DNA of 64,000 nucleotides from a virus. A model generated the notes under the pieces. It did no database searches and had not been told where the DNA came from. It saw only the letters and a list, made by a program, of their open reading frames with translations. This document shows, one piece after another, positions 1 through 64,000 of the stretch (positions are counted from its first letter, which is position 1; every line of letters begins with the position of its first letter). The stretch is taken from positions 1 through 64,000 of IMG/VR virus record IMGVR_UViG_3300011113_000675; one strand, given 5' to 3'. Made by a program: the position numbers and the translations under genes.

Positions 1-101
1 TCACCAATCAACCATTCTTCACCCATACCAATATCTAAACTATAATCTTCAGCTCCGAAGAATTTACCTAATCTTGAAATTGGAACTAACTTTTCTCCCA
101 T
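1..101 (-). CDS. 5' end of an unidentified gene (truncated by window edge)
   Basis: An open frame starts with ATG at 101 on the minus strand and runs off the left edge, giving 33 residues that begin MGEKLVPISRLGKFFGAEDY. I do not recognise the family. It is treated as real because the frame is clean, its amino-acid composition is normal, and a TATTTATC box lies 25 bases upstream at 127-134, the same element that precedes most structural genes here. That context makes a virion protein plausible. It is divergent from the helicase gene at 177. Confidence 0.55.
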   Translation of the reverse strand, partial: MGEKLVPISRLGKFFGAEDYSLDIGMGEEWLIG

Positions 102-126
102 TATATTATATGATTACCTATATGTT

Positions 127-134
127 GATAAATA
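127..134 (-). promoter_or_regulatory. TATTTATC late-promoter-like box
   Basis: The coding strand reads TATTTATC, 25 bases before the ATG at 101. It is one of about nineteen boxes of the same type and orientation in the window. Confidence 0.45.
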
Positions 135-176
135 CTCAGTTTATAACTATATTTAAGCCAAATATTTTTCTTATAG

Positions 177-1928
177 ATGGATGTAAGTCTAGAATCGAAA
201 GCATTATCACTATTGGAATCTTATGAAGGTGGAAATAACTATTTGCTTGAACTTAAACGAAAGTCTCAAATAAATAAAAAATTCTATCCAACAAGAAGCC
301 AATCCGAGTATATAATCAACAACCATAACAACCAACCGAAGGTTGCTAAGAAATGGGTAATTTTAGACGCATATTTTGCAAAAAAGTTAGCAGACGACAA
401 ATTATACACTGTGATACCTGACAAAGTATGGGTTGAAAAATTGTTGTGTGATACAGAAAAAGCATTTCACATTTGGGGTAGAGTTTTCGAAAGTGAAGAA
501 TTTCACGATTTTTGGTTACCAAAAGCGGCAATTATTAAAGACAATTCAGTCAAAGATGTTGTAATTGATTACGAAAAATATTCTCACAGACCTCCACTAC
601 AACATCAAAAAGAAGCAATTCAAAAACTTGTTGAAAACAAAAAATACATATTGGCGGACGATATGGGTTTAGGAAAGACCACTTCAACAATTATTGCTGC
701 ATTGGAAACGGGAGCTAAAAAGGTTCTTATCATCTGTCCCGCAACTCTAAAAATTAATTGGAAAAGAGAAATTGAGAACTACTCAGACAGACCGATATTC
801 ATATCGGAAGGAAAAACCTTTAGTACCGAACACGATTTTGTTATTATAAACTACGACATTATTAAAAACTTTCATGACACTAAGAAAAAAGATGAATCGC
901 AAGTTATTGCTGCCAATTTTGATTTGGTGGTCGTTGACGAAGCTCACTATATTAAGAATCCTACGGCCCAAAGAACAAAACTAATAAACGACATTGCAAA
1001 AGGCGTAGATAGATTATGGTTGTTGACGGGTACCCCAATGACATCAAGACCTATGGATTATTTCAATCTACTGCATCTTATTGAGTCCCCTGTAGCAAAA
1101 AATTGGATGGCTTACGCCATCAGATATTGTAGTGGATATCAGTTTAATGTAGGGGGACGTAAGGTTTGGAACGTGACTGGTTCATCCAACTTGGAAGAAC
1201 TAAGAGATAGAACAACAGGTCTTGTACTACGACGACTTAAAGAAAATGTTTTGGACTTACCTGAAAAAATAATTACTCCCGTTTATCTTCGATTGAAATC
1301 CAAAGCATATGAAGAAGTTATGGGTGAGTATTATGATTGGTATGATAAGAACCCTGAAGAATCAAAATCTCTTACAGTTCAGTTTACCAAACTTACAAAA
1401 GTACGACAAATCATTGCTGACGAAAAAATACTTCAGACAATCGAAATTGCTGAGAACATCATCGAACAAGGTAAGAAGGTAATTATTTTCTGTAACTTCA
1501 CTGACTCCCTAAATAAAATTTGTCAACACTTTGGAAAAACTGCGGTCAAAGTTGATGGGTCTATGTCCAAACCTGAAAGACAACACAGTGTAGATAGTTT
1601 CCAAGAAAATGATAAAGTCAAAGTATTTGTTGGAAACATTAAAGCTGCGGGTGTTGGTTTGACACTCACAGCTGGAGAAGCGGTAATCATGAATGACCTA
1701 TCATTTTTACCATCAGACCACGCTCAAGCGGAAGATAGAGCATATAGATATGGTCAAAAAAATAACGTCTTGGTTTATTACCCAATATTCGAAAATACAA
1801 TCGAAGGAATCATCTATGACATACTAAATAACAAAAAACAAGTCATAGCAACTGTCATGGGTGATAACCTAAATTCATCTGACATGGCTGAAGAAATTTT
1901 GAAGAGAATAAATGAAATCAGAAAATAA
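177..1928 (+). CDS. SNF2-family DNA helicase/translocase
   Basis: A 583-residue superfamily 2 ATPase of the SNF2 type. Visible motifs in order are a Q-like PPLQHQKEA (139-147), Walker A DDMGLGKT (161-168), DEAH (254-257), LTGTP (283-287) followed by MTSRP, and in the C-terminal helicase lobe a GVGLTLT stretch and the motif VI signature QAEDRAYRYGQ. The arrangement, especially GTP-x-x-SRP, is closest to the SMARCAL1/HARP-like branch that remodels or anneals branched DNA. T4-like phages carry a different SF2 helicase, UvsW, for fork and recombination processing; this gene may fill that role, which is an inference. About 130 residues precede the helicase core and are not recognised. It is the first gene of a rightward cluster. 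Confidence 0.9.
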   Translation: MDVSLESKALSLLESYEGGNNYLLELKRKSQINKKFYPTRSQSEYIINNHNNQPKVAKKWVILDAYFAKKLADDKLYTVIPDKVWVEKLLCDTEKAFHIWGRVFESEEFHDFWLPKAAIIKDNSVKDVVIDYEKYSHRPPLQHQKEAIQKLVENKKYILADDMGLGKTTSTIIAALETGAKKVLIICPATLKINWKREIENYSDRPIFISEGKTFSTEHDFVIINYDIIKNFHDTKKKDESQVIAANFDLVVVDEAHYIKNPTAQRTKLINDIAKGVDRLWLLTGTPMTSRPMDYFNLLHLIESPVAKNWMAYAIRYCSGYQFNVGGRKVWNVTGSSNLEELRDRTTGLVLRRLKENVLDLPEKIITPVYLRLKSKAYEEVMGEYYDWYDKNPEESKSLTVQFTKLTKVRQIIADEKILQTIEIAENIIEQGKKVIIFCNFTDSLNKICQHFGKTAVKVDGSMSKPERQHSVDSFQENDKVKVFVGNIKAAGVGLTLTAGEAVIMNDLSFLPSDHAQAEDRAYRYGQKNNVLVYYPIFENTIEGIIYDILNNKKQVIATVMGDNLNSSDMAEEILKRINEIRK

Positions 1929-1941
1929 ACTGATTTTGTAT

Positions 1942-1949
1942 TATTTATA
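1942..1949 (+). promoter_or_regulatory. TATTTATA late-promoter-like box
   Basis: A perfect TATTTATA in the 26-base gap after the helicase stop codon, ending 5 bases before the ATG at 1955. Initiation at T4 late-promoter spacing would give a leaderless mRNA. Confidence 0.5.
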
Positions 1950-1954
1950 GTAAA

Positions 1955-3505
1955 ATGAAGCCAACAATGAATAAAACAGAAAAGAAGATTGAACAACTCG
2001 AATTACAGATTGTAGAACAAAAGGTAACAAGGGAAAAAGAGTTGTTAATCACAGAAATGAAAAAAATAGGGATAGAAAAGTTACCCTATTCCTACTCAGC
2101 CCTCAAACAATTTATCGACCCCGAAACAATGGATTTCCATTACAACAAACATTACAAGGGGTATGTTGATAAATTGAACGACGCTCTCTCTAAGAAAAAA
2201 TATGGAGATTTAGAGCTGGAACAAATAATCAAAACAATAAGTCGATTTGACAAAACAATTAGAAATAATGCTGGTGGAGCATTCAACCACGCATTGTTTT
2301 GGAATATGTTGACACCTGAACCCAAAAGACTAAAAGGGGAGTTACAGAAAAAAATAATCAAGGAGTTCGGTAGTTTTATTTTATTCAAGAAAAAGTTTGA
2401 AGAAATAGCTAAAGAGAGATTCGGGTCAGGATGGGTTTGGTTAGTCTTGACAGGAAGAAACAGTTTGAAAATTATGTCCACACCAAACCAAGATAATCCT
2501 TTAATGAATATTATTGAAGGTGGAGGATTCCCACTATTAGGATTAGACTTGTGGGAACATGCTTATTATCTTAAGTATAAAAACAAAAGAGATGAATACA
2601 TCTCAAACTTTTGGAAGGTTGTAAACTGGGACTTTGTTTCTAAACTTTATGAAATGAAAACAGAAACAAAACTTTTGGAATCAGTCGAAATGAAAAAAAT
2701 AATCAAAGAGTTTAAAGAACCAAAATTTTGTAGTTCAAATGAAATTACTTTCTATAAAGGATTAATCAATAATCCAAAAATAAAAAAATTATATCAAGAC
2801 GGTGTTACAGATGTTTTGAAACAAGTATTCCATGAATATTGGGTAGAGAGTAATGAGAAAGAAATGTCTGGTTTTTATGGAATTGAATCCGATAGTGCTA
2901 GATCCGTTTTAAATAATTTGAATACTAATTTCAATACTTTTTGTTTATTGACAAAAGCAATCAATAGACAAATTGAGTCAATAAACAAACCTAACAAAAA
3001 GTTTGATTTTTCCATCAAAGAAAAACGTACAGTCGAGGAGGTTAGTCGACTCATCGCAGCTTTGGATTATTTCAAAAAAGAAATTTTCACAAAAAAAAAT
3101 GAAGATTTTATTAACATCATTAGTGTCTTGTTAAAACTATGGGATAGAGGACAAAAATCTGAAGACAAAGTTCTTTCTAAGATAGAACAATATTTCGGTA
3201 AAGATTCCTCAGTTGAAAAAATCGGTGGTCATGGTCAAAAAAGTGATGCATTCAAAGGTATTGATTTGATAGTTAATCTTGATGGTAAAAAATATACTGC
3301 TCAAGTAAAACCTTTTTCGTCCATAAAAAAAGAAGGTGATAAAATCACAATTATGGACACAGGTAATGTTAAACCATATAACGTAGATTGGATGATATTT
3401 ATAAACACGAAGTCTAATAAAATTCTAATTATCGAGAATAATCCAATAGAGAGTCGTGACCAATATGTTTTCAATACGTCATCTCTGATTCACGAAATAG
3501 ATTAA
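1955..3505 (+). CDS. Fe/Mn superoxide dismutase fused to a PD-(D/E)XK-like domain
   Basis: A 516-residue fusion. Residues about 43-233 form a complete Fe/Mn superoxide dismutase. Metal ligands align as H62, H112, D198 and H202 (in LDLWEHAYY), with H66 and Y70 of the active-site gateway. NNAGG at 104-108 and Q179 in NQDNPL match the Mn-type rather than the Fe-type pattern. The domain would convert superoxide to peroxide. Residues 1-40 are a charged helix. Residues 240-400 are an unrecognised, probably helical linker. The C-terminal part (about 410-500) has GIDLIV (D437), then Q450-V-K452 on a predicted strand, the core spacing of PD-(D/E)XK nucleases with Q in place of D/E. No stop codon or frameshift separates the parts. 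SOD activity is well supported; nuclease activity is a hypothesis. Confidence 0.85.
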   Translation: MKPTMNKTEKKIEQLELQIVEQKVTREKELLITEMKKIGIEKLPYSYSALKQFIDPETMDFHYNKHYKGYVDKLNDALSKKKYGDLELEQIIKTISRFDKTIRNNAGGAFNHALFWNMLTPEPKRLKGELQKKIIKEFGSFILFKKKFEEIAKERFGSGWVWLVLTGRNSLKIMSTPNQDNPLMNIIEGGGFPLLGLDLWEHAYYLKYKNKRDEYISNFWKVVNWDFVSKLYEMKTETKLLESVEMKKIIKEFKEPKFCSSNEITFYKGLINNPKIKKLYQDGVTDVLKQVFHEYWVESNEKEMSGFYGIESDSARSVLNNLNTNFNTFCLLTKAINRQIESINKPNKKFDFSIKEKRTVEEVSRLIAALDYFKKEIFTKKNEDFINIISVLLKLWDRGQKSEDKVLSKIEQYFGKDSSVEKIGGHGQKSDAFKGIDLIVNLDGKKYTAQVKPFSSIKKEGDKITIMDTGNVKPYNVDWMIFINTKSNKILIIENNPIESRDQYVFNTSSLIHEID

Positions 3506-3511
3506 TAAAGA

Positions 3512-3519
3512 TATTTATA
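3512..3519 (+). promoter_or_regulatory. TATTTATA late-promoter-like box
   Basis: A perfect TATTTATA in the 18-base gap between genes, ending 4 bases before the ATG at 3524. Confidence 0.5.
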
Positions 3520-3523
3520 TTAT

Positions 3524-4651
3524 ATGTCAGCAATACCAGAACCAGAACGAAGTAAGATATACACTAGAATCAAACACCAATTAGGTGCTCCACTCAGAAG
3601 TGTAGAGCTCGAAGACGAAATGTTGGATTCACTAATGGAATTGGCCATAGGGGATTATGAAGAATATATTCTTCAATGGCTAATTGATTCACAGTGGGTC
3701 AACCTTGTAAACTTGAATATGAATGAAAGGTCCGTCGCCAGAGCTTTAGTAACTAGAACAATGGATTTCGAACAACAATTTAGTTATTCATACTCTAAAA
3801 TTGTTGGTCTTCAAACTGAAGGCCCTTGGGTTCTAAAGAAAGATTATTTCATTTTGAGTGCTAACACACAAACTTATGAAATTCCAGCAGGACGAGAAGT
3901 CAACGAACTATTATGGTTTTCAAACCAAGCTTGGACAGCGTTTGGATTAGGAGGTCTCGGTGGATTTGGATTTGGTGGTATTGGTCTGGGAGCAAACGAA
4001 GCCGGTTATGCCCAAATGGGTTATCAAGGGTCTTATTTCATGATGTCAGGTTTTGATTACTTGATTAGAATGCAAGAAGCGAACATCCTAAACAGAATCT
4101 TAGGAGGTTCCTTGACCTATAGAATTACAGGTCTTCCTGACGGAAAAAAACTCATTCACCTATACAATACCCCTGGTGGTAAATTTAACTGGTCAAACTA
4201 TAACCTTTATGTTGGTAAAGCAGTATGGTATTGGTATTATGATGTTGAACCAGACAGTCGAGCAGATTGTTTGAAAAACAATCCTGATATTATCAAACTT
4301 CCAACAGACGTTCCTATCGAAGAATTAACTTGGACTGACTTAAACGTACCAGGCCAACAATGGGTTAGAAGATGGTTTACCGCTTATTGTAAGGAAACTT
4401 TAGCAAGGGTTAGAGGGAAATATAGTGGAAACCTTAAGACTCCTGACAGTGAAATCGTTATGGACTATCAGAGTTTGTTAACTGAAGCTAAAGATGAGAA
4501 ATCTAAATTGATTGAAGAATTGATTGGTGCTGAAGGTTGGTTGACTAGAATGAGACCAGATAAAGTAATGGAAAGAGAAGCATTGATTGCTGAAAATTTA
4601 AATAAACAAATGAAATTCAGAGCAATGCCTCGGCAAATATACGTAATTTAA
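3524..4651 (+). CDS. 13: gp13-like neck (head completion) protein
   Basis: 375 residues. The C-terminal third (WVRRWFTAYCKETLARVRGK, then a stretch beginning around residue 310 with SLLTEAKDEKSKLIEEL) resembles the T4 gp13-type neck protein, which sits between portal and tail and closes the DNA-filled head. A Gly-rich segment around residues 146-162 (GLGGLGGFGFGGIG) looks like a flexible insertion. The family call comes from remembered motif patterns and was not searched. An otherwise unassigned virion structural protein is the main alternative. The start is fixed by the TATTTATA box just upstream and the lack of an earlier in-frame ATG. Confidence 0.6.
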   Translation: MSAIPEPERSKIYTRIKHQLGAPLRSVELEDEMLDSLMELAIGDYEEYILQWLIDSQWVNLVNLNMNERSVARALVTRTMDFEQQFSYSYSKIVGLQTEGPWVLKKDYFILSANTQTYEIPAGREVNELLWFSNQAWTAFGLGGLGGFGFGGIGLGANEAGYAQMGYQGSYFMMSGFDYLIRMQEANILNRILGGSLTYRITGLPDGKKLIHLYNTPGGKFNWSNYNLYVGKAVWYWYYDVEPDSRADCLKNNPDIIKLPTDVPIEELTWTDLNVPGQQWVRRWFTAYCKETLARVRGKYSGNLKTPDSEIVMDYQSLLTEAKDEKSKLIEELIGAEGWLTRMRPDKVMEREALIAENLNKQMKFRAMPRQIYVI

Positions 4652-4655
4652 TTTT

Positions 4656-4991
4656 ATGGCAATAGTAAAATCTATACCTTCTAGAAGAATAATCAAAGGT
4701 GAAGTTATTAACACTTCAGAAATTTCTGTAGTTTCAGAATCTACTTATAGAACTAATGGAGAAAGTTGTGTTATCGTAAGAGGAGTGGCGGAATCGGTCA
4801 TTATTCTAGATTCAAACAACACTGACCATGTTGTGATTAAGTCAATGACCAACCTCATCATTCTTCCTGATGTCGGTAAAATTGACGAAGAATATGATGA
4901 GGTCGTTGTTGACAAATTCGCTTGTATTGAATTCAGATTTGTTGGTGGAAACTGGTATATTCTATCAAGTGATGGTCTCAAACAGTCATAA
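4656..4991 (+). CDS. small beta-rich hypothetical protein
   Basis: 111 residues, starting 4 bases after the neck gene and therefore probably co-transcribed and translationally coupled. The sequence alternates short hydrophobic strands (SCVIVRGVAESVIIL, HVVIKSMTNLIILP) and ends with FRFVGGNWYILSSDGLKQS, a pattern seen in beta-sandwich virion proteins. No family is recognised. Its 3' end overlaps the convergent DNA polymerase gene by 14 bases, so the two transcription units meet head-on without a terminator between them. Confidence 0.7.
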   Translation: MAIVKSIPSRRIIKGEVINTSEISVVSESTYRTNGESCVIVRGVAESVIILDSNNTDHVVIKSMTNLIILPDVGKIDEEYDEVVVDKFACIEFRFVGGNWYILSSDGLKQS

Positions 4992-7767
4992 GTTTTTCCT
5001 CCCACCCTTCTTCAGCCAAATCGTACATGTAGTAAGGACTTAGTCCTCGCTTTTCCCAATACTTCAATTCGGCTTCAGTAATATCTAATACATCTTCTTT
5101 TAATCTATCTTGGTCTCCATCCGCAAGAGGTTGTCCATTAATCAATTCGCATTGAGACGTTGTAAAAATACCTCTTTTTTCAGGTTCGTTGACAATTAAT
5201 CCATTTCTAACTTCTTCCTGAAATACAACCATAAGAGGTTCAATTCTTTTATTAAAGGTTACAATCGCTCTCGGTACGTTATAATCTCCTGTGAGATCGG
5301 GATTATTATCGAGAATATCTTTGTCAAGCATATAACAATTTACAACAACACCATCAGTTACTTCTTTAGCGTTAAGATTGTTCATTTTGTTCATCGCATT
5401 CAAATCTTTCAATTGTTTGACAGTCATTTTCTGAACATCCCCCTGCGAAGCCTTTGTGCCATTATTAACATACATGATGACATCACCCAAATTAACATTT
5501 AATTTTTCTTGTATTGCTAACTCCATGTGGGCCATACGAGACATACTATTTCCTGACTTAGTCTTAGTTGTTAATCTTTTTTTATACTCATCAAGACTAA
5601 GTTTAACTTTTGCTCTCTGAGCGATTTTGGAAAGAGGAATCTTCTTGTCATAAATCTTCTGAAGATATTCATAGTAATATTCTACAAACTCTTTACCATC
5701 ACCTTTAAGTAACATCTTAATACCTTTATCCAAAAACTCTTCAATATAGATTGGAAGTTTTTTTGACTTGATACTGTTACCAGTAAGTTTGATTTTACCC
5801 TTAGCATCCATAACCGCATAGTTTTTACGAGCCAAGTTAATGCAAGATGGCCAAACACCATCAGTATCCAAAGCCATTTCACCTCTCATGAATATGTCAT
5901 TATACTCGGCAACATCTGCTTCAGGTCCATAATACTCCTTACCTTCCTTGACTTTCCAGTTTAATCCTCGTCCAACATATACTCTATTTTTAGCATCTTC
6001 AGGTGTCGAGAAGTTTACACCGTCTGTATCCATAACCAACGGAACGTATCCCTTAGCCATGAAAAACCTAATCATCTGACGAAGATATTGTCTTCCTGTA
6101 CAAGTGATTTGTTCACCCATATACATGTCACCCCAAGCATAAACCTGAGGGGCGGACAAGGCACCGAACATGGAGTTGATAAAGATTTTAATAGGTAATT
6201 GTTTGTTACCGTAAGACTCAGATTTTTTTCTGTCTGTTTCGTAGTATTGTTCTGCCAAATTCTTATATCTGATACGAGTATCTCGGAACCACTTCAACAT
6301 ACCTTTCATCGCACCCGTCACGTCACAATCAGGAAATACGTCATGTACCAACTGAATTGAGGGGTATAGAGACGAGAAGTCGAGTTTAAGTACATCTTTA
6401 CTATACCCAACTTTAAGTAGTCTGGATAGACCTCCTACGAAGTCAGTCTTGGATTCTTTAGCAGGAATTGCAATGTTGTGTTTATATGACCATGCCATCA
6501 TCAACATCTTCCACAAAGTTGCAGTACCCATAGTAGATACTCTCTCATAGGTAGTTGGAATCATCGCAGCAAGTAGGAATGAACCTTGATTGAATTCTTG
6601 GTCAACTTTCAAGGTTTCGTCCAAGTCATCATCAAGATATCTTTCAACCAAATTATCACCAGTAACTTTGAGGTACACATCAGATCTATTTTCACAGATG
6701 TCATCAATCTTGGGGTCTTGTCCAACCTTACGGTAGTTTCCATTCTGTGTGTTTAACCAAAATTCCTCTTTCTTAGTATAGAAAGGAGCAATGTCCAAGT
6801 GGTCAATATACACTCGGTCTTCAGCTTCGGCATTAATATATTGGGTGATGTATTTCAATCCCGCAGATTTGATACTTGAGTTGATTGCTTGTGCTCTACG
6901 AACTGCATGGATAATATCAATAACATTATAACCCCATATTGAAGTTTGAGTATATAACTCAACTTCGTTGGCAAGTTTCAACATACCTTCTTTTCTTGTG
7001 AATGAATGGTCAGGATGTAAAGAACGACAAGTCTTCTTGGGGTCAATACCTAAAATTTTACATCGTTCAAATATCCAATGCCAGTCAAAGTTTGCTGAAT
7101 TATATCCGCCAATAATACTTGGTTTCAATTCATTGATGATACCAAAAAATTCTATAATAGCACCTCTTTCTTGAGACTCATCAATACATTCAATCACCTT
7201 GTGGTATCCCTTGTTGGTTTTGATTCCAATCATAAATATACGACCGTCTTTTGGTTCCAATGCGGTCGTTTCCAAGTCAAATACCAATCGGGTGACTTGG
7301 TTATAATCTTCAAATCCTTTGAATAATCTTTTCTCCTTTTGAACCAAATACTGTTCAACAGGAGATAGAATCATAATTTTTTCTTTTGTTCTTTCACCCC
7401 ACGGATCACATCCACCCTCTCTAAAAAATTGTACAAGTTCACGGTAACCCTTTAGAGATTTAACCATAAAGGTCATACCTCTTTCTAATCTTTCGTTACC
7501 ATGAGTGTTGAGTTTTTCAATCATGATACCATGTTTGGTCATGGCTTCTTTCTGTGCGGCTTTGGAACCCCCATAAAAGTTGATGTCTCGTAAATCACCG
7601 ACCCAAGCAAATGGGATAAATGTATCCTTACGGATTTCTTTACCTTTACCAGGTATTTCTTTGATTTTGTAGATGGAGTTGGAAGCGTAGTCGAACTCGA
7701 TTGCGACTATAAATTCTTCAGGGTCGTTTCCGTGGAGGAACGATTCAATTTCTTTTTCTGTGAACAT
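4978..7767 (-). CDS. 43: family B DNA polymerase with 3'-5' proofreading (gp43-like)
   Basis: A 929-residue replicative polymerase. Exonuclease motifs are Exo I FDLETT (D164, E166), Exo II NSANFDWHW (D228) and a likely Exo III YLDDD (Y377, D381). Polymerase motifs are A DFSSLYPS (D463), B KIFINSMFG (K527 to G535) and C MDTDGVNF (D580, D582). All catalytic carboxylates are present, so both activities are expected. It is somewhat longer than T4 gp43. The gene has its own 95-base leader containing a sigma70-like promoter (7834-7861), fitting early or middle expression unlike the structural genes around it. Confidence 0.97.
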   Translation of the reverse strand: MFTEKEIESFLHGNDPEEFIVAIEFDYASNSIYKIKEIPGKGKEIRKDTFIPFAWVGDLRDINFYGGSKAAQKEAMTKHGIMIEKLNTHGNERLERGMTFMVKSLKGYRELVQFFREGGCDPWGERTKEKIMILSPVEQYLVQKEKRLFKGFEDYNQVTRLVFDLETTALEPKDGRIFMIGIKTNKGYHKVIECIDESQERGAIIEFFGIINELKPSIIGGYNSANFDWHWIFERCKILGIDPKKTCRSLHPDHSFTRKEGMLKLANEVELYTQTSIWGYNVIDIIHAVRRAQAINSSIKSAGLKYITQYINAEAEDRVYIDHLDIAPFYTKKEEFWLNTQNGNYRKVGQDPKIDDICENRSDVYLKVTGDNLVERYLDDDLDETLKVDQEFNQGSFLLAAMIPTTYERVSTMGTATLWKMLMMAWSYKHNIAIPAKESKTDFVGGLSRLLKVGYSKDVLKLDFSSLYPSIQLVHDVFPDCDVTGAMKGMLKWFRDTRIRYKNLAEQYYETDRKKSESYGNKQLPIKIFINSMFGALSAPQVYAWGDMYMGEQITCTGRQYLRQMIRFFMAKGYVPLVMDTDGVNFSTPEDAKNRVYVGRGLNWKVKEGKEYYGPEADVAEYNDIFMRGEMALDTDGVWPSCINLARKNYAVMDAKGKIKLTGNSIKSKKLPIYIEEFLDKGIKMLLKGDGKEFVEYYYEYLQKIYDKKIPLSKIAQRAKVKLSLDEYKKRLTTKTKSGNSMSRMAHMELAIQEKLNVNLGDVIMYVNNGTKASQGDVQKMTVKQLKDLNAMNKMNNLNAKEVTDGVVVNCYMLDKDILDNNPDLTGDYNVPRAIVTFNKRIEPLMVVFQEEVRNGLIVNEPEKRGIFTTSQCELINGQPLADGDQDRLKEDVLDITEAELKYWEKRGLSPYYMYDLAEEGWEEKLMTV

Positions 7768-7829
7768 TTTCTATACACGAGTGGTTTATTGGCTTTCACA
7801 CTAACGTGAAGTTTACCTTACTCATCTTG

Positions 7830-7837
7830 TATAAATA
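7830..7837 (-). promoter_or_regulatory. TATTTATA box overlapping the polymerase -10
   Basis: TATTTATA on the coding strand, 62 bases before the polymerase ATG. It overlaps the TATATT -10 hexamer, so the same start site might serve both host and phage sigma factors. Confidence 0.4.
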
Positions 7838-7861
7838 TAACGGAAATTTGTGTCTTGTCAA
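7834..7861 (-). promoter_or_regulatory. sigma70-like promoter of the DNA polymerase gene
   Basis: On the minus strand, TTGACA (7856-7861) is followed by a 16-base spacer and TATATT (7834-7839). It abuts the stop codon of the upstream 125-residue gene and precedes the polymerase by a 66-base leader. It also partly fits a Bacteroidetes TTG/TAnnTTTG arrangement (TATATTTA). Confidence 0.6.
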
Positions 7862-7862
7862 A

Positions 7863-8240
7863 TTAACAACAAGCGGTCTCGGAAATAAAACTTTCTTGAA
7901 TATTGATGTATAATTCTTCTCGTATTGGTAGAATCAGACTACCTTCGTCATTTCTAATTAAAAACTGACCTTGATATCTTCCAGGTGTGTTAGTATCTCT
8001 TGAACTAAACTTAAAATAAATATAGTACTCAGGGGCGGCTCCCAAAGGTAAAATTAAATTAACGATTTCACAAGGTGCAGAAACAATCTTTGGAATTCCT
8101 GTTTCCACATCGATCATGGTAAAAAATATTGTAGAGACCTCAAGGTCTTCCATGAGTTGTTGGTAACCCGCTCTTCCGTCTTTTACCACCTGCATTTTTA
8201 ATACAGGAAGAGTTGCGTTCTTTTTAATATAAAATTCCAT
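7863..8240 (-). CDS. hypothetical beta-rich protein, possibly structural
   Basis: 125 residues of strand-like sequence with a GRYQGQFLIRND segment and a C-terminal ISETACC. The overall pattern (short N-terminal strand, a two-layer beta domain, then G-x-Y/F near the end) faintly recalls N-terminal domains of phage baseplate/receptor-binding components such as BppU_N, but this is not secure. It lies between the glycosyltransferases and the polymerase and is preceded by its own AATAAATA/TATTTATT box, 3 bases from the ATG. Confidence 0.65.
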   Translation of the reverse strand: MEFYIKKNATLPVLKMQVVKDGRAGYQQLMEDLEVSTIFFTMIDVETGIPKIVSAPCEIVNLILPLGAAPEYYIYFKFSSRDTNTPGRYQGQFLIRNDEGSLILPIREELYINIQESFISETACC

Positions 8241-8243
8241 AAC

Positions 8244-8251
8244 AATAAATA
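8244..8251 (-). promoter_or_regulatory. TATTTATT late-promoter-like box
   Basis: The coding strand reads TATTTATT, 3 bases before the ATG at 8240, in the 16-base gap after the glycosyltransferase stop. Confidence 0.45.
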
Positions 8252-8256
8252 TACTG

Positions 8257-9933
8257 TTATGACTCTTTACGAAGCCCCCTATCGTAATGTTCGAATCTAT
8301 CGTGTTCCGTTGGTGTTAATAATAGCAATGCAGGATTTAATTGTCCTTTTTTGACTAATTGATACATATGAGACATCCAAGTCTGTTCAAAAGGGTGTGC
8401 CCAAGTTGTATCTAAAAACATTTTTTGATTTCCTGGCCTACTTACAATCTGGGGCCAATTACAATAATATACTTCACCAACAGCGTAAGGTAATCCTTTA
8501 TAGGACAATACTTGATTGAATTGAGTTTTAGGAGCATTTGGGTCTAACCCCATTTCAGGTAATCTTGGTTTATCGGGCCAGAACTCTGTCCTAACATGTT
8601 GTGGTACATTGTACCAAGACCACTGAGTACCATTATCGCCATAAAACTCAGAATAATTAAGTTTTATAAAATCAAAATTTTCTTTTTTGATAATTTCTAA
8701 GGATTTACTGTAAAGGTTTGGAACATACCTATTGAATCCATTCCTACAAACTGTACCTTCGTTTGGATAGAAAAACATATCATCTTCAAAAAACAAGTAA
8801 TAGTCCAAGTCTGTTTCATTTTGGAAATGTTCTGCAATCCATTGTCTACCTCCACAAATTCCCAAATTATCTTTTTTAATATGTTCAAAGCCGAATTCTT
8901 TACAAATTTCCGAGTATTCCTCGGTAGTAGATAAATCACTAGAATTATCTAATAAAAATTTACTTGTTTTATTAACATAATCTTTATCATAAGCCAACAT
9001 AGAATCAATTAAAGTTCTAAATTGGTTCGGACTATTAAAAGTAATAACATATAACCCGACTTTGTTTGTATCCAAATTATTCACAACTTGTACAGAACTT
9101 TCGTTTTTAACTTTTAAGTTATCATTTTTAAGTTCTTCGAAAAACTTACCCACTAATCCATTTGATTCTATTTCGAAATAGTTAAACAAATCAGAATGTT
9201 TGTAACACATAATACTGAACAATGATTCTTCAGTACCCATATATCCTTCGTCTAAGGTACTCTTCATCAATCCATAATAGATGGAGTTTACATCACCAAT
9301 TGTATGCTTAGGTCCTCCAAAAAATCCTCCTCTAGCAACTTTGTTTACTTTCGATCCAGCAATTGAATTCAACTTGGAATATTCAAATCCATGAATTTCT
9401 CTTTCAGCGTCATATGGGAAACAAACAAACGAAAATTTAGAAATATATTTAGATAGATTATTTAAAACTTTATCATGTGTAAAATAACCTGGATGTACTG
9501 TGTTTGTTAATCCGCCATCAATCCAAAACATGTATTCGGAATTAAATTGGTCCATAATTTTGGCATCATGTAACAAAAACATTTTTGACATTACTAAAGG
9601 ATTGTAATTTTCTAAACGCCCTTGTGTAGATTCTTTCAACCATCCAGATTGATTATACCATTCCGGATTTGTTCGGATTTTTTGAATCATCGGAAAAAAT
9701 TCTGACTTGGTAAACCAACTAAGTGGTCTGGTAATAAATTGAGTATTTTTAGTATTCCTTCTTTCGAAAACAAAAGATTTCAATTCTTCGTCTCCAAAAA
9801 TGATAAGGTTTTCTTCTACCTTCAATAATTGGTCAAATTTATCCAAATAGTGTTGATAAGACCTACTCCAACCTTCGGTTAGTTCTCCACGACCAATATC
9901 CCAAATACCTGTAACTAAAGTTATATTACTCAT
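8257..9933 (-). CDS. HtrL/YibB-like domain fused to a GT-A glycosyltransferase
   Basis: 558 residues with two modules. Residues 1 to about 270 resemble the HtrL/YibB/WlaTC family (TLVTGIWDIGRGE at the start, YMFWIDGGLTN, ARGGFFGG, EESLFSIM), found in surface-polysaccharide loci. From about residue 290 a GT-A fold begins (GLYVITFNSPNQFRTLIDSM) with the metal-binding stretch FFEDDMFFYP. The protein probably transfers one or two sugars to a glycan, but the substrates cannot be read from sequence. It overlaps the next upstream gene by 8 bases, so the two are translationally coupled, and belongs to a four-gene leftward glycosyltransferase run. Confidence 0.75.
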   Translation of the reverse strand: MSNITLVTGIWDIGRGELTEGWSRSYQHYLDKFDQLLKVEENLIIFGDEELKSFVFERRNTKNTQFITRPLSWFTKSEFFPMIQKIRTNPEWYNQSGWLKESTQGRLENYNPLVMSKMFLLHDAKIMDQFNSEYMFWIDGGLTNTVHPGYFTHDKVLNNLSKYISKFSFVCFPYDAEREIHGFEYSKLNSIAGSKVNKVARGGFFGGPKHTIGDVNSIYYGLMKSTLDEGYMGTEESLFSIMCYKHSDLFNYFEIESNGLVGKFFEELKNDNLKVKNESSVQVVNNLDTNKVGLYVITFNSPNQFRTLIDSMLAYDKDYVNKTSKFLLDNSSDLSTTEEYSEICKEFGFEHIKKDNLGICGGRQWIAEHFQNETDLDYYLFFEDDMFFYPNEGTVCRNGFNRYVPNLYSKSLEIIKKENFDFIKLNYSEFYGDNGTQWSWYNVPQHVRTEFWPDKPRLPEMGLDPNAPKTQFNQVLSYKGLPYAVGEVYYCNWPQIVSRPGNQKMFLDTTWAHPFEQTWMSHMYQLVKKGQLNPALLLLTPTEHDRFEHYDRGLRKES

Positions 9934-10807
9934 ATATTCTATTAAATTCTTCTAAAATTTTATAAAAACTTTTATTTTGTTGGAACAATTCATCAGATGC
10001 TCCCCTCGGTGCACTATCCCTACACCACCAAATATCGAAATGTTTTCTTTCGAAAAGTTCTTTGTGATTATAATACATTAAACTCATTACTTGTTCTTCG
10101 TGAGGAATGTTATGGTCTTCGATCAGAATGTTATTTACGTAGTTTTCGAAAAGACTAACAACCTCATCCCATTTACTCTTGTGTCCACCGAAAAGACCAC
10201 CAATTATATGTAACAACCTGTCGTACTCAGTATACCATTTTCTATCAACCGTACCTGACCAAAAATTTCTATCATTCTCCTTACCAATTATTAAAAATTT
10301 GTCATTGGTATCCACGATAAGATTTTTCAAAAATTCATTGTTAAATAAAGAACTTTCATAATATCTCCTTATTAGTTCATTATTTGTTAGATATTTTAAC
10401 GGAATTAGTCCACAGTGGGACAGTCCTGCGTCGATCCAATAGTAGTAGTCATATGACTTATCTTCATTCCACCACCAATGAAACTTGGAGTATTGAATTT
10501 CTATACACCTATCTGACTTTTTAGTTTCCTCAACATTTTTATATTGGTTTATCAAATCTCTGAACTTAGTTTGTGAAATATCAAAAATTTGAAACTTAAG
10601 TTTTTCAGGTGATATCTGATGTTCTTGATAAAAAAAAGTTTCTAGTGAACTTATTTCTCGGTCCGAAGTATAACATAAAAAGTCGGCATCTGTCATTTTA
10701 AGTAATGACAACAAACTAAACCTATAGTGACCACCTCTATTATTTCTTCCACCATATTCGGTACCATAAAGATCACTGTAAATTGAAGTTATAAATTTAA
10801 CTCTCAT
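9926..10807 (-). CDS. HtrL/YibB-like protein (paralogue of the neighbour's N-terminal domain)
   Basis: 293 residues sharing the layout of the first domain of the downstream gene: KFITSIYSDLYGTEYGGR start, YYWIDAGLSH, HIIGGLFGGHKSKWDEV and EEQVMSLMYYN. HtrL/YibB proteins occur in lipopolysaccharide and capsule loci and are thought to be glycosyltransferases; the exact reaction is not established here. It overlaps both neighbours (8 and 11 bases), so it is a middle gene of a tightly coupled operon. The pair looks like an old tandem duplication followed by fusion of one copy to a GT-A domain. Confidence 0.65.
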   Translation of the reverse strand: MRVKFITSIYSDLYGTEYGGRNNRGGHYRFSLLSLLKMTDADFLCYTSDREISSLETFFYQEHQISPEKLKFQIFDISQTKFRDLINQYKNVEETKKSDRCIEIQYSKFHWWWNEDKSYDYYYWIDAGLSHCGLIPLKYLTNNELIRRYYESSLFNNEFLKNLIVDTNDKFLIIGKENDRNFWSGTVDRKWYTEYDRLLHIIGGLFGGHKSKWDEVVSLFENYVNNILIEDHNIPHEEQVMSLMYYNHKELFERKHFDIWWCRDSAPRGASDELFQQNKSFYKILEEFNRIYE

Positions 10808-11546
10808 AGTAATATTGTTTGTGATTATTCCCTGATTTAATCAGTTCATTTTTATTTTCATCTCTGAATTCAATAGGTATTTTGAATGGTGAGTAAAGAT
10901 TCCAATTATATGTTTGAGTATAAAAATTATTATACATCCCTTGGGATACATCAGAATACGACCTCCTCTGAGGGGCAATAGGTAATATTGGACAATAACT
11001 TTGAAACTTAGGGTAAATAAATTTAGCCAAATATCCGTCTATAGGATGATAAAAATCACCACTAGTTGTGAATGAATTTTCTGAAATCTTGGGGATTTCA
11101 TCATAAACCGAAACATCATAAATCAACATATTTGTTGCAAATGTTTCGGCATAATCCTTTTTGTAGTTTGAAGGTAAATTTGTCAAGTCCAAAAGTGTTT
11201 CATATTTCTCACTCACATTCAACTTCGAATTAAGTGTTGGTGTAACATTAAAAACTCCAAATTCAATATCACCAATTTGTTCTTCAATTTTGCTTAAAAG
11301 AGATTTGGCGTAAGGCATAAAAATACAGTCATCTTCAATAACCATAACTCTTTTATAACCCCGTTCTTTAGCAATTTTTATAATTTCCAAATGAGATAAA
11401 GTACAACCCATATAATCTCCACGATTTATGGCATTAAACCTTTCCCATTCCCATTCAATATAGTCCATTTCCTTACGGATGTTTTCTAAATTTTCTGGTC
11501 TGGTTTCTAAATTTATTACGAACTTGGGTATTTCTGAAAATTTCAT
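10797..11546 (-). CDS. family 25-type glycosyltransferase
   Basis: 249 residues with the GT25 (LPS glycosyltransferase) pattern: KFVINLETRPENLENI near the N-terminus, GCTLSHLEIIKIAKERGYKR, then MVIEDDCIF carrying the metal-binding acidic residues. GT25 enzymes add galactose or related sugars to lipooligosaccharide and, in other lineages, to collagen hydroxylysine. Its ATG overlaps the stop of the upstream gene by one base (TAATG), typical of coupled translation. Confidence 0.8.
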   Translation of the reverse strand: MKFSEIPKFVINLETRPENLENIRKEMDYIEWEWERFNAINRGDYMGCTLSHLEIIKIAKERGYKRVMVIEDDCIFMPYAKSLLSKIEEQIGDIEFGVFNVTPTLNSKLNVSEKYETLLDLTNLPSNYKKDYAETFATNMLIYDVSVYDEIPKISENSFTTSGDFYHPIDGYLAKFIYPKFQSYCPILPIAPQRRSYSDVSQGMYNNFYTQTYNWNLYSPFKIPIEFRDENKNELIKSGNNHKQYYYES

Positions 11547-12808
11547 TAAGATACTACATTGTGATTTAGTTGTCCTGTTAATCTATCACACCAACCTTTG
11601 GACTCGGAGTGAGGCCATACAACCCAATATGAAGGTAAAACTGTTGTAGGAAATTCTCTCCACACTTTACAATACTTATCAGGGTCTCTGAAAAATCCTG
11701 CAATTTCATTCTTATCAGCGTCTTTCCTGAAAATAGTTTCATCGTTAGGTCCGTGAAATGCAACCACCCAAAAATCGTAATCCTTTTCAGGAACACTTGC
11801 ATATCCCACATCAATACAATGTTTATAAATTGTTGAGAAACTATTTTTCCACTCCTCCTCGTCTTCAATTAAAGGACTTGGTGGATATTTTTTGTCTAAA
11901 CAATGTTGGTCCACTGCTCTTTTTTCGAACAACAATCCAGAATATCTTTCATATTCTCTCAAAGTTCTTACAGGTCCGAAACCAAATGGCCCATCATGAC
12001 CCTCTTGCGTCTCACCATCCATACCGAATAGTTTTCTATTAGTATGGTGAGAATGTTTATTTTTTTCTCCCCAAGTTTTATCATCATCCCATTGTTTAGT
12101 TCTACCTTTACGAGTGTATTCATGATAAACTACAGGAATGTGTGGGTGGAACAAATCATATCCCCATGTGTATGCTCTTGCCGCAATAGAAATTTCTTCT
12201 CCATGAAAATAGTATTCAGGGTTGTGTTGTACCTCCGTTGAGAATTGACCTACAGTGAAACAGAAGTGTGCTGAGTAGAATCTTGCAGTTACAGGTTTTG
12301 TCATTTCTTTCCAACCTGGTATTGTTTCAGGTAAGAAGAATACCGCACCTTCAGGAATGAATCTGTCAAATGCCATTCTCCAAGCGTCTTGTGATCTACC
12401 TGCAGGGTCATTTTCAGGGTCAAATGACGGTACATAACCTGTTAACAAAGGTTTTTTATACCCATCTTTTTGTAATCCCTTAATCATTTTTATAAGAATG
12501 TCATCCCAATCTTTGACAAATCTCATATGTGAATCAATCTGTAATGTATATTCTTCTCCATCATAAAGTTGTTGAGTCATGTTTCTTGCCCAACATACCC
12601 CTTTCGATTCTTGGTATGGGATATCCATAATTTTGAATCTTTTGTCATTTCTGAACTCATCTAAATTATCGAATCCATCAGTTTCATTAAATTGTCTAGC
12701 AATAGAAAAAACTAAATTTTTTGGTCTTTTTGCATTTGCAATCATGTCCTTCAAAGTTGGGACTAATTGAGGATCTCTGTAGGATGCTATTTGAACGAAT
12801 ATTTTCAT
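11546..12808 (-). CDS. GlcNAc-transferase-like glycosyltransferase (GT60/PF11397 type)
   Basis: 420 residues. The start IFVQIASYRDPQLVPTLKDM, GVCWARNMTQQLYDGE, then QIDSHMRFVKDWD and later YYFHGEEISIAARAYTWGYD are the hallmarks of the glycosyltransferase family that includes the Skp1 hydroxyproline GlcNAc-transferase. DSH occupies the DxD position. Related enzymes modify protein hydroxyls, so virion Thr/Pro-rich linkers encoded just upstream are conceivable substrates, which is inference. It is the first gene of the leftward glycosyltransferase run, separated from the adhesin genes by a terminator. Confidence 0.8.
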   Translation of the reverse strand: MKIFVQIASYRDPQLVPTLKDMIANAKRPKNLVFSIARQFNETDGFDNLDEFRNDKRFKIMDIPYQESKGVCWARNMTQQLYDGEEYTLQIDSHMRFVKDWDDILIKMIKGLQKDGYKKPLLTGYVPSFDPENDPAGRSQDAWRMAFDRFIPEGAVFFLPETIPGWKEMTKPVTARFYSAHFCFTVGQFSTEVQHNPEYYFHGEEISIAARAYTWGYDLFHPHIPVVYHEYTRKGRTKQWDDDKTWGEKNKHSHHTNRKLFGMDGETQEGHDGPFGFGPVRTLREYERYSGLLFEKRAVDQHCLDKKYPPSPLIEDEEEWKNSFSTIYKHCIDVGYASVPEKDYDFWVVAFHGPNDETIFRKDADKNEIAGFFRDPDKYCKVWREFPTTVLPSYWVVWPHSESKGWCDRLTGQLNHNVVS

Positions 12809-12833
12809 TAGTATATATTTTTACTATAAAATA

Positions 12834-12864
12834 AAAAACCCTCCAACAAAGTGGAGGGTTTTGT
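12834..12864 (-). terminator. Rho-independent terminator
   Basis: Stem CCCTCCA/TGGAGGG around an ACAAAG loop, flanked by A and T runs. It lies just past the stop of the leftward adhesin gene at 12885, with a T-rich tail in that direction, so it separates the adhesin block from the glycosyltransferase genes. Confidence 0.85.
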
Positions 12865-12884
12865 AAATATAATTTTTTTTTATT

Positions 12885-13901
12885 TTAAGAACATCCATTA
12901 GGGTCAACAGCGGTAATTTGTCCTAAACCACCTGTGACTTCGAACACTGCGGTTCCGTTTGAGTAAAAACCATTAGGGACAGGGTTTGTAGGAGGATTAC
13001 CTGGTGTAGTATACAAGAATTCTAATATATTAGGACCAACTCCGCCAGCGACAGTTCCGTAAATTGTATTAGGTGCTGATATATAATCTGAACAAGCTAA
13101 GTTAGCCGTTGAACCAGTGCCTAAACTATATGTGTAATATCCGAATGTTGGTGTTGGAGATGGTGTTTGAGTTATTGTAGGAGTTGGAGTTGGTACATTC
13201 GAACAAATTATAATTGAACCAATTACCGCTCCACTCGAATCTAATTCAGCAACGTTTCCTGAATTTGCATAGTAACCAGCACTCAAACCTGTATTACCCA
13301 ATCCATCTACATAGAAATTATCGGATAAGTCAAACTGAGGATTATTACCCCAGATTGTTCCTGATACTCCAACTTCACAAGCTTGATTTGAGGTCGAGCC
13401 TGAAGTAATTGAGAACGAGAAGAATGCATTGGTTGGTGTCACTGTTGGTGTATTGGTTGGAGTTCCTGTCGGAGTTTGTGTTTGAGTAACTGATGGTGTA
13501 GGTGTTGGAGTACCAGTGTTAGTTGGGGTTACTGTCTGAGTTGGAGTTCCTGTCTGTGTCGGAGTTGGTGTTGAAGTACTAGTTTGAGTTGTGGTAACAC
13601 TTGGTGTTGGTGTATTAGTTGCAGTATTTGTCGGTGTTGCAGTTTGTGAAGGAGTATTTGTTGGTGACGGAGTAGGTGTATTTGTTGCCAAAATTGGTGG
13701 GAACGCACCTTCATTAATTAATGATATACCCCCTTTGAATGATGGGGCCACTGTATAGGTGCCGTTGATTACCCAAATATTTTTGGTTTGATTTGGTAAT
13801 AATTCAACTTGATAATCCCACATAGAATCATCACATCTTCTGTAACTGAAGTTCACTAATGTGGAACCCGTGTTCGTAAGTACATATTTACTGCAAGCCA
13901 T
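12885..13901 (-). CDS. Pro/Thr-linker virion adhesin-like protein
   Basis: 338 residues. The N-terminal ~80 residues are a small domain ([35 protein letters not shown]). Residues about 75-165 are a low-complexity linker of TPTxT units. The C-terminal half holds two similar Ser/Gly-rich modules: [14 protein letters not shown] and [15 protein letters not shown] mark their starts, separated by a second short Pro/Thr stretch. The architecture suggests an extended fibre or decoration protein with repeated binding domains. It has no signal peptide, as expected for a virion component. Its terminator is at 12834-12864 and its box at 13920-13927. Confidence 0.75.
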
Positions 13902-13919
13902 AGTTTTTCTTATTTAATT

Positions 13920-13927
13920 TATAAATA
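13920..13927 (-). promoter_or_regulatory. TATTTATA late-promoter-like box
   Basis: Perfect TATTTATA on the coding strand, 18 bases before the ATG at 13901. Confidence 0.5.
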
Positions 13928-13954
13928 CTGCAAACTTTTATAATTTTCAACTTA

Positions 13955-13992
13955 TTTTAAACGAAAAAAAAAATCCGTATTTTTTTTATTAG
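13955..13992 (-). terminator. weak A/T-rich hairpin, possible terminator
   Basis: An A run, a short CCGTA centre and a T run lie immediately downstream of the leftward gene ending at 13997. The stem would be nearly all A:T, so the call is tentative. Confidence 0.3.
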
Positions 13993-13996
13993 TAAA

Positions 13997-14563
13997 TTAA
14001 CATACCCCAACATTTATTACTAAAGTTCCACTTAATTGGACAAATTTTGCGCCATCAGAAAAAGTAAAAAAGTTTCCTAATGGTGGGATTGTTAACTCTT
14101 TATTACCATATACTCGATCACCAACTTGAAGTTCATCGAATGGGATAGTGGTATAAATTGTTGCGTTTGCAGGATTTGCAATCATATTGACTGATTCACA
14201 AACATTTTGATACCAACCTCCTGCTCTTATATTTCTTTTGTAAACAGGTGAGGGTGTATTGGAAGGTGTTACTGTGTTTGTCGGCGTTGGTGTCTGAGTG
14301 ACTGGTGTTGGTGATAAACTTACTGTTGGTGTAACAGATGGAGTTATTGATGGTGTTGGTGTGGAGGTTGGGCACAAACCCAAATCTGAAATATCTAATG
14401 GTCCACTATAACTTTCCTTAACTAAATCTTCCGCACAGACATAGTCAGTGGTTAGTGGACTTATAGTAGAAACATTTACAATTCCAGTACAACCTGTCCA
14501 CTTGTAATAGCCATCTTCTACACTATTGTAGTTTATTATTTGGTAGTAATTACAGTTTGGCAT
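13997..14563 (-). CDS. small Pro/Thr-linker virion protein
   Basis: 188 residues: an N-terminal domain of about 65 residues with a KWTGCTGIVNVSTISPLTTD core, a short linker of TPTPSxT units (about 68-105), and a C-terminal beta-rich domain (ELQVGDRVYGNKELTIPP, FFTFSDGAKFVQLSG). The N-terminal domain looks like a small Cys-containing module and the C-terminal one resembles modules in the larger adhesins. It begins one base after the stop of the upstream gene, so the two are co-translated. Function is inferred from architecture only. Confidence 0.7.
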   Translation of the reverse strand: MPNCNYYQIINYNSVEDGYYKWTGCTGIVNVSTISPLTTDYVCAEDLVKESYSGPLDISDLGLCPTSTPTPSITPSVTPTVSLSPTPVTQTPTPTNTVTPSNTPSPVYKRNIRAGGWYQNVCESVNMIANPANATIYTTIPFDELQVGDRVYGNKELTIPPLGNFFTFSDGAKFVQLSGTLVINVGVC

Positions 14564-14564
14564 C

Positions 14565-15134
14565 TTATATTTGTACGACTGTTACAATTAGGGATGGTAA
14601 TCCAGGTCGAGTTGGTCCAGTGGCACTTGGTTGTCCATATAGAATTACATGAGTGTCTGTGGTTGAAAACATCAATTCCATATAATCGTTAGCATTTAAA
14701 GGAGTGACAAAATTCCAAGCGGCAACAGTTAAGACATTATTATTTGCTAATGTAATGTCGGTTGCAGACCAAGGAACATCTGTACCATTAACTCTTAACC
14801 AAATTGTTAAAGATTCTGAAGTACCTCCTTGTGTTTTTTGTAACTGTGCCGAGAATTGAAGATTGAATGTACCTCCACTTGCAACTGTAAATTTTGTATT
14901 ATCAACAACTGTTATACCTGTATTATCAGCGGTGCTTGATGCACTTAAAGCATATATAGCGTTTTGTGTAAATCCTGATTGACTATTTTCTTGATAGAAA
15001 GAACCATACAATTTCCCGCTGGCCATGTATCCTCTTTTTATCTTATATGTTACACCATCTTGAGCAACCGCGTATTCCGCATTTGATGTTGTTGCAGTTA
15101 TTTCGGGTAATTGTGATATGGGTAAATTAGGCAT
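14565..15134 (-). CDS. C1q-like jelly-roll virion protein
   Basis: 189 residues. It starts with a short adapter, MPNLPISQLPEITATTSNAE, typical of phage tail proteins, followed from about residue 45 by a jelly-roll domain. Strand motifs include FNLQFSAQLQKT, ESLTIWLRVNGTDVPWS, NANDYMELMFSTTDTHV and a final RPGLPSLIVTVVQI, a pattern seen in C1q/TNF-like tips of phage fibres and decoration proteins. Such domains usually trimerise and bind surface ligands. A TATTTATA box stands 13 bases upstream. Confidence 0.75.
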   Translation of the reverse strand: MPNLPISQLPEITATTSNAEYAVAQDGVTYKIKRGYMASGKLYGSFYQENSQSGFTQNAIYALSASSTADNTGITVVDNTKFTVASGGTFNLQFSAQLQKTQGGTSESLTIWLRVNGTDVPWSATDITLANNNVLTVAAWNFVTPLNANDYMELMFSTTDTHVILYGQPSATGPTRPGLPSLIVTVVQI

Positions 15135-15147
15135 TTTGTTTTTATTT

Positions 15148-15155
15148 TATAAATA
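15148..15155 (-). promoter_or_regulatory. TATTTATA late-promoter-like box
   Basis: Perfect TATTTATA on the coding strand, 13 bases before the ATG at 15134. Confidence 0.5.
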
Positions 15156-15162
15156 TATCTGT

Positions 15163-16311
15163 TTATAGTCCGTATTTTGATTTGTCCGCATTGAAATTTT
15201 GTAATACTTGGGCCCCCGTTAGTCCAAGATTGTAAATTTGGCAAGCGCCTAATCTGTATGAGCATATTGATGTTGTTGTAGTCATATCTGTGGTAGTTGG
15301 ATATCCAAAATTAAAATACATTGGTAAAGAACCTCCGTCGTTGAATGGAGTATTTCTGACGTAAGTCGACGTTCCTACACTATTTCCATTTACATATGCG
15401 GTAAGAGTTCCATTGTATGTCCAACCAACATGATACCAATTATTCAATGCAAATACACCTGAAGTTATTGGTGCGGTATTGATGGTATACGGCCACACAC
15501 CGAATAAAAATCTATTACTCGAATCTCTTTGAATCTGTGCATCATACCAACCTCCGTCTGGAGTTAAATTACCCTGCTCAGAATATATTATTCCATTTGA
15601 GGTAGGGTAAATCCAAAGTAAAATTGTTTGTGCGGTGCCTGTGTTGACTGGCGATAAATATGGGTTGATGTTTGCGGTATAGATATATTCAGAAACACCA
15701 CCATCAATGGTTAAATATTTTGGAGAGCCACTCGTATAATCAATTGTCCCCGTCATAGTTCCATTAATATTTCCTTTCAAGTCGGTTATAGTTGTACCTG
15801 CACCGCTATAGGAACTTGAATTTTGTATATCCCAATCCATTATCAACCCTGTGGTAACAATTGGAGCTTCAGTTGGGGTAGGTGTTGGAGTACCCGTTCG
15901 TGTTGGAGTGGGTGAAGAAGTTTGAGTATTCGTTACAGATGGTGTTGGAGTTGCTGTTGGAGTTGCTGTTTGAGTTGCTGTAAAACTCGGAGTTGGTGTA
16001 GGAGTTGTTGTTTGGGTTGGAGTCGGGGTTGGTGAACCTGATAATAGAATACCAAAATTATCTTCCTGAAGTATCAAAGAATAGTTTTCTTGTAATAAGA
16101 AATCCGTACCAGGATTACTGATGTAAGCGAAACAAGTTTTATCGAAGGCTCCAAAATAAAGTTCATAACTTCCATAAATGTATTCCAACTCTGTTGTATA
16201 TGGTAATACATTTGCACCCAAACTTATTGTCCCACCAGTATCAGGATAGAACGTGATGTTGGCGATTTGACCATTGAAATTAGCACTCGATATTTGTACT
16301 CCTGTAGTCAT
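15163..16311 (-). CDS. LamG/concanavalin-like adhesin with Pro/Thr linker
   Basis: 382 residues. The N-terminal ~95 residues are an unidentified beta domain (QIANITFYPDTGGTISLGAN). Residues about 97-150 form a linker of TPTPT units. From about residue 155 a LamG-like (concanavalin jelly-roll) domain follows: LIMDWDIQNSSSYSG, QTILLWIYP, NWYHVGWTYNGTLTAYVNGN and CQIYNLGLTGAQVLQNFNADK. Such domains bind carbohydrates. It follows the giant adhesin by a single base and probably works in the same fibre or surface structure. Confidence 0.8.
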   Translation of the reverse strand: MTTGVQISSANFNGQIANITFYPDTGGTISLGANVLPYTTELEYIYGSYELYFGAFDKTCFAYISNPGTDFLLQENYSLILQEDNFGILLSGSPTPTPTQTTTPTPTPSFTATQTATPTATPTPSVTNTQTSSPTPTRTGTPTPTPTEAPIVTTGLIMDWDIQNSSSYSGAGTTITDLKGNINGTMTGTIDYTSGSPKYLTIDGGVSEYIYTANINPYLSPVNTGTAQTILLWIYPTSNGIIYSEQGNLTPDGGWYDAQIQRDSSNRFLFGVWPYTINTAPITSGVFALNNWYHVGWTYNGTLTAYVNGNSVGTSTYVRNTPFNDGGSLPMYFNFGYPTTTDMTTTTSICSYRLGACQIYNLGLTGAQVLQNFNADKSKYGL

Positions 16312-16312
16312 T

Positions 16313-19300
16313 TTATAATAGTGGTATATTCCATTTATTTGATAAGAACGTTTGAATGTTTTGAAGTTCCGCTGGGGATAAAGCTCTACTGTAAGCTAAA
16401 ACATCGAACAAGAAACCATTGTAGAAGAATTGTGCAACTCCTGATGCTGCTGAGGTGTAAGAAACACCCAAGAATACATAATCAATTAATAAGTTTGTTA
16501 ATGTTCCTATGTTAGTTATGTATGTTAAAGTTTGCCCTGAACCATCAATATAGAACTTCAATCTATCTTGATTTGTAACACCAGTTCCACTGAATACATA
16601 AGATATGATGTGAGGATTTGTATTGACAACACCTCCTGTTGCAAATCCACCGCCTACAGCAATATTGTATGTTGAAGCACTTTGTCTTATGTAAGATGCA
16701 TCCAATCCTGTATTTCCATCCGAGCCACCCTGAATGTATTGTGCGGTTTTAGTAGAATTCAAAGACCTAACAACCATAATAATCGTTTGACCTGATTTTG
16801 ATGATAAGTCAACAAGAGGGTTCACACTTAATCCATCTGAAGTTCCATTAAACCAAACACCACCAAGTCCATTTTGTTGATTACTCCACCATTCAGGAGA
16901 AGGACCAGCACCTCCACCAATCGGGTTAGCGTTGTGAGCAGATGCTGAGGAGTCCTCCCATTGTGTAAATGTAGAACCACTCGTTGCGTTAGGGTTAAAT
17001 TGGTCTCCTGTCTGACCCTGATAATAAATTTCAAGAGTTGGGTCACTCGGAACAACCGCTTGAGTTGGTGTTGGTGTTTGTGATGCGGTTATTGACGGGG
17101 TGTTAGTTTGTGTTGTAGTATTAGTTGGTGTCTGTGTTACTGTTGGCGTCTGTGTCACCGTCGGTGTGGTTGTTGGAGATGGTGCTATGGTTGGTGTTGC
17201 GGTTGGCGTTTCAGTATTTGTAGGTGTTGGAGTTTGTGTTGGACATTCTCCAGTTGCAGTTGCTTGAGCTTGACCCAAACCATTGTCACTTATAGTATAA
17301 ACAGTTCCTCCACTTGTTGCTTGGAAGTAGAATGTAGTGGCAACTGATGATGTTAACGTTTGAAGTTCAGCAATTGTATATGGGTCAGTTCCTTCAGGGT
17401 TCTGATATATTAATTCACCAATATCAATAGTTCCTTGAACATAAATCGTTGTAATCGATGAACTTCCATAACAAACAGCGTATGGGTTAGTTGATACATT
17501 ATATAGTGCGCCATCTAATGGATCGGTTGTGGTTGGAGTTGGTGTTAATGTAGATGTCGGAGTTTGTGTTGGGGTTTCAGTATTTGTTGGAGTTGGAGTA
17601 TGAGTACTTGTTTCCGTCATTGTAGGGGTTTGGGTTGGGGTTTCAGTGTTAGTTGGAGTTGGAGTCTGAGTACTTGTTTCCGTCATTGTAGGAGTATTAG
17701 ACGGAGTTGTGGTTGGAGTACTAGTTGGTGTTGGAGTTGGTAAAATAGTAATTTCTACATCACAAGCAATCAGAGTCGTTGCTGAAGGTGTTGGTGTTGA
17801 TGTCACCGTCGGCGTCTGAGTTGGTGTTTCAGTATTTGACGGTGTTACAGTTTGTGTTGGAGTTTCAGTCGGTGTAGGAGTTTCTGTCTCTGTAGGAGTC
17901 ACTGTACTAGTTGGAGTTTCTGTTGGTGTAGGAGTAGGTGTTTCTGTCTCAGTATTGCTTGGAGTTTGAGTTGGCGTAGGAGTTTCTGTCTCTGTAGGGG
18001 TTTCAGTATTAGTTGGAGTTTGACTAGGGGTTTCTGTCGGAGTCACAGTCGGAGTTTCTGAAGCTGTTTGAGTTGGAGTTTCAGTCGGGGTGATTGTAGG
18101 AGTTTCTGTTGGGGTTACAGTATTTGTAGGTGTTTCAGTATTCGTAGGAGTGGAGGTGGGGGTTGGAGTTTCAGTTTCAGTAGGAGTATTTGTTGGGGTT
18201 TCAGTATTAGTTGGAGTTTGAGTAGGAGTTTCTGTCGGAGTAGGCGTCTGAGTTTCAGTCGCAGTAGGAGTTAATCCCGCGGTTGCGGTTGTACTTGGTG
18301 TTGCAGTCTGAGTTGGTGTTTCAGTAGGTGTGTTAGTTGGAGTCTCTGTATTAGTTGGTGTTTGTGTCGGCGTAGACGTTTCAGTCTCAGTTGGAGTCTG
18401 AGTAGGTGTTTCAGTGTTAGTTGGTGTTTGTGTTGGTGTAGGAGTTTCTGTTTCAGTAGGAGTCTGAGTCGGAGTTTCTGTAGGTGTGTTTGTAGGAGTT
18501 TCTGTTACAGTTTGAGTTGGAGTTTCAGTGTTAGTTGGTGTTTGTGTTGGTGTAGGAGTTTCTGTCTCAGTTGGAGTTAGAGTTGGAGTTTCGGTGTTAG
18601 TTGGTGTTTGTGTTGGCGTAGGAGTTTCGGTGTTAGTTGGTGTTTGTGTTGGCGTAGGAGTTTCTGTCTCAGTTGGAGTCACAGTCGGCGTTGAAGTTTC
18701 AGTTTCGGTAGGGGTATTTGTTGGAGTTAGTGTATTGGTTGGAGTAATAGTTGGTGTTTGAGTCGGAGTTTCAGTATTAGTCGGAGTTGGAGTCGCACTT
18801 GGAAGAATTACGAAACAATCAGGGCATTTAGGGTTCAGTAACTTATACCTTTCTTTCAATAATTTGAAGTTATGCCAAACTTGAGATGCATTTAAAGGTT
18901 CAACATACATTCTAAATGCACTGACATCACCTATCATACTACCACCAAAGTATTCTTCTAACTTTATATGAGTGGTTAATCCTGAATAAATTGTATTATC
19001 TAAATCGTGAGTAGTCAAACATTCTGGATCTTGTTGATAAGTGATTTCACTAATAGATTCAGGGCACCCCCCTGAGAATGTCAAGTTGTCTTTGAGACCT
19101 TGAGTACCCCCCCCTAAAGAAATATTATATCCGACACCAATTTGTTTTTCTCTTTCGACATTCAATAACCTTGGGATAATCTCCTCAAAGTTTTCGGCAA
19201 TCATAAACAATTTTCCGTTTACGAATATTTTGAGAGTCCCCAATCTATATTTCTTTTCCTCAGTCCAATTATCGTTGAATGTTACAATTTCCGTTGTTGC

Positions 19301-20662
19301 TGGATCATAAGGTAACTCATGAGTTAATGGTGGTTCAATTAAACTGACACTATTATGTGCTGGTGTTGCGGTATAAATTGTATCAACAAGAAGTCCCAAT
19401 CCCCCTTTTTCATAAAGGTCACATGTATCTAACCACTGGTTTCTTTGGAATACAGCATCAATTTGAACCCAATGTTCCAACTGTATATACGGAGTATTTT
19501 TACATTCATCAAAAATACCACGTGTCGAACACCATTCTGTTACTGAGGTTCCTGTGTGATAAGTCAATCCTGTTTGGCAAGTTCCTGTTGTTTCACAACC
19601 TCCAGTTATTGTATAGGTTTTGATACATAATCTCGGATTACCATTGTCACCACTCAGTCGTAATGAAAGTCCATTTGACACCCCATCATATAGCGGGTCT
19701 TTTTCGGGATATTCGGCCTTCACAGTGCAATTACAAGGACATCCACAATTACAATTTGTTGAAGTACCTCCTGATATTTGATAAACCTCTAAACAAGTCG
19801 AAGCGGTGTTGGCAGAACTAGCACACCCACAAGTATGCATACAAGTTAATCCTGATGTTACTCTTGTATATCCTGTATCTTGTTTAGGTGACCCGTCGGC
19901 ATAATGGTAAAATTTGTTTTCCGCTCTCGACCCCATATAAAAGAACGTACCTTTATTATTAGGGTATCGATTGTTCAGTCCGACATTTGTATCTCCTGAC
20001 CAACGGTATCTTAACATGAACTCAGCCGTCCATCCTAATGGAACTCTTTGGGGGAACACTTGGTAATCATATCCAGGTATTTTGTAAAACCCTTGAAAAA
20101 ATCCTCCATTCAATCTTGCAAAATATCCAACAGGGTCTCCATCAGTTGTATAATTCAAATCGTAACTATATGAATCATCATTCCAAAGCCGGTTTTGTGT
20201 TGTAGTAAATCCTGTGATAGGGTGGAGTTTCATTCTCCTATCATATTTGTATCTACTATATTTGTCTGAATTATTTGTGTAAAGTCCTGTGGTTATTTGT
20301 ATTGTTTCCCCTGACATTTCTTTAACCAAACCATTATCAATACCTGTCAAACCAACATCACAAAGGTCTGTTACTTTAGGACAAAAGTTGGGGTCAATAT
20401 ATTCAGGGTTCCAATAATTTTCAGAAACTATGACATCATTATCAAATGTACAACCTGATTGACATAAAGTGGTTGCTGAATTATTGATGTCAAATTTAAA
20501 TGGCATTCTATTCCCATCATCTTCACCTATTAATAGTGGTGAAAAAATTACCTCTTGGTCATAGTCCTTCTCATCTGAAGCTAAACAGATATCGGTAATT
20601 TCGTTGACAGGTTTAATACCCCAACGTCTAAAATTATACTGATTAATATTTTGATATGCCAT
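16313..20662 (-). CDS. giant multidomain adhesin/tail fibre protein with long Pro/Thr linkers
   Basis: 1449 residues, by far the longest gene. Residues 1 to about 620 are a Cys-containing structural region ending in a LamG-like sequence ([20 protein letters not shown], then [21 protein letters not shown]). A linker of ETPTxTPTxT units covers about 625-955. Short folded inserts with further linkers occupy about 957-1205. The last 240 residues are a second LamG-like domain ([46 protein letters not shown]). The layout fits a stalked carbohydrate-binding fibre. The linker DNA is a degenerate short repeat on which antisense frames stay open by chance. There is no signal peptide. Confidence 0.85.
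17045..18790. repeat. degenerate short repeats encoding Pro/Thr linkers
   Basis: A long run of GTnGGnGTnTCnGT-like units (read on the plus strand) encodes the ETPTxTPTxT linkers of the giant adhesin, with two interruptions. Units differ at synonymous positions, so this is a protein-level repeat with drifting DNA, but it could still support unequal recombination and length variation. Confidence 0.85.
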
Positions 20663-20670
20663 AAACTAAT

Positions 20671-20678
20671 GATAAATA
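20671..20678 (-). promoter_or_regulatory. TATTTATC late-promoter-like box
   Basis: The coding strand reads TATTTATC, 8 bases before the adhesin ATG at 20662. It faces away from the plus-strand box at 20692, forming a compact divergent promoter pair. Confidence 0.5.
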
Positions 20679-20691
20679 CCTTATGTCATAG

Positions 20692-20699
20692 TATTTATA
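20692..20699 (+). promoter_or_regulatory. TATTTATA late-promoter-like box
   Basis: Perfect TATTTATA, 15 bases before the ATG at 20715; the rightward half of the divergent pair at 20663-20714. Confidence 0.5.
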
Positions 20700-20714
20700 G
20701 ATAAAAAATAAGCT

Positions 20715-21536
20715 ATGATTCCTGTAGATACTGAATTTTTTTCATCACCATATTATTTCTTGATGAGAGACAAGGGAAATAAGTATTCGTTATATTTCTC
20801 TGTTGAGAATACTTTGACTGAAGCGCGTAAAAAAGATGAGGTTATTCACTTCTCAAAAGAAAAGGGTGAAAAAGTAAAAAAACATTTGAAAAAAGTTGCG
20901 AAAGAAAAGAAAATCAAAGACACAAAAACTTTGAAGACAGATTTAGAGGAATTAGTAAATTCTGATGGAAGTATGGCAAATTCCAAAATTCCGATTTTGG
21001 ACCCGAGATTACATCCGAGAAAAACTATGGACCAAACGGTTTCATCAGCTAGTATTACAAATGACCCTATTTCTCGTGGTTACAGAACATACTATGGAGA
21101 AAGTGAGGTCAAAGAAATTGATATGTCAGGTGCTTTTGGATACGAGGAAACTGAAGATTTGGATGGTAAAGAAACCTTTAAATTTTTGGTTAAAGATATG
21201 GGTATGGAGCCTGATGAAGCAAAAGAACGAACAAAACAACAAGGAAAAGACCCATCAGGTAAAAAAGATAAAAAATCAAAATATTATAAAGATCCGAATT
21301 TCATAACACGAGCAACTTTATCTGAAATTCAAAAACAGAAGGCAATAAAGGTTGTTGAAGATATGTTGGCCAAGAAAAAAGATTCGAATTCAGCTGACGT
21401 AGGAAAAAAAGATGCCCCGAAAGATTTGGAGAAATTATCACCAGTGTTAAAAAAAAATCTTCAGTCTCTAATGAAACAAGCGGAGAAACACGGGTTTTCA
21501 AAAAAAGACTTAATAAAATTAATTCAAGGTGAATAA
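20715..21536 (+). CDS. Lys-rich hypothetical protein, probably virion-associated
   Basis: 273 residues, rich in Lys and Asp/Glu and mostly helical in appearance. It has a distinctive middle segment (SKIPILDPRLHPRKTMDQTV, YRTYYGESEVKEIDMSGAFG) and a C-terminal helix ending in GFSKKDLIKLIQGE. I recognise no family. It heads a rightward run of small genes and shares a divergent promoter region with the giant adhesin, which suggests late expression and a structural or internal role. Confidence 0.65.
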   Translation: MIPVDTEFFSSPYYFLMRDKGNKYSLYFSVENTLTEARKKDEVIHFSKEKGEKVKKHLKKVAKEKKIKDTKTLKTDLEELVNSDGSMANSKIPILDPRLHPRKTMDQTVSSASITNDPISRGYRTYYGESEVKEIDMSGAFGYEETEDLDGKETFKFLVKDMGMEPDEAKERTKQQGKDPSGKKDKKSKYYKDPNFITRATLSEIQKQKAIKVVEDMLAKKKDSNSADVGKKDAPKDLEKLSPVLKKNLQSLMKQAEKHGFSKKDLIKLIQGE

Positions 21537-22005
21537 CGATTTATATAATTCGGCAAAAGGGGAAATTGAATTTCCATCGAATATGAGGGACCATATGAAA
21601 AAATGTTTCCACATGGTAAAAGGTGCCGACGAAAATACTGAAGGGTTTAACCGTAATAAAGAATTACAAGATAAAAATTTCATAGAGTACAAACAATTAA
21701 AAAGAATCAAAAACTTTTTTGACAATTTCATAGGTAATCATAAGGAACCTTCATTCATTTTGAATGGTGGTGTTGAAATGAAAAATTGGGTTAATAATGA
21801 GTTGAGGAAAATGAGGGATTACACCAAAATGACCAAAACAAATAAAATGGATGCAGGAATGATGAATCAATTTATCAAACCTCATGAGAAAAAAGATTTT
21901 ACGAATGTAAGACCATCACAACAACATGCAAATACCTTCAACAAATATGACTCCGCCGTAACTGAAAGTCTTAAAAGAATAAACGAAATAATGAAACAAT
22001 TATAA
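21529..22005 (+). CDS. hypothetical protein (GTG start)
   Basis: 158 residues, basic, with long helices (KCFHMVKGADENTEGFNRNK, NWVNNELRKMRDYTKMTK). It uses a GTG start within the last codons of the previous gene (8-base overlap), so the two are translationally coupled. An alternative start is the ATG at the methionine of SNMRDHMKK, but the overlap and conserved-looking N-terminus favour GTG. No family is recognised. Gene order suggests a virion or assembly role. Confidence 0.6.
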   Translation: MNNDLYNSAKGEIEFPSNMRDHMKKCFHMVKGADENTEGFNRNKELQDKNFIEYKQLKRIKNFFDNFIGNHKEPSFILNGGVEMKNWVNNELRKMRDYTKMTKTNKMDAGMMNQFIKPHEKKDFTNVRPSQQHANTFNKYDSAVTESLKRINEIMKQL

Positions 22006-22006
22006 T

Positions 22007-22300
22007 ATGGCAAACGAAATAGCAATCGACTTATCTCAGGACATCCCGAATGCCTTGACCGCAATTGGTGATGCGGAAAGAGCAAAACTAATTCCCAAAA
22101 ATGATTTCAACGCAGTTGGTAACGAATACTCTGTTGTTAACCGAGACGCAGTAGCGGATGGTGATTCTATGGGTAGAGGTACAGGAGCGTTTTTGGATGT
22201 TTATAACGTAAACGCAGGAACCATTACTGACGTTGTTGAAAGAAAAAATGAAATAAAAATTAACAAATTTAATTCATCAAAACCTTATCCTAACTTTTAA
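22007..22300 (+). CDS. small hypothetical protein
   Basis: 97 residues starting one base after the preceding stop. The first half reads as a conserved-looking block (MANEIAIDLSQDIPNALTAI, GDAERAKLIPKNDFNAVGNE), followed by a Gly/Asp-rich segment and a basic tail. No domain is recognised. Its stop codon overlaps the start of the WYL-like gene by one base, placing it firmly inside this co-translated group. Confidence 0.6.
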   Translation: MANEIAIDLSQDIPNALTAIGDAERAKLIPKNDFNAVGNEYSVVNRDAVADGDSMGRGTGAFLDVYNVNAGTITDVVERKNEIKINKFNSSKPYPNF

Positions 22301-22680
22301 TGAAATTACAAAACACACTTAAAGGTTTAATTTGTGAAATCGCTTCTGTCGATAGTGTTGTTAACGCAATCAAAAACAAACAGAAAGTGGTTATCTATTA
22401 TGATGGTGATGAGCCAGGTGGTAGAGGATTAAGAGAAGTTGAACCTGTGTGTTTAGGTACGAGTAAAGCGGGAAACAAAGTATTAAGAGCGTGGGATGAA
22501 GAAGGTTCATCTCACACAGCCTACAAAGGAGAACAACCTCTTCCGGGATGGAGACTTTTTAGATTAGATAAAATTCTATCCCTAAAACCGACAGGAGAAA
22601 ATTTTACAGAAATGAAACCAAATTTCAATCCAAATGGTGACAAAAGTATGACTTCGATTATTATTATAGCAAAATTCTAA
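22300..22680 (+). CDS. WYL-like domain protein
   Basis: 126 residues resembling a stand-alone WYL domain, a ligand-sensing SH3-like fold usually attached to transcription regulators: AIKNKQKVVIYYDGDEPGG, then LREVEPVCLGTSKAGNKVLR, and the terminal WRLFRLDKILSLKPTGENF. No helix-turn-helix is present, so DNA binding would need a partner. The first 13 residues (MKLQNTLKGLICE, then IAS) look like the capsid-targeting peptides described in the findings, so packaging into the head is possible. Overlaps its neighbour by one base. Confidence 0.65.
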   Translation: MKLQNTLKGLICEIASVDSVVNAIKNKQKVVIYYDGDEPGGRGLREVEPVCLGTSKAGNKVLRAWDEEGSSHTAYKGEQPLPGWRLFRLDKILSLKPTGENFTEMKPNFNPNGDKSMTSIIIIAKF

Positions 22681-22682
22681 TT

Positions 22683-23306
22683 ATGGACCAATTAATGCAA
22701 AAACTTATGATATCAAAAGCCATCATGGATAAGACTGATGGTATCAAAAGAATTGATAACAGAGAAATGAATTCACCTTCAAATATGGTGGAAACATTCA
22801 ATATGCCACAAGCAAAATACAATATACCTCAAGAATTCTTACAGGAACAACCTCAGATGCCCCAAATGAATCAACCGTATTTGTCATCTATCCCAAGAGA
22901 AAACACAAAACCAGTCGGAGTACCTACTGTAGATGCAATCAAAAACTCTAAACTTCCTGATGAGATTAAAAAACTAATGATGGAACATCCCATATCTCAA
23001 CCACAACAACCAACTGCAACTTTGTCTAATGATTTAGTTGAGAGGGCATCGAGATTGATGAAAGAAAATCCAAGTGGATATGTTCCTGAATCAGCAAAGC
23101 CGAAACAACAAGTACAGTCGACTCAACCTACAGGAAATATTGACTACAAAATATTACAGAAGATGATTAACGAAGCGGTCAACAACGCTTTGAAAGATAA
23201 TGGATTGTTGATGGAATCATCAGAAAAAACAAATGAACTTTTTAGTTTTAAAGTAGGTAAACATATTTTTGAAGGTAAAGTAACTAAGATTAAAAAGTTA
23301 TCCTAA
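22683..23306 (+). CDS. Pro/Gln-rich hypothetical protein
   Basis: 207 residues, low complexity in the middle (Pro-, Gln- and Met-rich around residues 35-145), with a short C-terminal folded part (NELFSFKVGKHIFEGKVTKI) that looks like a small beta element. A helix DYKILQKMINEAVNNALKDN precedes it and may oligomerise. It is the last gene before a 53-base gap with promoter-like sequence. Function unknown; a virion or scaffold-like role is possible. Confidence 0.6.
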   Translation: MDQLMQKLMISKAIMDKTDGIKRIDNREMNSPSNMVETFNMPQAKYNIPQEFLQEQPQMPQMNQPYLSSIPRENTKPVGVPTVDAIKNSKLPDEIKKLMMEHPISQPQQPTATLSNDLVERASRLMKENPSGYVPESAKPKQQVQSTQPTGNIDYKILQKMINEAVNNALKDNGLLMESSEKTNELFSFKVGKHIFEGKVTKIKKLS

Positions 23307-23319
23307 CCACTTTTCTTAT

Positions 23320-23351
23320 TTGACATAAAAACTTATACTTTAGAGTATATT
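23320..23351 (+). promoter_or_regulatory. possible promoter of the glycan cassette
   Basis: TTGACA at 23320-23325 and TATATT at 23346-23351 stand 20 bases apart, 8 bases before the ATG at 23360. The -35 is perfect but the spacing is long for sigma70, so the exact -10 is uncertain. It is the only clear promoter candidate at the head of the rightward sugar-gene run. Confidence 0.4.
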
Positions 23352-23359
23352 GTAAATTT

Positions 23360-24580
23360 ATGTCAAAAATTAAAGTTTTAGTTGTTCCTTCTGACCGTTC
23401 AGGCGTTGGTAAATTCCGTTCAGTCGACCCACACATTTTTCTTCAAAATCAATATCCCGATGAGTTTCACGTAGACATCGTCTACGAACCATCATATGAG
23501 GATATGAGTTTTTGGAATCAATACCAAATAGTTGCATATCATAGAAGTATCGGTCCCGATTTCGATAAAGCACACCAATTAATCCAAGTATTAAACTCTA
23601 TGGGTGTTGTCACAGTTTGCGACATCGATGATTATTGGATGCCGGGGAAAGAACACCCCATTCACGATATTATCCGAGTTAATAAAATTAACGAAAAAAT
23701 TGTTGCTAACCTTAAAGTTTCCAAATTTGTCACAACAACAACTGAAATATTCGCTGACGAAATTCGTAAATACAACAAAAATGTTATTGTGTTTCCTAAC
23801 GCAATTAATCCAAACGAAGCTCAATTCAAAGAAAAAACTGAAGAGTCAGACAAAGTCAGAGTCGGATGGTTAGGAGGTTCTTCCCACTTACATGACATTC
23901 AATTATTAGATTCAGGTTTTTGTAAACTATTACCTCTTAAAGATAAAGTTCAATATGTATTGTGTGGATTCGATACAAGAGGAACTGTAACTGAAATAAA
24001 CGCACAAACTGGACAACAGACCAAAAGAAACATACTACCATCAGAGACTGTATGGGCGAGATACGAGGAAATTTTCACACAAAATTATAAAATAATTTCT
24101 GAAGGGTACAAAAACCATTTATTGAAATATAGTCAAGAAGAATACCTCGGAGATAAAAATGAATCATACTTGAGAGTTTGGACAAAACCAGTCACGGGGT
24201 ATGCTAAGAACTATTCAAAATTTGACATTTCCTTAGCTCCAATCAAAAACACAATGTTCAATAGAATGAAGTCACAATTAAAAGTGATTGAGGCTGGTTT
24301 TTATAAAAAAGCAATCATTGCATCCAACATAGGTCCTTATACAATTGACCTAAAACATTGTATGGAAAATGGTAATTTTGTAGATGGAAACGCCATCTTA
24401 ATCAATGAAGCAAGAAATCATGCTGATTGGGCAAAGTTCATTGAAAAACTAGTGAAGAATCCAAATCTAATTAAAGATATGGGAGAAAGGTTATATGAAA
24501 CTGTTAAAGACAAGTATGACTTGAATAATGTAACTAATGATAGAAAACAATTTTATATCGATATCGCAAATAAATCATGA
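23360..24580 (+). CDS. GT-B fold glycosyltransferase (GT4-like)
   Basis: 406 residues, similar in outline to GT-B retaining glycosyltransferases: an N-terminal Rossmann-like lobe (KVLVVPSDRSGVGKFRSVDP, VVTVCDIDDYWMPG) and a C-terminal nucleotide-sugar lobe (VRVGWLGGSSHLHD, then FDISLAPIKNTMFNRMKSQL and LKVIEAGFYKKAIIASNIGP, where the Glu would bind the sugar donor). The acceptor and donor are unknown. First gene of the large rightward cassette; its stop overlaps the next start by 4 bases (ATGA). Confidence 0.8.
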   Translation: MSKIKVLVVPSDRSGVGKFRSVDPHIFLQNQYPDEFHVDIVYEPSYEDMSFWNQYQIVAYHRSIGPDFDKAHQLIQVLNSMGVVTVCDIDDYWMPGKEHPIHDIIRVNKINEKIVANLKVSKFVTTTTEIFADEIRKYNKNVIVFPNAINPNEAQFKEKTEESDKVRVGWLGGSSHLHDIQLLDSGFCKLLPLKDKVQYVLCGFDTRGTVTEINAQTGQQTKRNILPSETVWARYEEIFTQNYKIISEGYKNHLLKYSQEEYLGDKNESYLRVWTKPVTGYAKNYSKFDISLAPIKNTMFNRMKSQLKVIEAGFYKKAIIASNIGPYTIDLKHCMENGNFVDGNAILINEARNHADWAKFIEKLVKNPNLIKDMGERLYETVKDKYDLNNVTNDRKQFYIDIANKS

Positions 24581-25278
24581 TAAACATTCCAATTACTAAA
24601 CTTTTATTTTTAGACATAGAAACTGTAGGTGTCCAACCTGACTTCGAGACATTGGAATCTGTGAATCCTGAATTGTCATTCCAATTCAAAAATTATTTTG
24701 ATTGGTTTCAAAAAAGGTTTCCCGAAGATGCAGATAAAGGTCATTCACAAATGTTTGTCAATCGTTCAGCACTTGTACCCGAATTTGCCAAAATCGCATG
24801 TGTAAGTGTTGCCTTTGTTCTTGAAAGTGGTGAAGTCAAAGTACAATCATTCAGTAACGAAAATGAGAAAAATTTGTTACAAGACGTTCAGAAACTCTTA
24901 CGTAGAGTTGGTGAGTTAGGGTTTTTCCTCTGTGGTCACAATGTGAAAGGGTTTGACATTCCAATGCTCGCAAAAAGAATGATTATGAATGGTCTTCTAC
25001 CTCCAAAGATACTTCCAGGTCACGACACAAAACCATGGGAAATCAAAGCACTGGATACAAAAGAACTTTGGCAGTACGGTGGTTATGGATCTATTGCGTC
25101 CTTAGAGTTAATGTGTGTTTGTATGGGAGTTGAATCCTCAAAAAACATGGAAGTCACAGGAAACAAAGTTCATGAAGCTTATTGGACTAAAAAAGATATT
25201 AAAGGGATAATAGAATATTGTGAAAAAGATGTTCTTGTATTGATTGATGTCATAAAAAAAATTACAACACTTACATAA
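24577..25278 (+). CDS. DEDDy 3'-5' exonuclease (PolB-exo-like)
   Basis: 233 residues with the DEDDy exonuclease motifs: LFLDIETVG (Exo I), CGHNVKGFDIPML (Exo II) and IIEYCEKDVLVL (Exo III, Y-x-x-x-D). It resembles the exonuclease-only proteins related to the family B polymerase proofreading domain. It would degrade DNA 3'-5', perhaps trimming replication or recombination intermediates, independently of the proofreading domain of the polymerase at 4978-7767. It is translationally coupled to genes on both sides (4-base and 1-base overlaps). Confidence 0.88.
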   Translation: MINIPITKLLFLDIETVGVQPDFETLESVNPELSFQFKNYFDWFQKRFPEDADKGHSQMFVNRSALVPEFAKIACVSVAFVLESGEVKVQSFSNENEKNLLQDVQKLLRRVGELGFFLCGHNVKGFDIPMLAKRMIMNGLLPPKILPGHDTKPWEIKALDTKELWQYGGYGSIASLELMCVCMGVESSKNMEVTGNKVHEAYWTKKDIKGIIEYCEKDVLVLIDVIKKITTLT

Positions 25279-25895
25279 TGGAAAACTCAAAAGAAAATTC
25301 AGAACAGGATATTTGGAAACAAATACAAGAAACATTCAACCAAATCAAGCAAGAAGCCGGGGTCGAACCTGACGAAGATTATATGAAAGAATTGGAGGAT
25401 CTTTTAGGGATGTCTGTTGATGAAATGAATGAAACCCACATGATAATGATGAAAACAAAATCATTACGTGTAGAATTAGTTCATGAAGATGCGAAAGTTC
25501 CATCATACGCATATCCATCAGATTCAGGGTTCGATTTACGTTCAACTGTAGAAATAAACATACCTCCATTCGGCCGAGCATTAATTCCAACAGGTATTAA
25601 ACTATCAATTCCTGAAGAATATGAAATTCAAATTAGACCTAAAAGTGGATTGGCGTTAAATCAAGGACTAACAGTGTTGAACACCCCTGGTACAGTCGAC
25701 TCAGGATATGTGGGAGAAATTAAAGTTATAGTTTTCAACACCAATAATACAACAGTCACCGTGTCCAAGGGGATGAAAATTGCCCAAGCAGTTTTATGTC
25801 CTGTAATCTGTGGAAAATATGTTTCAATAGAACTAATGGATAAAGTTGGAAATAAAGATAGAATGGATAACGGATTTGGGAGTACAGGATTATGA
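25278..25895 (+). CDS. dut: dUTPase with N-terminal extension
   Basis: 205 residues. Residues 60-205 carry all five trimeric dUTPase motifs: SDSGFDLR (81-88), RPKSGLA (120-126), NTPGTVDSGYVGEI (135-148, catalytic D141), IAQAVLCPV (168-176) and NGFGSTG (198-204). It hydrolyses dUTP to dUMP, keeping uracil out of phage DNA. A 58-residue acidic, helical N-terminal extension, not part of the normal enzyme, could be an oligomerisation or partner-binding tail. The internal methionines at 56-58 mark where a typical dUTPase would start. Confidence 0.95.
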   Translation: MENSKENSEQDIWKQIQETFNQIKQEAGVEPDEDYMKELEDLLGMSVDEMNETHMIMMKTKSLRVELVHEDAKVPSYAYPSDSGFDLRSTVEINIPPFGRALIPTGIKLSIPEEYEIQIRPKSGLALNQGLTVLNTPGTVDSGYVGEIKVIVFNTNNTTVTVSKGMKIAQAVLCPVICGKYVSIELMDKVGNKDRMDNGFGSTGL

Positions 25896-27517
25896 TAACC
25901 GTCGGATATTCAACAAGAGAAACTAAACCTGAATTTATAGAGTATCTAAAAAAAAGTTCAGGTTTCAAAAAACTTGAGGTTATTGAAAAAGTCAATAACG
26001 GGAAAAAGTCCCTCGCTCAAGTTTACAACGAAATTTTATCCGAAGCAAAAACAGATATAGTACTTCTTTGTCACGATGACATTTACTTTGATACTCCCGC
26101 TTGGTATAGTAAACTCTTAAAACATTTTGAAAAAACTGATTTTGGAATTATTGGAATGGCTGGTACTACCTGTATGCCCGCAAGTGGTATGTGGTGGGAG
26201 GATAGAAAAAAAATGGTTGGGATTGTCAATCATGAAAAAGATGGAAAAAAGTGGGAATCAAAATATGCTGATGCTGTAGGAAATACGGTATATGAAACAG
26301 TTGTTGTAGATGGTTTATTTATTGCAGTACATAAAAAACGAATCAAAAAAATATTTAATGAAGAATTTAATGGTTTTCATTTTTATGATATTCCATTTTG
26401 TTTCGAAAACCATTTAGAAGGTGTTAAAGTTGGCGTTATCACCAACATTAGAATGACTCACAAATCAATAGGACAAACCAACGAACAATGGGAAGAAAAC
26501 CGTAAAATCTTTGAAGAAAAGTACAAAACTAATCTTCCACTTAAATTACCCCCTGACCCTAACAAAAGAATCAAAGTTTTAATCAGTTGTTTATTTTTCA
26601 GAACTTTTACAGGTTCAGAATTGTATGTTTACGAATTGGCAAAAAACTTGATGAAACAAAATTGTGATGTAACTGTATTATCACAAATAGGTGGTCCGTT
26701 GACCGATCTGGCAAAAAAACAAGGAATCAAATGTCTTTCATTCGAACAGGCACCTGGATTCAAGATCGGAGATGGAAAGTGGGGAGTCCAAACTGAAAAT
26801 GGATTACAGACATCTCAACCGAATGTCATGTATCGTATCGGTCCAGTAAATTTCGATATTATTCACATGCAACATAAACCAGTTGCAGAAAGAATGATAC
26901 AATTTTATCCCGAAATTGATAAGATATATTCCATACATTCGGAGGTAATAGAGTTAGAAGACCCAATCAAACACGAATCAATTAAGAAGTATATTGCCAT
27001 CAGACCTGAAATTAAGGAACACATTGTAAACAAGTTCGAAATTGATGAAGATATGGTTGAGGTTATATATAATCCTATTGATAATGAAAAGTTCAAATCC
27101 AAATTAATAAAAGAAGAAAACTATGTGTTGTTTGTTGGAACGATAGACTATCTTCGCAAAGAAACAATTATGGATTTGATTGACTATACATCCGAAAATG
27201 GTAAAGAACTTTGGTTAGTTGGCGAAGATAAGTCAAATTATCTACCACAAATCTTAACAAATTCTCATGTCAAACATTTTCCACCAACATGGAACGTTGA
27301 ACCATATGTTCAAAAATGTTCCGAAACTGCGGGTATTCAGTTGGGTCGTACAACTATTGAAGGATGGATGTGTGGCAAACCAAGTTGGATTTATAAAGTT
27401 GATTCAGGAGGATTTATTCTATCGAAAGAAAAATTCAATCCTCCCTCAGACATAGAAAAATATTATGCCGAAAATGTTGTATCACAAATAAAAGAAGAAT
27501 ACAAAAAAATGTTGTAA
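25892..27517 (+). CDS. bifunctional glycosyltransferase, GT2-like plus GT4-like
   Basis: 541 residues. The N-terminal ~220 residues resemble the GT2-type family containing StrF (LLCHDDIYF with the acidic metal site, FGIIGMAGTTCMPASGMWW, VVVDGLFIAVHKKRIKKIF). From about residue 230 a GT-B (GT4-like) enzyme follows: KVLISCLFFRTFTGSELYVY, NYVLFVGTIDYLRKE, ELWLVGEDKSNY and AGIQLGRTTIEGWMCGKPSW. The fusion suggests two consecutive sugar additions on one chain. It overlaps the dUTPase gene by 4 bases. Confidence 0.8.
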   Translation: MITVGYSTRETKPEFIEYLKKSSGFKKLEVIEKVNNGKKSLAQVYNEILSEAKTDIVLLCHDDIYFDTPAWYSKLLKHFEKTDFGIIGMAGTTCMPASGMWWEDRKKMVGIVNHEKDGKKWESKYADAVGNTVYETVVVDGLFIAVHKKRIKKIFNEEFNGFHFYDIPFCFENHLEGVKVGVITNIRMTHKSIGQTNEQWEENRKIFEEKYKTNLPLKLPPDPNKRIKVLISCLFFRTFTGSELYVYELAKNLMKQNCDVTVLSQIGGPLTDLAKKQGIKCLSFEQAPGFKIGDGKWGVQTENGLQTSQPNVMYRIGPVNFDIIHMQHKPVAERMIQFYPEIDKIYSIHSEVIELEDPIKHESIKKYIAIRPEIKEHIVNKFEIDEDMVEVIYNPIDNEKFKSKLIKEENYVLFVGTIDYLRKETIMDLIDYTSENGKELWLVGEDKSNYLPQILTNSHVKHFPPTWNVEPYVQKCSETAGIQLGRTTIEGWMCGKPSWIYKVDSGGFILSKEKFNPPSDIEKYYAENVVSQIKEEYKKML

Positions 27518-28671
27518 TGAAAATTGGTATAATCGGATTGGGTAAAGTTGGGATCCCTTTTGCTTTATTGTGTCAAGAGTCAGGATTATCTGTTGTTGTT
27601 TCGGATGAAGATGAGGAATTGATTTACAATTTAAGTCAGAATATTTGTTTAACAGTAGAACCTGAAGTTCAAAAAATGTTGTTTGAACAACAAGGGATAT
27701 CCACGTCAGAGCCAATTGAAATAATTAAAAACTGTGACATTATTTTTACATTTGCAGAAACATCTCCCACTTTAGATGGGAATATTGATACATCGGTTGT
27801 TTTTGAAATTACAAATCATTTTTTTAATGCGTCCAAATTGGACATACCTCTTTATGAGAAAAAGTTTGTTGTGTGTACTACAACCAATCCAGGTGATGTC
27901 GAACAAATTCAGAAAAAACTAAACATGTTTAATATCCAAGTTGCATATCACCCTAATTTTTCTGAAAATGGGGAAATAGTATCGAATCTAAAAAATTCGG
28001 ATTTGGTGTTGATTGGGACCAATTACCAACAAATTTTTGATGATATTATTCAAATACATCAAAAAATTCAGAAAAAATCTATTAATGCATTTATGATGGA
28101 TATCAAATCTGCTGAAGTCGCAAAACTTTCAATTAGTTCATTTGTTTCGATAAAAAATACTTTTGCAAATATGATAGGAGACCTGATGACAAATTTAGGT
28201 CTGAGTAAGGACATTAATTTAGTTTTGAAAACAATTGGTTCTGACTCACGAATTGGTAGTAAAGAATTGAAATATAATTTAGGATTCAGTGGCCCAATTT
28301 TATCAAGAGACAACAAAACTTTGAACTATATTTTAGAAAATTCTAACACAGATTTAAATTTGGTTTCAAAAATTGATGAGTGGAATAAACAACATTTGAA
28401 TTTTCTGAAACAAAAGTACGTCACTCATAATCCTGATAAATCTATCCCATTTGTGATTGATGGACTTTCTTACCGTAAAGGTACCAATATTTTAGAAAGT
28501 TCACAACAATATCAATTATGTATTGATTTACTCAACGAAGGATATACTATAAATGTTATTGAAGGTTCACATGTTTCATCGAAATTAAATGAACTTTCTG
28601 AATCCTATGATGGAAGATTAAAATTTTTCAAATTGGGAACAAATCCTGAAGGATTTTTAATTGATGTATAA
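27517..28671 (+). CDS. UDP-sugar dehydrogenase-like protein lacking the catalytic Cys
   Basis: 384 residues of the UDP-glucose/GDP-mannose dehydrogenase fold. The N-terminal NAD-binding GLGKVGIP (8-15), the middle-domain KSAEVAKLS segment (K203) and a C-terminal Rossmann lobe (FVIDGLSYRKGTNILESS) are present. The family's active site GFGGSCFPKD reads GFSGPILSRD here (256-265), so the catalytic Cys is Ile261, and the Asn that follows the Lys in AELxKYxxN is Ser207. It is therefore unlikely to carry out the normal four-electron oxidation to a uronic acid. It may be a diverged reductase/epimerase or a binding protein. It overlaps both neighbours by one base. Confidence 0.8.
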   Translation: MKIGIIGLGKVGIPFALLCQESGLSVVVSDEDEELIYNLSQNICLTVEPEVQKMLFEQQGISTSEPIEIIKNCDIIFTFAETSPTLDGNIDTSVVFEITNHFFNASKLDIPLYEKKFVVCTTTNPGDVEQIQKKLNMFNIQVAYHPNFSENGEIVSNLKNSDLVLIGTNYQQIFDDIIQIHQKIQKKSINAFMMDIKSAEVAKLSISSFVSIKNTFANMIGDLMTNLGLSKDINLVLKTIGSDSRIGSKELKYNLGFSGPILSRDNKTLNYILENSNTDLNLVSKIDEWNKQHLNFLKQKYVTHNPDKSIPFVIDGLSYRKGTNILESSQQYQLCIDLLNEGYTINVIEGSHVSSKLNELSESYDGRLKFFKLGTNPEGFLIDV

Positions 28672-29381
28672 TGATAATTTTGACAACAACATATAATTGT
28701 GAAAAATTCGTAGAAAAGTCTTTGTTCAGTATTATGAGTCAAAGATATAAAGATTTTACTTGTTATATAACTGATGATGTTTCCACAGATAACACAGTCA
28801 ATATTGTTCGTGAAACTATCAAGAACGATCCGAGATTTATCTTAATCGAAAACAAAACTAAATTTTTTCAACCTGGGAACTACGACCAAGTAATCAATTC
28901 AAGAAATATAGATGGTGAAGAAATTTGTGTAGAAGTTGATGGTGATGATTGGTTACCTGACTCAAATGTATTTACACGAATTGCTGAAGTTTATAAAGAC
29001 GAAGATGTTTGGATGACTAGTGGTTCATTCAGATATCATGATGGACGACCAGGATTTGCGAATCCCCCAACAAATTTTTCCAACGTAAGACGACAAACAT
29101 TTACATTATCCCACCTTAGAACATGGAAATCATGGCTTTGGAAAAAAATTAAACCCGAAGATTTAAGAGACGGAAATAATAATTATTGGAGTGTGGCTGG
29201 AGATTTATCTTTTATGTTCCCTATGTTTGAAATGTCAGGAGAAAAACATTATAGATTTTTATCTGATATAAATTACATTTATAATGAATCAAACCCGATC
29301 AATGACCATAAAGTCAATATGAAAAATGTAATTCAAACTGTGAATATAATTAGAAATAAACCTGAATATAAAAAATTATAA
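28671..29381 (+). CDS. family 2 glycosyltransferase
   Basis: 236 residues with the GT-A/GT2 core: MIILTTTYNCEKFVEKSLFS, a donor-binding DDVSTDNTVNIV and the metal motif VEVDGDDWLPDS. The chain is short, so only the catalytic domain is present and no membrane segment follows. Acceptor unknown. It sits between the dehydrogenase-like gene and the FkbM methyltransferase and overlaps the former by one base. Confidence 0.88.
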   Translation: MIILTTTYNCEKFVEKSLFSIMSQRYKDFTCYITDDVSTDNTVNIVRETIKNDPRFILIENKTKFFQPGNYDQVINSRNIDGEEICVEVDGDDWLPDSNVFTRIAEVYKDEDVWMTSGSFRYHDGRPGFANPPTNFSNVRRQTFTLSHLRTWKSWLWKKIKPEDLRDGNNNYWSVAGDLSFMFPMFEMSGEKHYRFLSDINYIYNESNPINDHKVNMKNVIQTVNIIRNKPEYKKL

Positions 29382-30029
29382 ATGGCTTTTGACAGTAGTA
29401 TCGAAAATATAATTCTTGAAAAGAACTTAAATAAAAAAATTGACAATATTCTACATATCGGAGCATGTTTGGGTGAAGAATTGTCATTCTACAAAAGATT
29501 GAATCCTAAAAAAATTTATTGGTTTGAACCAAATCCTAAGTTGTTAGAAACATTAACTGAAAACGTAAGTAATCAAGAATTTGAAAGTATTGTTTTCCCA
29601 TATGCAGTGAGTAATAAAAAAGGAGTCACGTCTTTTAATATTATTGAGAACGGTAGTAAAACAAATCCAGGTTGTTCTTCTTTACAAAATTTGAAAATTC
29701 ATTCTGAATTATATCAGGACATTGTTAAAGTTGATAGTTGTGAGGTTAATACAATTAACATTGATGAATTTTTGATTGAAAATTCATTGGAACTCAACTT
29801 CGATTTAGTTAGTTTAGACACTCAAGGTCATGATTTTGAAATATTAAATTCAAGTAATTTAATATTTAACGCAAACATTATAGTTATTGAAACTGCAAAA
29901 GTAGAACTTTATGAAGGTCAAAAAATTGATGAAGAGATAGATTCATTTTTAGAATCCAAAGGATATTATAAACATTACTATCATGCGTTTCACCCTGTAT
30001 GGGGTGATTCCCTATACTTAAAAATTTAA
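29382..30029 (+). CDS. FkbM-family methyltransferase
   Basis: 215 residues of the FkbM class of S-adenosylmethionine-dependent O-methyltransferases: ILHIGACLGEELSFYKRL (SAM-binding loop), YWFEPNPKLLETL, then LDTQGHDFEIL and YYHAFHPVWGDSLYLKI at the end. FkbM enzymes commonly methylate sugar hydroxyls in surface polysaccharides, which fits this cassette. The start follows directly after the preceding stop codon. Target unknown. Confidence 0.82.
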   Translation: MAFDSSIENIILEKNLNKKIDNILHIGACLGEELSFYKRLNPKKIYWFEPNPKLLETLTENVSNQEFESIVFPYAVSNKKGVTSFNIIENGSKTNPGCSSLQNLKIHSELYQDIVKVDSCEVNTINIDEFLIENSLELNFDLVSLDTQGHDFEILNSSNLIFNANIIVIETAKVELYEGQKIDEEIDSFLESKGYYKHYYHAFHPVWGDSLYLKI

Positions 30030-30030
30030 T

Positions 30031-30861
30031 ATGGAAAATATAATTTCAGGAAACTTAATGGGTGGTTTAGGTAATCAGTTATTTGAAGCCGCTCACGCAC
30101 TATCTCAAGGTTGGAGATATAATAGAGAAGTAGTATTTCTTCCAACGTCATGGACTCCGGGACAGGGTAGGGAAGTAAAACATTACATAGATAATGTCTT
30201 CAGAAATCTTAAGTTTGTCGACAAAATAGAAAATTTTATCACAGTTGGAGAAAAACATTTCGAATATGCGGAAGTTAATCCAGTTGAAGGAAACACCGCT
30301 TTCCAAGGATATTTTCAATCAAGTAAAAACTGGTATGGTTTTGATGAAAAAGTTAGAGAAATTTTTCAACCACCGACCGAGTTGGTTGAAGAATTTATGG
30401 GAAAGTATCCTCAACTATCTCAACCGAACACATTGTCTCTTCACGTAAGACGAAGTGAATACTTACAACTCCCTGACATACACCCAACAATCAGTATTGA
30501 GTACATTCAAGAAGCGTTGAAAGTTATTGGAGAATACTCAACTGTTTTTGTTTTCAGTGATGACCATGATTTTGTTAAAGAAAATCTAAATTTCCCCTCT
30601 GTAATTTTTGTGGACGAGGATGAAGATTATAAAGAATTGTGGTTGATGGGATTGTGTCAAAATCATATAATGTCTAACTCAACATTTTCATGGTGGGGTT
30701 CTTTTCTGAATAAAAATTTAAATAAAAAAATTGTAGCTCCATCACGATGGTTTGGTCCAAGAGGGCCGGAATCCAAAGATGTTTATGAGTCATACTGGCA
30801 CACTATCCCATGTGATTGGGTTCCAGGAGGAATATTAATGCCAATCAAAAAAAATGATTAA
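30031..30861 (+). CDS. family 11 (alpha-1,2-fucosyltransferase-like) glycosyltransferase
   Basis: 276 residues with the GT11 signatures: GGLGNQLFEAAHA (11-23), LSLHVRRSEYLQL (the HxRRxDY donor motif with E in place of D), VFVFSDDHDFV and MSNSTFSWWGSFLN. GT11 enzymes transfer L-fucose from GDP-fucose. A GDP-mannose 3,5-epimerase lies in the same run, so the chemically similar GDP-L-galactose is a candidate donor (inference). It overlaps the downstream methyltransferase by 8 bases. Confidence 0.9.
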   Translation: MENIISGNLMGGLGNQLFEAAHALSQGWRYNREVVFLPTSWTPGQGREVKHYIDNVFRNLKFVDKIENFITVGEKHFEYAEVNPVEGNTAFQGYFQSSKNWYGFDEKVREIFQPPTELVEEFMGKYPQLSQPNTLSLHVRRSEYLQLPDIHPTISIEYIQEALKVIGEYSTVFVFSDDHDFVKENLNFPSVIFVDEDEDYKELWLMGLCQNHIMSNSTFSWWGSFLNKNLNKKIVAPSRWFGPRGPESKDVYESYWHTIPCDWVPGGILMPIKKND

Positions 30862-31480
30862 CACTAGTCCAAATTTTCAAAGATGTGAATTAGGGTCACT
30901 CCCCTATATTATCCAATCAAACAGATATAATCTTGTGGGAGACGTACTCGAATTTGGGACATTTACTGGAGGTAGTACACGAAAACTTGCCACAATGTTT
31001 CCCGAAAAAACTATTTTCACAATTGACCATTTTGAGGGCCTTGAAAAAACTAACAAAAACGTCCCTCGGGACAGTGACTGGATAGAGAGAGCATTTGCTC
31101 TCGATAATCCTTTATATGAAGGAAATAGTGATGTTCCTAAATCAATTGATGAGGTAAAACAAAGATTCAAAAATCATAACAATATCAAGATGATTGTTTC
31201 GGATGTTCATAAATTGACCGAACCTTCCGATTATGGTATTTCGAAAGTATCTGTATGTAACTTAGATGTTGATATATACGAGCCGGCAGTCTCAGCTTTA
31301 GAATTTTTATCTAAATGCGATTGGTCTGAAGTTTTTATAAGGTTCGACGATTGGCATGGCGGAGAATCCGAGTACGACCAACACGAAAGATTGGCATTTA
31401 TTGAATGGATTGAAAAATATAAATATAAATTCGACATCACTCACGGTGGGTACATCGGTGGTGTTTACGTAAAACGATAA
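30854..31480 (+). CDS. TylF-like class I methyltransferase
   Basis: 208 residues with a Rossmann SAM-binding motif VLEFGTFTGGSTRKLA, FTIDHFEGLEKT and a conserved acidic metal/substrate segment FIRFDDWHGGESEYDQHER. The pattern is that of TylF/macrocin-type O-methyltransferases, which modify sugars. It is coupled to the GT11 gene by overlap, so methylation of the fucose-like product or its acceptor is plausible. Confidence 0.75.
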   Translation: MINTSPNFQRCELGSLPYIIQSNRYNLVGDVLEFGTFTGGSTRKLATMFPEKTIFTIDHFEGLEKTNKNVPRDSDWIERAFALDNPLYEGNSDVPKSIDEVKQRFKNHNNIKMIVSDVHKLTEPSDYGISKVSVCNLDVDIYEPAVSALEFLSKCDWSEVFIRFDDWHGGESEYDQHERLAFIEWIEKYKYKFDITHGGYIGGVYVKR

Positions 31481-31485
31481 AAAAA

Positions 31486-32313
31486 ATGGAAAAAGTTTTA
31501 ATTAGAAAAGTATCAGATTGGTGGGGTGAATATGATTGTTCATCAAACCGTAACATGCCTAAACTATTACAATGGTTATCAAGAGAGACAGAAACACCAC
31601 ATGAAATCTCAGTCTATGTTGATAACTACATTAAAGATTGGGGTCTAAATGACCCATCAAGAGAAAAGATTGGTTGGTTGTTAGAATCTCCACAAATGAA
31701 TGAAGGTACTATCAATTACATCAAAGCAAATCTTCCATTGTTCAGAGAACATTACAAGATGATTTTCACGTGTATGGATAGTTTATTAGAACTTGGTGAA
31801 CCATTTAAGTACACCATTTCCAATGCAGTACCTTGGATTTGGGAAAAGAATAGAATGATTCATCCCAAGACCAAACTAGTCAGTATGATAGCTTCGAACA
31901 AAGGGTGGTTACGTGGTCATCAAAACAGATTAGAGTGGGTTGAAAAATTGAAAGATAAAGTTGATTTATTTGGAACTGGAAGAGAGTTTCAACTTAATGA
32001 TAAAGAGGATGGGTTGAGAGATTATATGTTCTCAGTGTCCATTGAAAACGATGCATCAGATGCATATTTCACTGAAAAATTGACTGACAACTTCGTTATG
32101 GGCACTGTACCAGTGTATTATGGGTCAAGAAAAGTTGTTGAAAGATACTTTAATCCTCAAGGTGTTATCTTCTTGGAAGATGACCCAACTCTATCAACAT
32201 TATCTGTTGAAAAATATCAATCCATGATGCCGGCAATCGAAGAAAACTTCAAGTTGGCACAAGAACTTCCGATAGCGGAAGATTACTTTTTTGAAAAATA
32301 TCTAAAAAAATGA
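31486..32313 (+). CDS. family 10 (alpha-1,3-fucosyltransferase-like) glycosyltransferase
   Basis: 275 residues. The C-terminal half carries the GT10 donor-binding signature: FSVSIENDASDAYFTEKLTD followed by FVMGTVPVYYGS. GT10 enzymes add L-fucose in alpha-1,3 or 1,4 linkage. The N-terminal lobe, which binds the acceptor, is distinct from bacterial Lewis enzymes. Together with the GT11 gene, two fucosyltransferase families lie within 2.3 kb. Its stop overlaps the next start by 4 bases. Confidence 0.85.
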   Translation: MEKVLIRKVSDWWGEYDCSSNRNMPKLLQWLSRETETPHEISVYVDNYIKDWGLNDPSREKIGWLLESPQMNEGTINYIKANLPLFREHYKMIFTCMDSLLELGEPFKYTISNAVPWIWEKNRMIHPKTKLVSMIASNKGWLRGHQNRLEWVEKLKDKVDLFGTGREFQLNDKEDGLRDYMFSVSIENDASDAYFTEKLTDNFVMGTVPVYYGSRKVVERYFNPQGVIFLEDDPTLSTLSVEKYQSMMPAIEENFKLAQELPIAEDYFFEKYLKK

Positions 32314-33119
32314 AATATCTTGTTTTAGGTTCTTCAGGCCAAATAGGTTTGGAACTTTGTAAATTTCTAAGAAAAGAGGGTCATGAAGTCGTAGAATTCG
32401 ACATCGTAGCCGATGAAGCACAAGATTTAAGGATTCCAAATGTTTTGGATGAATTAGTTAAAGATGTCGATTTTGTAATGTTTTTGGCATTCGATGTCGG
32501 AGGATCTAGGTATCTAAAAAAATACCAACACACTTACGAGTTTATTAATAACAATGTTAGATTAACCTTGTTTACATTCGAGACTCTAAAAAAATATCAG
32601 AAACCTTTCATATTCGCATCATCCCAAATGGCCAACATGTCTTACTCACCTTATGGTGTTTGTAAATCTATTGGTGAGGTTTATGCCAAAGCACTTAATG
32701 GTTTGACTGTTAAGTTTTGGAATGTTTATGGACCAGAACATGACATGGAAAAGTCTCACGTAATTACTGATTTTATTGTCAAAGCGAGACAAGGAAAAAT
32801 TGAAATGATGACGGATGGTAAAGAAGAAAGACAATTTTTACATGCTGAAGATTGTTCAAGATGTTTGTTAATACTATCTGAAAAATATGATGAGATAGAT
32901 AGAGACTCTAATTTACACATAACTAACTTCGAATGGAACACAATTTTGGAAATTGCTGAGATTATCAAAGAATTTATTCCTTGTGAAATTGTCCCATCTG
33001 AAGAAATAGACTCGGTTCAGATGAACAAAAGAAATGAACCTGACCCGTATATTCTTAATTTTTGGAAACCAGAAATATCCATAAAAAAAGGTATTGAAAA
33101 AATTATTAACGAAATATGA
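32310..33119 (+). CDS. NAD-dependent epimerase/dehydratase family protein
   Basis: 269 residues of an extended short-chain dehydrogenase: GSSGQIG nucleotide loop (7-13), active-site Ser104/Ser105, and Y115-x-x-x-K119. It is not a GDP-fucose synthase, since the Cys-containing SSCIYP-type motif is absent (SSQMANM instead). The substrate is a nucleotide sugar, probably acting with the epimerase encoded immediately after; the genes overlap by 4 bases. Confidence 0.85.
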   Translation: MKYLVLGSSGQIGLELCKFLRKEGHEVVEFDIVADEAQDLRIPNVLDELVKDVDFVMFLAFDVGGSRYLKKYQHTYEFINNNVRLTLFTFETLKKYQKPFIFASSQMANMSYSPYGVCKSIGEVYAKALNGLTVKFWNVYGPEHDMEKSHVITDFIVKARQGKIEMMTDGKEERQFLHAEDCSRCLLILSEKYDEIDRDSNLHITNFEWNTILEIAEIIKEFIPCEIVPSEEIDSVQMNKRNEPDPYILNFWKPEISIKKGIEKIINEI

Positions 33120-34210
33120 AAAAAATAGTAGTATTAGGTGGTGGAGGTTTCATAGGTGGACACCTTGCCAAAAGATTAAAAGAAGAAGGTAATCACGTCA
33201 GAATATGTGACATCAAAAAACACGAGTATTTCTTTCAAGATGAAATTTGTCACGAATTTATTTTGGGGGATTTAACTGACCCGAAAGTGGTTGAATTAGT
33301 AATTGAAGAAGGGGTTGATGAAGTTTATCAGTTAGCTGCTGACATGGGTGGAGCTTTGTATATTTTTACTGGAGAACATGACGCAGATGTAATGTACAAT
33401 TCAGCAACCATTAATCTTAATGTTGCTCGTGAAGCAGTAAAGAAAAAGGTAGGTAAATTATTTTATTCATCTTCAGCGTGTATGTACCCTGAACACAACC
33501 AGTTAGACCCTGACAATCCAAATTGTGAAGAATCCTCAGCTTACCCCGCCAATCCTGATTCGGAGTATGGATGGGAAAAATTATTCTCTGAAAGACTTTA
33601 TTTGGCATTCAGTAGAAACTATGGGTTGAATGTTAGAATCGCAAGATTTCACAACATCTTCGGTCCACAGGGAACATGGAATGGAGGTAGAGAAAAATCT
33701 CCAGCAGCTATGTGTCGAAAAGCGGCTGAAACAGACTCTGGTGGGGAAATTGAAGTTTGGGGAAATGGTTTACAAACTCGTTCTTTCTTGTATGTTGATG
33801 AATGTGTTGAAGCGGTAATTAGATTGATGGAATCAGACTTTGAAGGTCCTGTAAATATTGGTAGTGAAGAAATGGTCACAATCAATCAGTTAGCTAAAAT
33901 GGCAATTGAAATATCTGAAAAAGATATTGATATCAAAAATATTGAAGGGGTAGAATTTATAAAAAAATATGGTTTCAAATGCCCATTAGGAGTTAAAGGG
34001 AGAAATTCTGATAATAAATTATACCGAGAAAAAATCGGATGGGAAGTAAGTCAGCCTCTATCAGTAGGTTTGAAAAAAACTTATCAATGGATAAAATCAC
34101 AAGTCGACAAAAAAGACAACGAAACTTTGTGGATTTATGAAAGTCCTGACGGGGGAAACACGGTGTATAAACGAGAATCACAGAATACAAAAAAAATTAA
34201 AGTAAAATAA
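33116..34210 (+). CDS. GDP-mannose 3,5-epimerase
   Basis: 364 residues closely matching plant-type GDP-mannose 3,5-epimerase. Landmarks are GGGGFIGGH (8-16), SSSACMYPE (118-126, catalytic Cys122), Y151-x-x-x-K155, GGREKSPAA (190-198, Lys194) and LQTRSF (219-224). These four residues keep a constant 23-residue offset from the Cys145, Tyr174, Lys178 and Lys217 I recall for the Arabidopsis enzyme. It converts GDP-D-mannose to GDP-L-galactose (and L-gulose). The last ~25 residues (WIYESPDGGNTVYKRES) are an extra tail that recurs in phage proteins. Confidence 0.92.
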   Translation: MKKIVVLGGGGFIGGHLAKRLKEEGNHVRICDIKKHEYFFQDEICHEFILGDLTDPKVVELVIEEGVDEVYQLAADMGGALYIFTGEHDADVMYNSATINLNVAREAVKKKVGKLFYSSSACMYPEHNQLDPDNPNCEESSAYPANPDSEYGWEKLFSERLYLAFSRNYGLNVRIARFHNIFGPQGTWNGGREKSPAAMCRKAAETDSGGEIEVWGNGLQTRSFLYVDECVEAVIRLMESDFEGPVNIGSEEMVTINQLAKMAIEISEKDIDIKNIEGVEFIKKYGFKCPLGVKGRNSDNKLYREKIGWEVSQPLSVGLKKTYQWIKSQVDKKDNETLWIYESPDGGNTVYKRESQNTKKIKVK

Positions 34211-34211
34211 T

Positions 34212-34592
34212 ATGGTATCTGTTCCTGTTAGTGTTGGAGAATTAATTGATAAATTATCAATTTTGCAAGTAAAAAAAATAAAAATTACAAATCCTGAGAA
34301 GTTGAAATACGTATCGGAAGAATTTGATTTGTTACATAATCAATCAAAAATTTATTTTCAAGTTGACGAAGTGAGGTCTTTGTACGATTCACTAACCGAA
34401 GTTAATTCAAACCTTTGGGATGTAGAAGATAAATTGAGAGTTTTTGAATCTGAAAAAAAGTTCAACGAAGAATTTATTGAATTGGCAAGAAAAGTTTATT
34501 ACACGAATGATGAAAGATTTAGGTTGAAAAATGAAATTAACTCTATCACATCTTCTGAAATTAGAGAAGTAAAAGATTATAAACCTTACTAA
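34212..34592 (+). CDS. DUF6165-like protein of the sugar cassette
   Basis: 126 residues, all-helical: VSVGELIDKLSILQVKKIKI, a central NSNLWDVEDKLRVFE and a terminal ARKVYYTNDERFRLKNEINS with a basic tail ending YKPY. It matches my memory of DUF6165 (GELIDK, LWDVED, ND-R-LK), a small family found beside sugar and polysaccharide genes. No activity is known. It is placed directly after the GDP-mannose 3,5-epimerase gene. Confidence 0.7.
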   Translation: MVSVPVSVGELIDKLSILQVKKIKITNPEKLKYVSEEFDLLHNQSKIYFQVDEVRSLYDSLTEVNSNLWDVEDKLRVFESEKKFNEEFIELARKVYYTNDERFRLKNEINSITSSEIREVKDYKPY

Positions 34593-34620
34593 CTTTCGAA
34601 CCGAGATTAAATTACAAAAA

Positions 34621-35355
34621 ATGGGTAGATTAACAAAACCGAAACCGACGGCAACTTTGCCAAGTGAAGAAGTACCAATTAAAAATAAAAAACAGCAAAT
34701 CTGTTCAATAATTAAACGAAAAACAAAAGAGAAGTTTCTATCTGAAAGTCAAAAAGAATACTACGAAAAGTTAGTTAATAACCAAATTAGTATATGTTCA
34801 GGTCCGGCCGGTGTTGGAAAAAGTTATATCGCAATGAAATGTGCGGTTGATTTACTTTCTGACCCCAACACACCTTATGAAAAAATTATAATTGTAAGAC
34901 CTGCGGTTGAAGCTGAAGAAAAACTTGGGAGTTTACCAGGTGGGGTGGAGGAAAAACTCGACCCATATATTTTTCCTTCGTATTACCTATTAAATAAAAT
35001 AATCGGTAAAGATACAAGGGAAAAATTAAAGGAAATCGAAGCAATTGAAGTCTTCGCGTTGGCTTACATGAGAGGTATGAATATTGACAACTCCATTTTA
35101 ATTTTCGAAGAAGCTCAAAATTCTACACCGAGTCAAATGAAATTATTACTAACAAGAATTGGGTTCAATTCTAAGTTTTTTATTTCAGGTGATTTAGAAC
35201 AATTCGATAGACATAAAGATAAAACACAAACGGGTCTTTGGGATGCTCTGAAAAAGTTTCAAAATATGGATGATATTGGCGTATTTGAATTCAAATCCAC
35301 AGATATTGTTAGGAATCCATTAATATCCAAAATATTAGAAAAATACGAAGAATGA
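34621..35355 (+). CDS. phoH: PhoH-like ATPase
   Basis: 244 residues with Walker A GPAGVGKS (61-68), a sensor-like IIVRPAVEAEEKLGSLPGG block (89-107) and Walker B ILIFEEAQNSTP (159-170), where the usual D of ILDEAQN is E. PhoH proteins are common in marine phages; the function is unclear, with RNA/DNA-linked helicase or nuclease-associated roles proposed. It overlaps the HAD-like gene by 4 bases. Confidence 0.93.
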   Translation: MGRLTKPKPTATLPSEEVPIKNKKQQICSIIKRKTKEKFLSESQKEYYEKLVNNQISICSGPAGVGKSYIAMKCAVDLLSDPNTPYEKIIIVRPAVEAEEKLGSLPGGVEEKLDPYIFPSYYLLNKIIGKDTREKLKEIEAIEVFALAYMRGMNIDNSILIFEEAQNSTPSQMKLLLTRIGFNSKFFISGDLEQFDRHKDKTQTGLWDALKKFQNMDDIGVFEFKSTDIVRNPLISKILEKYEE

Positions 35356-35951
35356 GAATAGGTATTGAACTGAATGGAGTTTTGAGAGATACTCTAAAAA
35401 AAATACAACAAGAATACGAAAAGTGGTATATTGAAAATCCTTTCAGAGACGAAAATGAGGATGACAACTTTCAATATGAAGTTTTATCTAATTTGACATC
35501 TTTAGACATTTCAAAACATTTGAAATTTAAAAATGAAGATGAGTTGTATGATTTTCTTTATAAAGAACATACCATGGAAATTTTTGGTCATGCGGGTTCC
35601 GTTGAACCCTCAGGACTTTTGGACTTGAATGATTTTTACTTGGACATGAGAGATTCCCACGATATTATTATTGTCTCAGATGAAATTGGAAAATCGAAAC
35701 CAGCATCTTTATTTTTCATTTCGAAATTTGGATGTTTAGTTGAATCAGTCAAATTTTACAGTGAAAGTACAATTAATTCACTATGGGATTCAGTAGACAT
35801 TTTACTTACCGCGAATCCTAAACTATTATTGAATCATCCAAAAAACAAAATTGTAATTAAATTCAACACAACTTATAACTACGATGTTGAATCTGATTTT
35901 CATATTTCAAGTCTTAAGGAGTTAAAAACAAAAATACAAGAAATAATATGA
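35352..35951 (+). CDS. HAD-like protein with degenerate catalytic motif
   Basis: 199 residues beginning MRIGIELNGVLRD. The haloacid dehalogenase signature is DxDGVxR/T; here the two aspartates are replaced by Glu6 and Asn8. Later segments IIIVSDEIGKSKPASLFFI and DILLTANPKLLLN match HAD motifs II-IV in order. Loss of the nucleophile predicts no phosphatase activity, so it may be a binding protein. It follows PhoH by a 4-base overlap. Confidence 0.65.
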   Translation: MRIGIELNGVLRDTLKKIQQEYEKWYIENPFRDENEDDNFQYEVLSNLTSLDISKHLKFKNEDELYDFLYKEHTMEIFGHAGSVEPSGLLDLNDFYLDMRDSHDIIIVSDEIGKSKPASLFFISKFGCLVESVKFYSESTINSLWDSVDILLTANPKLLLNHPKNKIVIKFNTTYNYDVESDFHISSLKELKTKIQEII

Positions 35952-36232
35952 TACAAGTATTAGGTGAGAATTATTTTATCGACTTAGATGAAATCGAAGA
36001 CTATCTTGACATGAGTCAAGACGAGGACAAAGACGATTCAGAATCAGGGGTAACAGAAACAAAAATTAATATTATCAAATTCGAAATGGTTAAAATGTTA
36101 TTAGATACCGTTTTGAATGAACAAGAAATTGTTGATGAAAAGCTTGGAATGAAGTCTAATGCCCAAGTGAGCATTCCTTTTAGGATTGCTTTCAACAGTT
36201 TATTAAATAAAAAACTTATCAATCATTATTAA
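35948..36232 (+). CDS. small acidic hypothetical protein
   Basis: 94 residues: a short beta start (MIQVLGENYFIDLDEIEDYL), an acidic Asp/Glu segment (about 25-35), and a helical C-terminal half (FEMVKMLLDTVLNEQEIVDE, IPFRIAFNSLLNKKLINHY). Its start overlaps the previous stop by 4 bases. No family is recognised. Confidence 0.6.
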   Translation: MIQVLGENYFIDLDEIEDYLDMSQDEDKDDSESGVTETKINIIKFEMVKMLLDTVLNEQEIVDEKLGMKSNAQVSIPFRIAFNSLLNKKLINHY

Positions 36233-36233
36233 T

Positions 36234-37286
36234 ATGGAAAACCAACTTCAAGAAAAAGTAAAACAGTCCATTAAGATATTAAGAGACAAACAAGCCAGAA
36301 TATATTTTTTAGTTCAAGATACTAAAGGTAACGCAAAGGCATCAGTGAGACTCATATATCAAATGGCAAAAGCATTAAAAGATAATGGATTTAATCCCAT
36401 TATACTACATGAAAAAGCAGACTATGCCGGAGTTGTTGCATGGTTAGATGAAGAGTTTATGTCAATACCTCACAGAGCAATTGAAGGACAAAATCTAGAA
36501 ATTTCACCAGAAGATTTTTTAGTTATTCCTGAAATTTTCGGGTATGTAATGGACCAAGTGAAACAACTCCCTTGTGCTAAAATTGTTTTAACACAACAAT
36601 ATGCCCATATGTTGGAAACTTTACAACCAGGTCAAACATGGAATCAGTTCGGATTTTTAAAGTGTATCACAACTTCAAGTAAACAAAAAGAATACATCGA
36701 AAGGGTAATGAGACAAATTTCCTTCGACATCATTGACCCATTAATCAGTGAAGAATTTACACCTAAATCAACTCCTGCAATGCCAATTATCGGCGTTCAT
36801 GCGAAAGAACAGAGTGATGCGATTAATTTAATCAAAACTTTTTATTTAAAATTTCCACAGTATCGTTGGTTCACCTTTAGAGACCTGAGAGGGTTATCAG
36901 AAAAAGAATTTGCAAACTCGTTAAGAGATTGTTTTTTGAGTGTTTGGATTGATGACCATAGTGGGTTTGGCACATTTCCGTTAGAATCAATGAAATCAAA
37001 TGTTCCTGTGATTGGAAAAGTTCCAAACTTGTCACCTGACTGGATGAGTGAAGAAAATGGTATTTGGGTCACAGACCAAACTTTATTACCTGATTTGGTT
37101 GCAGATTACGCACAAAATTGGTTGGAAGACAATATTGACCCACAAATTTTTGAAAAAATGAAAGAAACCGTTGAAAGATACACGGATAAACAAAAGTTTG
37201 AATCTACAGTAGTTTCTCTATTCGAGGGTTATTTGACTACAAGAGCAGATTCATTTGAAAACCAAATTTCGAAAACAGAAGAATAA
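36234..37286 (+). CDS. GT-B-like glycosyltransferase
   Basis: 350 residues in two lobes. The N-terminal lobe has RIYFLVQDTKGNAKASVRL and LVIPEIFGYVMDQ. The C-terminal lobe carries a GT4-like donor site (FLSVWIDDHSGFGTFPLESM, VIGKVPNLSPDWM, ENGIWVTD). Acceptor unknown. It is separated from the previous gene by 1 base and probably co-transcribed with the GT2 gene that follows. Confidence 0.68.
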   Translation: MENQLQEKVKQSIKILRDKQARIYFLVQDTKGNAKASVRLIYQMAKALKDNGFNPIILHEKADYAGVVAWLDEEFMSIPHRAIEGQNLEISPEDFLVIPEIFGYVMDQVKQLPCAKIVLTQQYAHMLETLQPGQTWNQFGFLKCITTSSKQKEYIERVMRQISFDIIDPLISEEFTPKSTPAMPIIGVHAKEQSDAINLIKTFYLKFPQYRWFTFRDLRGLSEKEFANSLRDCFLSVWIDDHSGFGTFPLESMKSNVPVIGKVPNLSPDWMSEENGIWVTDQTLLPDLVADYAQNWLEDNIDPQIFEKMKETVERYTDKQKFESTVVSLFEGYLTTRADSFENQISKTEE

Positions 37287-37287
37287 T

Positions 37288-38094
37288 ATGAATAATACAC
37301 TATCATTATCAGTAATACTACCTATAAAATCTTCCAAAGCAAAAGACTTCGATGAGTACTTTGAAAAGGCAATTTCATCTTTAAAAAATCAACAAGTTGG
37401 TTTTGAAGAACTAGTAATTGTTCATTCACAAGAACAGTCCCTCATTGATTTGTTGAACTCGTATGATTTTGGTGATTTGAACGTCACAAAATTATTGTGG
37501 GACCAAGAACCAAATTATGCAAACCAAGTAAATTTCGGAATAAAAAATGCAAAGGGAACTTGGGTATCCCTTTTTGAATTTGATGATGAATATTCTTCAA
37601 TATGGTTCAAAAATGTTAAAAAATATGTTGAGTCATTTCCTGAAGTACAAATGTTCCTACCTGTTGTAGTTGAGACAGACGAAAAAGGATTATTTGCTGG
37701 TTTCACAAATGAAGCGACATTTGCGGCTAATTTCTCTCAAGAAATGGGTATTTTGACTAACGACACTTTACAAGAATACCAAAATTTTCAAACTGCAGGT
37801 TCTGTAATCAAGAAATCCGTTATCGAAGATTTTGGAGGGTTCAAGCCGTCAATCAAACTAACTTTTATATATGAGTTTTTATTAAGACTAACATATAACT
37901 CAGTTTCAGTAATGACAATTCCAAGGTTAGGTTACAAACACGTTAACTTGAGAGAAGGTTCTATTTTTTGGAATTATAAATTTGGAGACAGTAAAATGGT
38001 TGAAGATGAAGTAAAATTTTGGATTCAAACCGCAAAAAGAGAATATTTTTTCACGGACGACAGATCCATAAAATATCAATCTGAAAATGCTTAA
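37288..38094 (+). CDS. GT2-like glycosyltransferase
   Basis: 268 residues. The chosen start is the ATG at 37288, one base after the previous stop; an upstream in-frame ATG at 37255 would overlap that gene by 32 bases and add a basic segment not typical of the fold. GT-A features are SLSVILPIKSSKAKDFDEYF, VNFGIKNAKGTWVSLFEFDD (Asp pair at the DxD position) and AGSVIKKSVIEDFGGFKP. It ends the glycan cassette; its stop codon overlaps the sigma-factor start by one base. Confidence 0.75.
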   Translation: MNNTLSLSVILPIKSSKAKDFDEYFEKAISSLKNQQVGFEELVIVHSQEQSLIDLLNSYDFGDLNVTKLLWDQEPNYANQVNFGIKNAKGTWVSLFEFDDEYSSIWFKNVKKYVESFPEVQMFLPVVVETDEKGLFAGFTNEATFAANFSQEMGILTNDTLQEYQNFQTAGSVIKKSVIEDFGGFKPSIKLTFIYEFLLRLTYNSVSVMTIPRLGYKHVNLREGSIFWNYKFGDSKMVEDEVKFWIQTAKREYFFTDDRSIKYQSENA

Positions 38095-38840
38095 TGCAAG
38101 ATTCACTCTCTGCCACAACAGAGGATGTTTTATCAAAAAAAAGAGGTAGAAAGGCAGTTAAAGAAAATTATTTCGATGTAAGAGAAGAAGAGGCGGTTAG
38201 AAAATTTCTAATTGCCGAATCGTCTTACGAAAAAAATAAAATTTATAATCAATTTTTAAGGTCTCCTTTAGATAAAATGATTTCCTCAATTATCAGACGA
38301 TATAAATTATATCGTAAGGATATGGATTTTGAGGAAATTCATACAGATACCCACTCCTTTCTCATGACGAAAGTCGATAAGTTTAAGCCTGATAAAAATA
38401 AAAAGGCATATTCTTACTTTGGAACTATTTGTAAAAATTATTTAATGGGTCAAATTATCAAAGACCAAAAAGAAACTAATCGAAAAATATCATATGAAGA
38501 TATTTCATCAAGTCTTGAGGAAAGACCTGATATGTCATACAGAATTGATGATGACGTAATTGAAACAGATTATGTCATTAATCAATATTTGACTGAGTTG
38601 AAAACTTATATAGAATCCGAACAACTGAATGACAATGAAAAAAAGTTGGGATACGCTTTAATCGATTTATTTGATAATTATGAATCTATCTTTTCTGGAG
38701 CTGACAATAATAAATTTAACAAAAATGTGATATTATTGTCGCTTCGTGAAATGACAAATCTAAGTACTAAAGAGATACGTAGTTCAATTAAGAGATTCAA
38801 AAAATTATATATTGTGATTCAGTCCAGAATTAAAAACTGA
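38094..38840 (+). CDS. 55: late transcription sigma factor, gp55-like
   Basis: 248 residues. The middle shows a sigma region 2-like block: DKMISSIIRRYKLYRK, then FLMTKVDKFKPDKNKKAYSY and FGTICKNYLMGQIIKDQKE (aromatic/basic residues for -10 recognition). The C-terminal helices (NVILLSLREMTNLSTKEIRS) could be a short region 4. The layout resembles T4 gp55, the sigma for late genes, which reads TATAAATA. The TATTTATA boxes found throughout this window are its likely targets. It follows the sugar genes by a TAATG overlap. Confidence 0.8.
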   Translation: MQDSLSATTEDVLSKKRGRKAVKENYFDVREEEAVRKFLIAESSYEKNKIYNQFLRSPLDKMISSIIRRYKLYRKDMDFEEIHTDTHSFLMTKVDKFKPDKNKKAYSYFGTICKNYLMGQIIKDQKETNRKISYEDISSSLEERPDMSYRIDDDVIETDYVINQYLTELKTYIESEQLNDNEKKLGYALIDLFDNYESIFSGADNNKFNKNVILLSLREMTNLSTKEIRSSIKRFKKLYIVIQSRIKN

Positions 38841-38848
38841 TAAAAAAG

Positions 38849-38856
38849 TATTTATA
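38849..38856 (+). promoter_or_regulatory. TATTTATA late-promoter-like box
   Basis: Perfect TATTTATA ending 3 bases before the ATG at 38860 and directly downstream of the sigma factor gene. Confidence 0.5.
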
Positions 38857-38859
38857 GAT

Positions 38860-39228
38860 ATGCCGAGACCTCAAAGAAAAGAAATTAATTTCACGAAAGA
38901 TTCTATTTTATCTCTTATGCAAGAAATCTATAATGAACTTGTTGAACAAAGACAAACTGCGATTAGGATTCAAAATAAGATGTTAGCAATGTTAAAGGAT
39001 CCCTCCGACATGACTACTATTGGTCCTGTAATTGAAAAACAACAAAAAATCGTAAATGATTGTGTTGAAAAAAAACTCAACCTATCAAAACTTCAGTCGA
39101 GTATTTGGGAGAAATCTAACAACAATAAAGAGGAATCTTTTTCTCTTGCAGATTTAGACGATGATTTAATACAAAATCTTATTGAGAAAGATGTTTCCAA
39201 AGATGAGGAATCTTACAAAATGAGATAA
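38860..39228 (+). CDS. small hypothetical protein, probable tail/baseplate component
   Basis: 122 residues, mostly helical (ILSLMQEIYNELVEQRQTAI, VIEKQQKIVNDCVEKKLNLS) with a Ser/Asp-rich C-terminus. It starts the structural run after the sigma gene, preceded by a late box, and is 3 bases from the next start. No family is recognised; a chaperone or small structural role is possible. Confidence 0.6.
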   Translation: MPRPQRKEINFTKDSILSLMQEIYNELVEQRQTAIRIQNKMLAMLKDPSDMTTIGPVIEKQQKIVNDCVEKKLNLSKLQSSIWEKSNNNKEESFSLADLDDDLIQNLIEKDVSKDEESYKMR

Positions 39229-39231
39229 AAT

Positions 39232-41322
39232 ATGCCATTAGATATAAATTCCGCTCAACAATCAATACAAAGCAAGATTGATGCCTACAAAACTTACAGG
39301 GAGGTTTCACAATCAGAAAAAACTCTTTTGGGCAAATTGGGTAATTCCGCTACTGAGGCAACCTCACAAATTTCAAGTCAATTAGATAAGGTAAGTGAAT
39401 TTCAAAAAAGGTTTCAAAGAAATCCTCCGAATTCAATGGACCAACTATTGGGGTTTCTGGGTCAAACACAAGGGAACGGTAGTGCTACTTTAAAATATTT
39501 GAGGTCTAAGATATTACAAGCCGCCGCTCAAATTGAACCTAAAATGGCTGATATTCTAAAAAAAGAGACGATAAATGCTCTTGGATGTTCAGTCGAACAA
39601 ACATATAATGGTGTAACGGCAGAAAGTTTATCTTTACAACCTATACCACTAAGACCACAACAAGAAGGAATATACATTCCTGTAAACTCGGTAGATTTTT
39701 TTTCGAATCTGAAACAGTCTCCTCAGACAAACTTTGGTAAAGTTTATTATGAGAAAGAAGACCCATCAGCAGATTCGACATTCCGTCCTTACGGAGGTCC
39801 GATACCATTTCCGATGAACAAGCAGTTATTCAACTTAATGACCGCTGATAACAAAGACAGGTCATACAGTCAAATCAATGGAAAGAATTATACAGGAAAA
39901 TCAGGACAAAATTTATTTGATGTACAGTATACTCAAATGAACAGTTTTGGTGTGACTGGTGACTACTATAGAGTTTTTTTGATTGACCGTGAAGATGGTC
40001 AAGGAAATATAACAAATAATGTTGGAGAATTTATTTCTGACTACTATAGCACTATAAAAATAGTGGACTCTGTTGATATTGGAGCCCAACTTGTGAATTT
40101 GATTTCGGGGGCTATGGACATCAACGCACAAGTTGGTTTCGGTGAATTAAATAATCAAAGCAGATTTGGATTGATTGCTTCAAGGATACTTGGATTGTGT
40201 TTCGATGAAAGAAGAGAAATCGATGTGAGTGGAGTGGCAAAAGTTGGTGAATTGGATGGTGTTGATGATAGTTTTTTTGAACTTAACGAAATTGACTTAA
40301 GGAATATCGAAGTTGAAATTTCGAACGTTCAAAATGGTATTATGGAATTCGAAGATTGTGATAATATACAATTACCTGTCGATTCTGAAGCGTTGGTTGC
40401 TCAATTGATTGAATTTCGAAACAATTTGAGTGGAGAAACTGTTGAACAACAAGCTGAAAATATTGGAGCAATTATCGATACTATATCAGATAATCCTAGT
40501 TGGTCTTTAACCGCACCTGCAAATCTGAATGTTAAAATTTCAATAGATAAGAGTGTGATAAAAAAAATACCATTGGCAGTTGCCGCTGGAGTATTAACAC
40601 CAAAAAATCTTTTCCCACTTTATACTTTATTATCTGTAGTAGAATCTGGAGCAACATACACTTACAATCAAGCAGTCACTGAAATTAATCAAACTACAGC
40701 CCCAATTACTGATTTCGGAAATCAAGCCGCTAATATCGGAGCACAAGGAAGTAATATTGTCAATAGTGGAGAAGATTTCTTAAAAAAATTCAAAACTTTT
40801 TCGATTCAAGTCATTTCTCAAATTAATGCGGAGTTTCTTCAAGTTCTTTATGAAATATTAAAAAAAGATATTATAAATTTAGTATCTATTATAATTACGG
40901 ATGTTTCGAACTCAGCTAGATTGAAACAATATACCATGATAATTAGACTAGTACAAATTGCTTTAGTTGTAGCTCAGTTAGTAGATGACTATCGTAGATG
41001 TAAAAGCCTTTTAGACAATATATTACTCTTACTAAATTTAATTGGTCAAACAGCGCGTATTACAATTCCACAACCGTTATTGGCCTTAGCAGATTTATTA
41101 CCTGGAACTTCACCTGAAAGAGCATCAATAAACGTTATTGAAGGCCTACAGAAGGTAGGGATACCAACAGGAACTTTACCCGATGGTTCACCAAACTTAA
41201 TGGGACTATACGATTTAATAAGTAAAAGAGGTAGTGAAAAAGAAGAAGCGGAAAATGGTAAAATTTTAACAACAATAAAACCTCAATCTGGAGGATTTTT
41301 GATGGTAGGTAAAAAGTTTTAA
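39232..41322 (+). CDS. large virion structural protein (probable baseplate/tail)
   Basis: 696 residues without a recognised domain. Residues 1-130 are Ser/Gln-rich helices. The middle includes a beta-like region (GKVYYEKEDPSADSTFRPYG, YYRVFLIDREDGQGNITN). Residues about 540-600 contain a hydrophobic helix (QYTMIIRLVQIALVVAQLV) that could be a buried or membrane-interacting helix. Its position between the sigma factor and the baseplate-hub-like gene and its length suggest a tail or baseplate part. It is 2 bases from the next gene. Confidence 0.6.
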   Translation: MPLDINSAQQSIQSKIDAYKTYREVSQSEKTLLGKLGNSATEATSQISSQLDKVSEFQKRFQRNPPNSMDQLLGFLGQTQGNGSATLKYLRSKILQAAAQIEPKMADILKKETINALGCSVEQTYNGVTAESLSLQPIPLRPQQEGIYIPVNSVDFFSNLKQSPQTNFGKVYYEKEDPSADSTFRPYGGPIPFPMNKQLFNLMTADNKDRSYSQINGKNYTGKSGQNLFDVQYTQMNSFGVTGDYYRVFLIDREDGQGNITNNVGEFISDYYSTIKIVDSVDIGAQLVNLISGAMDINAQVGFGELNNQSRFGLIASRILGLCFDERREIDVSGVAKVGELDGVDDSFFELNEIDLRNIEVEISNVQNGIMEFEDCDNIQLPVDSEALVAQLIEFRNNLSGETVEQQAENIGAIIDTISDNPSWSLTAPANLNVKISIDKSVIKKIPLAVAAGVLTPKNLFPLYTLLSVVESGATYTYNQAVTEINQTTAPITDFGNQAANIGAQGSNIVNSGEDFLKKFKTFSIQVISQINAEFLQVLYEILKKDIINLVSIIITDVSNSARLKQYTMIIRLVQIALVVAQLVDDYRRCKSLLDNILLLLNLIGQTARITIPQPLLALADLLPGTSPERASINVIEGLQKVGIPTGTLPDGSPNLMGLYDLISKRGSEKEEAENGKILTTIKPQSGGFLMVGKKF

Positions 41323-41324
41323 TA

Positions 41325-41537
41325 ATGAAAGACGAAAAATTTAAGGAAATATTAGATAGTCAACTATCTCTCAAAGATTTACCAAATACAAAGTTGGTGG
41401 AATATATGGATTTATTATCATCAGACTTCGAATTAACAAAAGATTCTATAATCAAAAGTACCCTATACTTAGATAAAGTAGAAGAATTATACGACAGGTT
41501 ATTGAAGGTTTATCAAGAAAGAAATAATGGAAAATAA
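41325..41537 (+). CDS. small hypothetical protein
   Basis: 70 residues, helical (FKEILDSQLSLKDLPNTKLV, LYLDKVEELYDRLLKVYQE). It overlaps the next gene by 11 bases. It could be a small assembly factor or structural accessory of the neighbouring baseplate proteins; nothing specific is recognised. Confidence 0.55.
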   Translation: MKDEKFKEILDSQLSLKDLPNTKLVEYMDLLSSDFELTKDSIIKSTLYLDKVEELYDRLLKVYQERNNGK

Positions 41538-43062
41538 CTCAATTTTTTTTCAGTGTAGAGTGTTAAATACTGAAGACCCAATGATGCTGGGTCGTATCAG
41601 AGGTGTTCGTCTTATTGACAACTATGACGATATATTAAAAAGTATTAGTGACCCTCCGTGGAACGAAGAAAAAGATATATGGACTTCTCGTGACCCATTT
41701 GTATTTAATGCTTTACTTCCATATTTCGTATATTCTGTACCCAAAGTAGACGAATTAGTTCAAGTTATTTACGTGAACAAAGATTTTCAATATCAAAATC
41801 AATACTACGTTCAAAACACATTTTCAACTCCGACAGCTACCTTCAAAGAATTTTATTTCGGTGGAAATAAATTCACAGGTACGGGTATGCAAATCAAAAA
41901 CCCTAAACCTCTCAAGAACCAAGATGGAACGTTTACTGACCAATCTGTACATAAAGGAGTTTTTCCTCAACCAGGAGATAATGCACTTTTAGGTAGAGGA
42001 AGTGCTGATGTTGTTGTGAAACAAGACGAAGTATTAATACGAGCAGGTAAATTTAAAGGGGAACAATTGCAACCTAACGTAATTCCTGTTGCTAACCAAC
42101 AGAGGGGGTTTTTACAATTATCAAAGTTTCAAAGTACACTACAAAATTTAGAGCCAAAAACCTACTTTGAACTTCAGGAAGATGTTTTACTCACAAAATA
42201 TTTAATTGAATGGACTTTAACCAATCCTGAGAATGCTCAAGACCGATTTACGGGTGCAGTTTATTTGTACCAATTAAAACCTGACGTTTCTATAAATTCC
42301 AAAAATATAACAGTCGATAGTGAGATTTCAGAAAATCTTAAAAAATTAGTTGCAACAGAATCTTTCACGATGTTATCAAAAACTCAGACTATTGAATTTA
42401 TAAATAATTTCATCAAGACCTGTAATCAAAGTAATGTAACAAGAAGCGGTGTAAAATTATTTACTGATAACAATGATGCAAACAAATTTCCGATTTTTTA
42501 TCGACCTAATACAATAATGTATTCCAAGTTGAACCCTTCAACACCTTTGGGGTCAACTGCAACTCCAATAGAAGTGAGTAACATCAGTGACATTTATAAA
42601 GGGGTAAAATTGAATCCATCATTAAAAGGGGGTTATGGTTTAATTTATACAAAAGGTAAAGTTGGAAATCCAAGAACCCCGGTAAAAAAGGTAGTTAAAC
42701 AACAAAAATACGTAAACCAAGAATCTTCTTATGGAGCATTAGGAAGTGATGTGTTATTTTTAGTTTCACACAATTCCCAAGTACCTGGTAAAGGAAAAAT
42801 TAATTTCGACGACACTTTATATGGAATTACTCCTGAGAAATTTGCTAATGAATTTTTTCCTAAAACTTCTAGTATGGTTAGAGGTGAGGAACTTTTGGAA
42901 TTGATTAACTTGATTGTAAAGTTCTTGGTAACTCATACTCACGCGTATCCCGGTCTCCCACCAGTACCTGTAACTCAAGATGGAACAAACGTTCAATCAA
43001 TTCTAACCGAGCTCAATAATGCGGTTAACAAAATTCTAAGTAAAAATATTAGACTTAATTGA
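41527..43062 (+). CDS. baseplate hub-like structural protein (OB-fold type)
   Basis: 511 residues. The N-terminus (DPMMLGRIRGVRLIDNYDDI, FVYSVPKVDELVQVIYV) looks like the OB fold at the start of gp5/hub proteins, which seats the puncturing device on the baseplate. The C-terminus has ELINLIVKFLVTHTHAYPGL, a pattern I associate with hub-like baseplate genes. No lysozyme domain is visible. The assignment is by motif memory and context only. Confidence 0.5.
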   Translation: MENNSIFFQCRVLNTEDPMMLGRIRGVRLIDNYDDILKSISDPPWNEEKDIWTSRDPFVFNALLPYFVYSVPKVDELVQVIYVNKDFQYQNQYYVQNTFSTPTATFKEFYFGGNKFTGTGMQIKNPKPLKNQDGTFTDQSVHKGVFPQPGDNALLGRGSADVVVKQDEVLIRAGKFKGEQLQPNVIPVANQQRGFLQLSKFQSTLQNLEPKTYFELQEDVLLTKYLIEWTLTNPENAQDRFTGAVYLYQLKPDVSINSKNITVDSEISENLKKLVATESFTMLSKTQTIEFINNFIKTCNQSNVTRSGVKLFTDNNDANKFPIFYRPNTIMYSKLNPSTPLGSTATPIEVSNISDIYKGVKLNPSLKGGYGLIYTKGKVGNPRTPVKKVVKQQKYVNQESSYGALGSDVLFLVSHNSQVPGKGKINFDDTLYGITPEKFANEFFPKTSSMVRGEELLELINLIVKFLVTHTHAYPGLPPVPVTQDGTNVQSILTELNNAVNKILSKNIRLN

Positions 43063-43070
43063 TATTTATA
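43063..43070 (+). promoter_or_regulatory. TATTTATA late-promoter-like box
   Basis: Perfect TATTTATA directly after the previous stop, 13 bases before the ATG at 43084. Confidence 0.5.
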
Positions 43071-43083
43071 AGATAAAAGATAA

Positions 43084-44586
43084 ATGTCGATCTTAAGGTC
43101 TTATATAAATAAAAACAATACCATCATTTCAAACTCATATGTTAATACGGGAAGAAATCCTGTAATTGAGTTAAATTTTGGTGCTTCGGATGTCATTGTC
43201 CCAAACTTTGGTTACACAAGATTTATCTTTGATTTAGATTTATCTTTATTAGAAGAAAATATTGCTTCGGGGGTCATATCAACAGGATGTACTTCAGCAA
43301 TGACTCATACCCTGAAAATGACTAATACATCTTCATTTGACAATGAATTATTGAATTCATTTATGTCCAATGAAAGACGAAGAGCAACTTCATTTGATTT
43401 AATATTATGGAGAATCCCCAAATTTTCAGGAGCCACAGGTAATCCTCAATATTGGGATGAAGGTGTCGGATATGACTACAGTGACTTCAACATTGCACAA
43501 AATAGTGCGAATGGTGGAATTTCCCCTTTAACGTACGTTGACAGTCGAGCATATTCTACACGACCATCTAACTGGTATCAAACGACAACTCTCTCTGGAT
43601 GGTCTCAAAATGGTATCTATGACAATAGAAATCAAGGGAGTGTAAACTATTCAGGTTTGACAATCGTGGCTCGACAACATTTCGAACTTGGAAACGAAGA
43701 TTTAAACATGGATATGACCGCCGAAATCAACGGTATATTGAATGGGTCAATAACTGGAGTCACAGGTTGGGGTATTTCATATCTACCACAAATAGAAAAT
43801 ATCACAGGTCTTACAGATAGTTACAGTGTTGCATTTTTCTCGAGACACACTCAAACATTCTATCAACCATATCTTTTAACAAATTACAATGATTTTGTTG
43901 AAGACGACAGAAATCTATTCCTCAAGAACCAAGAAAATAAATTATTTTTATATGTTTATCAAAATGGTGATTTTGTAAACCTTGACTCTGACCCATTTGT
44001 TAGGATTGAAGATAGAAATGGAACTGCGGTAACTGGAATGGCTTCATTAACAACTTGTCTAAAAACCAAGGGGATATATGAAGTCACAGTACCAAATGGG
44101 TTCTCCAACTATCCAACACCATGTATTTTTTATGATGTTTGGTCTGGTCTTACAATCAATGGTCAATCAGTCCCAAATGTGACAAACCAATTTACATTAC
44201 AACCTTACACTTCAGGTATTCAAATTGGTTCCGTTTCTAAAGACCCCGAAATATTTGGTTTTGATTTCTATGGTATTCTTCAAAATGAAAAAATCCTTAA
44301 CACAGATATTCGTAAAGTTGGTGTAACTATCAAGAAAGCTTATACAGGACAACAACTCTTATCAGACGTTTCAGGATTTTATCGAGTATATGTTACTGAA
44401 GGAACAACAGAAGTTTTAGTTCAAGATTGGACTCCACTGAATCGTACTCCGAATGAATATTATTTCATATTTGATATGAGAGACAAAATACCAAACCAAT
44501 ATTTTGTTGATATTCAAGTGAACACTTCAGGTGAAAAGGATACTTATAAAAGACAATTAACATTTTCAATCGTAAATACAAAATGA
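43084..44586 (+). CDS. virion structural protein (probable baseplate/tail)
   Basis: 500 residues, Ser/Thr/Asn-rich and beta-like. The N-terminus (YINKNNTIISNSYVNTGRNP, then VIELNFGASD) and later segments (FYDVWSGLTINGQ, PNEYYFIFDMRDKIPNQYFV) are the most distinctive. A late box precedes it and it overlaps the next gene by 4 bases. Probably part of the baseplate or tail periphery; no characterised homologue is recognised. Confidence 0.6.
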   Translation: MSILRSYINKNNTIISNSYVNTGRNPVIELNFGASDVIVPNFGYTRFIFDLDLSLLEENIASGVISTGCTSAMTHTLKMTNTSSFDNELLNSFMSNERRRATSFDLILWRIPKFSGATGNPQYWDEGVGYDYSDFNIAQNSANGGISPLTYVDSRAYSTRPSNWYQTTTLSGWSQNGIYDNRNQGSVNYSGLTIVARQHFELGNEDLNMDMTAEINGILNGSITGVTGWGISYLPQIENITGLTDSYSVAFFSRHTQTFYQPYLLTNYNDFVEDDRNLFLKNQENKLFLYVYQNGDFVNLDSDPFVRIEDRNGTAVTGMASLTTCLKTKGIYEVTVPNGFSNYPTPCIFYDVWSGLTINGQSVPNVTNQFTLQPYTSGIQIGSVSKDPEIFGFDFYGILQNEKILNTDIRKVGVTIKKAYTGQQLLSDVSGFYRVYVTEGTTEVLVQDWTPLNRTPNEYYFIFDMRDKIPNQYFVDIQVNTSGEKDTYKRQLTFSIVNTK

Positions 44587-45053
44587 ATAAAGTAGTTAAA
44601 CTTACAGAAAACGATTTGACCCACTTGGTCAACAGAGTACTCAAAGAACAAGATGAAGAACAAGCAAATTACATGTTTTTTAGTAATTTGAAACAAATTG
44701 CAAGACAATGTAAAATGTTATTGGAAATGGACCCTGAGATGATTGACCAAATCCTACTTGATGGTCATGATTGGGCGGATGACCACGTTACAGAGGCCAA
44801 AGTTAATATGGATCAAGTTTTCGATTTCATAATGAATGAAAAAAGAAAAATGGACCAATACGTTGACTATGAAGATATGAATGAGGGGAGAAAAAAAACA
44901 GGTACTAAACTTTGTGCTAGAGGCAAATCTGCGGCAAAATCCAAATTCAAAGTTTATCCATCAGCGTACGCCAACGGTTATGCGGTTCAGGTCTGTAAAG
45001 GGAAAATGCCAGGTTTAGATGGTAAAAAACATTGTTCAGGAGCTTATTGTTAA
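44583..45053 (+). CDS. candidate internal head protein with targeting peptide and DUF5872-like tail
   Basis: 156 residues. The first 22 residues (KLTENDLTHLVNRVLKE, then Q) form an amphipathic helix ending in L-K-E, resembling T4 capsid-targeting sequences cleaved by gp21. The middle is helical (VNMDQVFDFIMNEKRKMDQY). The C-terminus is basic and Cys-containing (KLCARGKSAAKSKFKVYPSA, YANGYAVQVCKGKMPGLDG), similar to the DUF5872-like domain of the gene at 45516. A basic, packaged DNA-binding protein is a reasonable inference. A terminator follows. Confidence 0.65.
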   Translation: MNKVVKLTENDLTHLVNRVLKEQDEEQANYMFFSNLKQIARQCKMLLEMDPEMIDQILLDGHDWADDHVTEAKVNMDQVFDFIMNEKRKMDQYVDYEDMNEGRKKTGTKLCARGKSAAKSKFKVYPSAYANGYAVQVCKGKMPGLDGKKHCSGAYC

Positions 45054-45079
45054 GGGAAATTTTATTTCCCTTTTTTTTT
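45053..45079 (+). terminator. Rho-independent terminator
   Basis: Inverted repeat AAGGGAAA/TTTCCCTT around a TTTTA loop, followed by a T run. It lies directly after the stop of the plus-strand gene at 45053 and ends the rightward structural run. Confidence 0.88.
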
Positions 45080-45093
45080 GTTCAGAAAAGTTT

Positions 45094-45101
45094 TATCTTT
45101 G
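45094..45101 (+). promoter_or_regulatory. TAnnTTTG (Bacteroidetes -7) promoter element
   Basis: TATCTTTG, 24 bases before the ATG at 45126. A TTTG lies 13 bases upstream (45077-45080), closer than the usual 19-20. The same TTTGTAGA sequence follows as in the promoter at 53204. Confidence 0.55.
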
Positions 45102-45125
45102 TAGAACAATCACTACTTATTAACA

Positions 45126-45527
45126 ATGACAAAATTTTTCAGAAAACTTTGGATACGAATTTTTATTCGTGTTTCAAGAAAAATTCATCCATCAATTGAA
45201 TCATTGGAGGACAATGAAAAGTTAGCATCTGCAATTTGTAGAACACTAATTAAGCATCCTGAATCAACCTTCTTGATTGCTCCATTGTCTCAAAAAAGAT
45301 ACATCAAAAATGAAGTCATGCAAATGTTCATTATCTTAGAGGGAGATAGGATGAACATCACTAATCACATTTACAATTATGACATTCTTCTCACAAAAGA
45401 AACAAGTGAAAGACTCAATAGAATTTTCGATAATAAAGTTGAAGAGGTGAGGTCAAAATTTGAAAAAGAAATGAAAAGTCAAGTACGTCATTCTCTTTAT
45501 TCAATTTTGGAAAAATTATCTAATTGA
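45126..45527 (+). CDS. hypothetical protein
   Basis: 133 residues with a basic, hydrophobic N-terminal helix (FFRKLWIRIFIRVSRKIHPS) that could associate with membrane or DNA, and a helical C-terminal half (LLTKETSERLNRIF, VEEVRSKFEKEMKSQ). It has its own host-like promoter and terminator-bounded position, so it is probably expressed early. Its 3' end overlaps the convergent DUF5872 gene by 12 bases. Confidence 0.6.
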   Translation: MTKFFRKLWIRIFIRVSRKIHPSIESLEDNEKLASAICRTLIKHPESTFLIAPLSQKRYIKNEVMQMFIILEGDRMNITNHIYNYDILLTKETSERLNRIFDNKVEEVRSKFEKEMKSQVRHSLYSILEKLSN

Positions 45528-46268
45528 TTCTCTTAAAACTTTTTTTACCAAATCCCGTAATTGTTCATTTCGGGATTTTTTTGGTTTATAACTCGTCATA
45601 GTCGGGGCGTTTCCTTTTCCAACTTTTGGGTCTGCTTTTTCAGCTTTTCTTTTTTGTTGACAAGCAGATTTTTTCTGTGAATCAGTCATTTTTGAGGCCA
45701 CTCCAGCAGCACGACACTTCGGATACCCTTTACTATCTGCTTCAGGTCTTCCACACGGGGGATGTCCTCCACCTTCTTTTTTTCTACAAATGTTAACCCA
45801 CGGCCCTTTTGGTTGTTTTGAGCCTTTAGGTTTTTTCTTTGTCCCAAACCAAACGGCTAAATCTTCTTTAAGTAATTCCTCTTTTAAAACATCTTGATAA
45901 TCGCTTTTCGGAAGATTTGCGATTCTTTTTATATATTCGGGAGTACCAGGGACTTCCGTATTGTTAGGAACATATCCATTCATTGGATTTCCCTCATCGT
46001 CACTTTGTGAGAACATGGCTTTAGCTCTTTTTGCCTTATCTATGGCGTTTCTTTCATTTTTATTAATCGTTTGTGAGTCTCTTTCCATATTACCATCGTA
46101 ACTATCATACGCGTTCATGGCACTCACATACTCAGACACGGGATTAACAAATGGTTCTAAATTTTGATTTGTCCAAGTTTGGGGAGCTAATACTAAAGGA
46201 ATTCTCATTTTTCCAGAACTTCCAGAACCTGTCGCTTCTTTTATAATATTTTTTTTCGTATCTTTCAC
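45516..46268 (-). CDS. DUF5872-like basic protein, candidate internal head protein (GTG start)
   Basis: 250 residues from a GTG start. MKDTKKNIIKE (then ATGSG) looks like a capsid-targeting peptide ending I-K-E. The C-terminal half carries a DUF5872-like domain with four cysteines (WVNICRKK, PPCGRPEADSKGYPKCRAAG, SACQQKRKAEK), possibly a zinc or DNA-binding module, and ends with LRDLVKKVLRESIR, resembling the targeting helices of neighbouring proteins. Encoded beside the head genes and basic overall, so a packaged DNA-binding protein is likely. Confidence 0.68.
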   Translation of the reverse strand: MKDTKKNIIKEATGSGSSGKMRIPLVLAPQTWTNQNLEPFVNPVSEYVSAMNAYDSYDGNMERDSQTINKNERNAIDKAKRAKAMFSQSDDEGNPMNGYVPNNTEVPGTPEYIKRIANLPKSDYQDVLKEELLKEDLAVWFGTKKKPKGSKQPKGPWVNICRKKEGGGHPPCGRPEADSKGYPKCRAAGVASKMTDSQKKSACQQKRKAEKADPKVGKGNAPTMTSYKPKKSRNEQLRDLVKKVLRESIR

Positions 46269-46271
46269 AAT

Positions 46272-46279
46272 AATAAATA
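46272..46279 (-). promoter_or_regulatory. TATTTATT late-promoter-like box
   Basis: The coding strand reads TATTTATT, 3 bases before the GTG start at 46268, in the short divergent gap with the gene at 46297. Confidence 0.45.
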
Positions 46280-46296
46280 TATCAATTCATTGTATT

Positions 46297-46524
46297 ATGA
46301 CAGACAAACAACCTATTGGATTACTATTTGGAAGTGTTGGATATTACAGTCCTGATGACATCAATTCTATCTGTGACGATATGAATTTAGAACAAGCATA
46401 TTTTATGATAATAAAGGCTTTGGAATATTCTCACAATTCTAATATCTTTACACTTCAAGAATCTGAATTAGTTTCCAAGTCGCTTAGAATTTTCAACAAA
46501 CATTTCACCGAAGAAAAATCATGA
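46297..46524 (+). CDS. small hypothetical protein
   Basis: 75 residues, helical in its second half (DMNLEQAYFMIIKALEYSHN, SKSLRIFNKHFTEEKS). It overlaps the downstream secreted-type gene by 4 bases. No family recognised. The rightward pair is an island between leftward genes. Confidence 0.5.
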   Translation: MTDKQPIGLLFGSVGYYSPDDINSICDDMNLEQAYFMIIKALEYSHNSNIFTLQESELVSKSLRIFNKHFTEEKS

Positions 46525-46937
46525 AAAAATTTATTGTTTCCTTATTTTTACTGATTACATTTTATTTTCCTGTTTTTTCACAAGGAGTTGGAATTCCATT
46601 AAGAACATTCAAACTTAATAATGGAATTGATTTGTTGAAAAATTCTTTTTCCCCAAGTGCTTCCGAAATGTATGGTGAGTTAGAATCAGAATTTATAGGA
46701 GACATCAATGATTACGAAATCATTAAAATAGAATCTTTCTTAAATTTTTTAGATTGGGTCAAAAATGAAAATTACATCTCTGTAGTCAAAAGAAGATATA
46801 ACACAACTATGTCCGAAACCTCAGTTGGTATAAACCCAATAAAATCAAATGGAGAAACCAAAAAAATCGCAATAATTTATTGGAAAAATGAAAAGGAAAA
46901 CTTTGATGAAATGGTTTGTTTTTTAGTAAATTATTGA
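46521..46937 (+). CDS. protein with signal peptide, predicted exported
   Basis: 138 residues. MKKFIVSLFLLITFYFPVFS followed by QG is a classical Sec signal peptide with a likely cleavage after FS. The mature part is a small alpha/beta domain (LRTFKLNNGIDLLKNSFSPS, NYISVVKRRYNTTMSE, KKIAIIYWKNEKENF) I do not recognise. Export to the periplasm suggests superinfection exclusion or lysis control rather than a virion role. It ends 6 bases inside the OmpA-like gene on the other strand. Confidence 0.65.
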   Translation: MKKFIVSLFLLITFYFPVFSQGVGIPLRTFKLNNGIDLLKNSFSPSASEMYGELESEFIGDINDYEIIKIESFLNFLDWVKNENYISVVKRRYNTTMSETSVGINPIKSNGETKKIAIIYWKNEKENFDEMVCFLVNY

Positions 46938-48082
46938 GAAATTTCTGGCAATTTGATTATTAATCTTCTGTTTGGTGCAGTTTTCTTGGTATCTCGAACT
47001 TCAGGATACTTCATACCCTTTGCGAACTGGTCTGTTTGTCCTATCGGGTTTGGTATGAAGTTCAATGTCTTATTACCCGTTTCCCTCTTCAATCTGTCTA
47101 TAATTGTTTGTGCTCTACGTTTGGACAATTCCATGTTATATTGCTCCTTTGTTGCCGGATCACTATCAATGGATGCTGACGTTGTTACTGTTACGTCTCC
47201 ACTAACGTTACTATAAAACTTTTTAATGTTTTCGATGAATTCTTTGAAACTTTTTTCTGCTTCGGGGGTCAAATCTGTTTTGTCAAACTCAAATGGACTT
47301 TCAATGTCGAAAGAAGTTATTTTCGGAGTCTCAGTCGGTGGAATTTCCTCTGGTTCTCGAACTCCACCAGGGCTCCCATATTCAAGAGGAGATATTTCAA
47401 CAATAAATGCACCTGGAACGTAACTTTGGTTGTAGAAAATTTCATTTCCTGGTTTATTTTTCACTTTTTCAAAATCGGCAGATGAAATCTCAGAGCTTCC
47501 GACATCTCCATTAAATGAAATTTGACCCCATTGAGGGACATTTTTTTGAGTGTTGAAAGCACAATACCAATAAGGTGTGGAGGGTGACATACTTCTATAT
47601 CTTGGTGAATGACCTGGGTCTGAGGTGTCGTCCATCATTTCACCTATGAATATTGCATTTTGGGTCAGTTTGTTGGGTATTATATAGTTTCCACTCGATC
47701 CTTTTTTTATTATTCCACCTAATTGTTCTAAGGTTGGTATTTGAATATAAGTGTCTGGCGTGTCAACTGGTGAATTTTTTTTCCAATCAACTATACCTGC
47801 TCTTTTTGGATCATTAGCCATAAATGCCATGGTACTGTAATATTCTTGTCCTTGCTTCCTAAGCCCTTTATGTCTGTAAAGAAAATAGTCCGATCCTCTC
47901 TGAAAAACTTTGTAACCTAATATTTCCCAAAAAGGCTCACTATTATCTTCTGCGGACACAGGTTGGGATATCCCAGTCTCTAATTGTTCTGACATCAGAT
48001 AAAACTTTTTAGTTGCTGATTCATGAAGAGATAAAATTCTATTTCTTTCTTCGTTAGATATTTCCCAAGTTTGCTTAATCAT
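46931..48082 (-). CDS. OmpA-like-domain protein with capsid-targeting-like N-terminus
   Basis: 383 residues. The start at 48082 is chosen because the box at 48097-48104 precedes it and the upstream extension overlaps the gp23 terminator. The N-terminal helix (NEERNRILSLHE, then SATKK) fits a targeting/cleavage site. The C-terminal ~130 residues resemble the OmpA family: FEFDKTDLTPEAEKSF, then NMELSKRRAQTIIDRLKRE, the latter with the expected R-A-x-x-x-x-x-x-L pattern. OmpA-like domains bind peptidoglycan, which would suit an ejected or tail-associated protein. Confidence 0.7.
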   Translation of the reverse strand: MIKQTWEISNEERNRILSLHESATKKFYLMSEQLETGISQPVSAEDNSEPFWEILGYKVFQRGSDYFLYRHKGLRKQGQEYYSTMAFMANDPKRAGIVDWKKNSPVDTPDTYIQIPTLEQLGGIIKKGSSGNYIIPNKLTQNAIFIGEMMDDTSDPGHSPRYRSMSPSTPYWYCAFNTQKNVPQWGQISFNGDVGSSEISSADFEKVKNKPGNEIFYNQSYVPGAFIVEISPLEYGSPGGVREPEEIPPTETPKITSFDIESPFEFDKTDLTPEAEKSFKEFIENIKKFYSNVSGDVTVTTSASIDSDPATKEQYNMELSKRRAQTIIDRLKRETGNKTLNFIPNPIGQTDQFAKGMKYPEVRDTKKTAPNRRLIIKLPEISQ

Positions 48083-48096
48083 ACTATATAATTTAT

Positions 48097-48104
48097 TATA
48101 AATA
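48097..48104 (-). promoter_or_regulatory. TATTTATA late-promoter-like box
   Basis: Perfect TATTTATA on the coding strand, 14 bases before the ATG at 48082. It argues for this start rather than the ATG at 48148. Confidence 0.5.
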
Positions 48105-48111
48105 TCAGGAT

Positions 48112-48143
48112 AAAAAAAAAGGGACAATTTCTTGTCCCTTTTT
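48112..48143 (-). terminator. strong Rho-independent terminator of gp23
   Basis: A 12-base-pair stem AAAAAGGGACAA/TTGTCCCTTTTT with a TTTC loop, followed in the leftward direction by a run of nine T. It lies 19 bases after the major capsid gene stop. Confidence 0.92.
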
Positions 48144-48161
48144 ACCATATCGAAATTTCGA

Positions 48162-49952
48162 TTATCTCAATTCTCTCAAGTCGAATGTTCTTACTCCATC
48201 AACTGTGATTCTACCATAGAATCTGTTATTAACCATTTTCTTAGCGTATCTAGTCATGATACCTTTGATTGGTGTAAAGTTGAATGGATTGTACATTGTA
48301 GGAGTTAATTGTAGAGGTACATACGGTGCGTAGATGTAACCAGTGTCCAATAGAGAAGTTCCTTTGTGACCCATCAATACTTGGTTTGGTGGGAAGTAAG
48401 GGTCTCTATACACTTGATAACGACCTGCTAATGTACCAACTCTTTCAATACCCATGTTGTACTGATCTTGCTCAGGAGCTGCGTTTGATACGTGGAAGTA
48501 TTCCAAGTCATCAAAAATAGCACTGATTTCAGAAGAAACAACGATCCAGTTAGCTCCACCTCTCAAAGTAGATTTGTGGATTTGTGCTGAAATTTGGTTG
48601 ATTGCTGTGATAAGAGTTTGGTTCCAATCTTTCTGAGTATAAGGAACTGCGTTAGATCCTAATCTCTTCCATCCATTGTAATCCCATCTTAAGTTCCAAG
48701 CCGCTCCTTTTCTAAGGTCTCTCAAGATTTCTCTATCGATTTCAGCCGCAACTTGCTCAGATAACAATGCAGTTAATTCAGCTTCAGCGTCGATGTTGTG
48801 GAATGCCGCAACGTCCTGAGCCATTTCTGGAGACCACTGAGCTCTTAATTTTCTTTCAGTTACAGAAACTGTTACTGACATAAGGTCGAATGAAACTTCA
48901 CCAATCTTATCTTCGAATTCCAAGTTCTTATAGATTCTATAAGTAGCTGTGAATGCGTTTGATGTAGCAGTTGAAGAAGAGAATGATGAACCTGTGTAAC
49001 CATCCAATGAACCACCGCAGCTAATACATACTGGAACTTGTAAATCAACTTCCAAGTAGATTTTACCTTCAGCGTCGCAAAGGTTGTCATACTGACCACC
49101 ATCTGTCTTAGACTGAGGGAATAACAAGGTTGCGTTATTGTTACCATATTCTACGATACCTTTACCATATCTCTGAGTTACAACTCTGAACAAGTAAGGG
49201 TTTGAAGTGTTTGCTGAAGTGTAAACGTTACCAGCAACACCATAAACAGTCAAATCAGATAAGAAAGCTTCGTTATCCATTGGTTGACCATCAGGACCGA
49301 TTAACTTACCAGCTCCATCAGACGCGAAACCTGACATAACGATAAGAACTTTTCTATAGTTATCCAAGGTGTAAGCTGAAGGTACCAAGTTATCCGCCAA
49401 CCAAGCAACAGTTACAACTGGTGCAGTAATTGCTGAGAATTGTCCTTTAGAATAATCGAACAATCCAGGAGGATCCAAAGCTGGTTCGTTACCTTCATAG
49501 AATCTGTCGTAGAGATCCTTGGTGTTATTGTAATCATAGCCACTGTTTGGAGTTTGACCAGCCGCAGCGTTTGGAGAACCATAAGGTGCGTAGTGCTCAG
49601 AAGTACCTGGTTGGTAAGACTGAATGTTAGGTACGAAGTAGAACAATTTACCGATAGGTAAGTTCATAGCTTGTACAGAAACGATATCGTTTGCTAATAA
49701 TTTAGAGAATACTCTTCTAACGATAGGGAAAACAACTGTTTCAAATGCACCTGTATCAGATGTAGATGATGCTTCGTTAATTAAGTGAGAAGCTTGGTTT
49801 TCATAAAGTTGAGCTACGTTTTCTCTCATGTGACCTTTAAGACCCTCAAGGAATCCTAATTTGTCCCATTTGTTGATTGTGTCTTCTTTAATAACTTTAA
49901 GGTGCTTAAGACCGATGTTACCAACAAGACCTGATTCTAATAATGCTCCCAT
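48162..49952 (-). CDS. 23: major capsid protein gp23-like
   Basis: 596 residues. gp23 features are FETVVFPIVRRVFSKLLAND, NLPIGKLFYFVPNIQS, AAFHNIDAEAELTALLSEQV, AEIDREILRDLRKGAAW and MGHKGTSLLDTGYIYAPYVP. The N-terminal ~60 residues form a removable propeptide; SHLINE then A at 55-61 fits the gp21 [I/L]-x-E cleavage rule (E60). The mature protein builds the capsid hexamers. An A-rich leader (AACAAAACAAAATACTAAAA before the ATG) gives a strong Bacteroidetes-type start without Shine-Dalgarno, and a long terminator follows. Confidence 0.97.
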   Translation of the reverse strand: MGALLESGLVGNIGLKHLKVIKEDTINKWDKLGFLEGLKGHMRENVAQLYENQASHLINEASSTSDTGAFETVVFPIVRRVFSKLLANDIVSVQAMNLPIGKLFYFVPNIQSYQPGTSEHYAPYGSPNAAAGQTPNSGYDYNNTKDLYDRFYEGNEPALDPPGLFDYSKGQFSAITAPVVTVAWLADNLVPSAYTLDNYRKVLIVMSGFASDGAGKLIGPDGQPMDNEAFLSDLTVYGVAGNVYTSANTSNPYLFRVVTQRYGKGIVEYGNNNATLLFPQSKTDGGQYDNLCDAEGKIYLEVDLQVPVCISCGGSLDGYTGSSFSSSTATSNAFTATYRIYKNLEFEDKIGEVSFDLMSVTVSVTERKLRAQWSPEMAQDVAAFHNIDAEAELTALLSEQVAAEIDREILRDLRKGAAWNLRWDYNGWKRLGSNAVPYTQKDWNQTLITAINQISAQIHKSTLRGGANWIVVSSEISAIFDDLEYFHVSNAAPEQDQYNMGIERVGTLAGRYQVYRDPYFPPNQVLMGHKGTSLLDTGYIYAPYVPLQLTPTMYNPFNFTPIKGIMTRYAKKMVNNRFYGRITVDGVRTFDLRELR

Positions 49953-49992
49953 TTTTAGTATTTTGTTTTGTTTGTTTAATTTGTTTATTTAA

Positions 49993-51603
49993 TTACCCAA
50001 TTTTACTCATCAAATCTTTCATTCTTAAGAACTGAGGATTCTCATAAGTTTTCGATTCAATTAGGGTAGTTGATGAACCTGTAGAAACACTTTTGTTTAA
50101 TTTAGTTTCTACTGATTCGTTTATTGGTGTACTTTCAGTTTTAGATAATTCGTCTTTGATTGACTTGTAAAGATTTTTAGATTCTTTCAAAGTATCGACA
50201 TTGTCAAATCTTCTAAGAATATTAATTTTTTCTTTTTTAGTAGTCGAATGTTCAGTGAATAATCTAGTCGCATATGCCAAGTTCGAATTGAAGATAGCAA
50301 CTTCATTAAGTTTTTCTCTGAAAATATTTAATGCCTTTCTGTATTCTTCATTTTTCTCTCTTAACATTGCAACTTCTGACTCTGTGGATTCAACTTTTAC
50401 TCCGTTCTTACCGTAAACATAATTTCTGTTATTAGTAATTCCTTTTCTAAGTCCTCTTCCTTCTTTTGAACCCATTCCATAAGTTCTAGCTGCTTCTTTA
50501 GTTTCTTCCTTTTCGAAAGCTTTTCTTTTCAGAGTATCACCTTTTTTGGTAGTAAAATCTTCTTTACCTTTCATAGTCTTCGATTTATCACCTTTATTCA
50601 TTCCGTAATTACCCTCTTTTGTTTCAGCCTTAACAACTTTGGATTTTTGTTCCATATTTTCACCTTTCTTGTATTCGAATTTTGGTTTACCAGTACCTAC
50701 TGATTTTGGTCCTTCTTTTTTCTTCTCATCGAATCCGCCTTTAGCTTTATCTTTGTAAGTAAATTTAGGTCCAGAACCAATTCCAACACCTTTAGGTTTA
50801 ACTGTCGATTTTGCCTCTCTAACAGCTTTTCTATGGTTGTAAGATTCGTCCAATTCTTCATCTTCTTCTTCGTCCATCATGTCTTCTTCGTCCATCATGT
50901 CTTCTTCGTCCATCATGTCTTCTTCATCCATCATGTCTTCTTCGTCCATCATGTCTTCTCCTTCTTCAAGGTCTTCTCCTTCTTCGAGGTCTTCACCTTC
51001 TTCAAGGTCTTCTTCCTCATCAAATTCGATTTCATACATAACTTCTTCATCTTCAACGTCGAAATCCTCAACGTCACCGTCTTTTGAGAAAATTGCATTG
51101 ATTACATCTTCTGTATCAACATCCATTTCATCCATTTCATCTACGTGCATAGTTTCATCTAATTCTTCTTCCTCTTCTGACTCACCTAGCTTAACTAAGT
51201 ATTCTGAATCGGTATCAGCATCGGTTAAATGAATGTCTTCACCGTCTTTTTTAACGATGATACCATCTTCTTCACCCATAGCCTTAAAGACTCTTAGAAT
51301 TTCTTCGTCTGAAGCGTCAGTCAAATCTATTGGACTTTCTTCTGAATCCATATCCATGTCCATATCAAATTCCATGTCCATTTCCATATCATCATCATTA
51401 TCAACAGGCATATCGGTATCGATATCTGTATCTAATTCAATCTCATCTTCCATATCTTGCTCTGACAGAGATTCTTTTACTAATTGGTTGATTTCTTCCT
51501 TCATAGTTGAAGCAAGTATTCCTTTTGCATTCTGGGCGATTGCTTCTTCAACATTTTTCATTTGAATTAACGCCTCTTGTACTAAGTTTTTATTTTCTTG
51601 CAT
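49993..51603 (-). CDS. 22: prohead core scaffold protein gp22-like
   Basis: 536 residues, strongly acidic and helical, located directly before gp23 as in T4. Residues about 60-260 are Asp/Glu-rich with tandem EEGEDL and EDMMDE units; the rest alternates Lys-rich and helical regions (REKNEEYRKALNIFREKLNE). It is about twice as long as T4 gp22 and the extra length is repeats. In T4 the scaffold shapes the prohead and is then degraded by gp21. The assignment rests on position, composition and size class. Confidence 0.8.
   Translation of the reverse strand: MQENKNLVQEALIQMKNVEEAIAQNAKGILASTMKEEINQLVKESLSEQDMEDEIELDTDIDTDMPVDNDDDMEMDMEFDMDMDMDSEESPIDLTDASDEEILRVFKAMGEEDGIIVKKDGEDIHLTDADTDSEYLVKLGESEEEEELDETMHVDEMDEMDVDTEDVINAIFSKDGDVEDFDVEDEEVMYEIEFDEEEDLEEGEDLEEGEDLEEGEDMMDEEDMMDEEDMMDEEDMMDEEDMMDEEEDEELDESYNHRKAVREAKSTVKPKGVGIGSGPKFTYKDKAKGGFDEKKKEGPKSVGTGKPKFEYKKGENMEQKSKVVKAETKEGNYGMNKGDKSKTMKGKEDFTTKKGDTLKRKAFEKEETKEAARTYGMGSKEGRGLRKGITNNRNYVYGKNGVKVESTESEVAMLREKNEEYRKALNIFREKLNEVAIFNSNLAYATRLFTEHSTTKKEKINILRRFDNVDTLKESKNLYKSIKDELSKTESTPINESVETKLNKSVSTGSSTTLIESKTYENPQFLRMKDLMSKIG
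50868..51012. repeat. 18-base tandem repeats in the scaffold gene
   Basis: About five copies of an 18-base unit encode EDMMDE, followed by three copies of a second 18-base unit encoding EEGEDL. The EDMMDE copies are nearly identical at DNA level, so the array could change in copy number and scaffold length. Confidence 0.88.
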
Positions 51604-51627
51604 AGAAAAAAATTGTTTATTTTAACA

Positions 51628-51635
51628 TATAAATA
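51628..51635 (-). promoter_or_regulatory. TATTTATA late-promoter-like box
   Basis: Perfect TATTTATA on the coding strand, 24 bases before the gp22 ATG at 51603; it follows a terminator, so gp22 and gp23 likely start from here. Confidence 0.5.
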
Positions 51636-51682
51636 GTACCAAAACTAAAAAAATTCATTTTACGACATCCTGAAAATAAAAA

Positions 51683-51702
51683 AAGTGGTCGATTGACCAC
51701 TT
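51683..51702 (-). terminator. Rho-independent terminator after the DUF4494-like gene
   Basis: Stem AAGTGGTC/GACCACTT with a GATT loop, followed leftward by a T-rich run. It separates the gp21/DUF4494 unit from gp22/gp23. Confidence 0.88.
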
Positions 51703-51726
51703 CGTTTGTTTCAGTTTGATTATTTA

Positions 51727-51936
51727 TTACTCGATTACTTCGTCGATTTTACTTTCAGATACTGCGGTGATTCTCCAATCATGAGTAAATCCTTCGTATT
51801 TTTTCGTCACCTTAGCTTCAACATCTGTTACAGAATAACCTTTCACAAGTTTTTCTTCTCTAACTTTTTTAATCTTACCCGTGTTTTCATCTGGGAAATC
51901 ATACTGAATTTTTGCTACAAAATATTTTTCGTCCAT
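51727..51936 (-). CDS. DUF4494-like small protein
   Basis: 69 residues resembling DUF4494, a family known mainly from Bacteroidetes: YFVAKIQYDFPDENTGKIKK, EEKLVKGYSVTDVEAKVTKK and WRITAVSESKIDEVIE. The function is unknown. It starts 4 bases after gp21 stops and is likely co-expressed with it. Its position in the head module, where T4 has none, marks the Bacteroidetes branch of these phages. Confidence 0.75.
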   Translation of the reverse strand: MDEKYFVAKIQYDFPDENTGKIKKVREEKLVKGYSVTDVEAKVTKKYEGFTHDWRITAVSESKIDEVIE

Positions 51937-51940
51937 AATT

Positions 51941-52657
51941 TTATTTTCCTAAAAAATCGTCTAATTTTCTCATTAAGTCAACCGACTTTTCAACATAGTC
52001 ATTATTTTGTTTAGATTTTCTTTCTTCTTCTAAATTTTCTTCATACTTACTTCTTTCGTCAGGATTAGAAAATAAGTAAGCCCCTGGTGTTGATGGTGAT
52101 GAAACCAAATCGAAACATATTAATTCGAAGTCATCTTGTACCTCATTTCTTTCTCCTACTTTTTTCAATGACCCAACTCCTCTTGATGAAATACCTAATG
52201 TCACTCCTTGTCTCATTAAGTTAGCCGCTTGGTCTCCCTTAGTCGAAACTATACCTCTTTCGTGAAACCCTGGAGATGTCAATAATTTGAGTTTTCCCAT
52301 GAGTATATTTTTATCCCACCATATATCTGTAATGATGTGAGATACTCTATCTAAGTCTATCAATGATGATTCAGGGTGGTTTAATTCTGATGTGGACAAA
52401 CCCTTAGAAATTGCTTGCTTATATCTATCCGCCTCTCTTTTCAAAATTCTTTCAGGATACGTTCTACCATTTCTATTTGGTGTGTCGTATTTCTGAAGAA
52501 CAGCATAAAACTCAAATGGATTTCTATAATCTAAATTTGATGCTTCTTTTAAGACATCCATATTATGAGTGTCCTTTGGAGAAACCCAACCTGCGTCCAT
52601 TTCAATCAATATACCATGACCAATTTCGCTCGCTTCTAAAATTCTTAAATTTTTCAT
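51941..52657 (-). CDS. 21: prohead core protease gp21-like
   Basis: 238 residues with the T4 gp21/herpes-type serine protease pattern: NGRTYPERILKREADRYK, ELNHPES (catalytic His94), LGISSRGVGS (catalytic Ser at 157 or 158) and VQDDFELICFDLVSSPSTPG. It digests the scaffold and trims gp23 and internal proteins after [I/L]-x-E during prohead maturation. The substrate sites proposed in the findings fit this specificity. Its late box is 12 bases upstream. Confidence 0.95.
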   Translation of the reverse strand: MKNLRILEASEIGHGILIEMDAGWVSPKDTHNMDVLKEASNLDYRNPFEFYAVLQKYDTPNRNGRTYPERILKREADRYKQAISKGLSTSELNHPESSLIDLDRVSHIITDIWWDKNILMGKLKLLTSPGFHERGIVSTKGDQAANLMRQGVTLGISSRGVGSLKKVGERNEVQDDFELICFDLVSSPSTPGAYLFSNPDERSKYEENLEEERKSKQNNDYVEKSVDLMRKLDDFLGK

Positions 52658-52669
52658 CTAATCTTTTAA

Positions 52670-52677
52670 GATAAATA
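52670..52677 (-). promoter_or_regulatory. TATTTATC late-promoter-like box
   Basis: The coding strand reads TATTTATC, 12 bases before the gp21 ATG at 52657. Confidence 0.45.
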
Positions 52678-52702
52678 TACGGATTTGGATTGTTTGTTAA
52701 TT

Positions 52703-53134
52703 TTAGTCTTTTTTTGAAATTGAAAACTCGAAGTATTTGTTTTGAACAACGTTATTTTTGTAGATAGATTTCACTATAGTTTTTACAGATTCTTTGATTT
52801 CATCACATTTAAAATCCATATCCTTGAGTGTATATAGATTGATTTCCAAATTGAAAAAAGATTTTTTACCTTTCGATATTCCACTTGTCCTTAGGTCCAA
52901 ATCGACAATATTTTTTTCTTGAAAAATCTTGGAATTTATTGATTCGTATACAGAATTTTTTATTTCTCTCCCCAAACCCGAGACAACTCGGTTCCAATTA
53001 TCGAGATCTTCTTTTGGAGTAACCCATGATTGAATGTTTATGTAAACTGACTTTAAGTTTTTAGAATCTACTGTCCCATACTGTGATTTTATGGGATTGA
53101 ACAGGTTAAGTTTGACACTTTTTCCTTTTTTCAT
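52703..53134 (-). CDS. hypothetical protein in the head module (gp68 position)
   Basis: 143 residues: a strand-rich N-terminus (KLNLFNPIKSQYGTVDSKNL, SVYINIQSWVTPKEDLDNWN) and a central helix (VSGLGREIKNSVYESINSKI) followed by strands. No family is recognised. T4 has small core proteins (67, 68) between gp20 and gp21, so this gene and the one at 53411-54109 occupy that position; equivalence is positional only. Confidence 0.62.
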   Translation of the reverse strand: MKKGKSVKLNLFNPIKSQYGTVDSKNLKSVYINIQSWVTPKEDLDNWNRVVSGLGREIKNSVYESINSKIFQEKNIVDLDLRTSGISKGKKSFFNLEINLYTLKDMDFKCDEIKESVKTIVKSIYKNNVVQNKYFEFSISKKD

Positions 53135-53144
53135 TAATAATGAT

Positions 53145-53180
53145 ATTATGTATGTTTATTAATGAAATAATATACATAAT
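53145..53180. promoter_or_regulatory. inverted repeat in the divergent bS21 promoter region
   Basis: ATTATGTAT (53145-53153) and its reverse complement ATACATAAT (53172-53180) flank an 18-base spacer, between the minus gene at 53134 and the bS21 gene at 53228. It could be an operator; no cognate regulator is known. Confidence 0.4.
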
Positions 53181-53203
53181 ATGTATGATTGTCAAAATTT
53201 TTT

Positions 53204-53211
53204 TATATTTG
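53204..53211 (+). promoter_or_regulatory. TAnnTTTG (Bacteroidetes -7) promoter of bS21
   Basis: TATATTTG, 16 bases before the ATG at 53228, with TTG 12 bases upstream. It shares TTTGTAGA with the element at 45094, so the two are probably read by host sigma in early infection. Confidence 0.6.
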
Positions 53212-53227
53212 TAGATATTTCTAAGAT

Positions 53228-53419
53228 ATGATAATAATAAAAATAAATCAGGGTAACCCTCTTGAGAAGGCTCTCAAAACCCTGAAGTCAAAAGTAATCA
53301 AAACGAAACAGAATCAAATTTTATTTGATAGGAAACAATATACAAAAAAATCTGTACTTAGACGAGCACAGATTTTGAAGGCAAAACATATTCAAAGTTT
53401 GAAAGACCAATCAAATTGA
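53228..53419 (+). CDS. rpsU: phage-encoded ribosomal protein bS21
   Basis: 63 residues matching bS21: an N-terminal IIIKINQGNPLEKALKTLKS, then a Lys/Arg-rich helix QYTKKSVLRRAQILKAKHI typical of Bacteroidetes bS21. bS21 sits on the 30S subunit near the mRNA exit and the anti-Shine-Dalgarno end; phage copies are thought to replace the host protein and bias translation. It is the only plus-strand gene in the 18-kb head module, with its own host-like promoter and an inverted repeat. Its 3' end overlaps the leftward gene at 53411 by 9 bases. Confidence 0.9.
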   Translation: MIIIKINQGNPLEKALKTLKSKVIKTKQNQILFDRKQYTKKSVLRRAQILKAKHIQSLKDQSN

Positions 53420-54109
53420 TTCTTCCAAATTTTTCAACTTTAAAAAGTTTAGTTGGTCGAATTTTTCAGATTTAACTCTGTCAATTGTTTCTGAAATTTT
53501 TGTTTTAATATCTTGTGAATCTTCATTGTTTTGGAGATTCATTAATTTCGATATTGTGCTTTCTCTCAATGTTTCAAATTTTGTCTCCAAAGTTTTCGTA
53601 TCTTCTGAAACTATTTGAAAAAATTCTTTTTTGGAGTTTTCATCCAAGCTGAGAATATAGTTGTTCACTGTTTGGTTTGCAACTGCAACCATAGAACTAA
53701 TTGGGATATTAATACTTTCTTTAATAGATTCTTTTGTAGACGTAATAACCTTCAAAATATTTTTCTTCGCATTAACTCTTTCAAGTAAATCCACTCCTTG
53801 AGTGTAAACTAATGTATCAATATCGGAATAATTGTTTTCAGTGTTTTCGGAAAGTGTGATTGGAAGTTTGATACTTGGCAGAACTTTATTCAATAGATTA
53901 ATCCCTTCTTCAATAAAATATTTTGCATCCTGTTCACTTAACCCTTGGGGTGAACTCAGTTGGTCGTATATTGCATATGCTTTAGACATAGCTTTATTAC
54001 TCAAAACGTTGTGTTTGAATTCTCGCAAAGTCTTCTTAAATTCTACTTCATTTTTGTAGGATTCCAAGAGATTTTTTTCAATTAGGGATTTTATTATTCC
54101 GAAGGTCAT
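53411..54109 (-). CDS. hypothetical head-module protein (gp67 position)
   Basis: 232 residues, almost entirely helical (LREFKHNVLSNKAMSKAYAI, ISKLMNLQNNEDSQDIKTKI). The N-terminus (IIKSLIEKNLLE, then SYKNE) fits the capsid-targeting/cleavage pattern with L-L-E16. It follows the portal gene, so a core or internal role is likely. It starts with its own AATAAATA/TATTTATT box 13 bases upstream. Confidence 0.6.
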   Translation of the reverse strand: MTFGIIKSLIEKNLLESYKNEVEFKKTLREFKHNVLSNKAMSKAYAIYDQLSSPQGLSEQDAKYFIEEGINLLNKVLPSIKLPITLSENTENNYSDIDTLVYTQGVDLLERVNAKKNILKVITSTKESIKESINIPISSMVAVANQTVNNYILSLDENSKKEFFQIVSEDTKTLETKFETLRESTISKLMNLQNNEDSQDIKTKISETIDRVKSEKFDQLNFLKLKNLEESI

Positions 54110-54122
54110 GGTGTCTTTTTCA

Positions 54123-54130
54123 AATAAATA
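54123..54130 (-). promoter_or_regulatory. TATTTATT late-promoter-like box
   Basis: The coding strand reads TATTTATT, 13 bases before the ATG at 54109 and directly after the portal stop. Confidence 0.45.
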
Positions 54131-55984
54131 TTATGAATTTAATAACTTATCTAAGTGTTTTGAAATTTCTCCCAAAGAATCTTGTGCCTGACCTAAATTT
54201 ATCACTTGTGATCCTTCGATTAAATTATTTTCCACTAAAATATTAAGGTCTCTTTTTCTTGATTCAGGAGTTACTTCAGCGGGTGGTGCCTCTTCGGCTC
54301 CCCCTACTGCTGGCGGAGTTTCAGTTTCTCCTCCAGGAATTTCTCCTCCTCCTCCGAATGATGGTGGAGGTCCTAATTCCTCTCCTCCATCTGTAGTTGT
54401 TTGAGCTCCTGCAGTCGGAGTTGCTCCTGTTGCGCTACCATACAATTTGTCGATATTATCAAACAAACCTGTTTTGGTTATCACAGTAGGAGTTGCTTTA
54501 AGTTCCTCTCCAACCGCTCTTTCAATTCTTTGTTGTTGTAAGTCTAAACGTACTTCATCATCAGACCATCCAAATATATGTTTCTTCGCCCATGTAGATG
54601 AAGTTGCTTGTATTCCATTTCCTGGATCAGAAACCAAATCTTTGTACAATAATACTTTTTCTTTCCATACATCAATCTTCAACAAATCTGCTTGAGTTGA
54701 TGGATTAGTTAATCCTAGTGTAAAATTGGATAATTCATCTTCGAATCCTAATAAAAATAAATGTACAATAGCAATTTTATTTAGTTCCGCTAACATACTT
54801 TTTTGGATTCTATTAATTGTACGAGCAAATCTAATATCTTGTAATGCCAAGTTTTTACCGTCACCAACAACTTCTTCAAATCCCAAGAATGCTTTTGGTA
54901 CTCGTAATGCGGTTAATAGTTTCTTTTGAATATATTCAATATCGGCAATTTCAGACAGATTTGTTGCTCCAGGTAATGTATCAATTGGCGTTGGCGCCGC
55001 AGGATCTCGGACAGGGATGAAATAATCTTGGTCAACTGCCATTTGGTTGAATCTCATATCAACATTACCTGTCTTACTATCCACGACTTGTTCTCTTTTG
55101 AATTTGTTGGCAACTCGTTGTACGTATGCTTCAACATCGTCATCATTCATATTTCCAACAAACACTTTGAAAATTCTCCTTTCAGGAGCTCGAGATGTTC
55201 GGTAAATCAACATCGCATCTTCACAAAGTAATAATTGTTTCCAAATACGTCTAGCCTTTTCTAACATAGACGTTCCATAAGGAAGTTTTCTATCATCACC
55301 CAATAACCTGAAGTGAGCAATTTCCCATGATTGGAATTCCATATTCTTATTCTTCCAAGTAAAGTGTAATGCTTTCTTATCCTTATCGACTTCATTTTTT
55401 ACATCGACAGATATTTTTCCACTTGCCCCAACTTCATGTCTTTCGATTTCTATAGTTGGTAATTGTTGACATCCGACAATACCTTTCTCAGGGTCTAATT
55501 TAAGATACACGAAATTGTCCCCATATTTACAGGTATTCCGTGTCCACATTGGAAGGTTGGTATTAACATCTAAAGCATTGTTAAACAAATCAGCTAATAC
55601 CCCTTTTATTCTTTTTGATTCAGAATAAATTTGTAAAATGAATCCATCCTCGTTGGTTGTTGTCGATTCTTCGGCATAAATGTCCAAAGCCGCAGAAATT
55701 TCAGGTGTATACTCCATTGACTCATAGTCATACTGTGCCGACAATCTTGTCGGTTCATAGTATATCGCTTGAGAATATAGATTGTTTTCTACCTTAGCCC
55801 ATTGGTTCGTAAGATAGTATGTTTGTTGTGCTTGGAGTTTTTCTTTTTCGTATTCTTCTCTACTTTTGGTTCGCAGAAGTTCCTTTTTATCAAACTTAAA
55901 TGTCGGATAGTCTTGATTGAGAAGTGAATTAGGTCCAAATGTTTGTGACAATCTTTGCCAAACTGTCATATTTTGTTCTGCCAT
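54131..55984 (-). CDS. 20: portal protein gp20-like
   Basis: 617 residues, the portal of the head-packaging vertex, located directly after the terminase as in T4. Recognised segments include WAKVENNLYSQAIYYEPTRL, EYTPEISAALDIYAEESTTT, ERRIFKVFVGNMNDDDVEAY and FEEVVGDGKNLALQDIRFAR. The last ~120 residues are a Gly/Pro-rich, Ala/Thr-rich tail not seen in T4 gp20, ending in a helical segment. The portal forms the dodecameric channel through which gp17 pumps DNA. Its late box is at 56012-56019. Confidence 0.95.
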   Translation of the reverse strand: MAEQNMTVWQRLSQTFGPNSLLNQDYPTFKFDKKELLRTKSREEYEKEKLQAQQTYYLTNQWAKVENNLYSQAIYYEPTRLSAQYDYESMEYTPEISAALDIYAEESTTTNEDGFILQIYSESKRIKGVLADLFNNALDVNTNLPMWTRNTCKYGDNFVYLKLDPEKGIVGCQQLPTIEIERHEVGASGKISVDVKNEVDKDKKALHFTWKNKNMEFQSWEIAHFRLLGDDRKLPYGTSMLEKARRIWKQLLLCEDAMLIYRTSRAPERRIFKVFVGNMNDDDVEAYVQRVANKFKREQVVDSKTGNVDMRFNQMAVDQDYFIPVRDPAAPTPIDTLPGATNLSEIADIEYIQKKLLTALRVPKAFLGFEEVVGDGKNLALQDIRFARTINRIQKSMLAELNKIAIVHLFLLGFEDELSNFTLGLTNPSTQADLLKIDVWKEKVLLYKDLVSDPGNGIQATSSTWAKKHIFGWSDDEVRLDLQQQRIERAVGEELKATPTVITKTGLFDNIDKLYGSATGATPTAGAQTTTDGGEELGPPPSFGGGGEIPGGETETPPAVGGAEEAPPAEVTPESRKRDLNILVENNLIEGSQVINLGQAQDSLGEISKHLDKLLNS

Positions 55985-56011
55985 ACGTAATTTTACTATT
56001 TACCCTGATAA

Positions 56012-56019
56012 TATAAATA
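56012..56019 (-). promoter_or_regulatory. TATTTATA late-promoter-like box
   Basis: Perfect TATTTATA on the coding strand, 27 bases before the portal ATG at 55984, immediately past the terminase stop. Confidence 0.5.
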
Positions 56020-56020
56020 G

Positions 56021-57781
56021 TTATTTAGCACCAAATAACCAACCATATTTTTGATAATCTGCTTTACTAGCACCATTATTATTAAGGTGGGGATCTCTTC
56101 CCATCTGAGGTATCATGGGATTGAAAAAATCTGAAGTATTTTTATTTTCGTTGACGACTGACGCCCACGAGTTCAACATTGCTTTTGTATGGTTGACTAC
56201 TTTTGTTAATGATTGAAATGATTTTTCGGCAACATACAAAGCCATCGAAAGTCCCATTATACAATCATCGTGTTGCCCTTTTTGATGGTCAGGTCTTCCG
56301 TTGATGTAAATGAAAGTATTCATTTCATTATATGTCCTATGAGAATAAATTTTAAATCCATGCCTAACAGCTTCTTCAAATGCTGCGATAATTTGAACTC
56401 TTTTTGTGTTAAAGTTAATTCCTGGTATTCTATCATTTATTTTTGGGTCCCACTTCCATTTATTAGATGTGTCTACCCCATCAACATAAAGTCCTGGTTG
56501 ATATTGTAATTCTTGCATTTTTCTTGCAGTAGAAACCCCCATACCACCGGTAATGTCTATAACACAAAACGCATTATACATCGTACCCCATTTGTAAGCA
56601 ATCTCAGCTAATACATCTGGGGGAACTTTTCCAACATATTCTAATACTTGTTCTCGTTCATCAAAATCAATAATTTGTATTGATGAAAAGTCTTCTGAGT
56701 CTCCACGAGAAACGTCAACACCCATCACATACTTGTGGTCATTCACGGGTTCTTTGAAAATCCATAAGGCATTTCCCATAAGTTTGGCTTGTGGAGGTTG
56801 TAATTGATTTTTAGCAATATTTTGCATCAACTCAGAATCAAATACGTTATCACCTGAACCCAAGAAGTTACATTCCAATTCTTGAGCTACTTTTCTTCTA
56901 TCATACTTAAGTTTCTTGACCATCCCCTCAAACCATGATGAACAAGGTTTGTAGCCCTTTTCAATATAATCTGTAACGATACTGTGGTCTCTTTCATATG
57001 GACTATCAGTACTCATATCAATGACCGTGTCTATTGGGTAATCTTCTCTATTGAGTAAGTAATGAACCAAATCATTTGTTTTGACCATATACAAATCTCT
57101 TGTATATCTTGGATCTCTATACCAAAACATTTCAGAAATTTTGAAATCATTCATCCCTCTCAATGATTGGTCATAAATTTCGTAATATATTGGGTCATAT
57201 CCATTTGGTGTTGAAACCACAATAACTTTACCACCCGTGGATAGTGAAGCCATACAAGCGGACCAAAAATCCCCATCGGCCTCGATAAAAGCGGCTTCAT
57301 CAAAAATAAGAATAGTAGGGGTATAACCTCTCAAGGCATCTTTTGATGTTGCAACAGATTTTACTTCACATCCGTTGTTGAGTTTGAAATGTCTTTGTGA
57401 ATTTTTTTCTACTGAGAATGCGATTCCGACCCAAGCTGGCCATTGTTCAATAAACCCTCTAATCTTATTTGCCATTTCGACAGATGTATCCAACTTATTG
57501 GCAATTATTAGAATTTTTTCAGGTTTCTCTTTTCTCGCAAAGGCTAATTTTTTTGAAGCCCAAGCTGCAGTTACGGTTGATACACCTGCCTGTCGGTACT
57601 TGAGGGCAATATTTTCGTTGTATTTTTCGTAATCTTCCAGTAAAGCAACTTGGTCAGGAAAAAGTTCTAATGGAACATACTTTGATACCGTATTATCGTA
57701 TGTCTGTAAATAAGTACGAAGTGCATAAGGGGTATTCCTCATACACTTCGTATATTCTATTATTAATTGTTCTTTATTCAC
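56021..57781 (-). CDS. 17: terminase large subunit gp17-like
   Basis: 586 residues. The ATPase half has a deviant Walker A YRQAGVST (62-69; the Lys at its usual place is replaced, as in many T4-type terminases), Walker B ILIFDEAAF (157-165) and a coupling motif VVSTPNGYDPIYYEI. The nuclease half has GVDVSRGDSEDFSS and VIDITGGMGVSTA, then QHDDCIMGLSMAL, giving the RNase H-like acidic residues. It cuts concatemers and packages DNA into the prohead through gp20. The deviant Walker A is a family trait, not damage. Confidence 0.97.
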   Translation of the reverse strand: MNKEQLIIEYTKCMRNTPYALRTYLQTYDNTVSKYVPLELFPDQVALLEDYEKYNENIALKYRQAGVSTVTAAWASKKLAFARKEKPEKILIIANKLDTSVEMANKIRGFIEQWPAWVGIAFSVEKNSQRHFKLNNGCEVKSVATSKDALRGYTPTILIFDEAAFIEADGDFWSACMASLSTGGKVIVVSTPNGYDPIYYEIYDQSLRGMNDFKISEMFWYRDPRYTRDLYMVKTNDLVHYLLNREDYPIDTVIDMSTDSPYERDHSIVTDYIEKGYKPCSSWFEGMVKKLKYDRRKVAQELECNFLGSGDNVFDSELMQNIAKNQLQPPQAKLMGNALWIFKEPVNDHKYVMGVDVSRGDSEDFSSIQIIDFDEREQVLEYVGKVPPDVLAEIAYKWGTMYNAFCVIDITGGMGVSTARKMQELQYQPGLYVDGVDTSNKWKWDPKINDRIPGINFNTKRVQIIAAFEEAVRHGFKIYSHRTYNEMNTFIYINGRPDHQKGQHDDCIMGLSMALYVAEKSFQSLTKVVNHTKAMLNSWASVVNENKNTSDFFNPMIPQMGRDPHLNNNGASKADYQKYGWLFGAK

Positions 57782-57802
57782 ACAGTTAAATCATATTCTG
57801 AT

Positions 57803-59080
57803 TTATGGTCTTGGTATTCCCAAATCTCTATAAAGTTGGTCATAATCGTCATCATCGTCTTCAGAACCTTCTTCACCTTGGAAATCATCATACTCACTCT
57901 TCGATTGTTGAGCTTGTTTCATAATTTCTTTGAATTTTGCAGTTGCCTTTCTTACTTTTGATTCATCTTCCGAAATTGCATTACCAATGATATCTAAAAA
58001 TTCTTTAGCTTCTGTCTTGTAAAGAATCGAATAAAACCAAGGTACCAATCCTTTGTTTACGTCGTCAAACATCTCATCAGGTAATGCGAATCTGATTTTT
58101 TCCACAATCTCAGGACCAATTCGAAGTTGCATTGGTTCATTAGACAGCACATCTGTGTAAGCCCTTACTTGTTGAGACATTCCGGGGTCTTCAGGTAAAC
58201 CATGTCTACCAATAGATTCTTCAATACCTTTTATAACTTCATGACAGAGAATTGGGAATATCAAACCTTCCGCAACAATCTTAGTATCAGGTTCATCTTC
58301 TCCACCCTCGTCATCATCTTCTTCATCACTGTCTTTATTTACAATCTTAACTTTACCTGCAACACCATTACCTGTCTGAGACATCATCTCAATCATTTGT
58401 TCCATCGTAAAATACATGAAGTCATTGATTGCCATAACGCTCAGATAAGCGGGATATAGTTGTGGGTCGATTGCATCTAATCTTTCTCTAACCTCAGGTT
58501 TTTGAAAAACGTAATGTCCTTTTTTTGCCGCTCCCTGTACCAAGGCATTAATCATATTTCTTTTATGAATTTCTAACTCCATTACTTCTTCGTCAGTCAA
58601 ATCTTCTACGTCGAAAGAGGGAATTTGAGGTATTTCTTTGTCTTCTTTTTTCTTTGGTTTTGTAGCTTGCATTCTGAAGTCTGAAATATTAATAGGAGCT
58701 CTATTCAACAATGCCTCGATTGTGAACCAATCTTCAGGAACTTGCGTTTCTTCCAAACATGCTTCAATTGCAAGTTGTTCTAACTCTTCTTTATGTCTTC
58801 CTTCAATTCTAGTAATACCAGGAACTTTACTCATCATTTCCTGAAAAAGCATTCCTTTAACTTGTTCAGAACTGATGTCCTGAATTCCTGAAACTTGTTT
58901 TAACTTATCAGCAACTTTTCCAAATCGTGAACTTACTAATCTTTGAACATCAGCAACTCCCTTTTTCAATGCAGGATTTTTTGCATACAAACTTTCAGGA
59001 CTTCCTAACTTACGTTCCAAGTTTGGGTCCATTCTTTCGGGTCTGTCCCCGTAATTTATTTGTTCTTTAATCTTCGCCAT
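57803..59080 (-). CDS. hypothetical protein next to terminase
   Basis: 425 residues, helical, with an Asp/Glu-rich loop (about 258-276) and an acidic C-terminus. Distinct segments are EDWFTIEALLNRAPINISDF, QLYPAYLSVMAINDFMYFTM and LVPWFYSILYKTEAKEFLDI. I recognise no family. Its place beside terminase and its length suggest a packaging accessory or virion protein. It is 21 bases from the terminase start. Confidence 0.6.
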   Translation of the reverse strand: MAKIKEQINYGDRPERMDPNLERKLGSPESLYAKNPALKKGVADVQRLVSSRFGKVADKLKQVSGIQDISSEQVKGMLFQEMMSKVPGITRIEGRHKEELEQLAIEACLEETQVPEDWFTIEALLNRAPINISDFRMQATKPKKKEDKEIPQIPSFDVEDLTDEEVMELEIHKRNMINALVQGAAKKGHYVFQKPEVRERLDAIDPQLYPAYLSVMAINDFMYFTMEQMIEMMSQTGNGVAGKVKIVNKDSDEEDDDEGGEDEPDTKIVAEGLIFPILCHEVIKGIEESIGRHGLPEDPGMSQQVRAYTDVLSNEPMQLRIGPEIVEKIRFALPDEMFDDVNKGLVPWFYSILYKTEAKEFLDIIGNAISEDESKVRKATAKFKEIMKQAQQSKSEYDDFQGEEGSEDDDDDYDQLYRDLGIPRP

Positions 59081-59081
59081 T

Positions 59082-60023
59082 TTATTTTTTCAATAAATTT
59101 AAGATAACATCAATTACTTCTTGTTTTGCATCTTCAGGAGATATTCTTCCTGCTTTCGGGTCAATCTGTTCTCCTGGTCTCGGATTTTTTCCGGGATGTG
59201 AGGGTCTTGTTCTTGGTTTTGTGTCAGGTTTCGTAATTGGTTTAGTTGGTGCAGTAGTTGGTTCACCAGCTTTTGGGTCTATTTGTTCACCTGGCCTTGG
59301 GTTTTTTCCAGGATGTGCAGGTCTTGTCCGAGGTTTTGTGTCAGGTTTAGTAGTAGGTTTGACTGGTGCGGTCAATGGTGAGTTTGCTTCTGAAAGATAT
59401 TTCAGTAAGTCACCTTTAGTAATTCTCGGAGGTAAGTTTCTTTCCACGATTTTTATAATTTCTGATTCAATAAACAAAGATACAGGATTTTTTCCTTCTT
59501 CCAATTGTTTTTTTACAGATTTGACACATCTTTCGAATTTTCTTGTTTTTTTCGGACCAAGTTGTGCGTGACAAATTGCCCATGGGTTTTTTTCTTGTTG
59601 CTCACTCATTCCCATCATATCTCTGTCATTATCGGAATCATCGTCCATTCCATCAGGGGCCATGTCATTAGCCATATGAGGTGCATCTTGTCCTGTTAAA
59701 TTTTGTAATGCATCGGCTCCCAAAGCATTCTTGTTATCAACATCATCAGTTTCAGTTTCTTTCATTTCCTCCATTGGAGTTGCTTTAATTCCTGTTGAAG
59801 TTTTTTGGATTACCATTTTTTTCCCTGTAGGCGGTGCAGGTACTGATGTTCCTTTTTCTAAATCAGCTGCTGGTATATTATAAGATGTGGTTGTCTGTTG
59901 AGTAACAGCTTCGACCATCAACTTTGAGTGTAAAATGTTGATTTGAGATTCTGTCAATTTACCGACAGTTTTTGCAGATAATCCTTTTTCAATTAATTCG
60001 AGAGCCTTTTTATTAATTTTCAT
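59082..60023 (-). CDS. candidate internal head protein with tandem Pro/Lys repeats
   Basis: 313 residues. The N-terminus contains LTESQINILHSKLMVE then A39, matching the 16-residue targeting-type helix of the gene at 44583. A helical domain (CHAQLGPKKTRKFERCVKSV) follows in the middle, and the C-terminal third has two copies of a 39-residue Pro/Lys/Arg-rich unit (TKPDTKPRTRP, HPGKNPRPGEQIDPKAG). A basic flexible tail of this kind could bind DNA. One base separates it from the next gene. Confidence 0.65.
   Translation of the reverse strand: MKINKKALELIEKGLSAKTVGKLTESQINILHSKLMVEAVTQQTTTSYNIPAADLEKGTSVPAPPTGKKMVIQKTSTGIKATPMEEMKETETDDVDNKNALGADALQNLTGQDAPHMANDMAPDGMDDDSDNDRDMMGMSEQQEKNPWAICHAQLGPKKTRKFERCVKSVKKQLEEGKNPVSLFIESEIIKIVERNLPPRITKGDLLKYLSEANSPLTAPVKPTTKPDTKPRTRPAHPGKNPRPGEQIDPKAGEPTTAPTKPITKPDTKPRTRPSHPGKNPRPGEQIDPKAGRISPEDAKQEVIDVILNLLKK
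59150..59370. repeat. two copies of a 117-base repeat
   Basis: Tandem units offset by 117 bases encode a 39-residue basic Pro-rich segment. Many synonymous differences show the duplication is not recent. Confidence 0.8.
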
Positions 60024-60408
60024 AAACTACTTTTTTTTCGAATTCCAATATTAAATCTCTTTCATAGAGTTTGTCTTTTATTTGTTGTTCGGACATTCCA
60101 AATCTAAAAACCATTCTTTTCTGATTTTCATACTCGTCTGTTTCCCAGGCTAATGCAACAACATCATCGATTGCATCTTCCATAGAAAAAAAATCGGAGT
60201 TCTGAATCAATTCCAATTTTACATCAGTATTTCTCAGAACTCCTACTTTTTTAATATGATGTAATTCGGGAGGGCTTGGATAACCATTAGCTGGTCTGCT
60301 TTCCCAAGAATCTCCCCAAACATCAAGACTATCAGAGAAAATGAATTCGTAAAGATTGTCTCCCTTATAATTGGGTCCTAAACCATTTACGTATATCAAA
60401 TAACTCAT
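60013..60408 (-). CDS. hypothetical protein
   Basis: 131 residues: a beta-rich N-terminus (YLIYVNGLGPNYKGDNLYEF, IFSDSLDVWGDSWE) and an alpha part (SMEDAIDDVVALAWETDEYE). It has short overlaps with both neighbours (11 and 4 bases). No family is recognised; the tight overlaps place it in the virion-protein operon. Confidence 0.6.
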   Translation of the reverse strand: MSYLIYVNGLGPNYKGDNLYEFIFSDSLDVWGDSWESRPANGYPSPPELHHIKKVGVLRNTDVKLELIQNSDFFSMEDAIDDVVALAWETDEYENQKRMVFRFGMSEQQIKDKLYERDLILEFEKKVVYEN

Positions 60409-61613
60409 ACTAATAATCCTTCAGGTGATATTTTTACTTGTTTTCCTTTATTTTCAAATACTAAGTTTTTCTTATTTGTCACTCCAACAATTTTTGCAGA
60501 AGAATTTTCCTCTAAGAATTTTTTTGCAGATAATTCTTGTTCGATTGATTCACTAAGTCTTATCACCTCTTTCATTTGTTTTTTTACGTCTGAAAATGAT
60601 GAATTTTTTCCCTTGCTTTCAAGAATTTCTTTTTTGGTAATTTCAAAGTATTTGGATATTACTTTTTCAATTTTGGATTCTCCGAAAATACTATCGATGA
60701 TAGCTCCATTCCCATAACCTCCTTCTTCCATTTCATATCCCTCAACAGGAACATCCATATCTGCTTGAATGTCTTCAACTTCACTATCGTCGGTCATATC
60801 TAATCCACCCATGTCATCACCACCCAAATCTTCAGATTCTTCATCGAATTTAGATAATATATCTTCTCTATCTTCTTCAGATAATTCGTTCAAATTGAAT
60901 GAAGATAATACCATGTTGATTACATACTTAATGTCCTCAGAAGTCATTCCTTGGTCAGCATCCAAAGTTCTAATTTTTTGGGTCAATTTACCCGTAAGTT
61001 TTTGAATAGTTTTGAATGTAACTTGTTCTTCTTCTCCAGTTGCCGGAGTTTCCATATCCATAGATACATCTGCCTCAACGTCTCCTTCAGGACCCATATC
61101 TTCCATACCCATATCGATGTTTAATTCATCTCCTCCAGGCATTTCAGCACTTGGAGACGGGGGTAATGACGGAGCTGGTACAGGTGGAGGAGTTGCAGGA
61201 ACCTCAGCCACAGGTGCTGGAGCAGGTGCTGGTTGAGGGGTTTTTAAGGTAAATTTTTTCTGTTCACCGAAAAAAGAAACTCCTTCTTCATTTTCATTGA
61301 TTCTATTCAATTCACCTGCAACTAAATTCAATCTTTTGAAGGCTTGAGAATATGAAGAATAGTACTTTCTATTTTTCATAGGCTCAATATATTCAGTTTC
61401 AGATTCTGAAATGGTTTTTTTGATAATATAACCCTGTCTTTCTTTAACTATCTCATATTGATTACCATCTGCAAGAGAAATAGAATACTCACTTCTCGCA
61501 GTTTCATTTACATTTGATGGAATCACCTCGTTGAAACGAGCAATCTCCATAATTCTTTTTATTTTATCTTGTCCAGTTAACTTTTCACTGCCAAGTGGTT
61601 TTAAATCTCCCAT
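60405..61613 (-). CDS. acidic virion-associated protein
   Basis: 402 residues. The first ~115 residues form a basic N-terminal domain (YYSSYSQAFKRLNLVAGELN). A Pro/Ala linker follows (about 125-155), then a highly acidic region with Asp/Glu/Met repeats, and a C-terminal helix-strand part (IEKVISKYFEITKKEILESK, AKIVGVTNKKNLVFENKGKQ). The mix resembles head-associated or scaffold-like proteins. It overlaps the next gene by 4 bases. No named family. Confidence 0.62.
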   Translation of the reverse strand: MGDLKPLGSEKLTGQDKIKRIMEIARFNEVIPSNVNETARSEYSISLADGNQYEIVKERQGYIIKKTISESETEYIEPMKNRKYYSSYSQAFKRLNLVAGELNRINENEEGVSFFGEQKKFTLKTPQPAPAPAPVAEVPATPPPVPAPSLPPSPSAEMPGGDELNIDMGMEDMGPEGDVEADVSMDMETPATGEEEQVTFKTIQKLTGKLTQKIRTLDADQGMTSEDIKYVINMVLSSFNLNELSEEDREDILSKFDEESEDLGGDDMGGLDMTDDSEVEDIQADMDVPVEGYEMEEGGYGNGAIIDSIFGESKIEKVISKYFEITKKEILESKGKNSSFSDVKKQMKEVIRLSESIEQELSAKKFLEENSSAKIVGVTNKKNLVFENKGKQVKISPEGLLV

Positions 61614-61642
61614 ATTACGATTTATTTATATTTTTTGTTTTT

Positions 61643-62950
61643 TTAATTATTTAATCCTTGGAATCCACCTAAAGATATTGCGTTTAGTTGAACTATTGTT
61701 TCATTTCCATTTTCATCTGTCATGACCTGATATGGTACTGTAGATCCTGATGGTGCTGTCCCTCCACTAAATGACCCTAACATATCAATAGTATATTGAT
61801 ATTGTTGGTTAACTTCTATTGTATAATTAAAAGTTACACTCGGAGTAGGTGTTGCGGTTGGTGTCGAAGGTGGAGTTCCTGTTGGAGTCGGTGTCACAGC
61901 CGCAGTACCTGTTGGTGATGCGGTGATACTCGGGGTTGGAGTGTTCGTAGGTGTTGTCGTACTTGTAGTTGTAACACTTGGAGTTATACTTGGAGTCACT
62001 GTCGGTGACGCACTTATACTTGGTGTTGGCGTACTTGTTGGTGTCACAGAAGGTGTTGCCGTATTTGTCAACGTAGGGGTAGGTGAAGGGGTACTTGGTG
62101 GTGTTGAAGTTGGTGAAGGTGTAATTGATGCGGTGTTTGTCGGTGTTGTAGTTGTCGTAGGAGTGCTTGTATTGGTTGGGGTCAAAGTAACAGTTGGAGT
62201 TGGTGTTGGAGTATTTGATGCCGTAGGTGTTGGAGTGATGTCCGAAATACACTCAAGACAACTATTCCACGGACCATTAAATATTGTAACCGAAGCAGCC
62301 AACGGTGTTTCAAATCCCTCAGTCACTGTATAACATTGATGACTTCCGTCTTCAAACGCTAAGTCATATATTTTATTATTAATTAACGTTCCCGCAAATT
62401 TCACGAAAAACGTTGCTCCACCCTCACATGAATTGATTACATAATAAGTAATTGGCAATGGAGATTTAGTCGGAGTTGGGGTATTTGTTGGTGTAACAGT
62501 CGGAGTCGACGTATTAGTCGAAGTGACTGTCACAGTTGGCGTTTGACTTGCAGTGTTTGTTGGAGTTGCAGTGTTTGTTGGTGTTACACTTGGAGTTGAG
62601 GTATTAGTTGCAGTTTGTGTAACAGTTGGAGTTAGAGTATTTGTAGGAGTTGTAGTATTAGTTGGAGTTACAGTATTCGTTGGAGTCTGAGTTGGTGTGG
62701 CAGTAATTGATGCTGTCGGAGTTGGAGTTATATCCCCAAGACATTCGATACAATTTTCCCAAGGGCCATTAAAAATAGTTGCAGTCGCGGCTAAAGGAGT
62801 CTCAAATCCTGATTCGATTGTATAACAACCGTTAGAACCTCCTCCGATGATAAGGTCGTAGATTTTACCTACAATTAGATTTTCTTCAGACTTGATGTAT
62901 AAAGTATTAGAAGAATTACAAGAAGACGCAATATAATAATTGAAAGCCAT
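61643..62950 (-). CDS. Pro/Thr-linker protein with duplicated Cys module
   Basis: 435 residues. Two copies of a ~65-residue module occur at about 10-75 and 165-235: both share YIxS-type strands, KIYDL, GCYT/QCYT, SGFETPLAA or TEGFETPLAA and IFNGPW with a C-x-x-C pair (CIEC, CLEC). Each is followed by a TPTPT linker, and a C-terminal beta domain (YTIEVNQQYQYTIDMLGSFS) ends the protein. It belongs to the same class as the adhesins at 12885-20662, though located 40 kb away. A late box precedes it. Confidence 0.75.
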   Translation of the reverse strand: MAFNYYIASSCNSSNTLYIKSEENLIVGKIYDLIIGGGSNGCYTIESGFETPLAATATIFNGPWENCIECLGDITPTPTASITATPTQTPTNTVTPTNTTTPTNTLTPTVTQTATNTSTPSVTPTNTATPTNTASQTPTVTVTSTNTSTPTVTPTNTPTPTKSPLPITYYVINSCEGGATFFVKFAGTLINNKIYDLAFEDGSHQCYTVTEGFETPLAASVTIFNGPWNSCLECISDITPTPTASNTPTPTPTVTLTPTNTSTPTTTTTPTNTASITPSPTSTPPSTPSPTPTLTNTATPSVTPTSTPTPSISASPTVTPSITPSVTTTSTTTPTNTPTPSITASPTGTAAVTPTPTGTPPSTPTATPTPSVTFNYTIEVNQQYQYTIDMLGSFSGGTAPSGSTVPYQVMTDENGNETIVQLNAISLGGFQGLNN

Positions 62951-62964
62951 TTAATTTTTTCTTT

Positions 62965-62972
62965 ATAAATAT
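62965..62972 (-). promoter_or_regulatory. TATTTATA late-promoter-like box
   Basis: Perfect TATTTATA on the coding strand, 14 bases before the ATG at 62950. Confidence 0.5.
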
Positions 62973-63003
62973 ACGGTTATTCACATTTATTAAGGTGTAA
63001 GTA

Positions 63004-63747
63004 TCAGTCTTCCATTTTTCTCTCAATAGAAAGTTCTTTATCGAGAGCTTTATTTGACATATCAAACAATTTTTCGATGTGTCCCGACCTTCTCAAAAAC
63101 TTAAATACCAAGTTTTCATAAGAAAGTTCCCCTTCTTTTTCCAAACCTGATTTTCTATAATTTTTTAATTTTTCTTTGATTGAATCTATCAATTTGATGT
63201 CATCTTCCGAATTTTCGGATTCTATCACTTTATCAATTTTTTCAGTCCAGTTTTTGATTTTCTTTTCCAAAACTGATTTATCAATCTCGTTTTCTAACTG
63301 TTTAGGTTTTGTCACCCATTCATCATTCATTACTGAATAAACACCTGTTGCAAAATGTGGCTCTTCATTATCTTGGGCATATAGTTCGACATCATAACCA
63401 AATATTTTGATATCGTGTTTGTCGTTGAATACTTGTTTCTTTAGATTATATAATTCTTTATATAAAGGAGCTTCATCCTCAAATTGTTGTAAATCAACAA
63501 GAATGTGCAAATCGAAATCTGAATATTCTGACCAATTAAAATTTGCTAAAGAACCAGTCAAAACTATATCTTCAACAAAAACATCTTCACCAAGATAATC
63601 GATAAATTTTTCAGCAATCTTCAATAAAGCGTTTTTCACCTTCGGAACCATCTTTGCTTTTTGTGGATTCTCAGGGTTCTCCCAAATTTTTGGATTGAGA
63701 GTTTCTTGTACTGAAAAACTATTGAGGATTTTTTGAAAATTATTCAT
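63004..63747 (-). CDS. nucleotidyltransferase-domain protein
   Basis: 247 residues. The minimal nucleotidyltransferase core is visible: IVLTGSLANFNWSEYSDFDL (GS motif and D-x-D pair) followed by HILVD. The remainder is helical, with a C-terminal FKFLRRSGHIEKLFDMSNKA that resembles a four-helix accessory domain. These enzymes attach nucleotides to proteins, drugs or RNA; the target here is unknown. The late box is 3 bases from the ATG and overlaps the end of the upstream gene. Confidence 0.8.
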   Translation of the reverse strand: MNNFQKILNSFSVQETLNPKIWENPENPQKAKMVPKVKNALLKIAEKFIDYLGEDVFVEDIVLTGSLANFNWSEYSDFDLHILVDLQQFEDEAPLYKELYNLKKQVFNDKHDIKIFGYDVELYAQDNEEPHFATGVYSVMNDEWVTKPKQLENEIDKSVLEKKIKNWTEKIDKVIESENSEDDIKLIDSIKEKLKNYRKSGLEKEGELSYENLVFKFLRRSGHIEKLFDMSNKALDKELSIERKMED

Positions 63748-63750
63748 CTA

Positions 63751-63758
63751 AATAAATA
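63751..63758 (-). promoter_or_regulatory. TATTTATT late-promoter-like box
   Basis: The coding strand reads TATTTATT, 3 bases before the ATG at 63747. Confidence 0.45.
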
Positions 63759-64000
63759 CTATAACTTCTTATACTTGTAGGCTTTTGATATATCTGTGGT
63801 AAAATACTTTCCTTGTGACTCCGCCATTCTGAATTTAGTGTAAGCTTGGTGAGGAACATCTTCATACTCATATTTGAATCCATTGTTAAATTCTACTACA
63901 AGTTTTTTTGTCTCCGTATCGTATTCTGTTTTTTTAATATTGGAAGATTTTATTTCATTAATAATCTTCGTCCCCTGAATCTCTTCTTTCAGTATCGCCA
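63759..64000 (-). CDS. KTSC-domain protein, 5' end outside the window
   Basis: The last 79 codons of a gene whose start lies beyond the right edge. The sequence KSSNIKKTEYDTETKKLVVE, FNNGFKYEYEDVPHQAY, AESQGKYFTTDI and KAYKYKKL matches the KTSC domain, a small beta-rich fold often attached to nucleic-acid enzymes, here probably the whole protein or its C-terminal part. The stop is followed at once by the late box of the nucleotidyltransferase gene. Confidence 0.78.
   Translation of the reverse strand, partial: AILKEEIQGTKIINEIKSSNIKKTEYDTETKKLVVEFNNGFKYEYEDVPHQAYTKFRMAESQGKYFTTDISKAYKYKKL

What the first reader, a model, noticed from the sequence alone, without database searches (positions are those of the whole stretch)
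1955..3505. Superoxide dismutase fused to a PD-(D/E)XK-like domain in a phage
One intact frame joins a full-length Mn-type SOD (ligands H62, H112, D198, H202; NNAGG and Q179 in the Mn pattern) to about 280 further residues whose end carries D437 and Q450-x-K452 with the spacing of a PD-(D/E)XK active site. SOD genes are known in some viruses, but I know of no fusion to a nuclease-like fold. It could protect DNA during packaging or ejection, or couple oxidative defence with DNA processing.
Basis: partly seen in the sequence, partly recalled or inferred. Interest (0 to 1): 0.75.

Follow-up and report, generated by a model that had tools for sequence, protein, structure and literature searches.

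The report
Phage antioxidant enzyme fused to nuclease
A widespread group of large T4-like phages carries one conserved gene that joins a complete manganese-type superoxide dismutase to a predicted DNA-cutting (PD-(D/E)XK) domain, a protein architecture I found described nowhere and whose purpose can be tested directly.

Summary
Window 1955-3505 (+) is one intact 516-aa frame: N-terminal helix, complete Fe/Mn-SOD (about 40-235), helical middle region (236-395) and a C-terminal domain (396-516). It is no assembly join: 75 distinct full-length proteins in IMG/VR contigs keep the fusion, always between an SNF2-type helicase and a head-tail connector gene. SOD ligands and E403, D431, D437, Q450, K452 are invariant in all 75, although the C-terminal part falls to about 30% identity; dN/dS is 0.02-0.09 throughout. 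AlphaFold plus Foldseek place the C-terminus with D...QxK-type PD-(D/E)XK nucleases (SPARDA DREN, I-Ssp6803I; probability 0.97-0.98, E 0.01-0.04). A 735-kb phage carries the same module without SOD, so SOD was probably added to an older phage nuclease family; the nearest cellular SODs are Bacteroidota. A promoter-like TTATTTATA precedes the gene in all loci checked. Best reading: a late phage protein in which an active Mn-SOD dimerises and accompanies a nuclease acting on DNA. The architecture is near certain; nuclease activity and its coupling to SOD are inferred. The only two cysteines, invariant but absent at the aligned sites of the SOD-less relative, allow a redox-switch reading.

The parts
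1955..3505 (+). Whole SOD-nuclease fusion gene, 516 aa
   Evidence: Intact ORF; 75 distinct full-length homologues with the same architecture
1941..1949 (+). TTATTTATA promoter-like motif 5 nt upstream of the start codon
   Evidence: TTATTTAT(A/T) kept upstream of the gene in all 29 divergent loci printed; TATTTATA lies in the 60 nt before 22 of 148 ORFs of the contig against 2.6 expected from shuffles
1955..2068 (+). Residues 1-38: N-terminal charged helix
   Evidence: Helix 7-36 in the AlphaFold model, low confidence (pLDDT 51-68); several invariant residues
2069..2659 (+). Residues 39-235: complete Mn-type Fe/Mn superoxide dismutase domain
   Evidence: Pfam PF00081 and PF02777; PDB Mn-SOD E 2.8e-59; ligands H62 H112 D198 H202 and Q179, G196 invariant
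2660..3139 (+). Residues 236-395: helical middle region with the only two cysteines, C259 and C330
   Evidence: AlphaFold helices; C259 and C330 in 75/75 proteins; shared with the SOD-less homologue L098
3140..3502 (+). Residues 396-516: predicted PD-(D/E)XK nuclease core (E403, D437, Q450-x-K452)
   Evidence: Foldseek PDB matches to DREN and I-Ssp6803I; E403, D431, D437, Q450, K452 invariant 75/75
177..1928 (+). Upstream neighbour: SNF2-type helicase, 583 aa
   Evidence: Pfam SNF2-rel_dom E 1.5e-28, phrog_62 E 4.8e-115; adjacent in every locus
3524..4651 (+). Downstream neighbour: head-tail connector / neck protein, 375 aa
   Evidence: phrog_211 head-tail adaptor Ad2 E 3.3e-10; matches 'putative head completion protein' of Flavobacterium phage immuto; adjacent in every locus that reaches it

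Best explanation
It is a bifunctional, probably late protein of a clade of large T4-like phages. Shown: one frame encodes a complete Mn-type SOD and a C-terminal module that exists without SOD in another phage; both parts are under strong purifying selection. Inferred: a Bacteroidota SOD gene was fused once to the front of an existing phage PD-(D/E)XK nuclease; the SOD domain folds as the usual dimer and is active with manganese; the C-terminal domain cuts DNA by the D...QxK metal mechanism; SOD dimerisation brings two nuclease domains together, as the related QxK nuclease DREN needs multimerisation for activity; and the protein acts late in infection on replicated or packaging phage DNA (or on host DNA), where the attached SOD removes superoxide next to the DNA and to the enzyme's own metal site.
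For: Intact ORF. SOD Pfam and PDB matches. Ligands, Q179 and G196 invariant 75/75; C-terminal Gln with Gly two before the Asp ligand is typical of Mn-preferring SodFM1 (PMC10172142). Motif residues invariant in 75/75 though C-terminal identity falls to about 30%. dN/dS 0.02-0.09 in SOD, middle and nuclease segments. Fold matches to SPARDA DREN and I-Ssp6803I; DREN uses D41, Q60, K62 and is inactive as a monomer but active as a tetramer (PMC12205087). The SOD-less homologue in a 735-kb phage keeps E, D, D, QxK. The phage SODs form one group and the closest cellular sequences are nearly all Bacteroidota without C-terminal extension. Motif shared with portal and connector genes; fixed synteny helicase-fusion-connector.
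Against: No enzymatic data. Foldseek PDB E-values are only 0.01-0.04 with low TM-scores, and the second core helix is not clear in the model. No curated family recognises the C-terminus. Late timing rests on a motif and neighbours, and the upstream neighbour is a helicase, which is not typically late. Support for a single phage SOD group is moderate (SH-aLRT 81).
Confidence: 0.55

Rival explanations
1. SOD as a carried-along antioxidant: the nuclease part is the phage's own enzyme, and SOD was fused only to be made and placed with it. The SOD protects phage DNA, virion proteins or host from superoxide, perhaps inside the virion, with no functional coupling between the domains.
For: Standalone phage SODs are known and phage ROS defence has been proposed (PMC6802176); SOD is packaged in virions of some giant viruses (PMC9405923); SOD is the most conserved part.
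Against: The fusion is kept in 75 distinct full-length proteins, which suggests that the link matters. No proteomic evidence of packaging.
Confidence: 0.25
2. Redox-gated nuclease: the SOD domain turns superoxide into hydrogen peroxide beside the middle region, where the invariant pair C259/C330 is oxidised and switches the nuclease on or off.
For: C259 and C330 are the only cysteines of the window protein and invariant in 75/75; both are missing at the aligned sites of the SOD-less homologue.
Against: Only one SOD-less homologue is at hand; the distance of the two cysteines in the fold was not measured; buried invariant cysteines are common.
Confidence: 0.12
3. The C-terminal domain is a DNA-binding or structural domain with a nuclease-like fold that does not cut DNA, and the SOD serves as dimerisation module.
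For: Low TM-scores and absence from nuclease families.
Against: The Glu/Asp/Gln/Lys motif residues are invariant while most of the domain varies, also in the SOD-less homologue.
Confidence: 0.15
4. Artefact: assembly join or read-through of two unrelated genes.
For: None beyond one contig with a broken frame (L173).
Against: 75 distinct proteins in separately assembled contigs, fixed synteny, purifying selection on all segments.
Confidence: 0.01

Closest known systems
Fe/Mn superoxide dismutase family (SodFM1, Bacteroidota Mn-SODs)
   Same: All metal ligands, catalytic Gln, XD-2 Gly, WEHAYY dimer motif; 45-57% identity
   Different: Cellular relatives end within about 10 residues of the SOD domain; here 280 residues follow
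Standalone phage SODs (Vibrio phage 2.275.O, Pseudomonas phages such as Callisto/PA5oct)
   Same: Phage-encoded Fe/Mn SOD
   Different: Short single-domain genes with 28-31% identity and a different neighbourhood
SPARDA DREN domain and homing endonuclease I-Ssp6803I (PD-(D/E)XK with QxK)
   Same: Best PDB folds; Asp on one strand and Gln-x-Lys on the next (D41/Q60/K62 in DREN; D437/Q450/K452 here)
   Different: No Argonaute/APAZ partner in the neighbourhood; fused to SOD; sequence similarity not detectable
SOD-less 290-aa protein of the 735-kb phage LR756501 (L098:3419-4291)
   Same: Middle region plus nuclease core, profile E 1.8e-17, same E/D/D/QxK residues
   Different: No SOD, no C259/C330 equivalents
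UniProt A0A6J5L953 'superoxide dismutase' [uncultured Caudovirales phage], 501 aa
   Same: C-terminal fold match over the full module, E 3e-16, 29% identity, in a protein long enough to hold both domains
   Different: Annotated only as SOD; sequence not available here
PHROG 5018 (unknown function)
   Same: Weak match to the nuclease core in 12 of 17 members, best E 5.5e-5
   Different: 134-position family, no function assigned

Membership tests
Fe/Mn superoxide dismutase (SodFM) | Both Pfam domains above gathering score | tested here: met
   PF00081 80.4 bits vs 27; PF02777 134.1 vs 20.9
Fe/Mn superoxide dismutase (SodFM) | Three His and one Asp metal ligands | tested here: met
   H62, H112, D198, H202 invariant in 75/75
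Fe/Mn superoxide dismutase (SodFM) | Mn-type SodFM1: C-terminal Gln and Gly at XD-2 | tested here: met
   Q179 and G196 invariant; criterion from PMC10172142
Fe/Mn superoxide dismutase (SodFM) | Dismutase activity and metal preference | not testable with these tools
   Needs purified protein
PD-(D/E)XK nuclease superfamily | Active-site motif: Asp, then (D/E/Q)-x-Lys on the next strand | tested here: met
   D437 on strand 436-442, Q450 and K452 on strand 445-453 of the full model; invariant
[quoted passage not shown]
   Helix 383-414 and strands 418-424, 436-442, 445-453, 479-484 fit, but no clear second core helix; Foldseek prob 0.97-0.98 with E 0.01-0.04
PD-(D/E)XK nuclease superfamily | Metal-dependent DNA cleavage | not testable with these tools
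   Needs assay
SPARDA DREN-APAZ | APAZ domain and short Argonaute partner | tested here: not met
   No PADLOC match to the module; neighbours are helicase and connector genes
PHROG 5018 | Significant profile match | tested here: inconclusive
   E 0.0033 for the window protein's C-terminus, best 5.5e-5 among 17 members
Phage standalone SOD (auxiliary metabolic gene) | Single-domain SOD gene | tested here: not met
   Fused to a 280-aa module in all full-length members

The most novel reading that the evidence does not exclude
A redox-controlled phage nuclease: a captured Mn-SOD serves as superoxide sensor and peroxide source that, through the invariant cysteine pair C259/C330 found with the fusion, gates a dimeric QxK nuclease acting on DNA late in infection.
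Probability: 0.12. Interest if true: 0.85.

Novelty: new variant of a known kind. Interest (0 to 1): 0.58.

Why it matters
Phage SODs have been seen as free antioxidant genes. Here SOD is welded to a predicted DNA-cutting domain and kept that way across a divergent phage clade, next to a virion assembly gene. That makes it possible to ask directly whether phages guard DNA processing against superoxide, or use superoxide as a signal. It also shows that proteins annotated simply as 'superoxide dismutase' in viral databases can hide a second enzyme.

Tried and rejected
Sequence-only search of the C-terminus against Pfam, NCBIfam, PADLOC and PDB gave no usable match. Foldseek with the full-length model listed only SODs among the 50 matches shown, so the C-terminus was modelled alone. 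A pattern scan of 84,980 bacterial and archaeal genomes with the nuclease profile found no relative; the scan needs a conserved nine-residue pattern, so distant relatives may be missed. A scan with the SOD-less protein found no further viral contigs. OU342829 (marine megaphage of PMC9723777) is not held, so the 1113-aa A0A8D9CCA0 could not be examined or placed. Literature searches for an SOD-nuclease fusion found none; most subscription papers are not held. Assembly artefact was considered and rejected. SPARDA membership was considered and rejected (no Ago or APAZ).

Full report
What is there. Window 1955-3505 (+) is a single 516-aa frame with no internal stop. Pfam finds both halves of an Fe/Mn-SOD at residues 41-119 and 127-230 and nothing beyond. 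The best solved relatives are Mn-SODs (Sphingobacterium, E 2.8e-59). The residue two before the Asp ligand is Gly (G196) and the catalytic Gln is C-terminal (Q179), which in the SodFM survey is the usual pattern of Mn-preferring SodFM1 (PMC10172142).

Not an artefact. Searches of IMG/VR with the full protein, its C-terminus and profiles gave 75 distinct full-length proteins (83 distinct nucleotide versions) with the same architecture. One contig has a frame break and one ends inside the gene. In every locus the gene sits between the same helicase and the same head-tail connector gene as far as the contig reaches. SOD, middle and nuclease segments all show dN/dS of 0.02-0.09 in the pairs where it could be computed.

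Conservation. Relative to the window protein the SOD domain stays at 83-98% identity while the middle and C-terminal parts fall to 29-37% in the most distant lineage L093/L095. Against that background E403, D431, D437, Q450 and K452 are invariant in 75/75, as are the SOD ligands. The only two cysteines of the window protein, C259 and C330, are also invariant, while other cysteines occur at three aligned sites in 2-4 proteins.

Fold of the C-terminus. AlphaFold with 35 related sequences gives pLDDT 82 and pTM 0.72 for residues 236-516: a helical region, a long helix, then a beta-rich domain with D437 and Q450/K452 on adjacent strands. Foldseek against the PDB puts PD-(D/E)XK nucleases first: SPARDA DREN (E 0.011, prob 0.98), I-Ssp6803I (E 0.036, prob 0.97), and a phage Holliday resolvase lower (prob 0.57). 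The E-values and TM-scores are modest and the second core helix is unclear, so I treat the fold as likely, not proven. DREN, as described in PMC12205087, has catalytic D41, Q60 and K62, resembles I-Ssp6803I, and is inactive as a monomer but active as a tetramer. This is the basis for suggesting that the dimer-forming SOD could assemble the nuclease; that Fe/Mn-SODs are dimers or tetramers is established knowledge, not tested here.

Relatives of the C-terminus. A profile of the C-terminal module finds a 290-aa protein without SOD in the 735-kb phage LR756501 (E 1.8e-17; residues aligned). It keeps E, D, D and QxK but has neither cysteine at the aligned sites. In BFVD the module matches a 501-aa 'superoxide dismutase' of an uncultured Caudovirales phage (E 3e-16), evidently a member already deposited, and a 1113-aa uncharacterised protein of an uncultured marine phage (E 2.4e-13). 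PHROG 5018 is a weak sequence relative. No relative was found in 84,980 bacterial and archaeal genomes.

Origin of the SOD. The nearest cellular SODs are nearly all Bacteroidota at 45-57% identity, and none has a C-terminal extension of more than about 10 residues. In a quick tree the phage fusions form one group (SH-aLRT 81, so moderate support). This fits one capture from a Bacteroidota host followed by fusion, but the position inside Bacteroidota is unresolved.

The phage. The record is 142,443 bases; contigs of 317 and 326 kb carry the same gene. It has a large terminase, a major head protein and a portal that match phage families shared with T4-like phages; the isolate whose terminase is matched over the greatest length is Flavobacterium phage immuto, whose head completion protein is also among the few relatives of the connector. 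In immuto and in Microcystis phage Mel-JY01 the genes before the connector are PhoH or a small unknown, not SOD, and no C-terminal homologue is found there.

Expression. TTATTTAT(A/T) lies a short distance upstream of the gene in all 29 divergent loci printed. TATTTATA is in the 60 nt upstream of 22 of 148 ORFs of the contig against 2.6 expected from shuffled upstream regions (maximum 8 in 300 shuffles), including the portal and connector genes. I read this as a phage promoter, probably late; timing is not shown.

Mechanism. Shown: architecture, conservation, selection, synteny, motif, existence of a SOD-less module. Inferred: SOD activity (likely), nuclease activity (more likely than not), dimerisation through SOD, late action on DNA. 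How the two activities cooperate is open: simple co-localised protection, dimerisation, or a redox switch through C259/C330. The three make different predictions in the assays listed.

Known or new. Standalone phage SODs and a ROS-defence role of phage genes in fresh water (PMC6802176) are known. I found no description of a SOD-nuclease fusion in the searchable literature, though at least one member is deposited and annotated only as SOD. I rate it a new variant (new domain architecture) of known kinds.

Noticed in passing
window 1942-1949, 3512-3519, 20692-20699, 38849-38856, 43063-43070 (+); 13920, 15148, 51628, 56012, 62964 (-); and L383-L386: TATTTATA motif directly upstream of 22 of 148 ORFs of the 142-kb contig (2.6 expected), including portal and connector genes: a probable phage promoter; it is the reverse complement of the T4 late box TATAAATA.
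   Followed up: partly
L098:2951-3388 (-) and L093:2968-3435 (+): SET-domain-like small proteins (both match phrog_28741) lie close to the C-terminal-module gene in the 735-kb phage and in the L093 lineage, two otherwise distant phages.
   Followed up: no
BFVD A0A8D9CCA0: A 1113-aa uncharacterised protein of an uncultured marine phage contains the same C-terminal module by fold (E 2.4e-13), so the nuclease module probably has other fusion partners.
   Followed up: no
window 8257-12808 (-) and 23360-33119 (+): Large sugar-metabolism islands: HtrL/YibB-like protein, GlcNAc transferase (PF11397), UDP-glucose dehydrogenase, FkbM methyltransferase, epimerase, suggesting glycan or DNA/virion glycosylation.
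   Followed up: partly
window 12885-20662 (-) and 61643-62950 (-): Several genes, among them a 1449-aa protein, match parts of phrog_15511 (unknown function): probably a family of fibre or decoration proteins.
   Followed up: no
L173:816-2275: One contig carries the fusion gene split by a frame break between middle and nuclease parts; a sequencing error or a natural split cannot be told apart.
   Followed up: no
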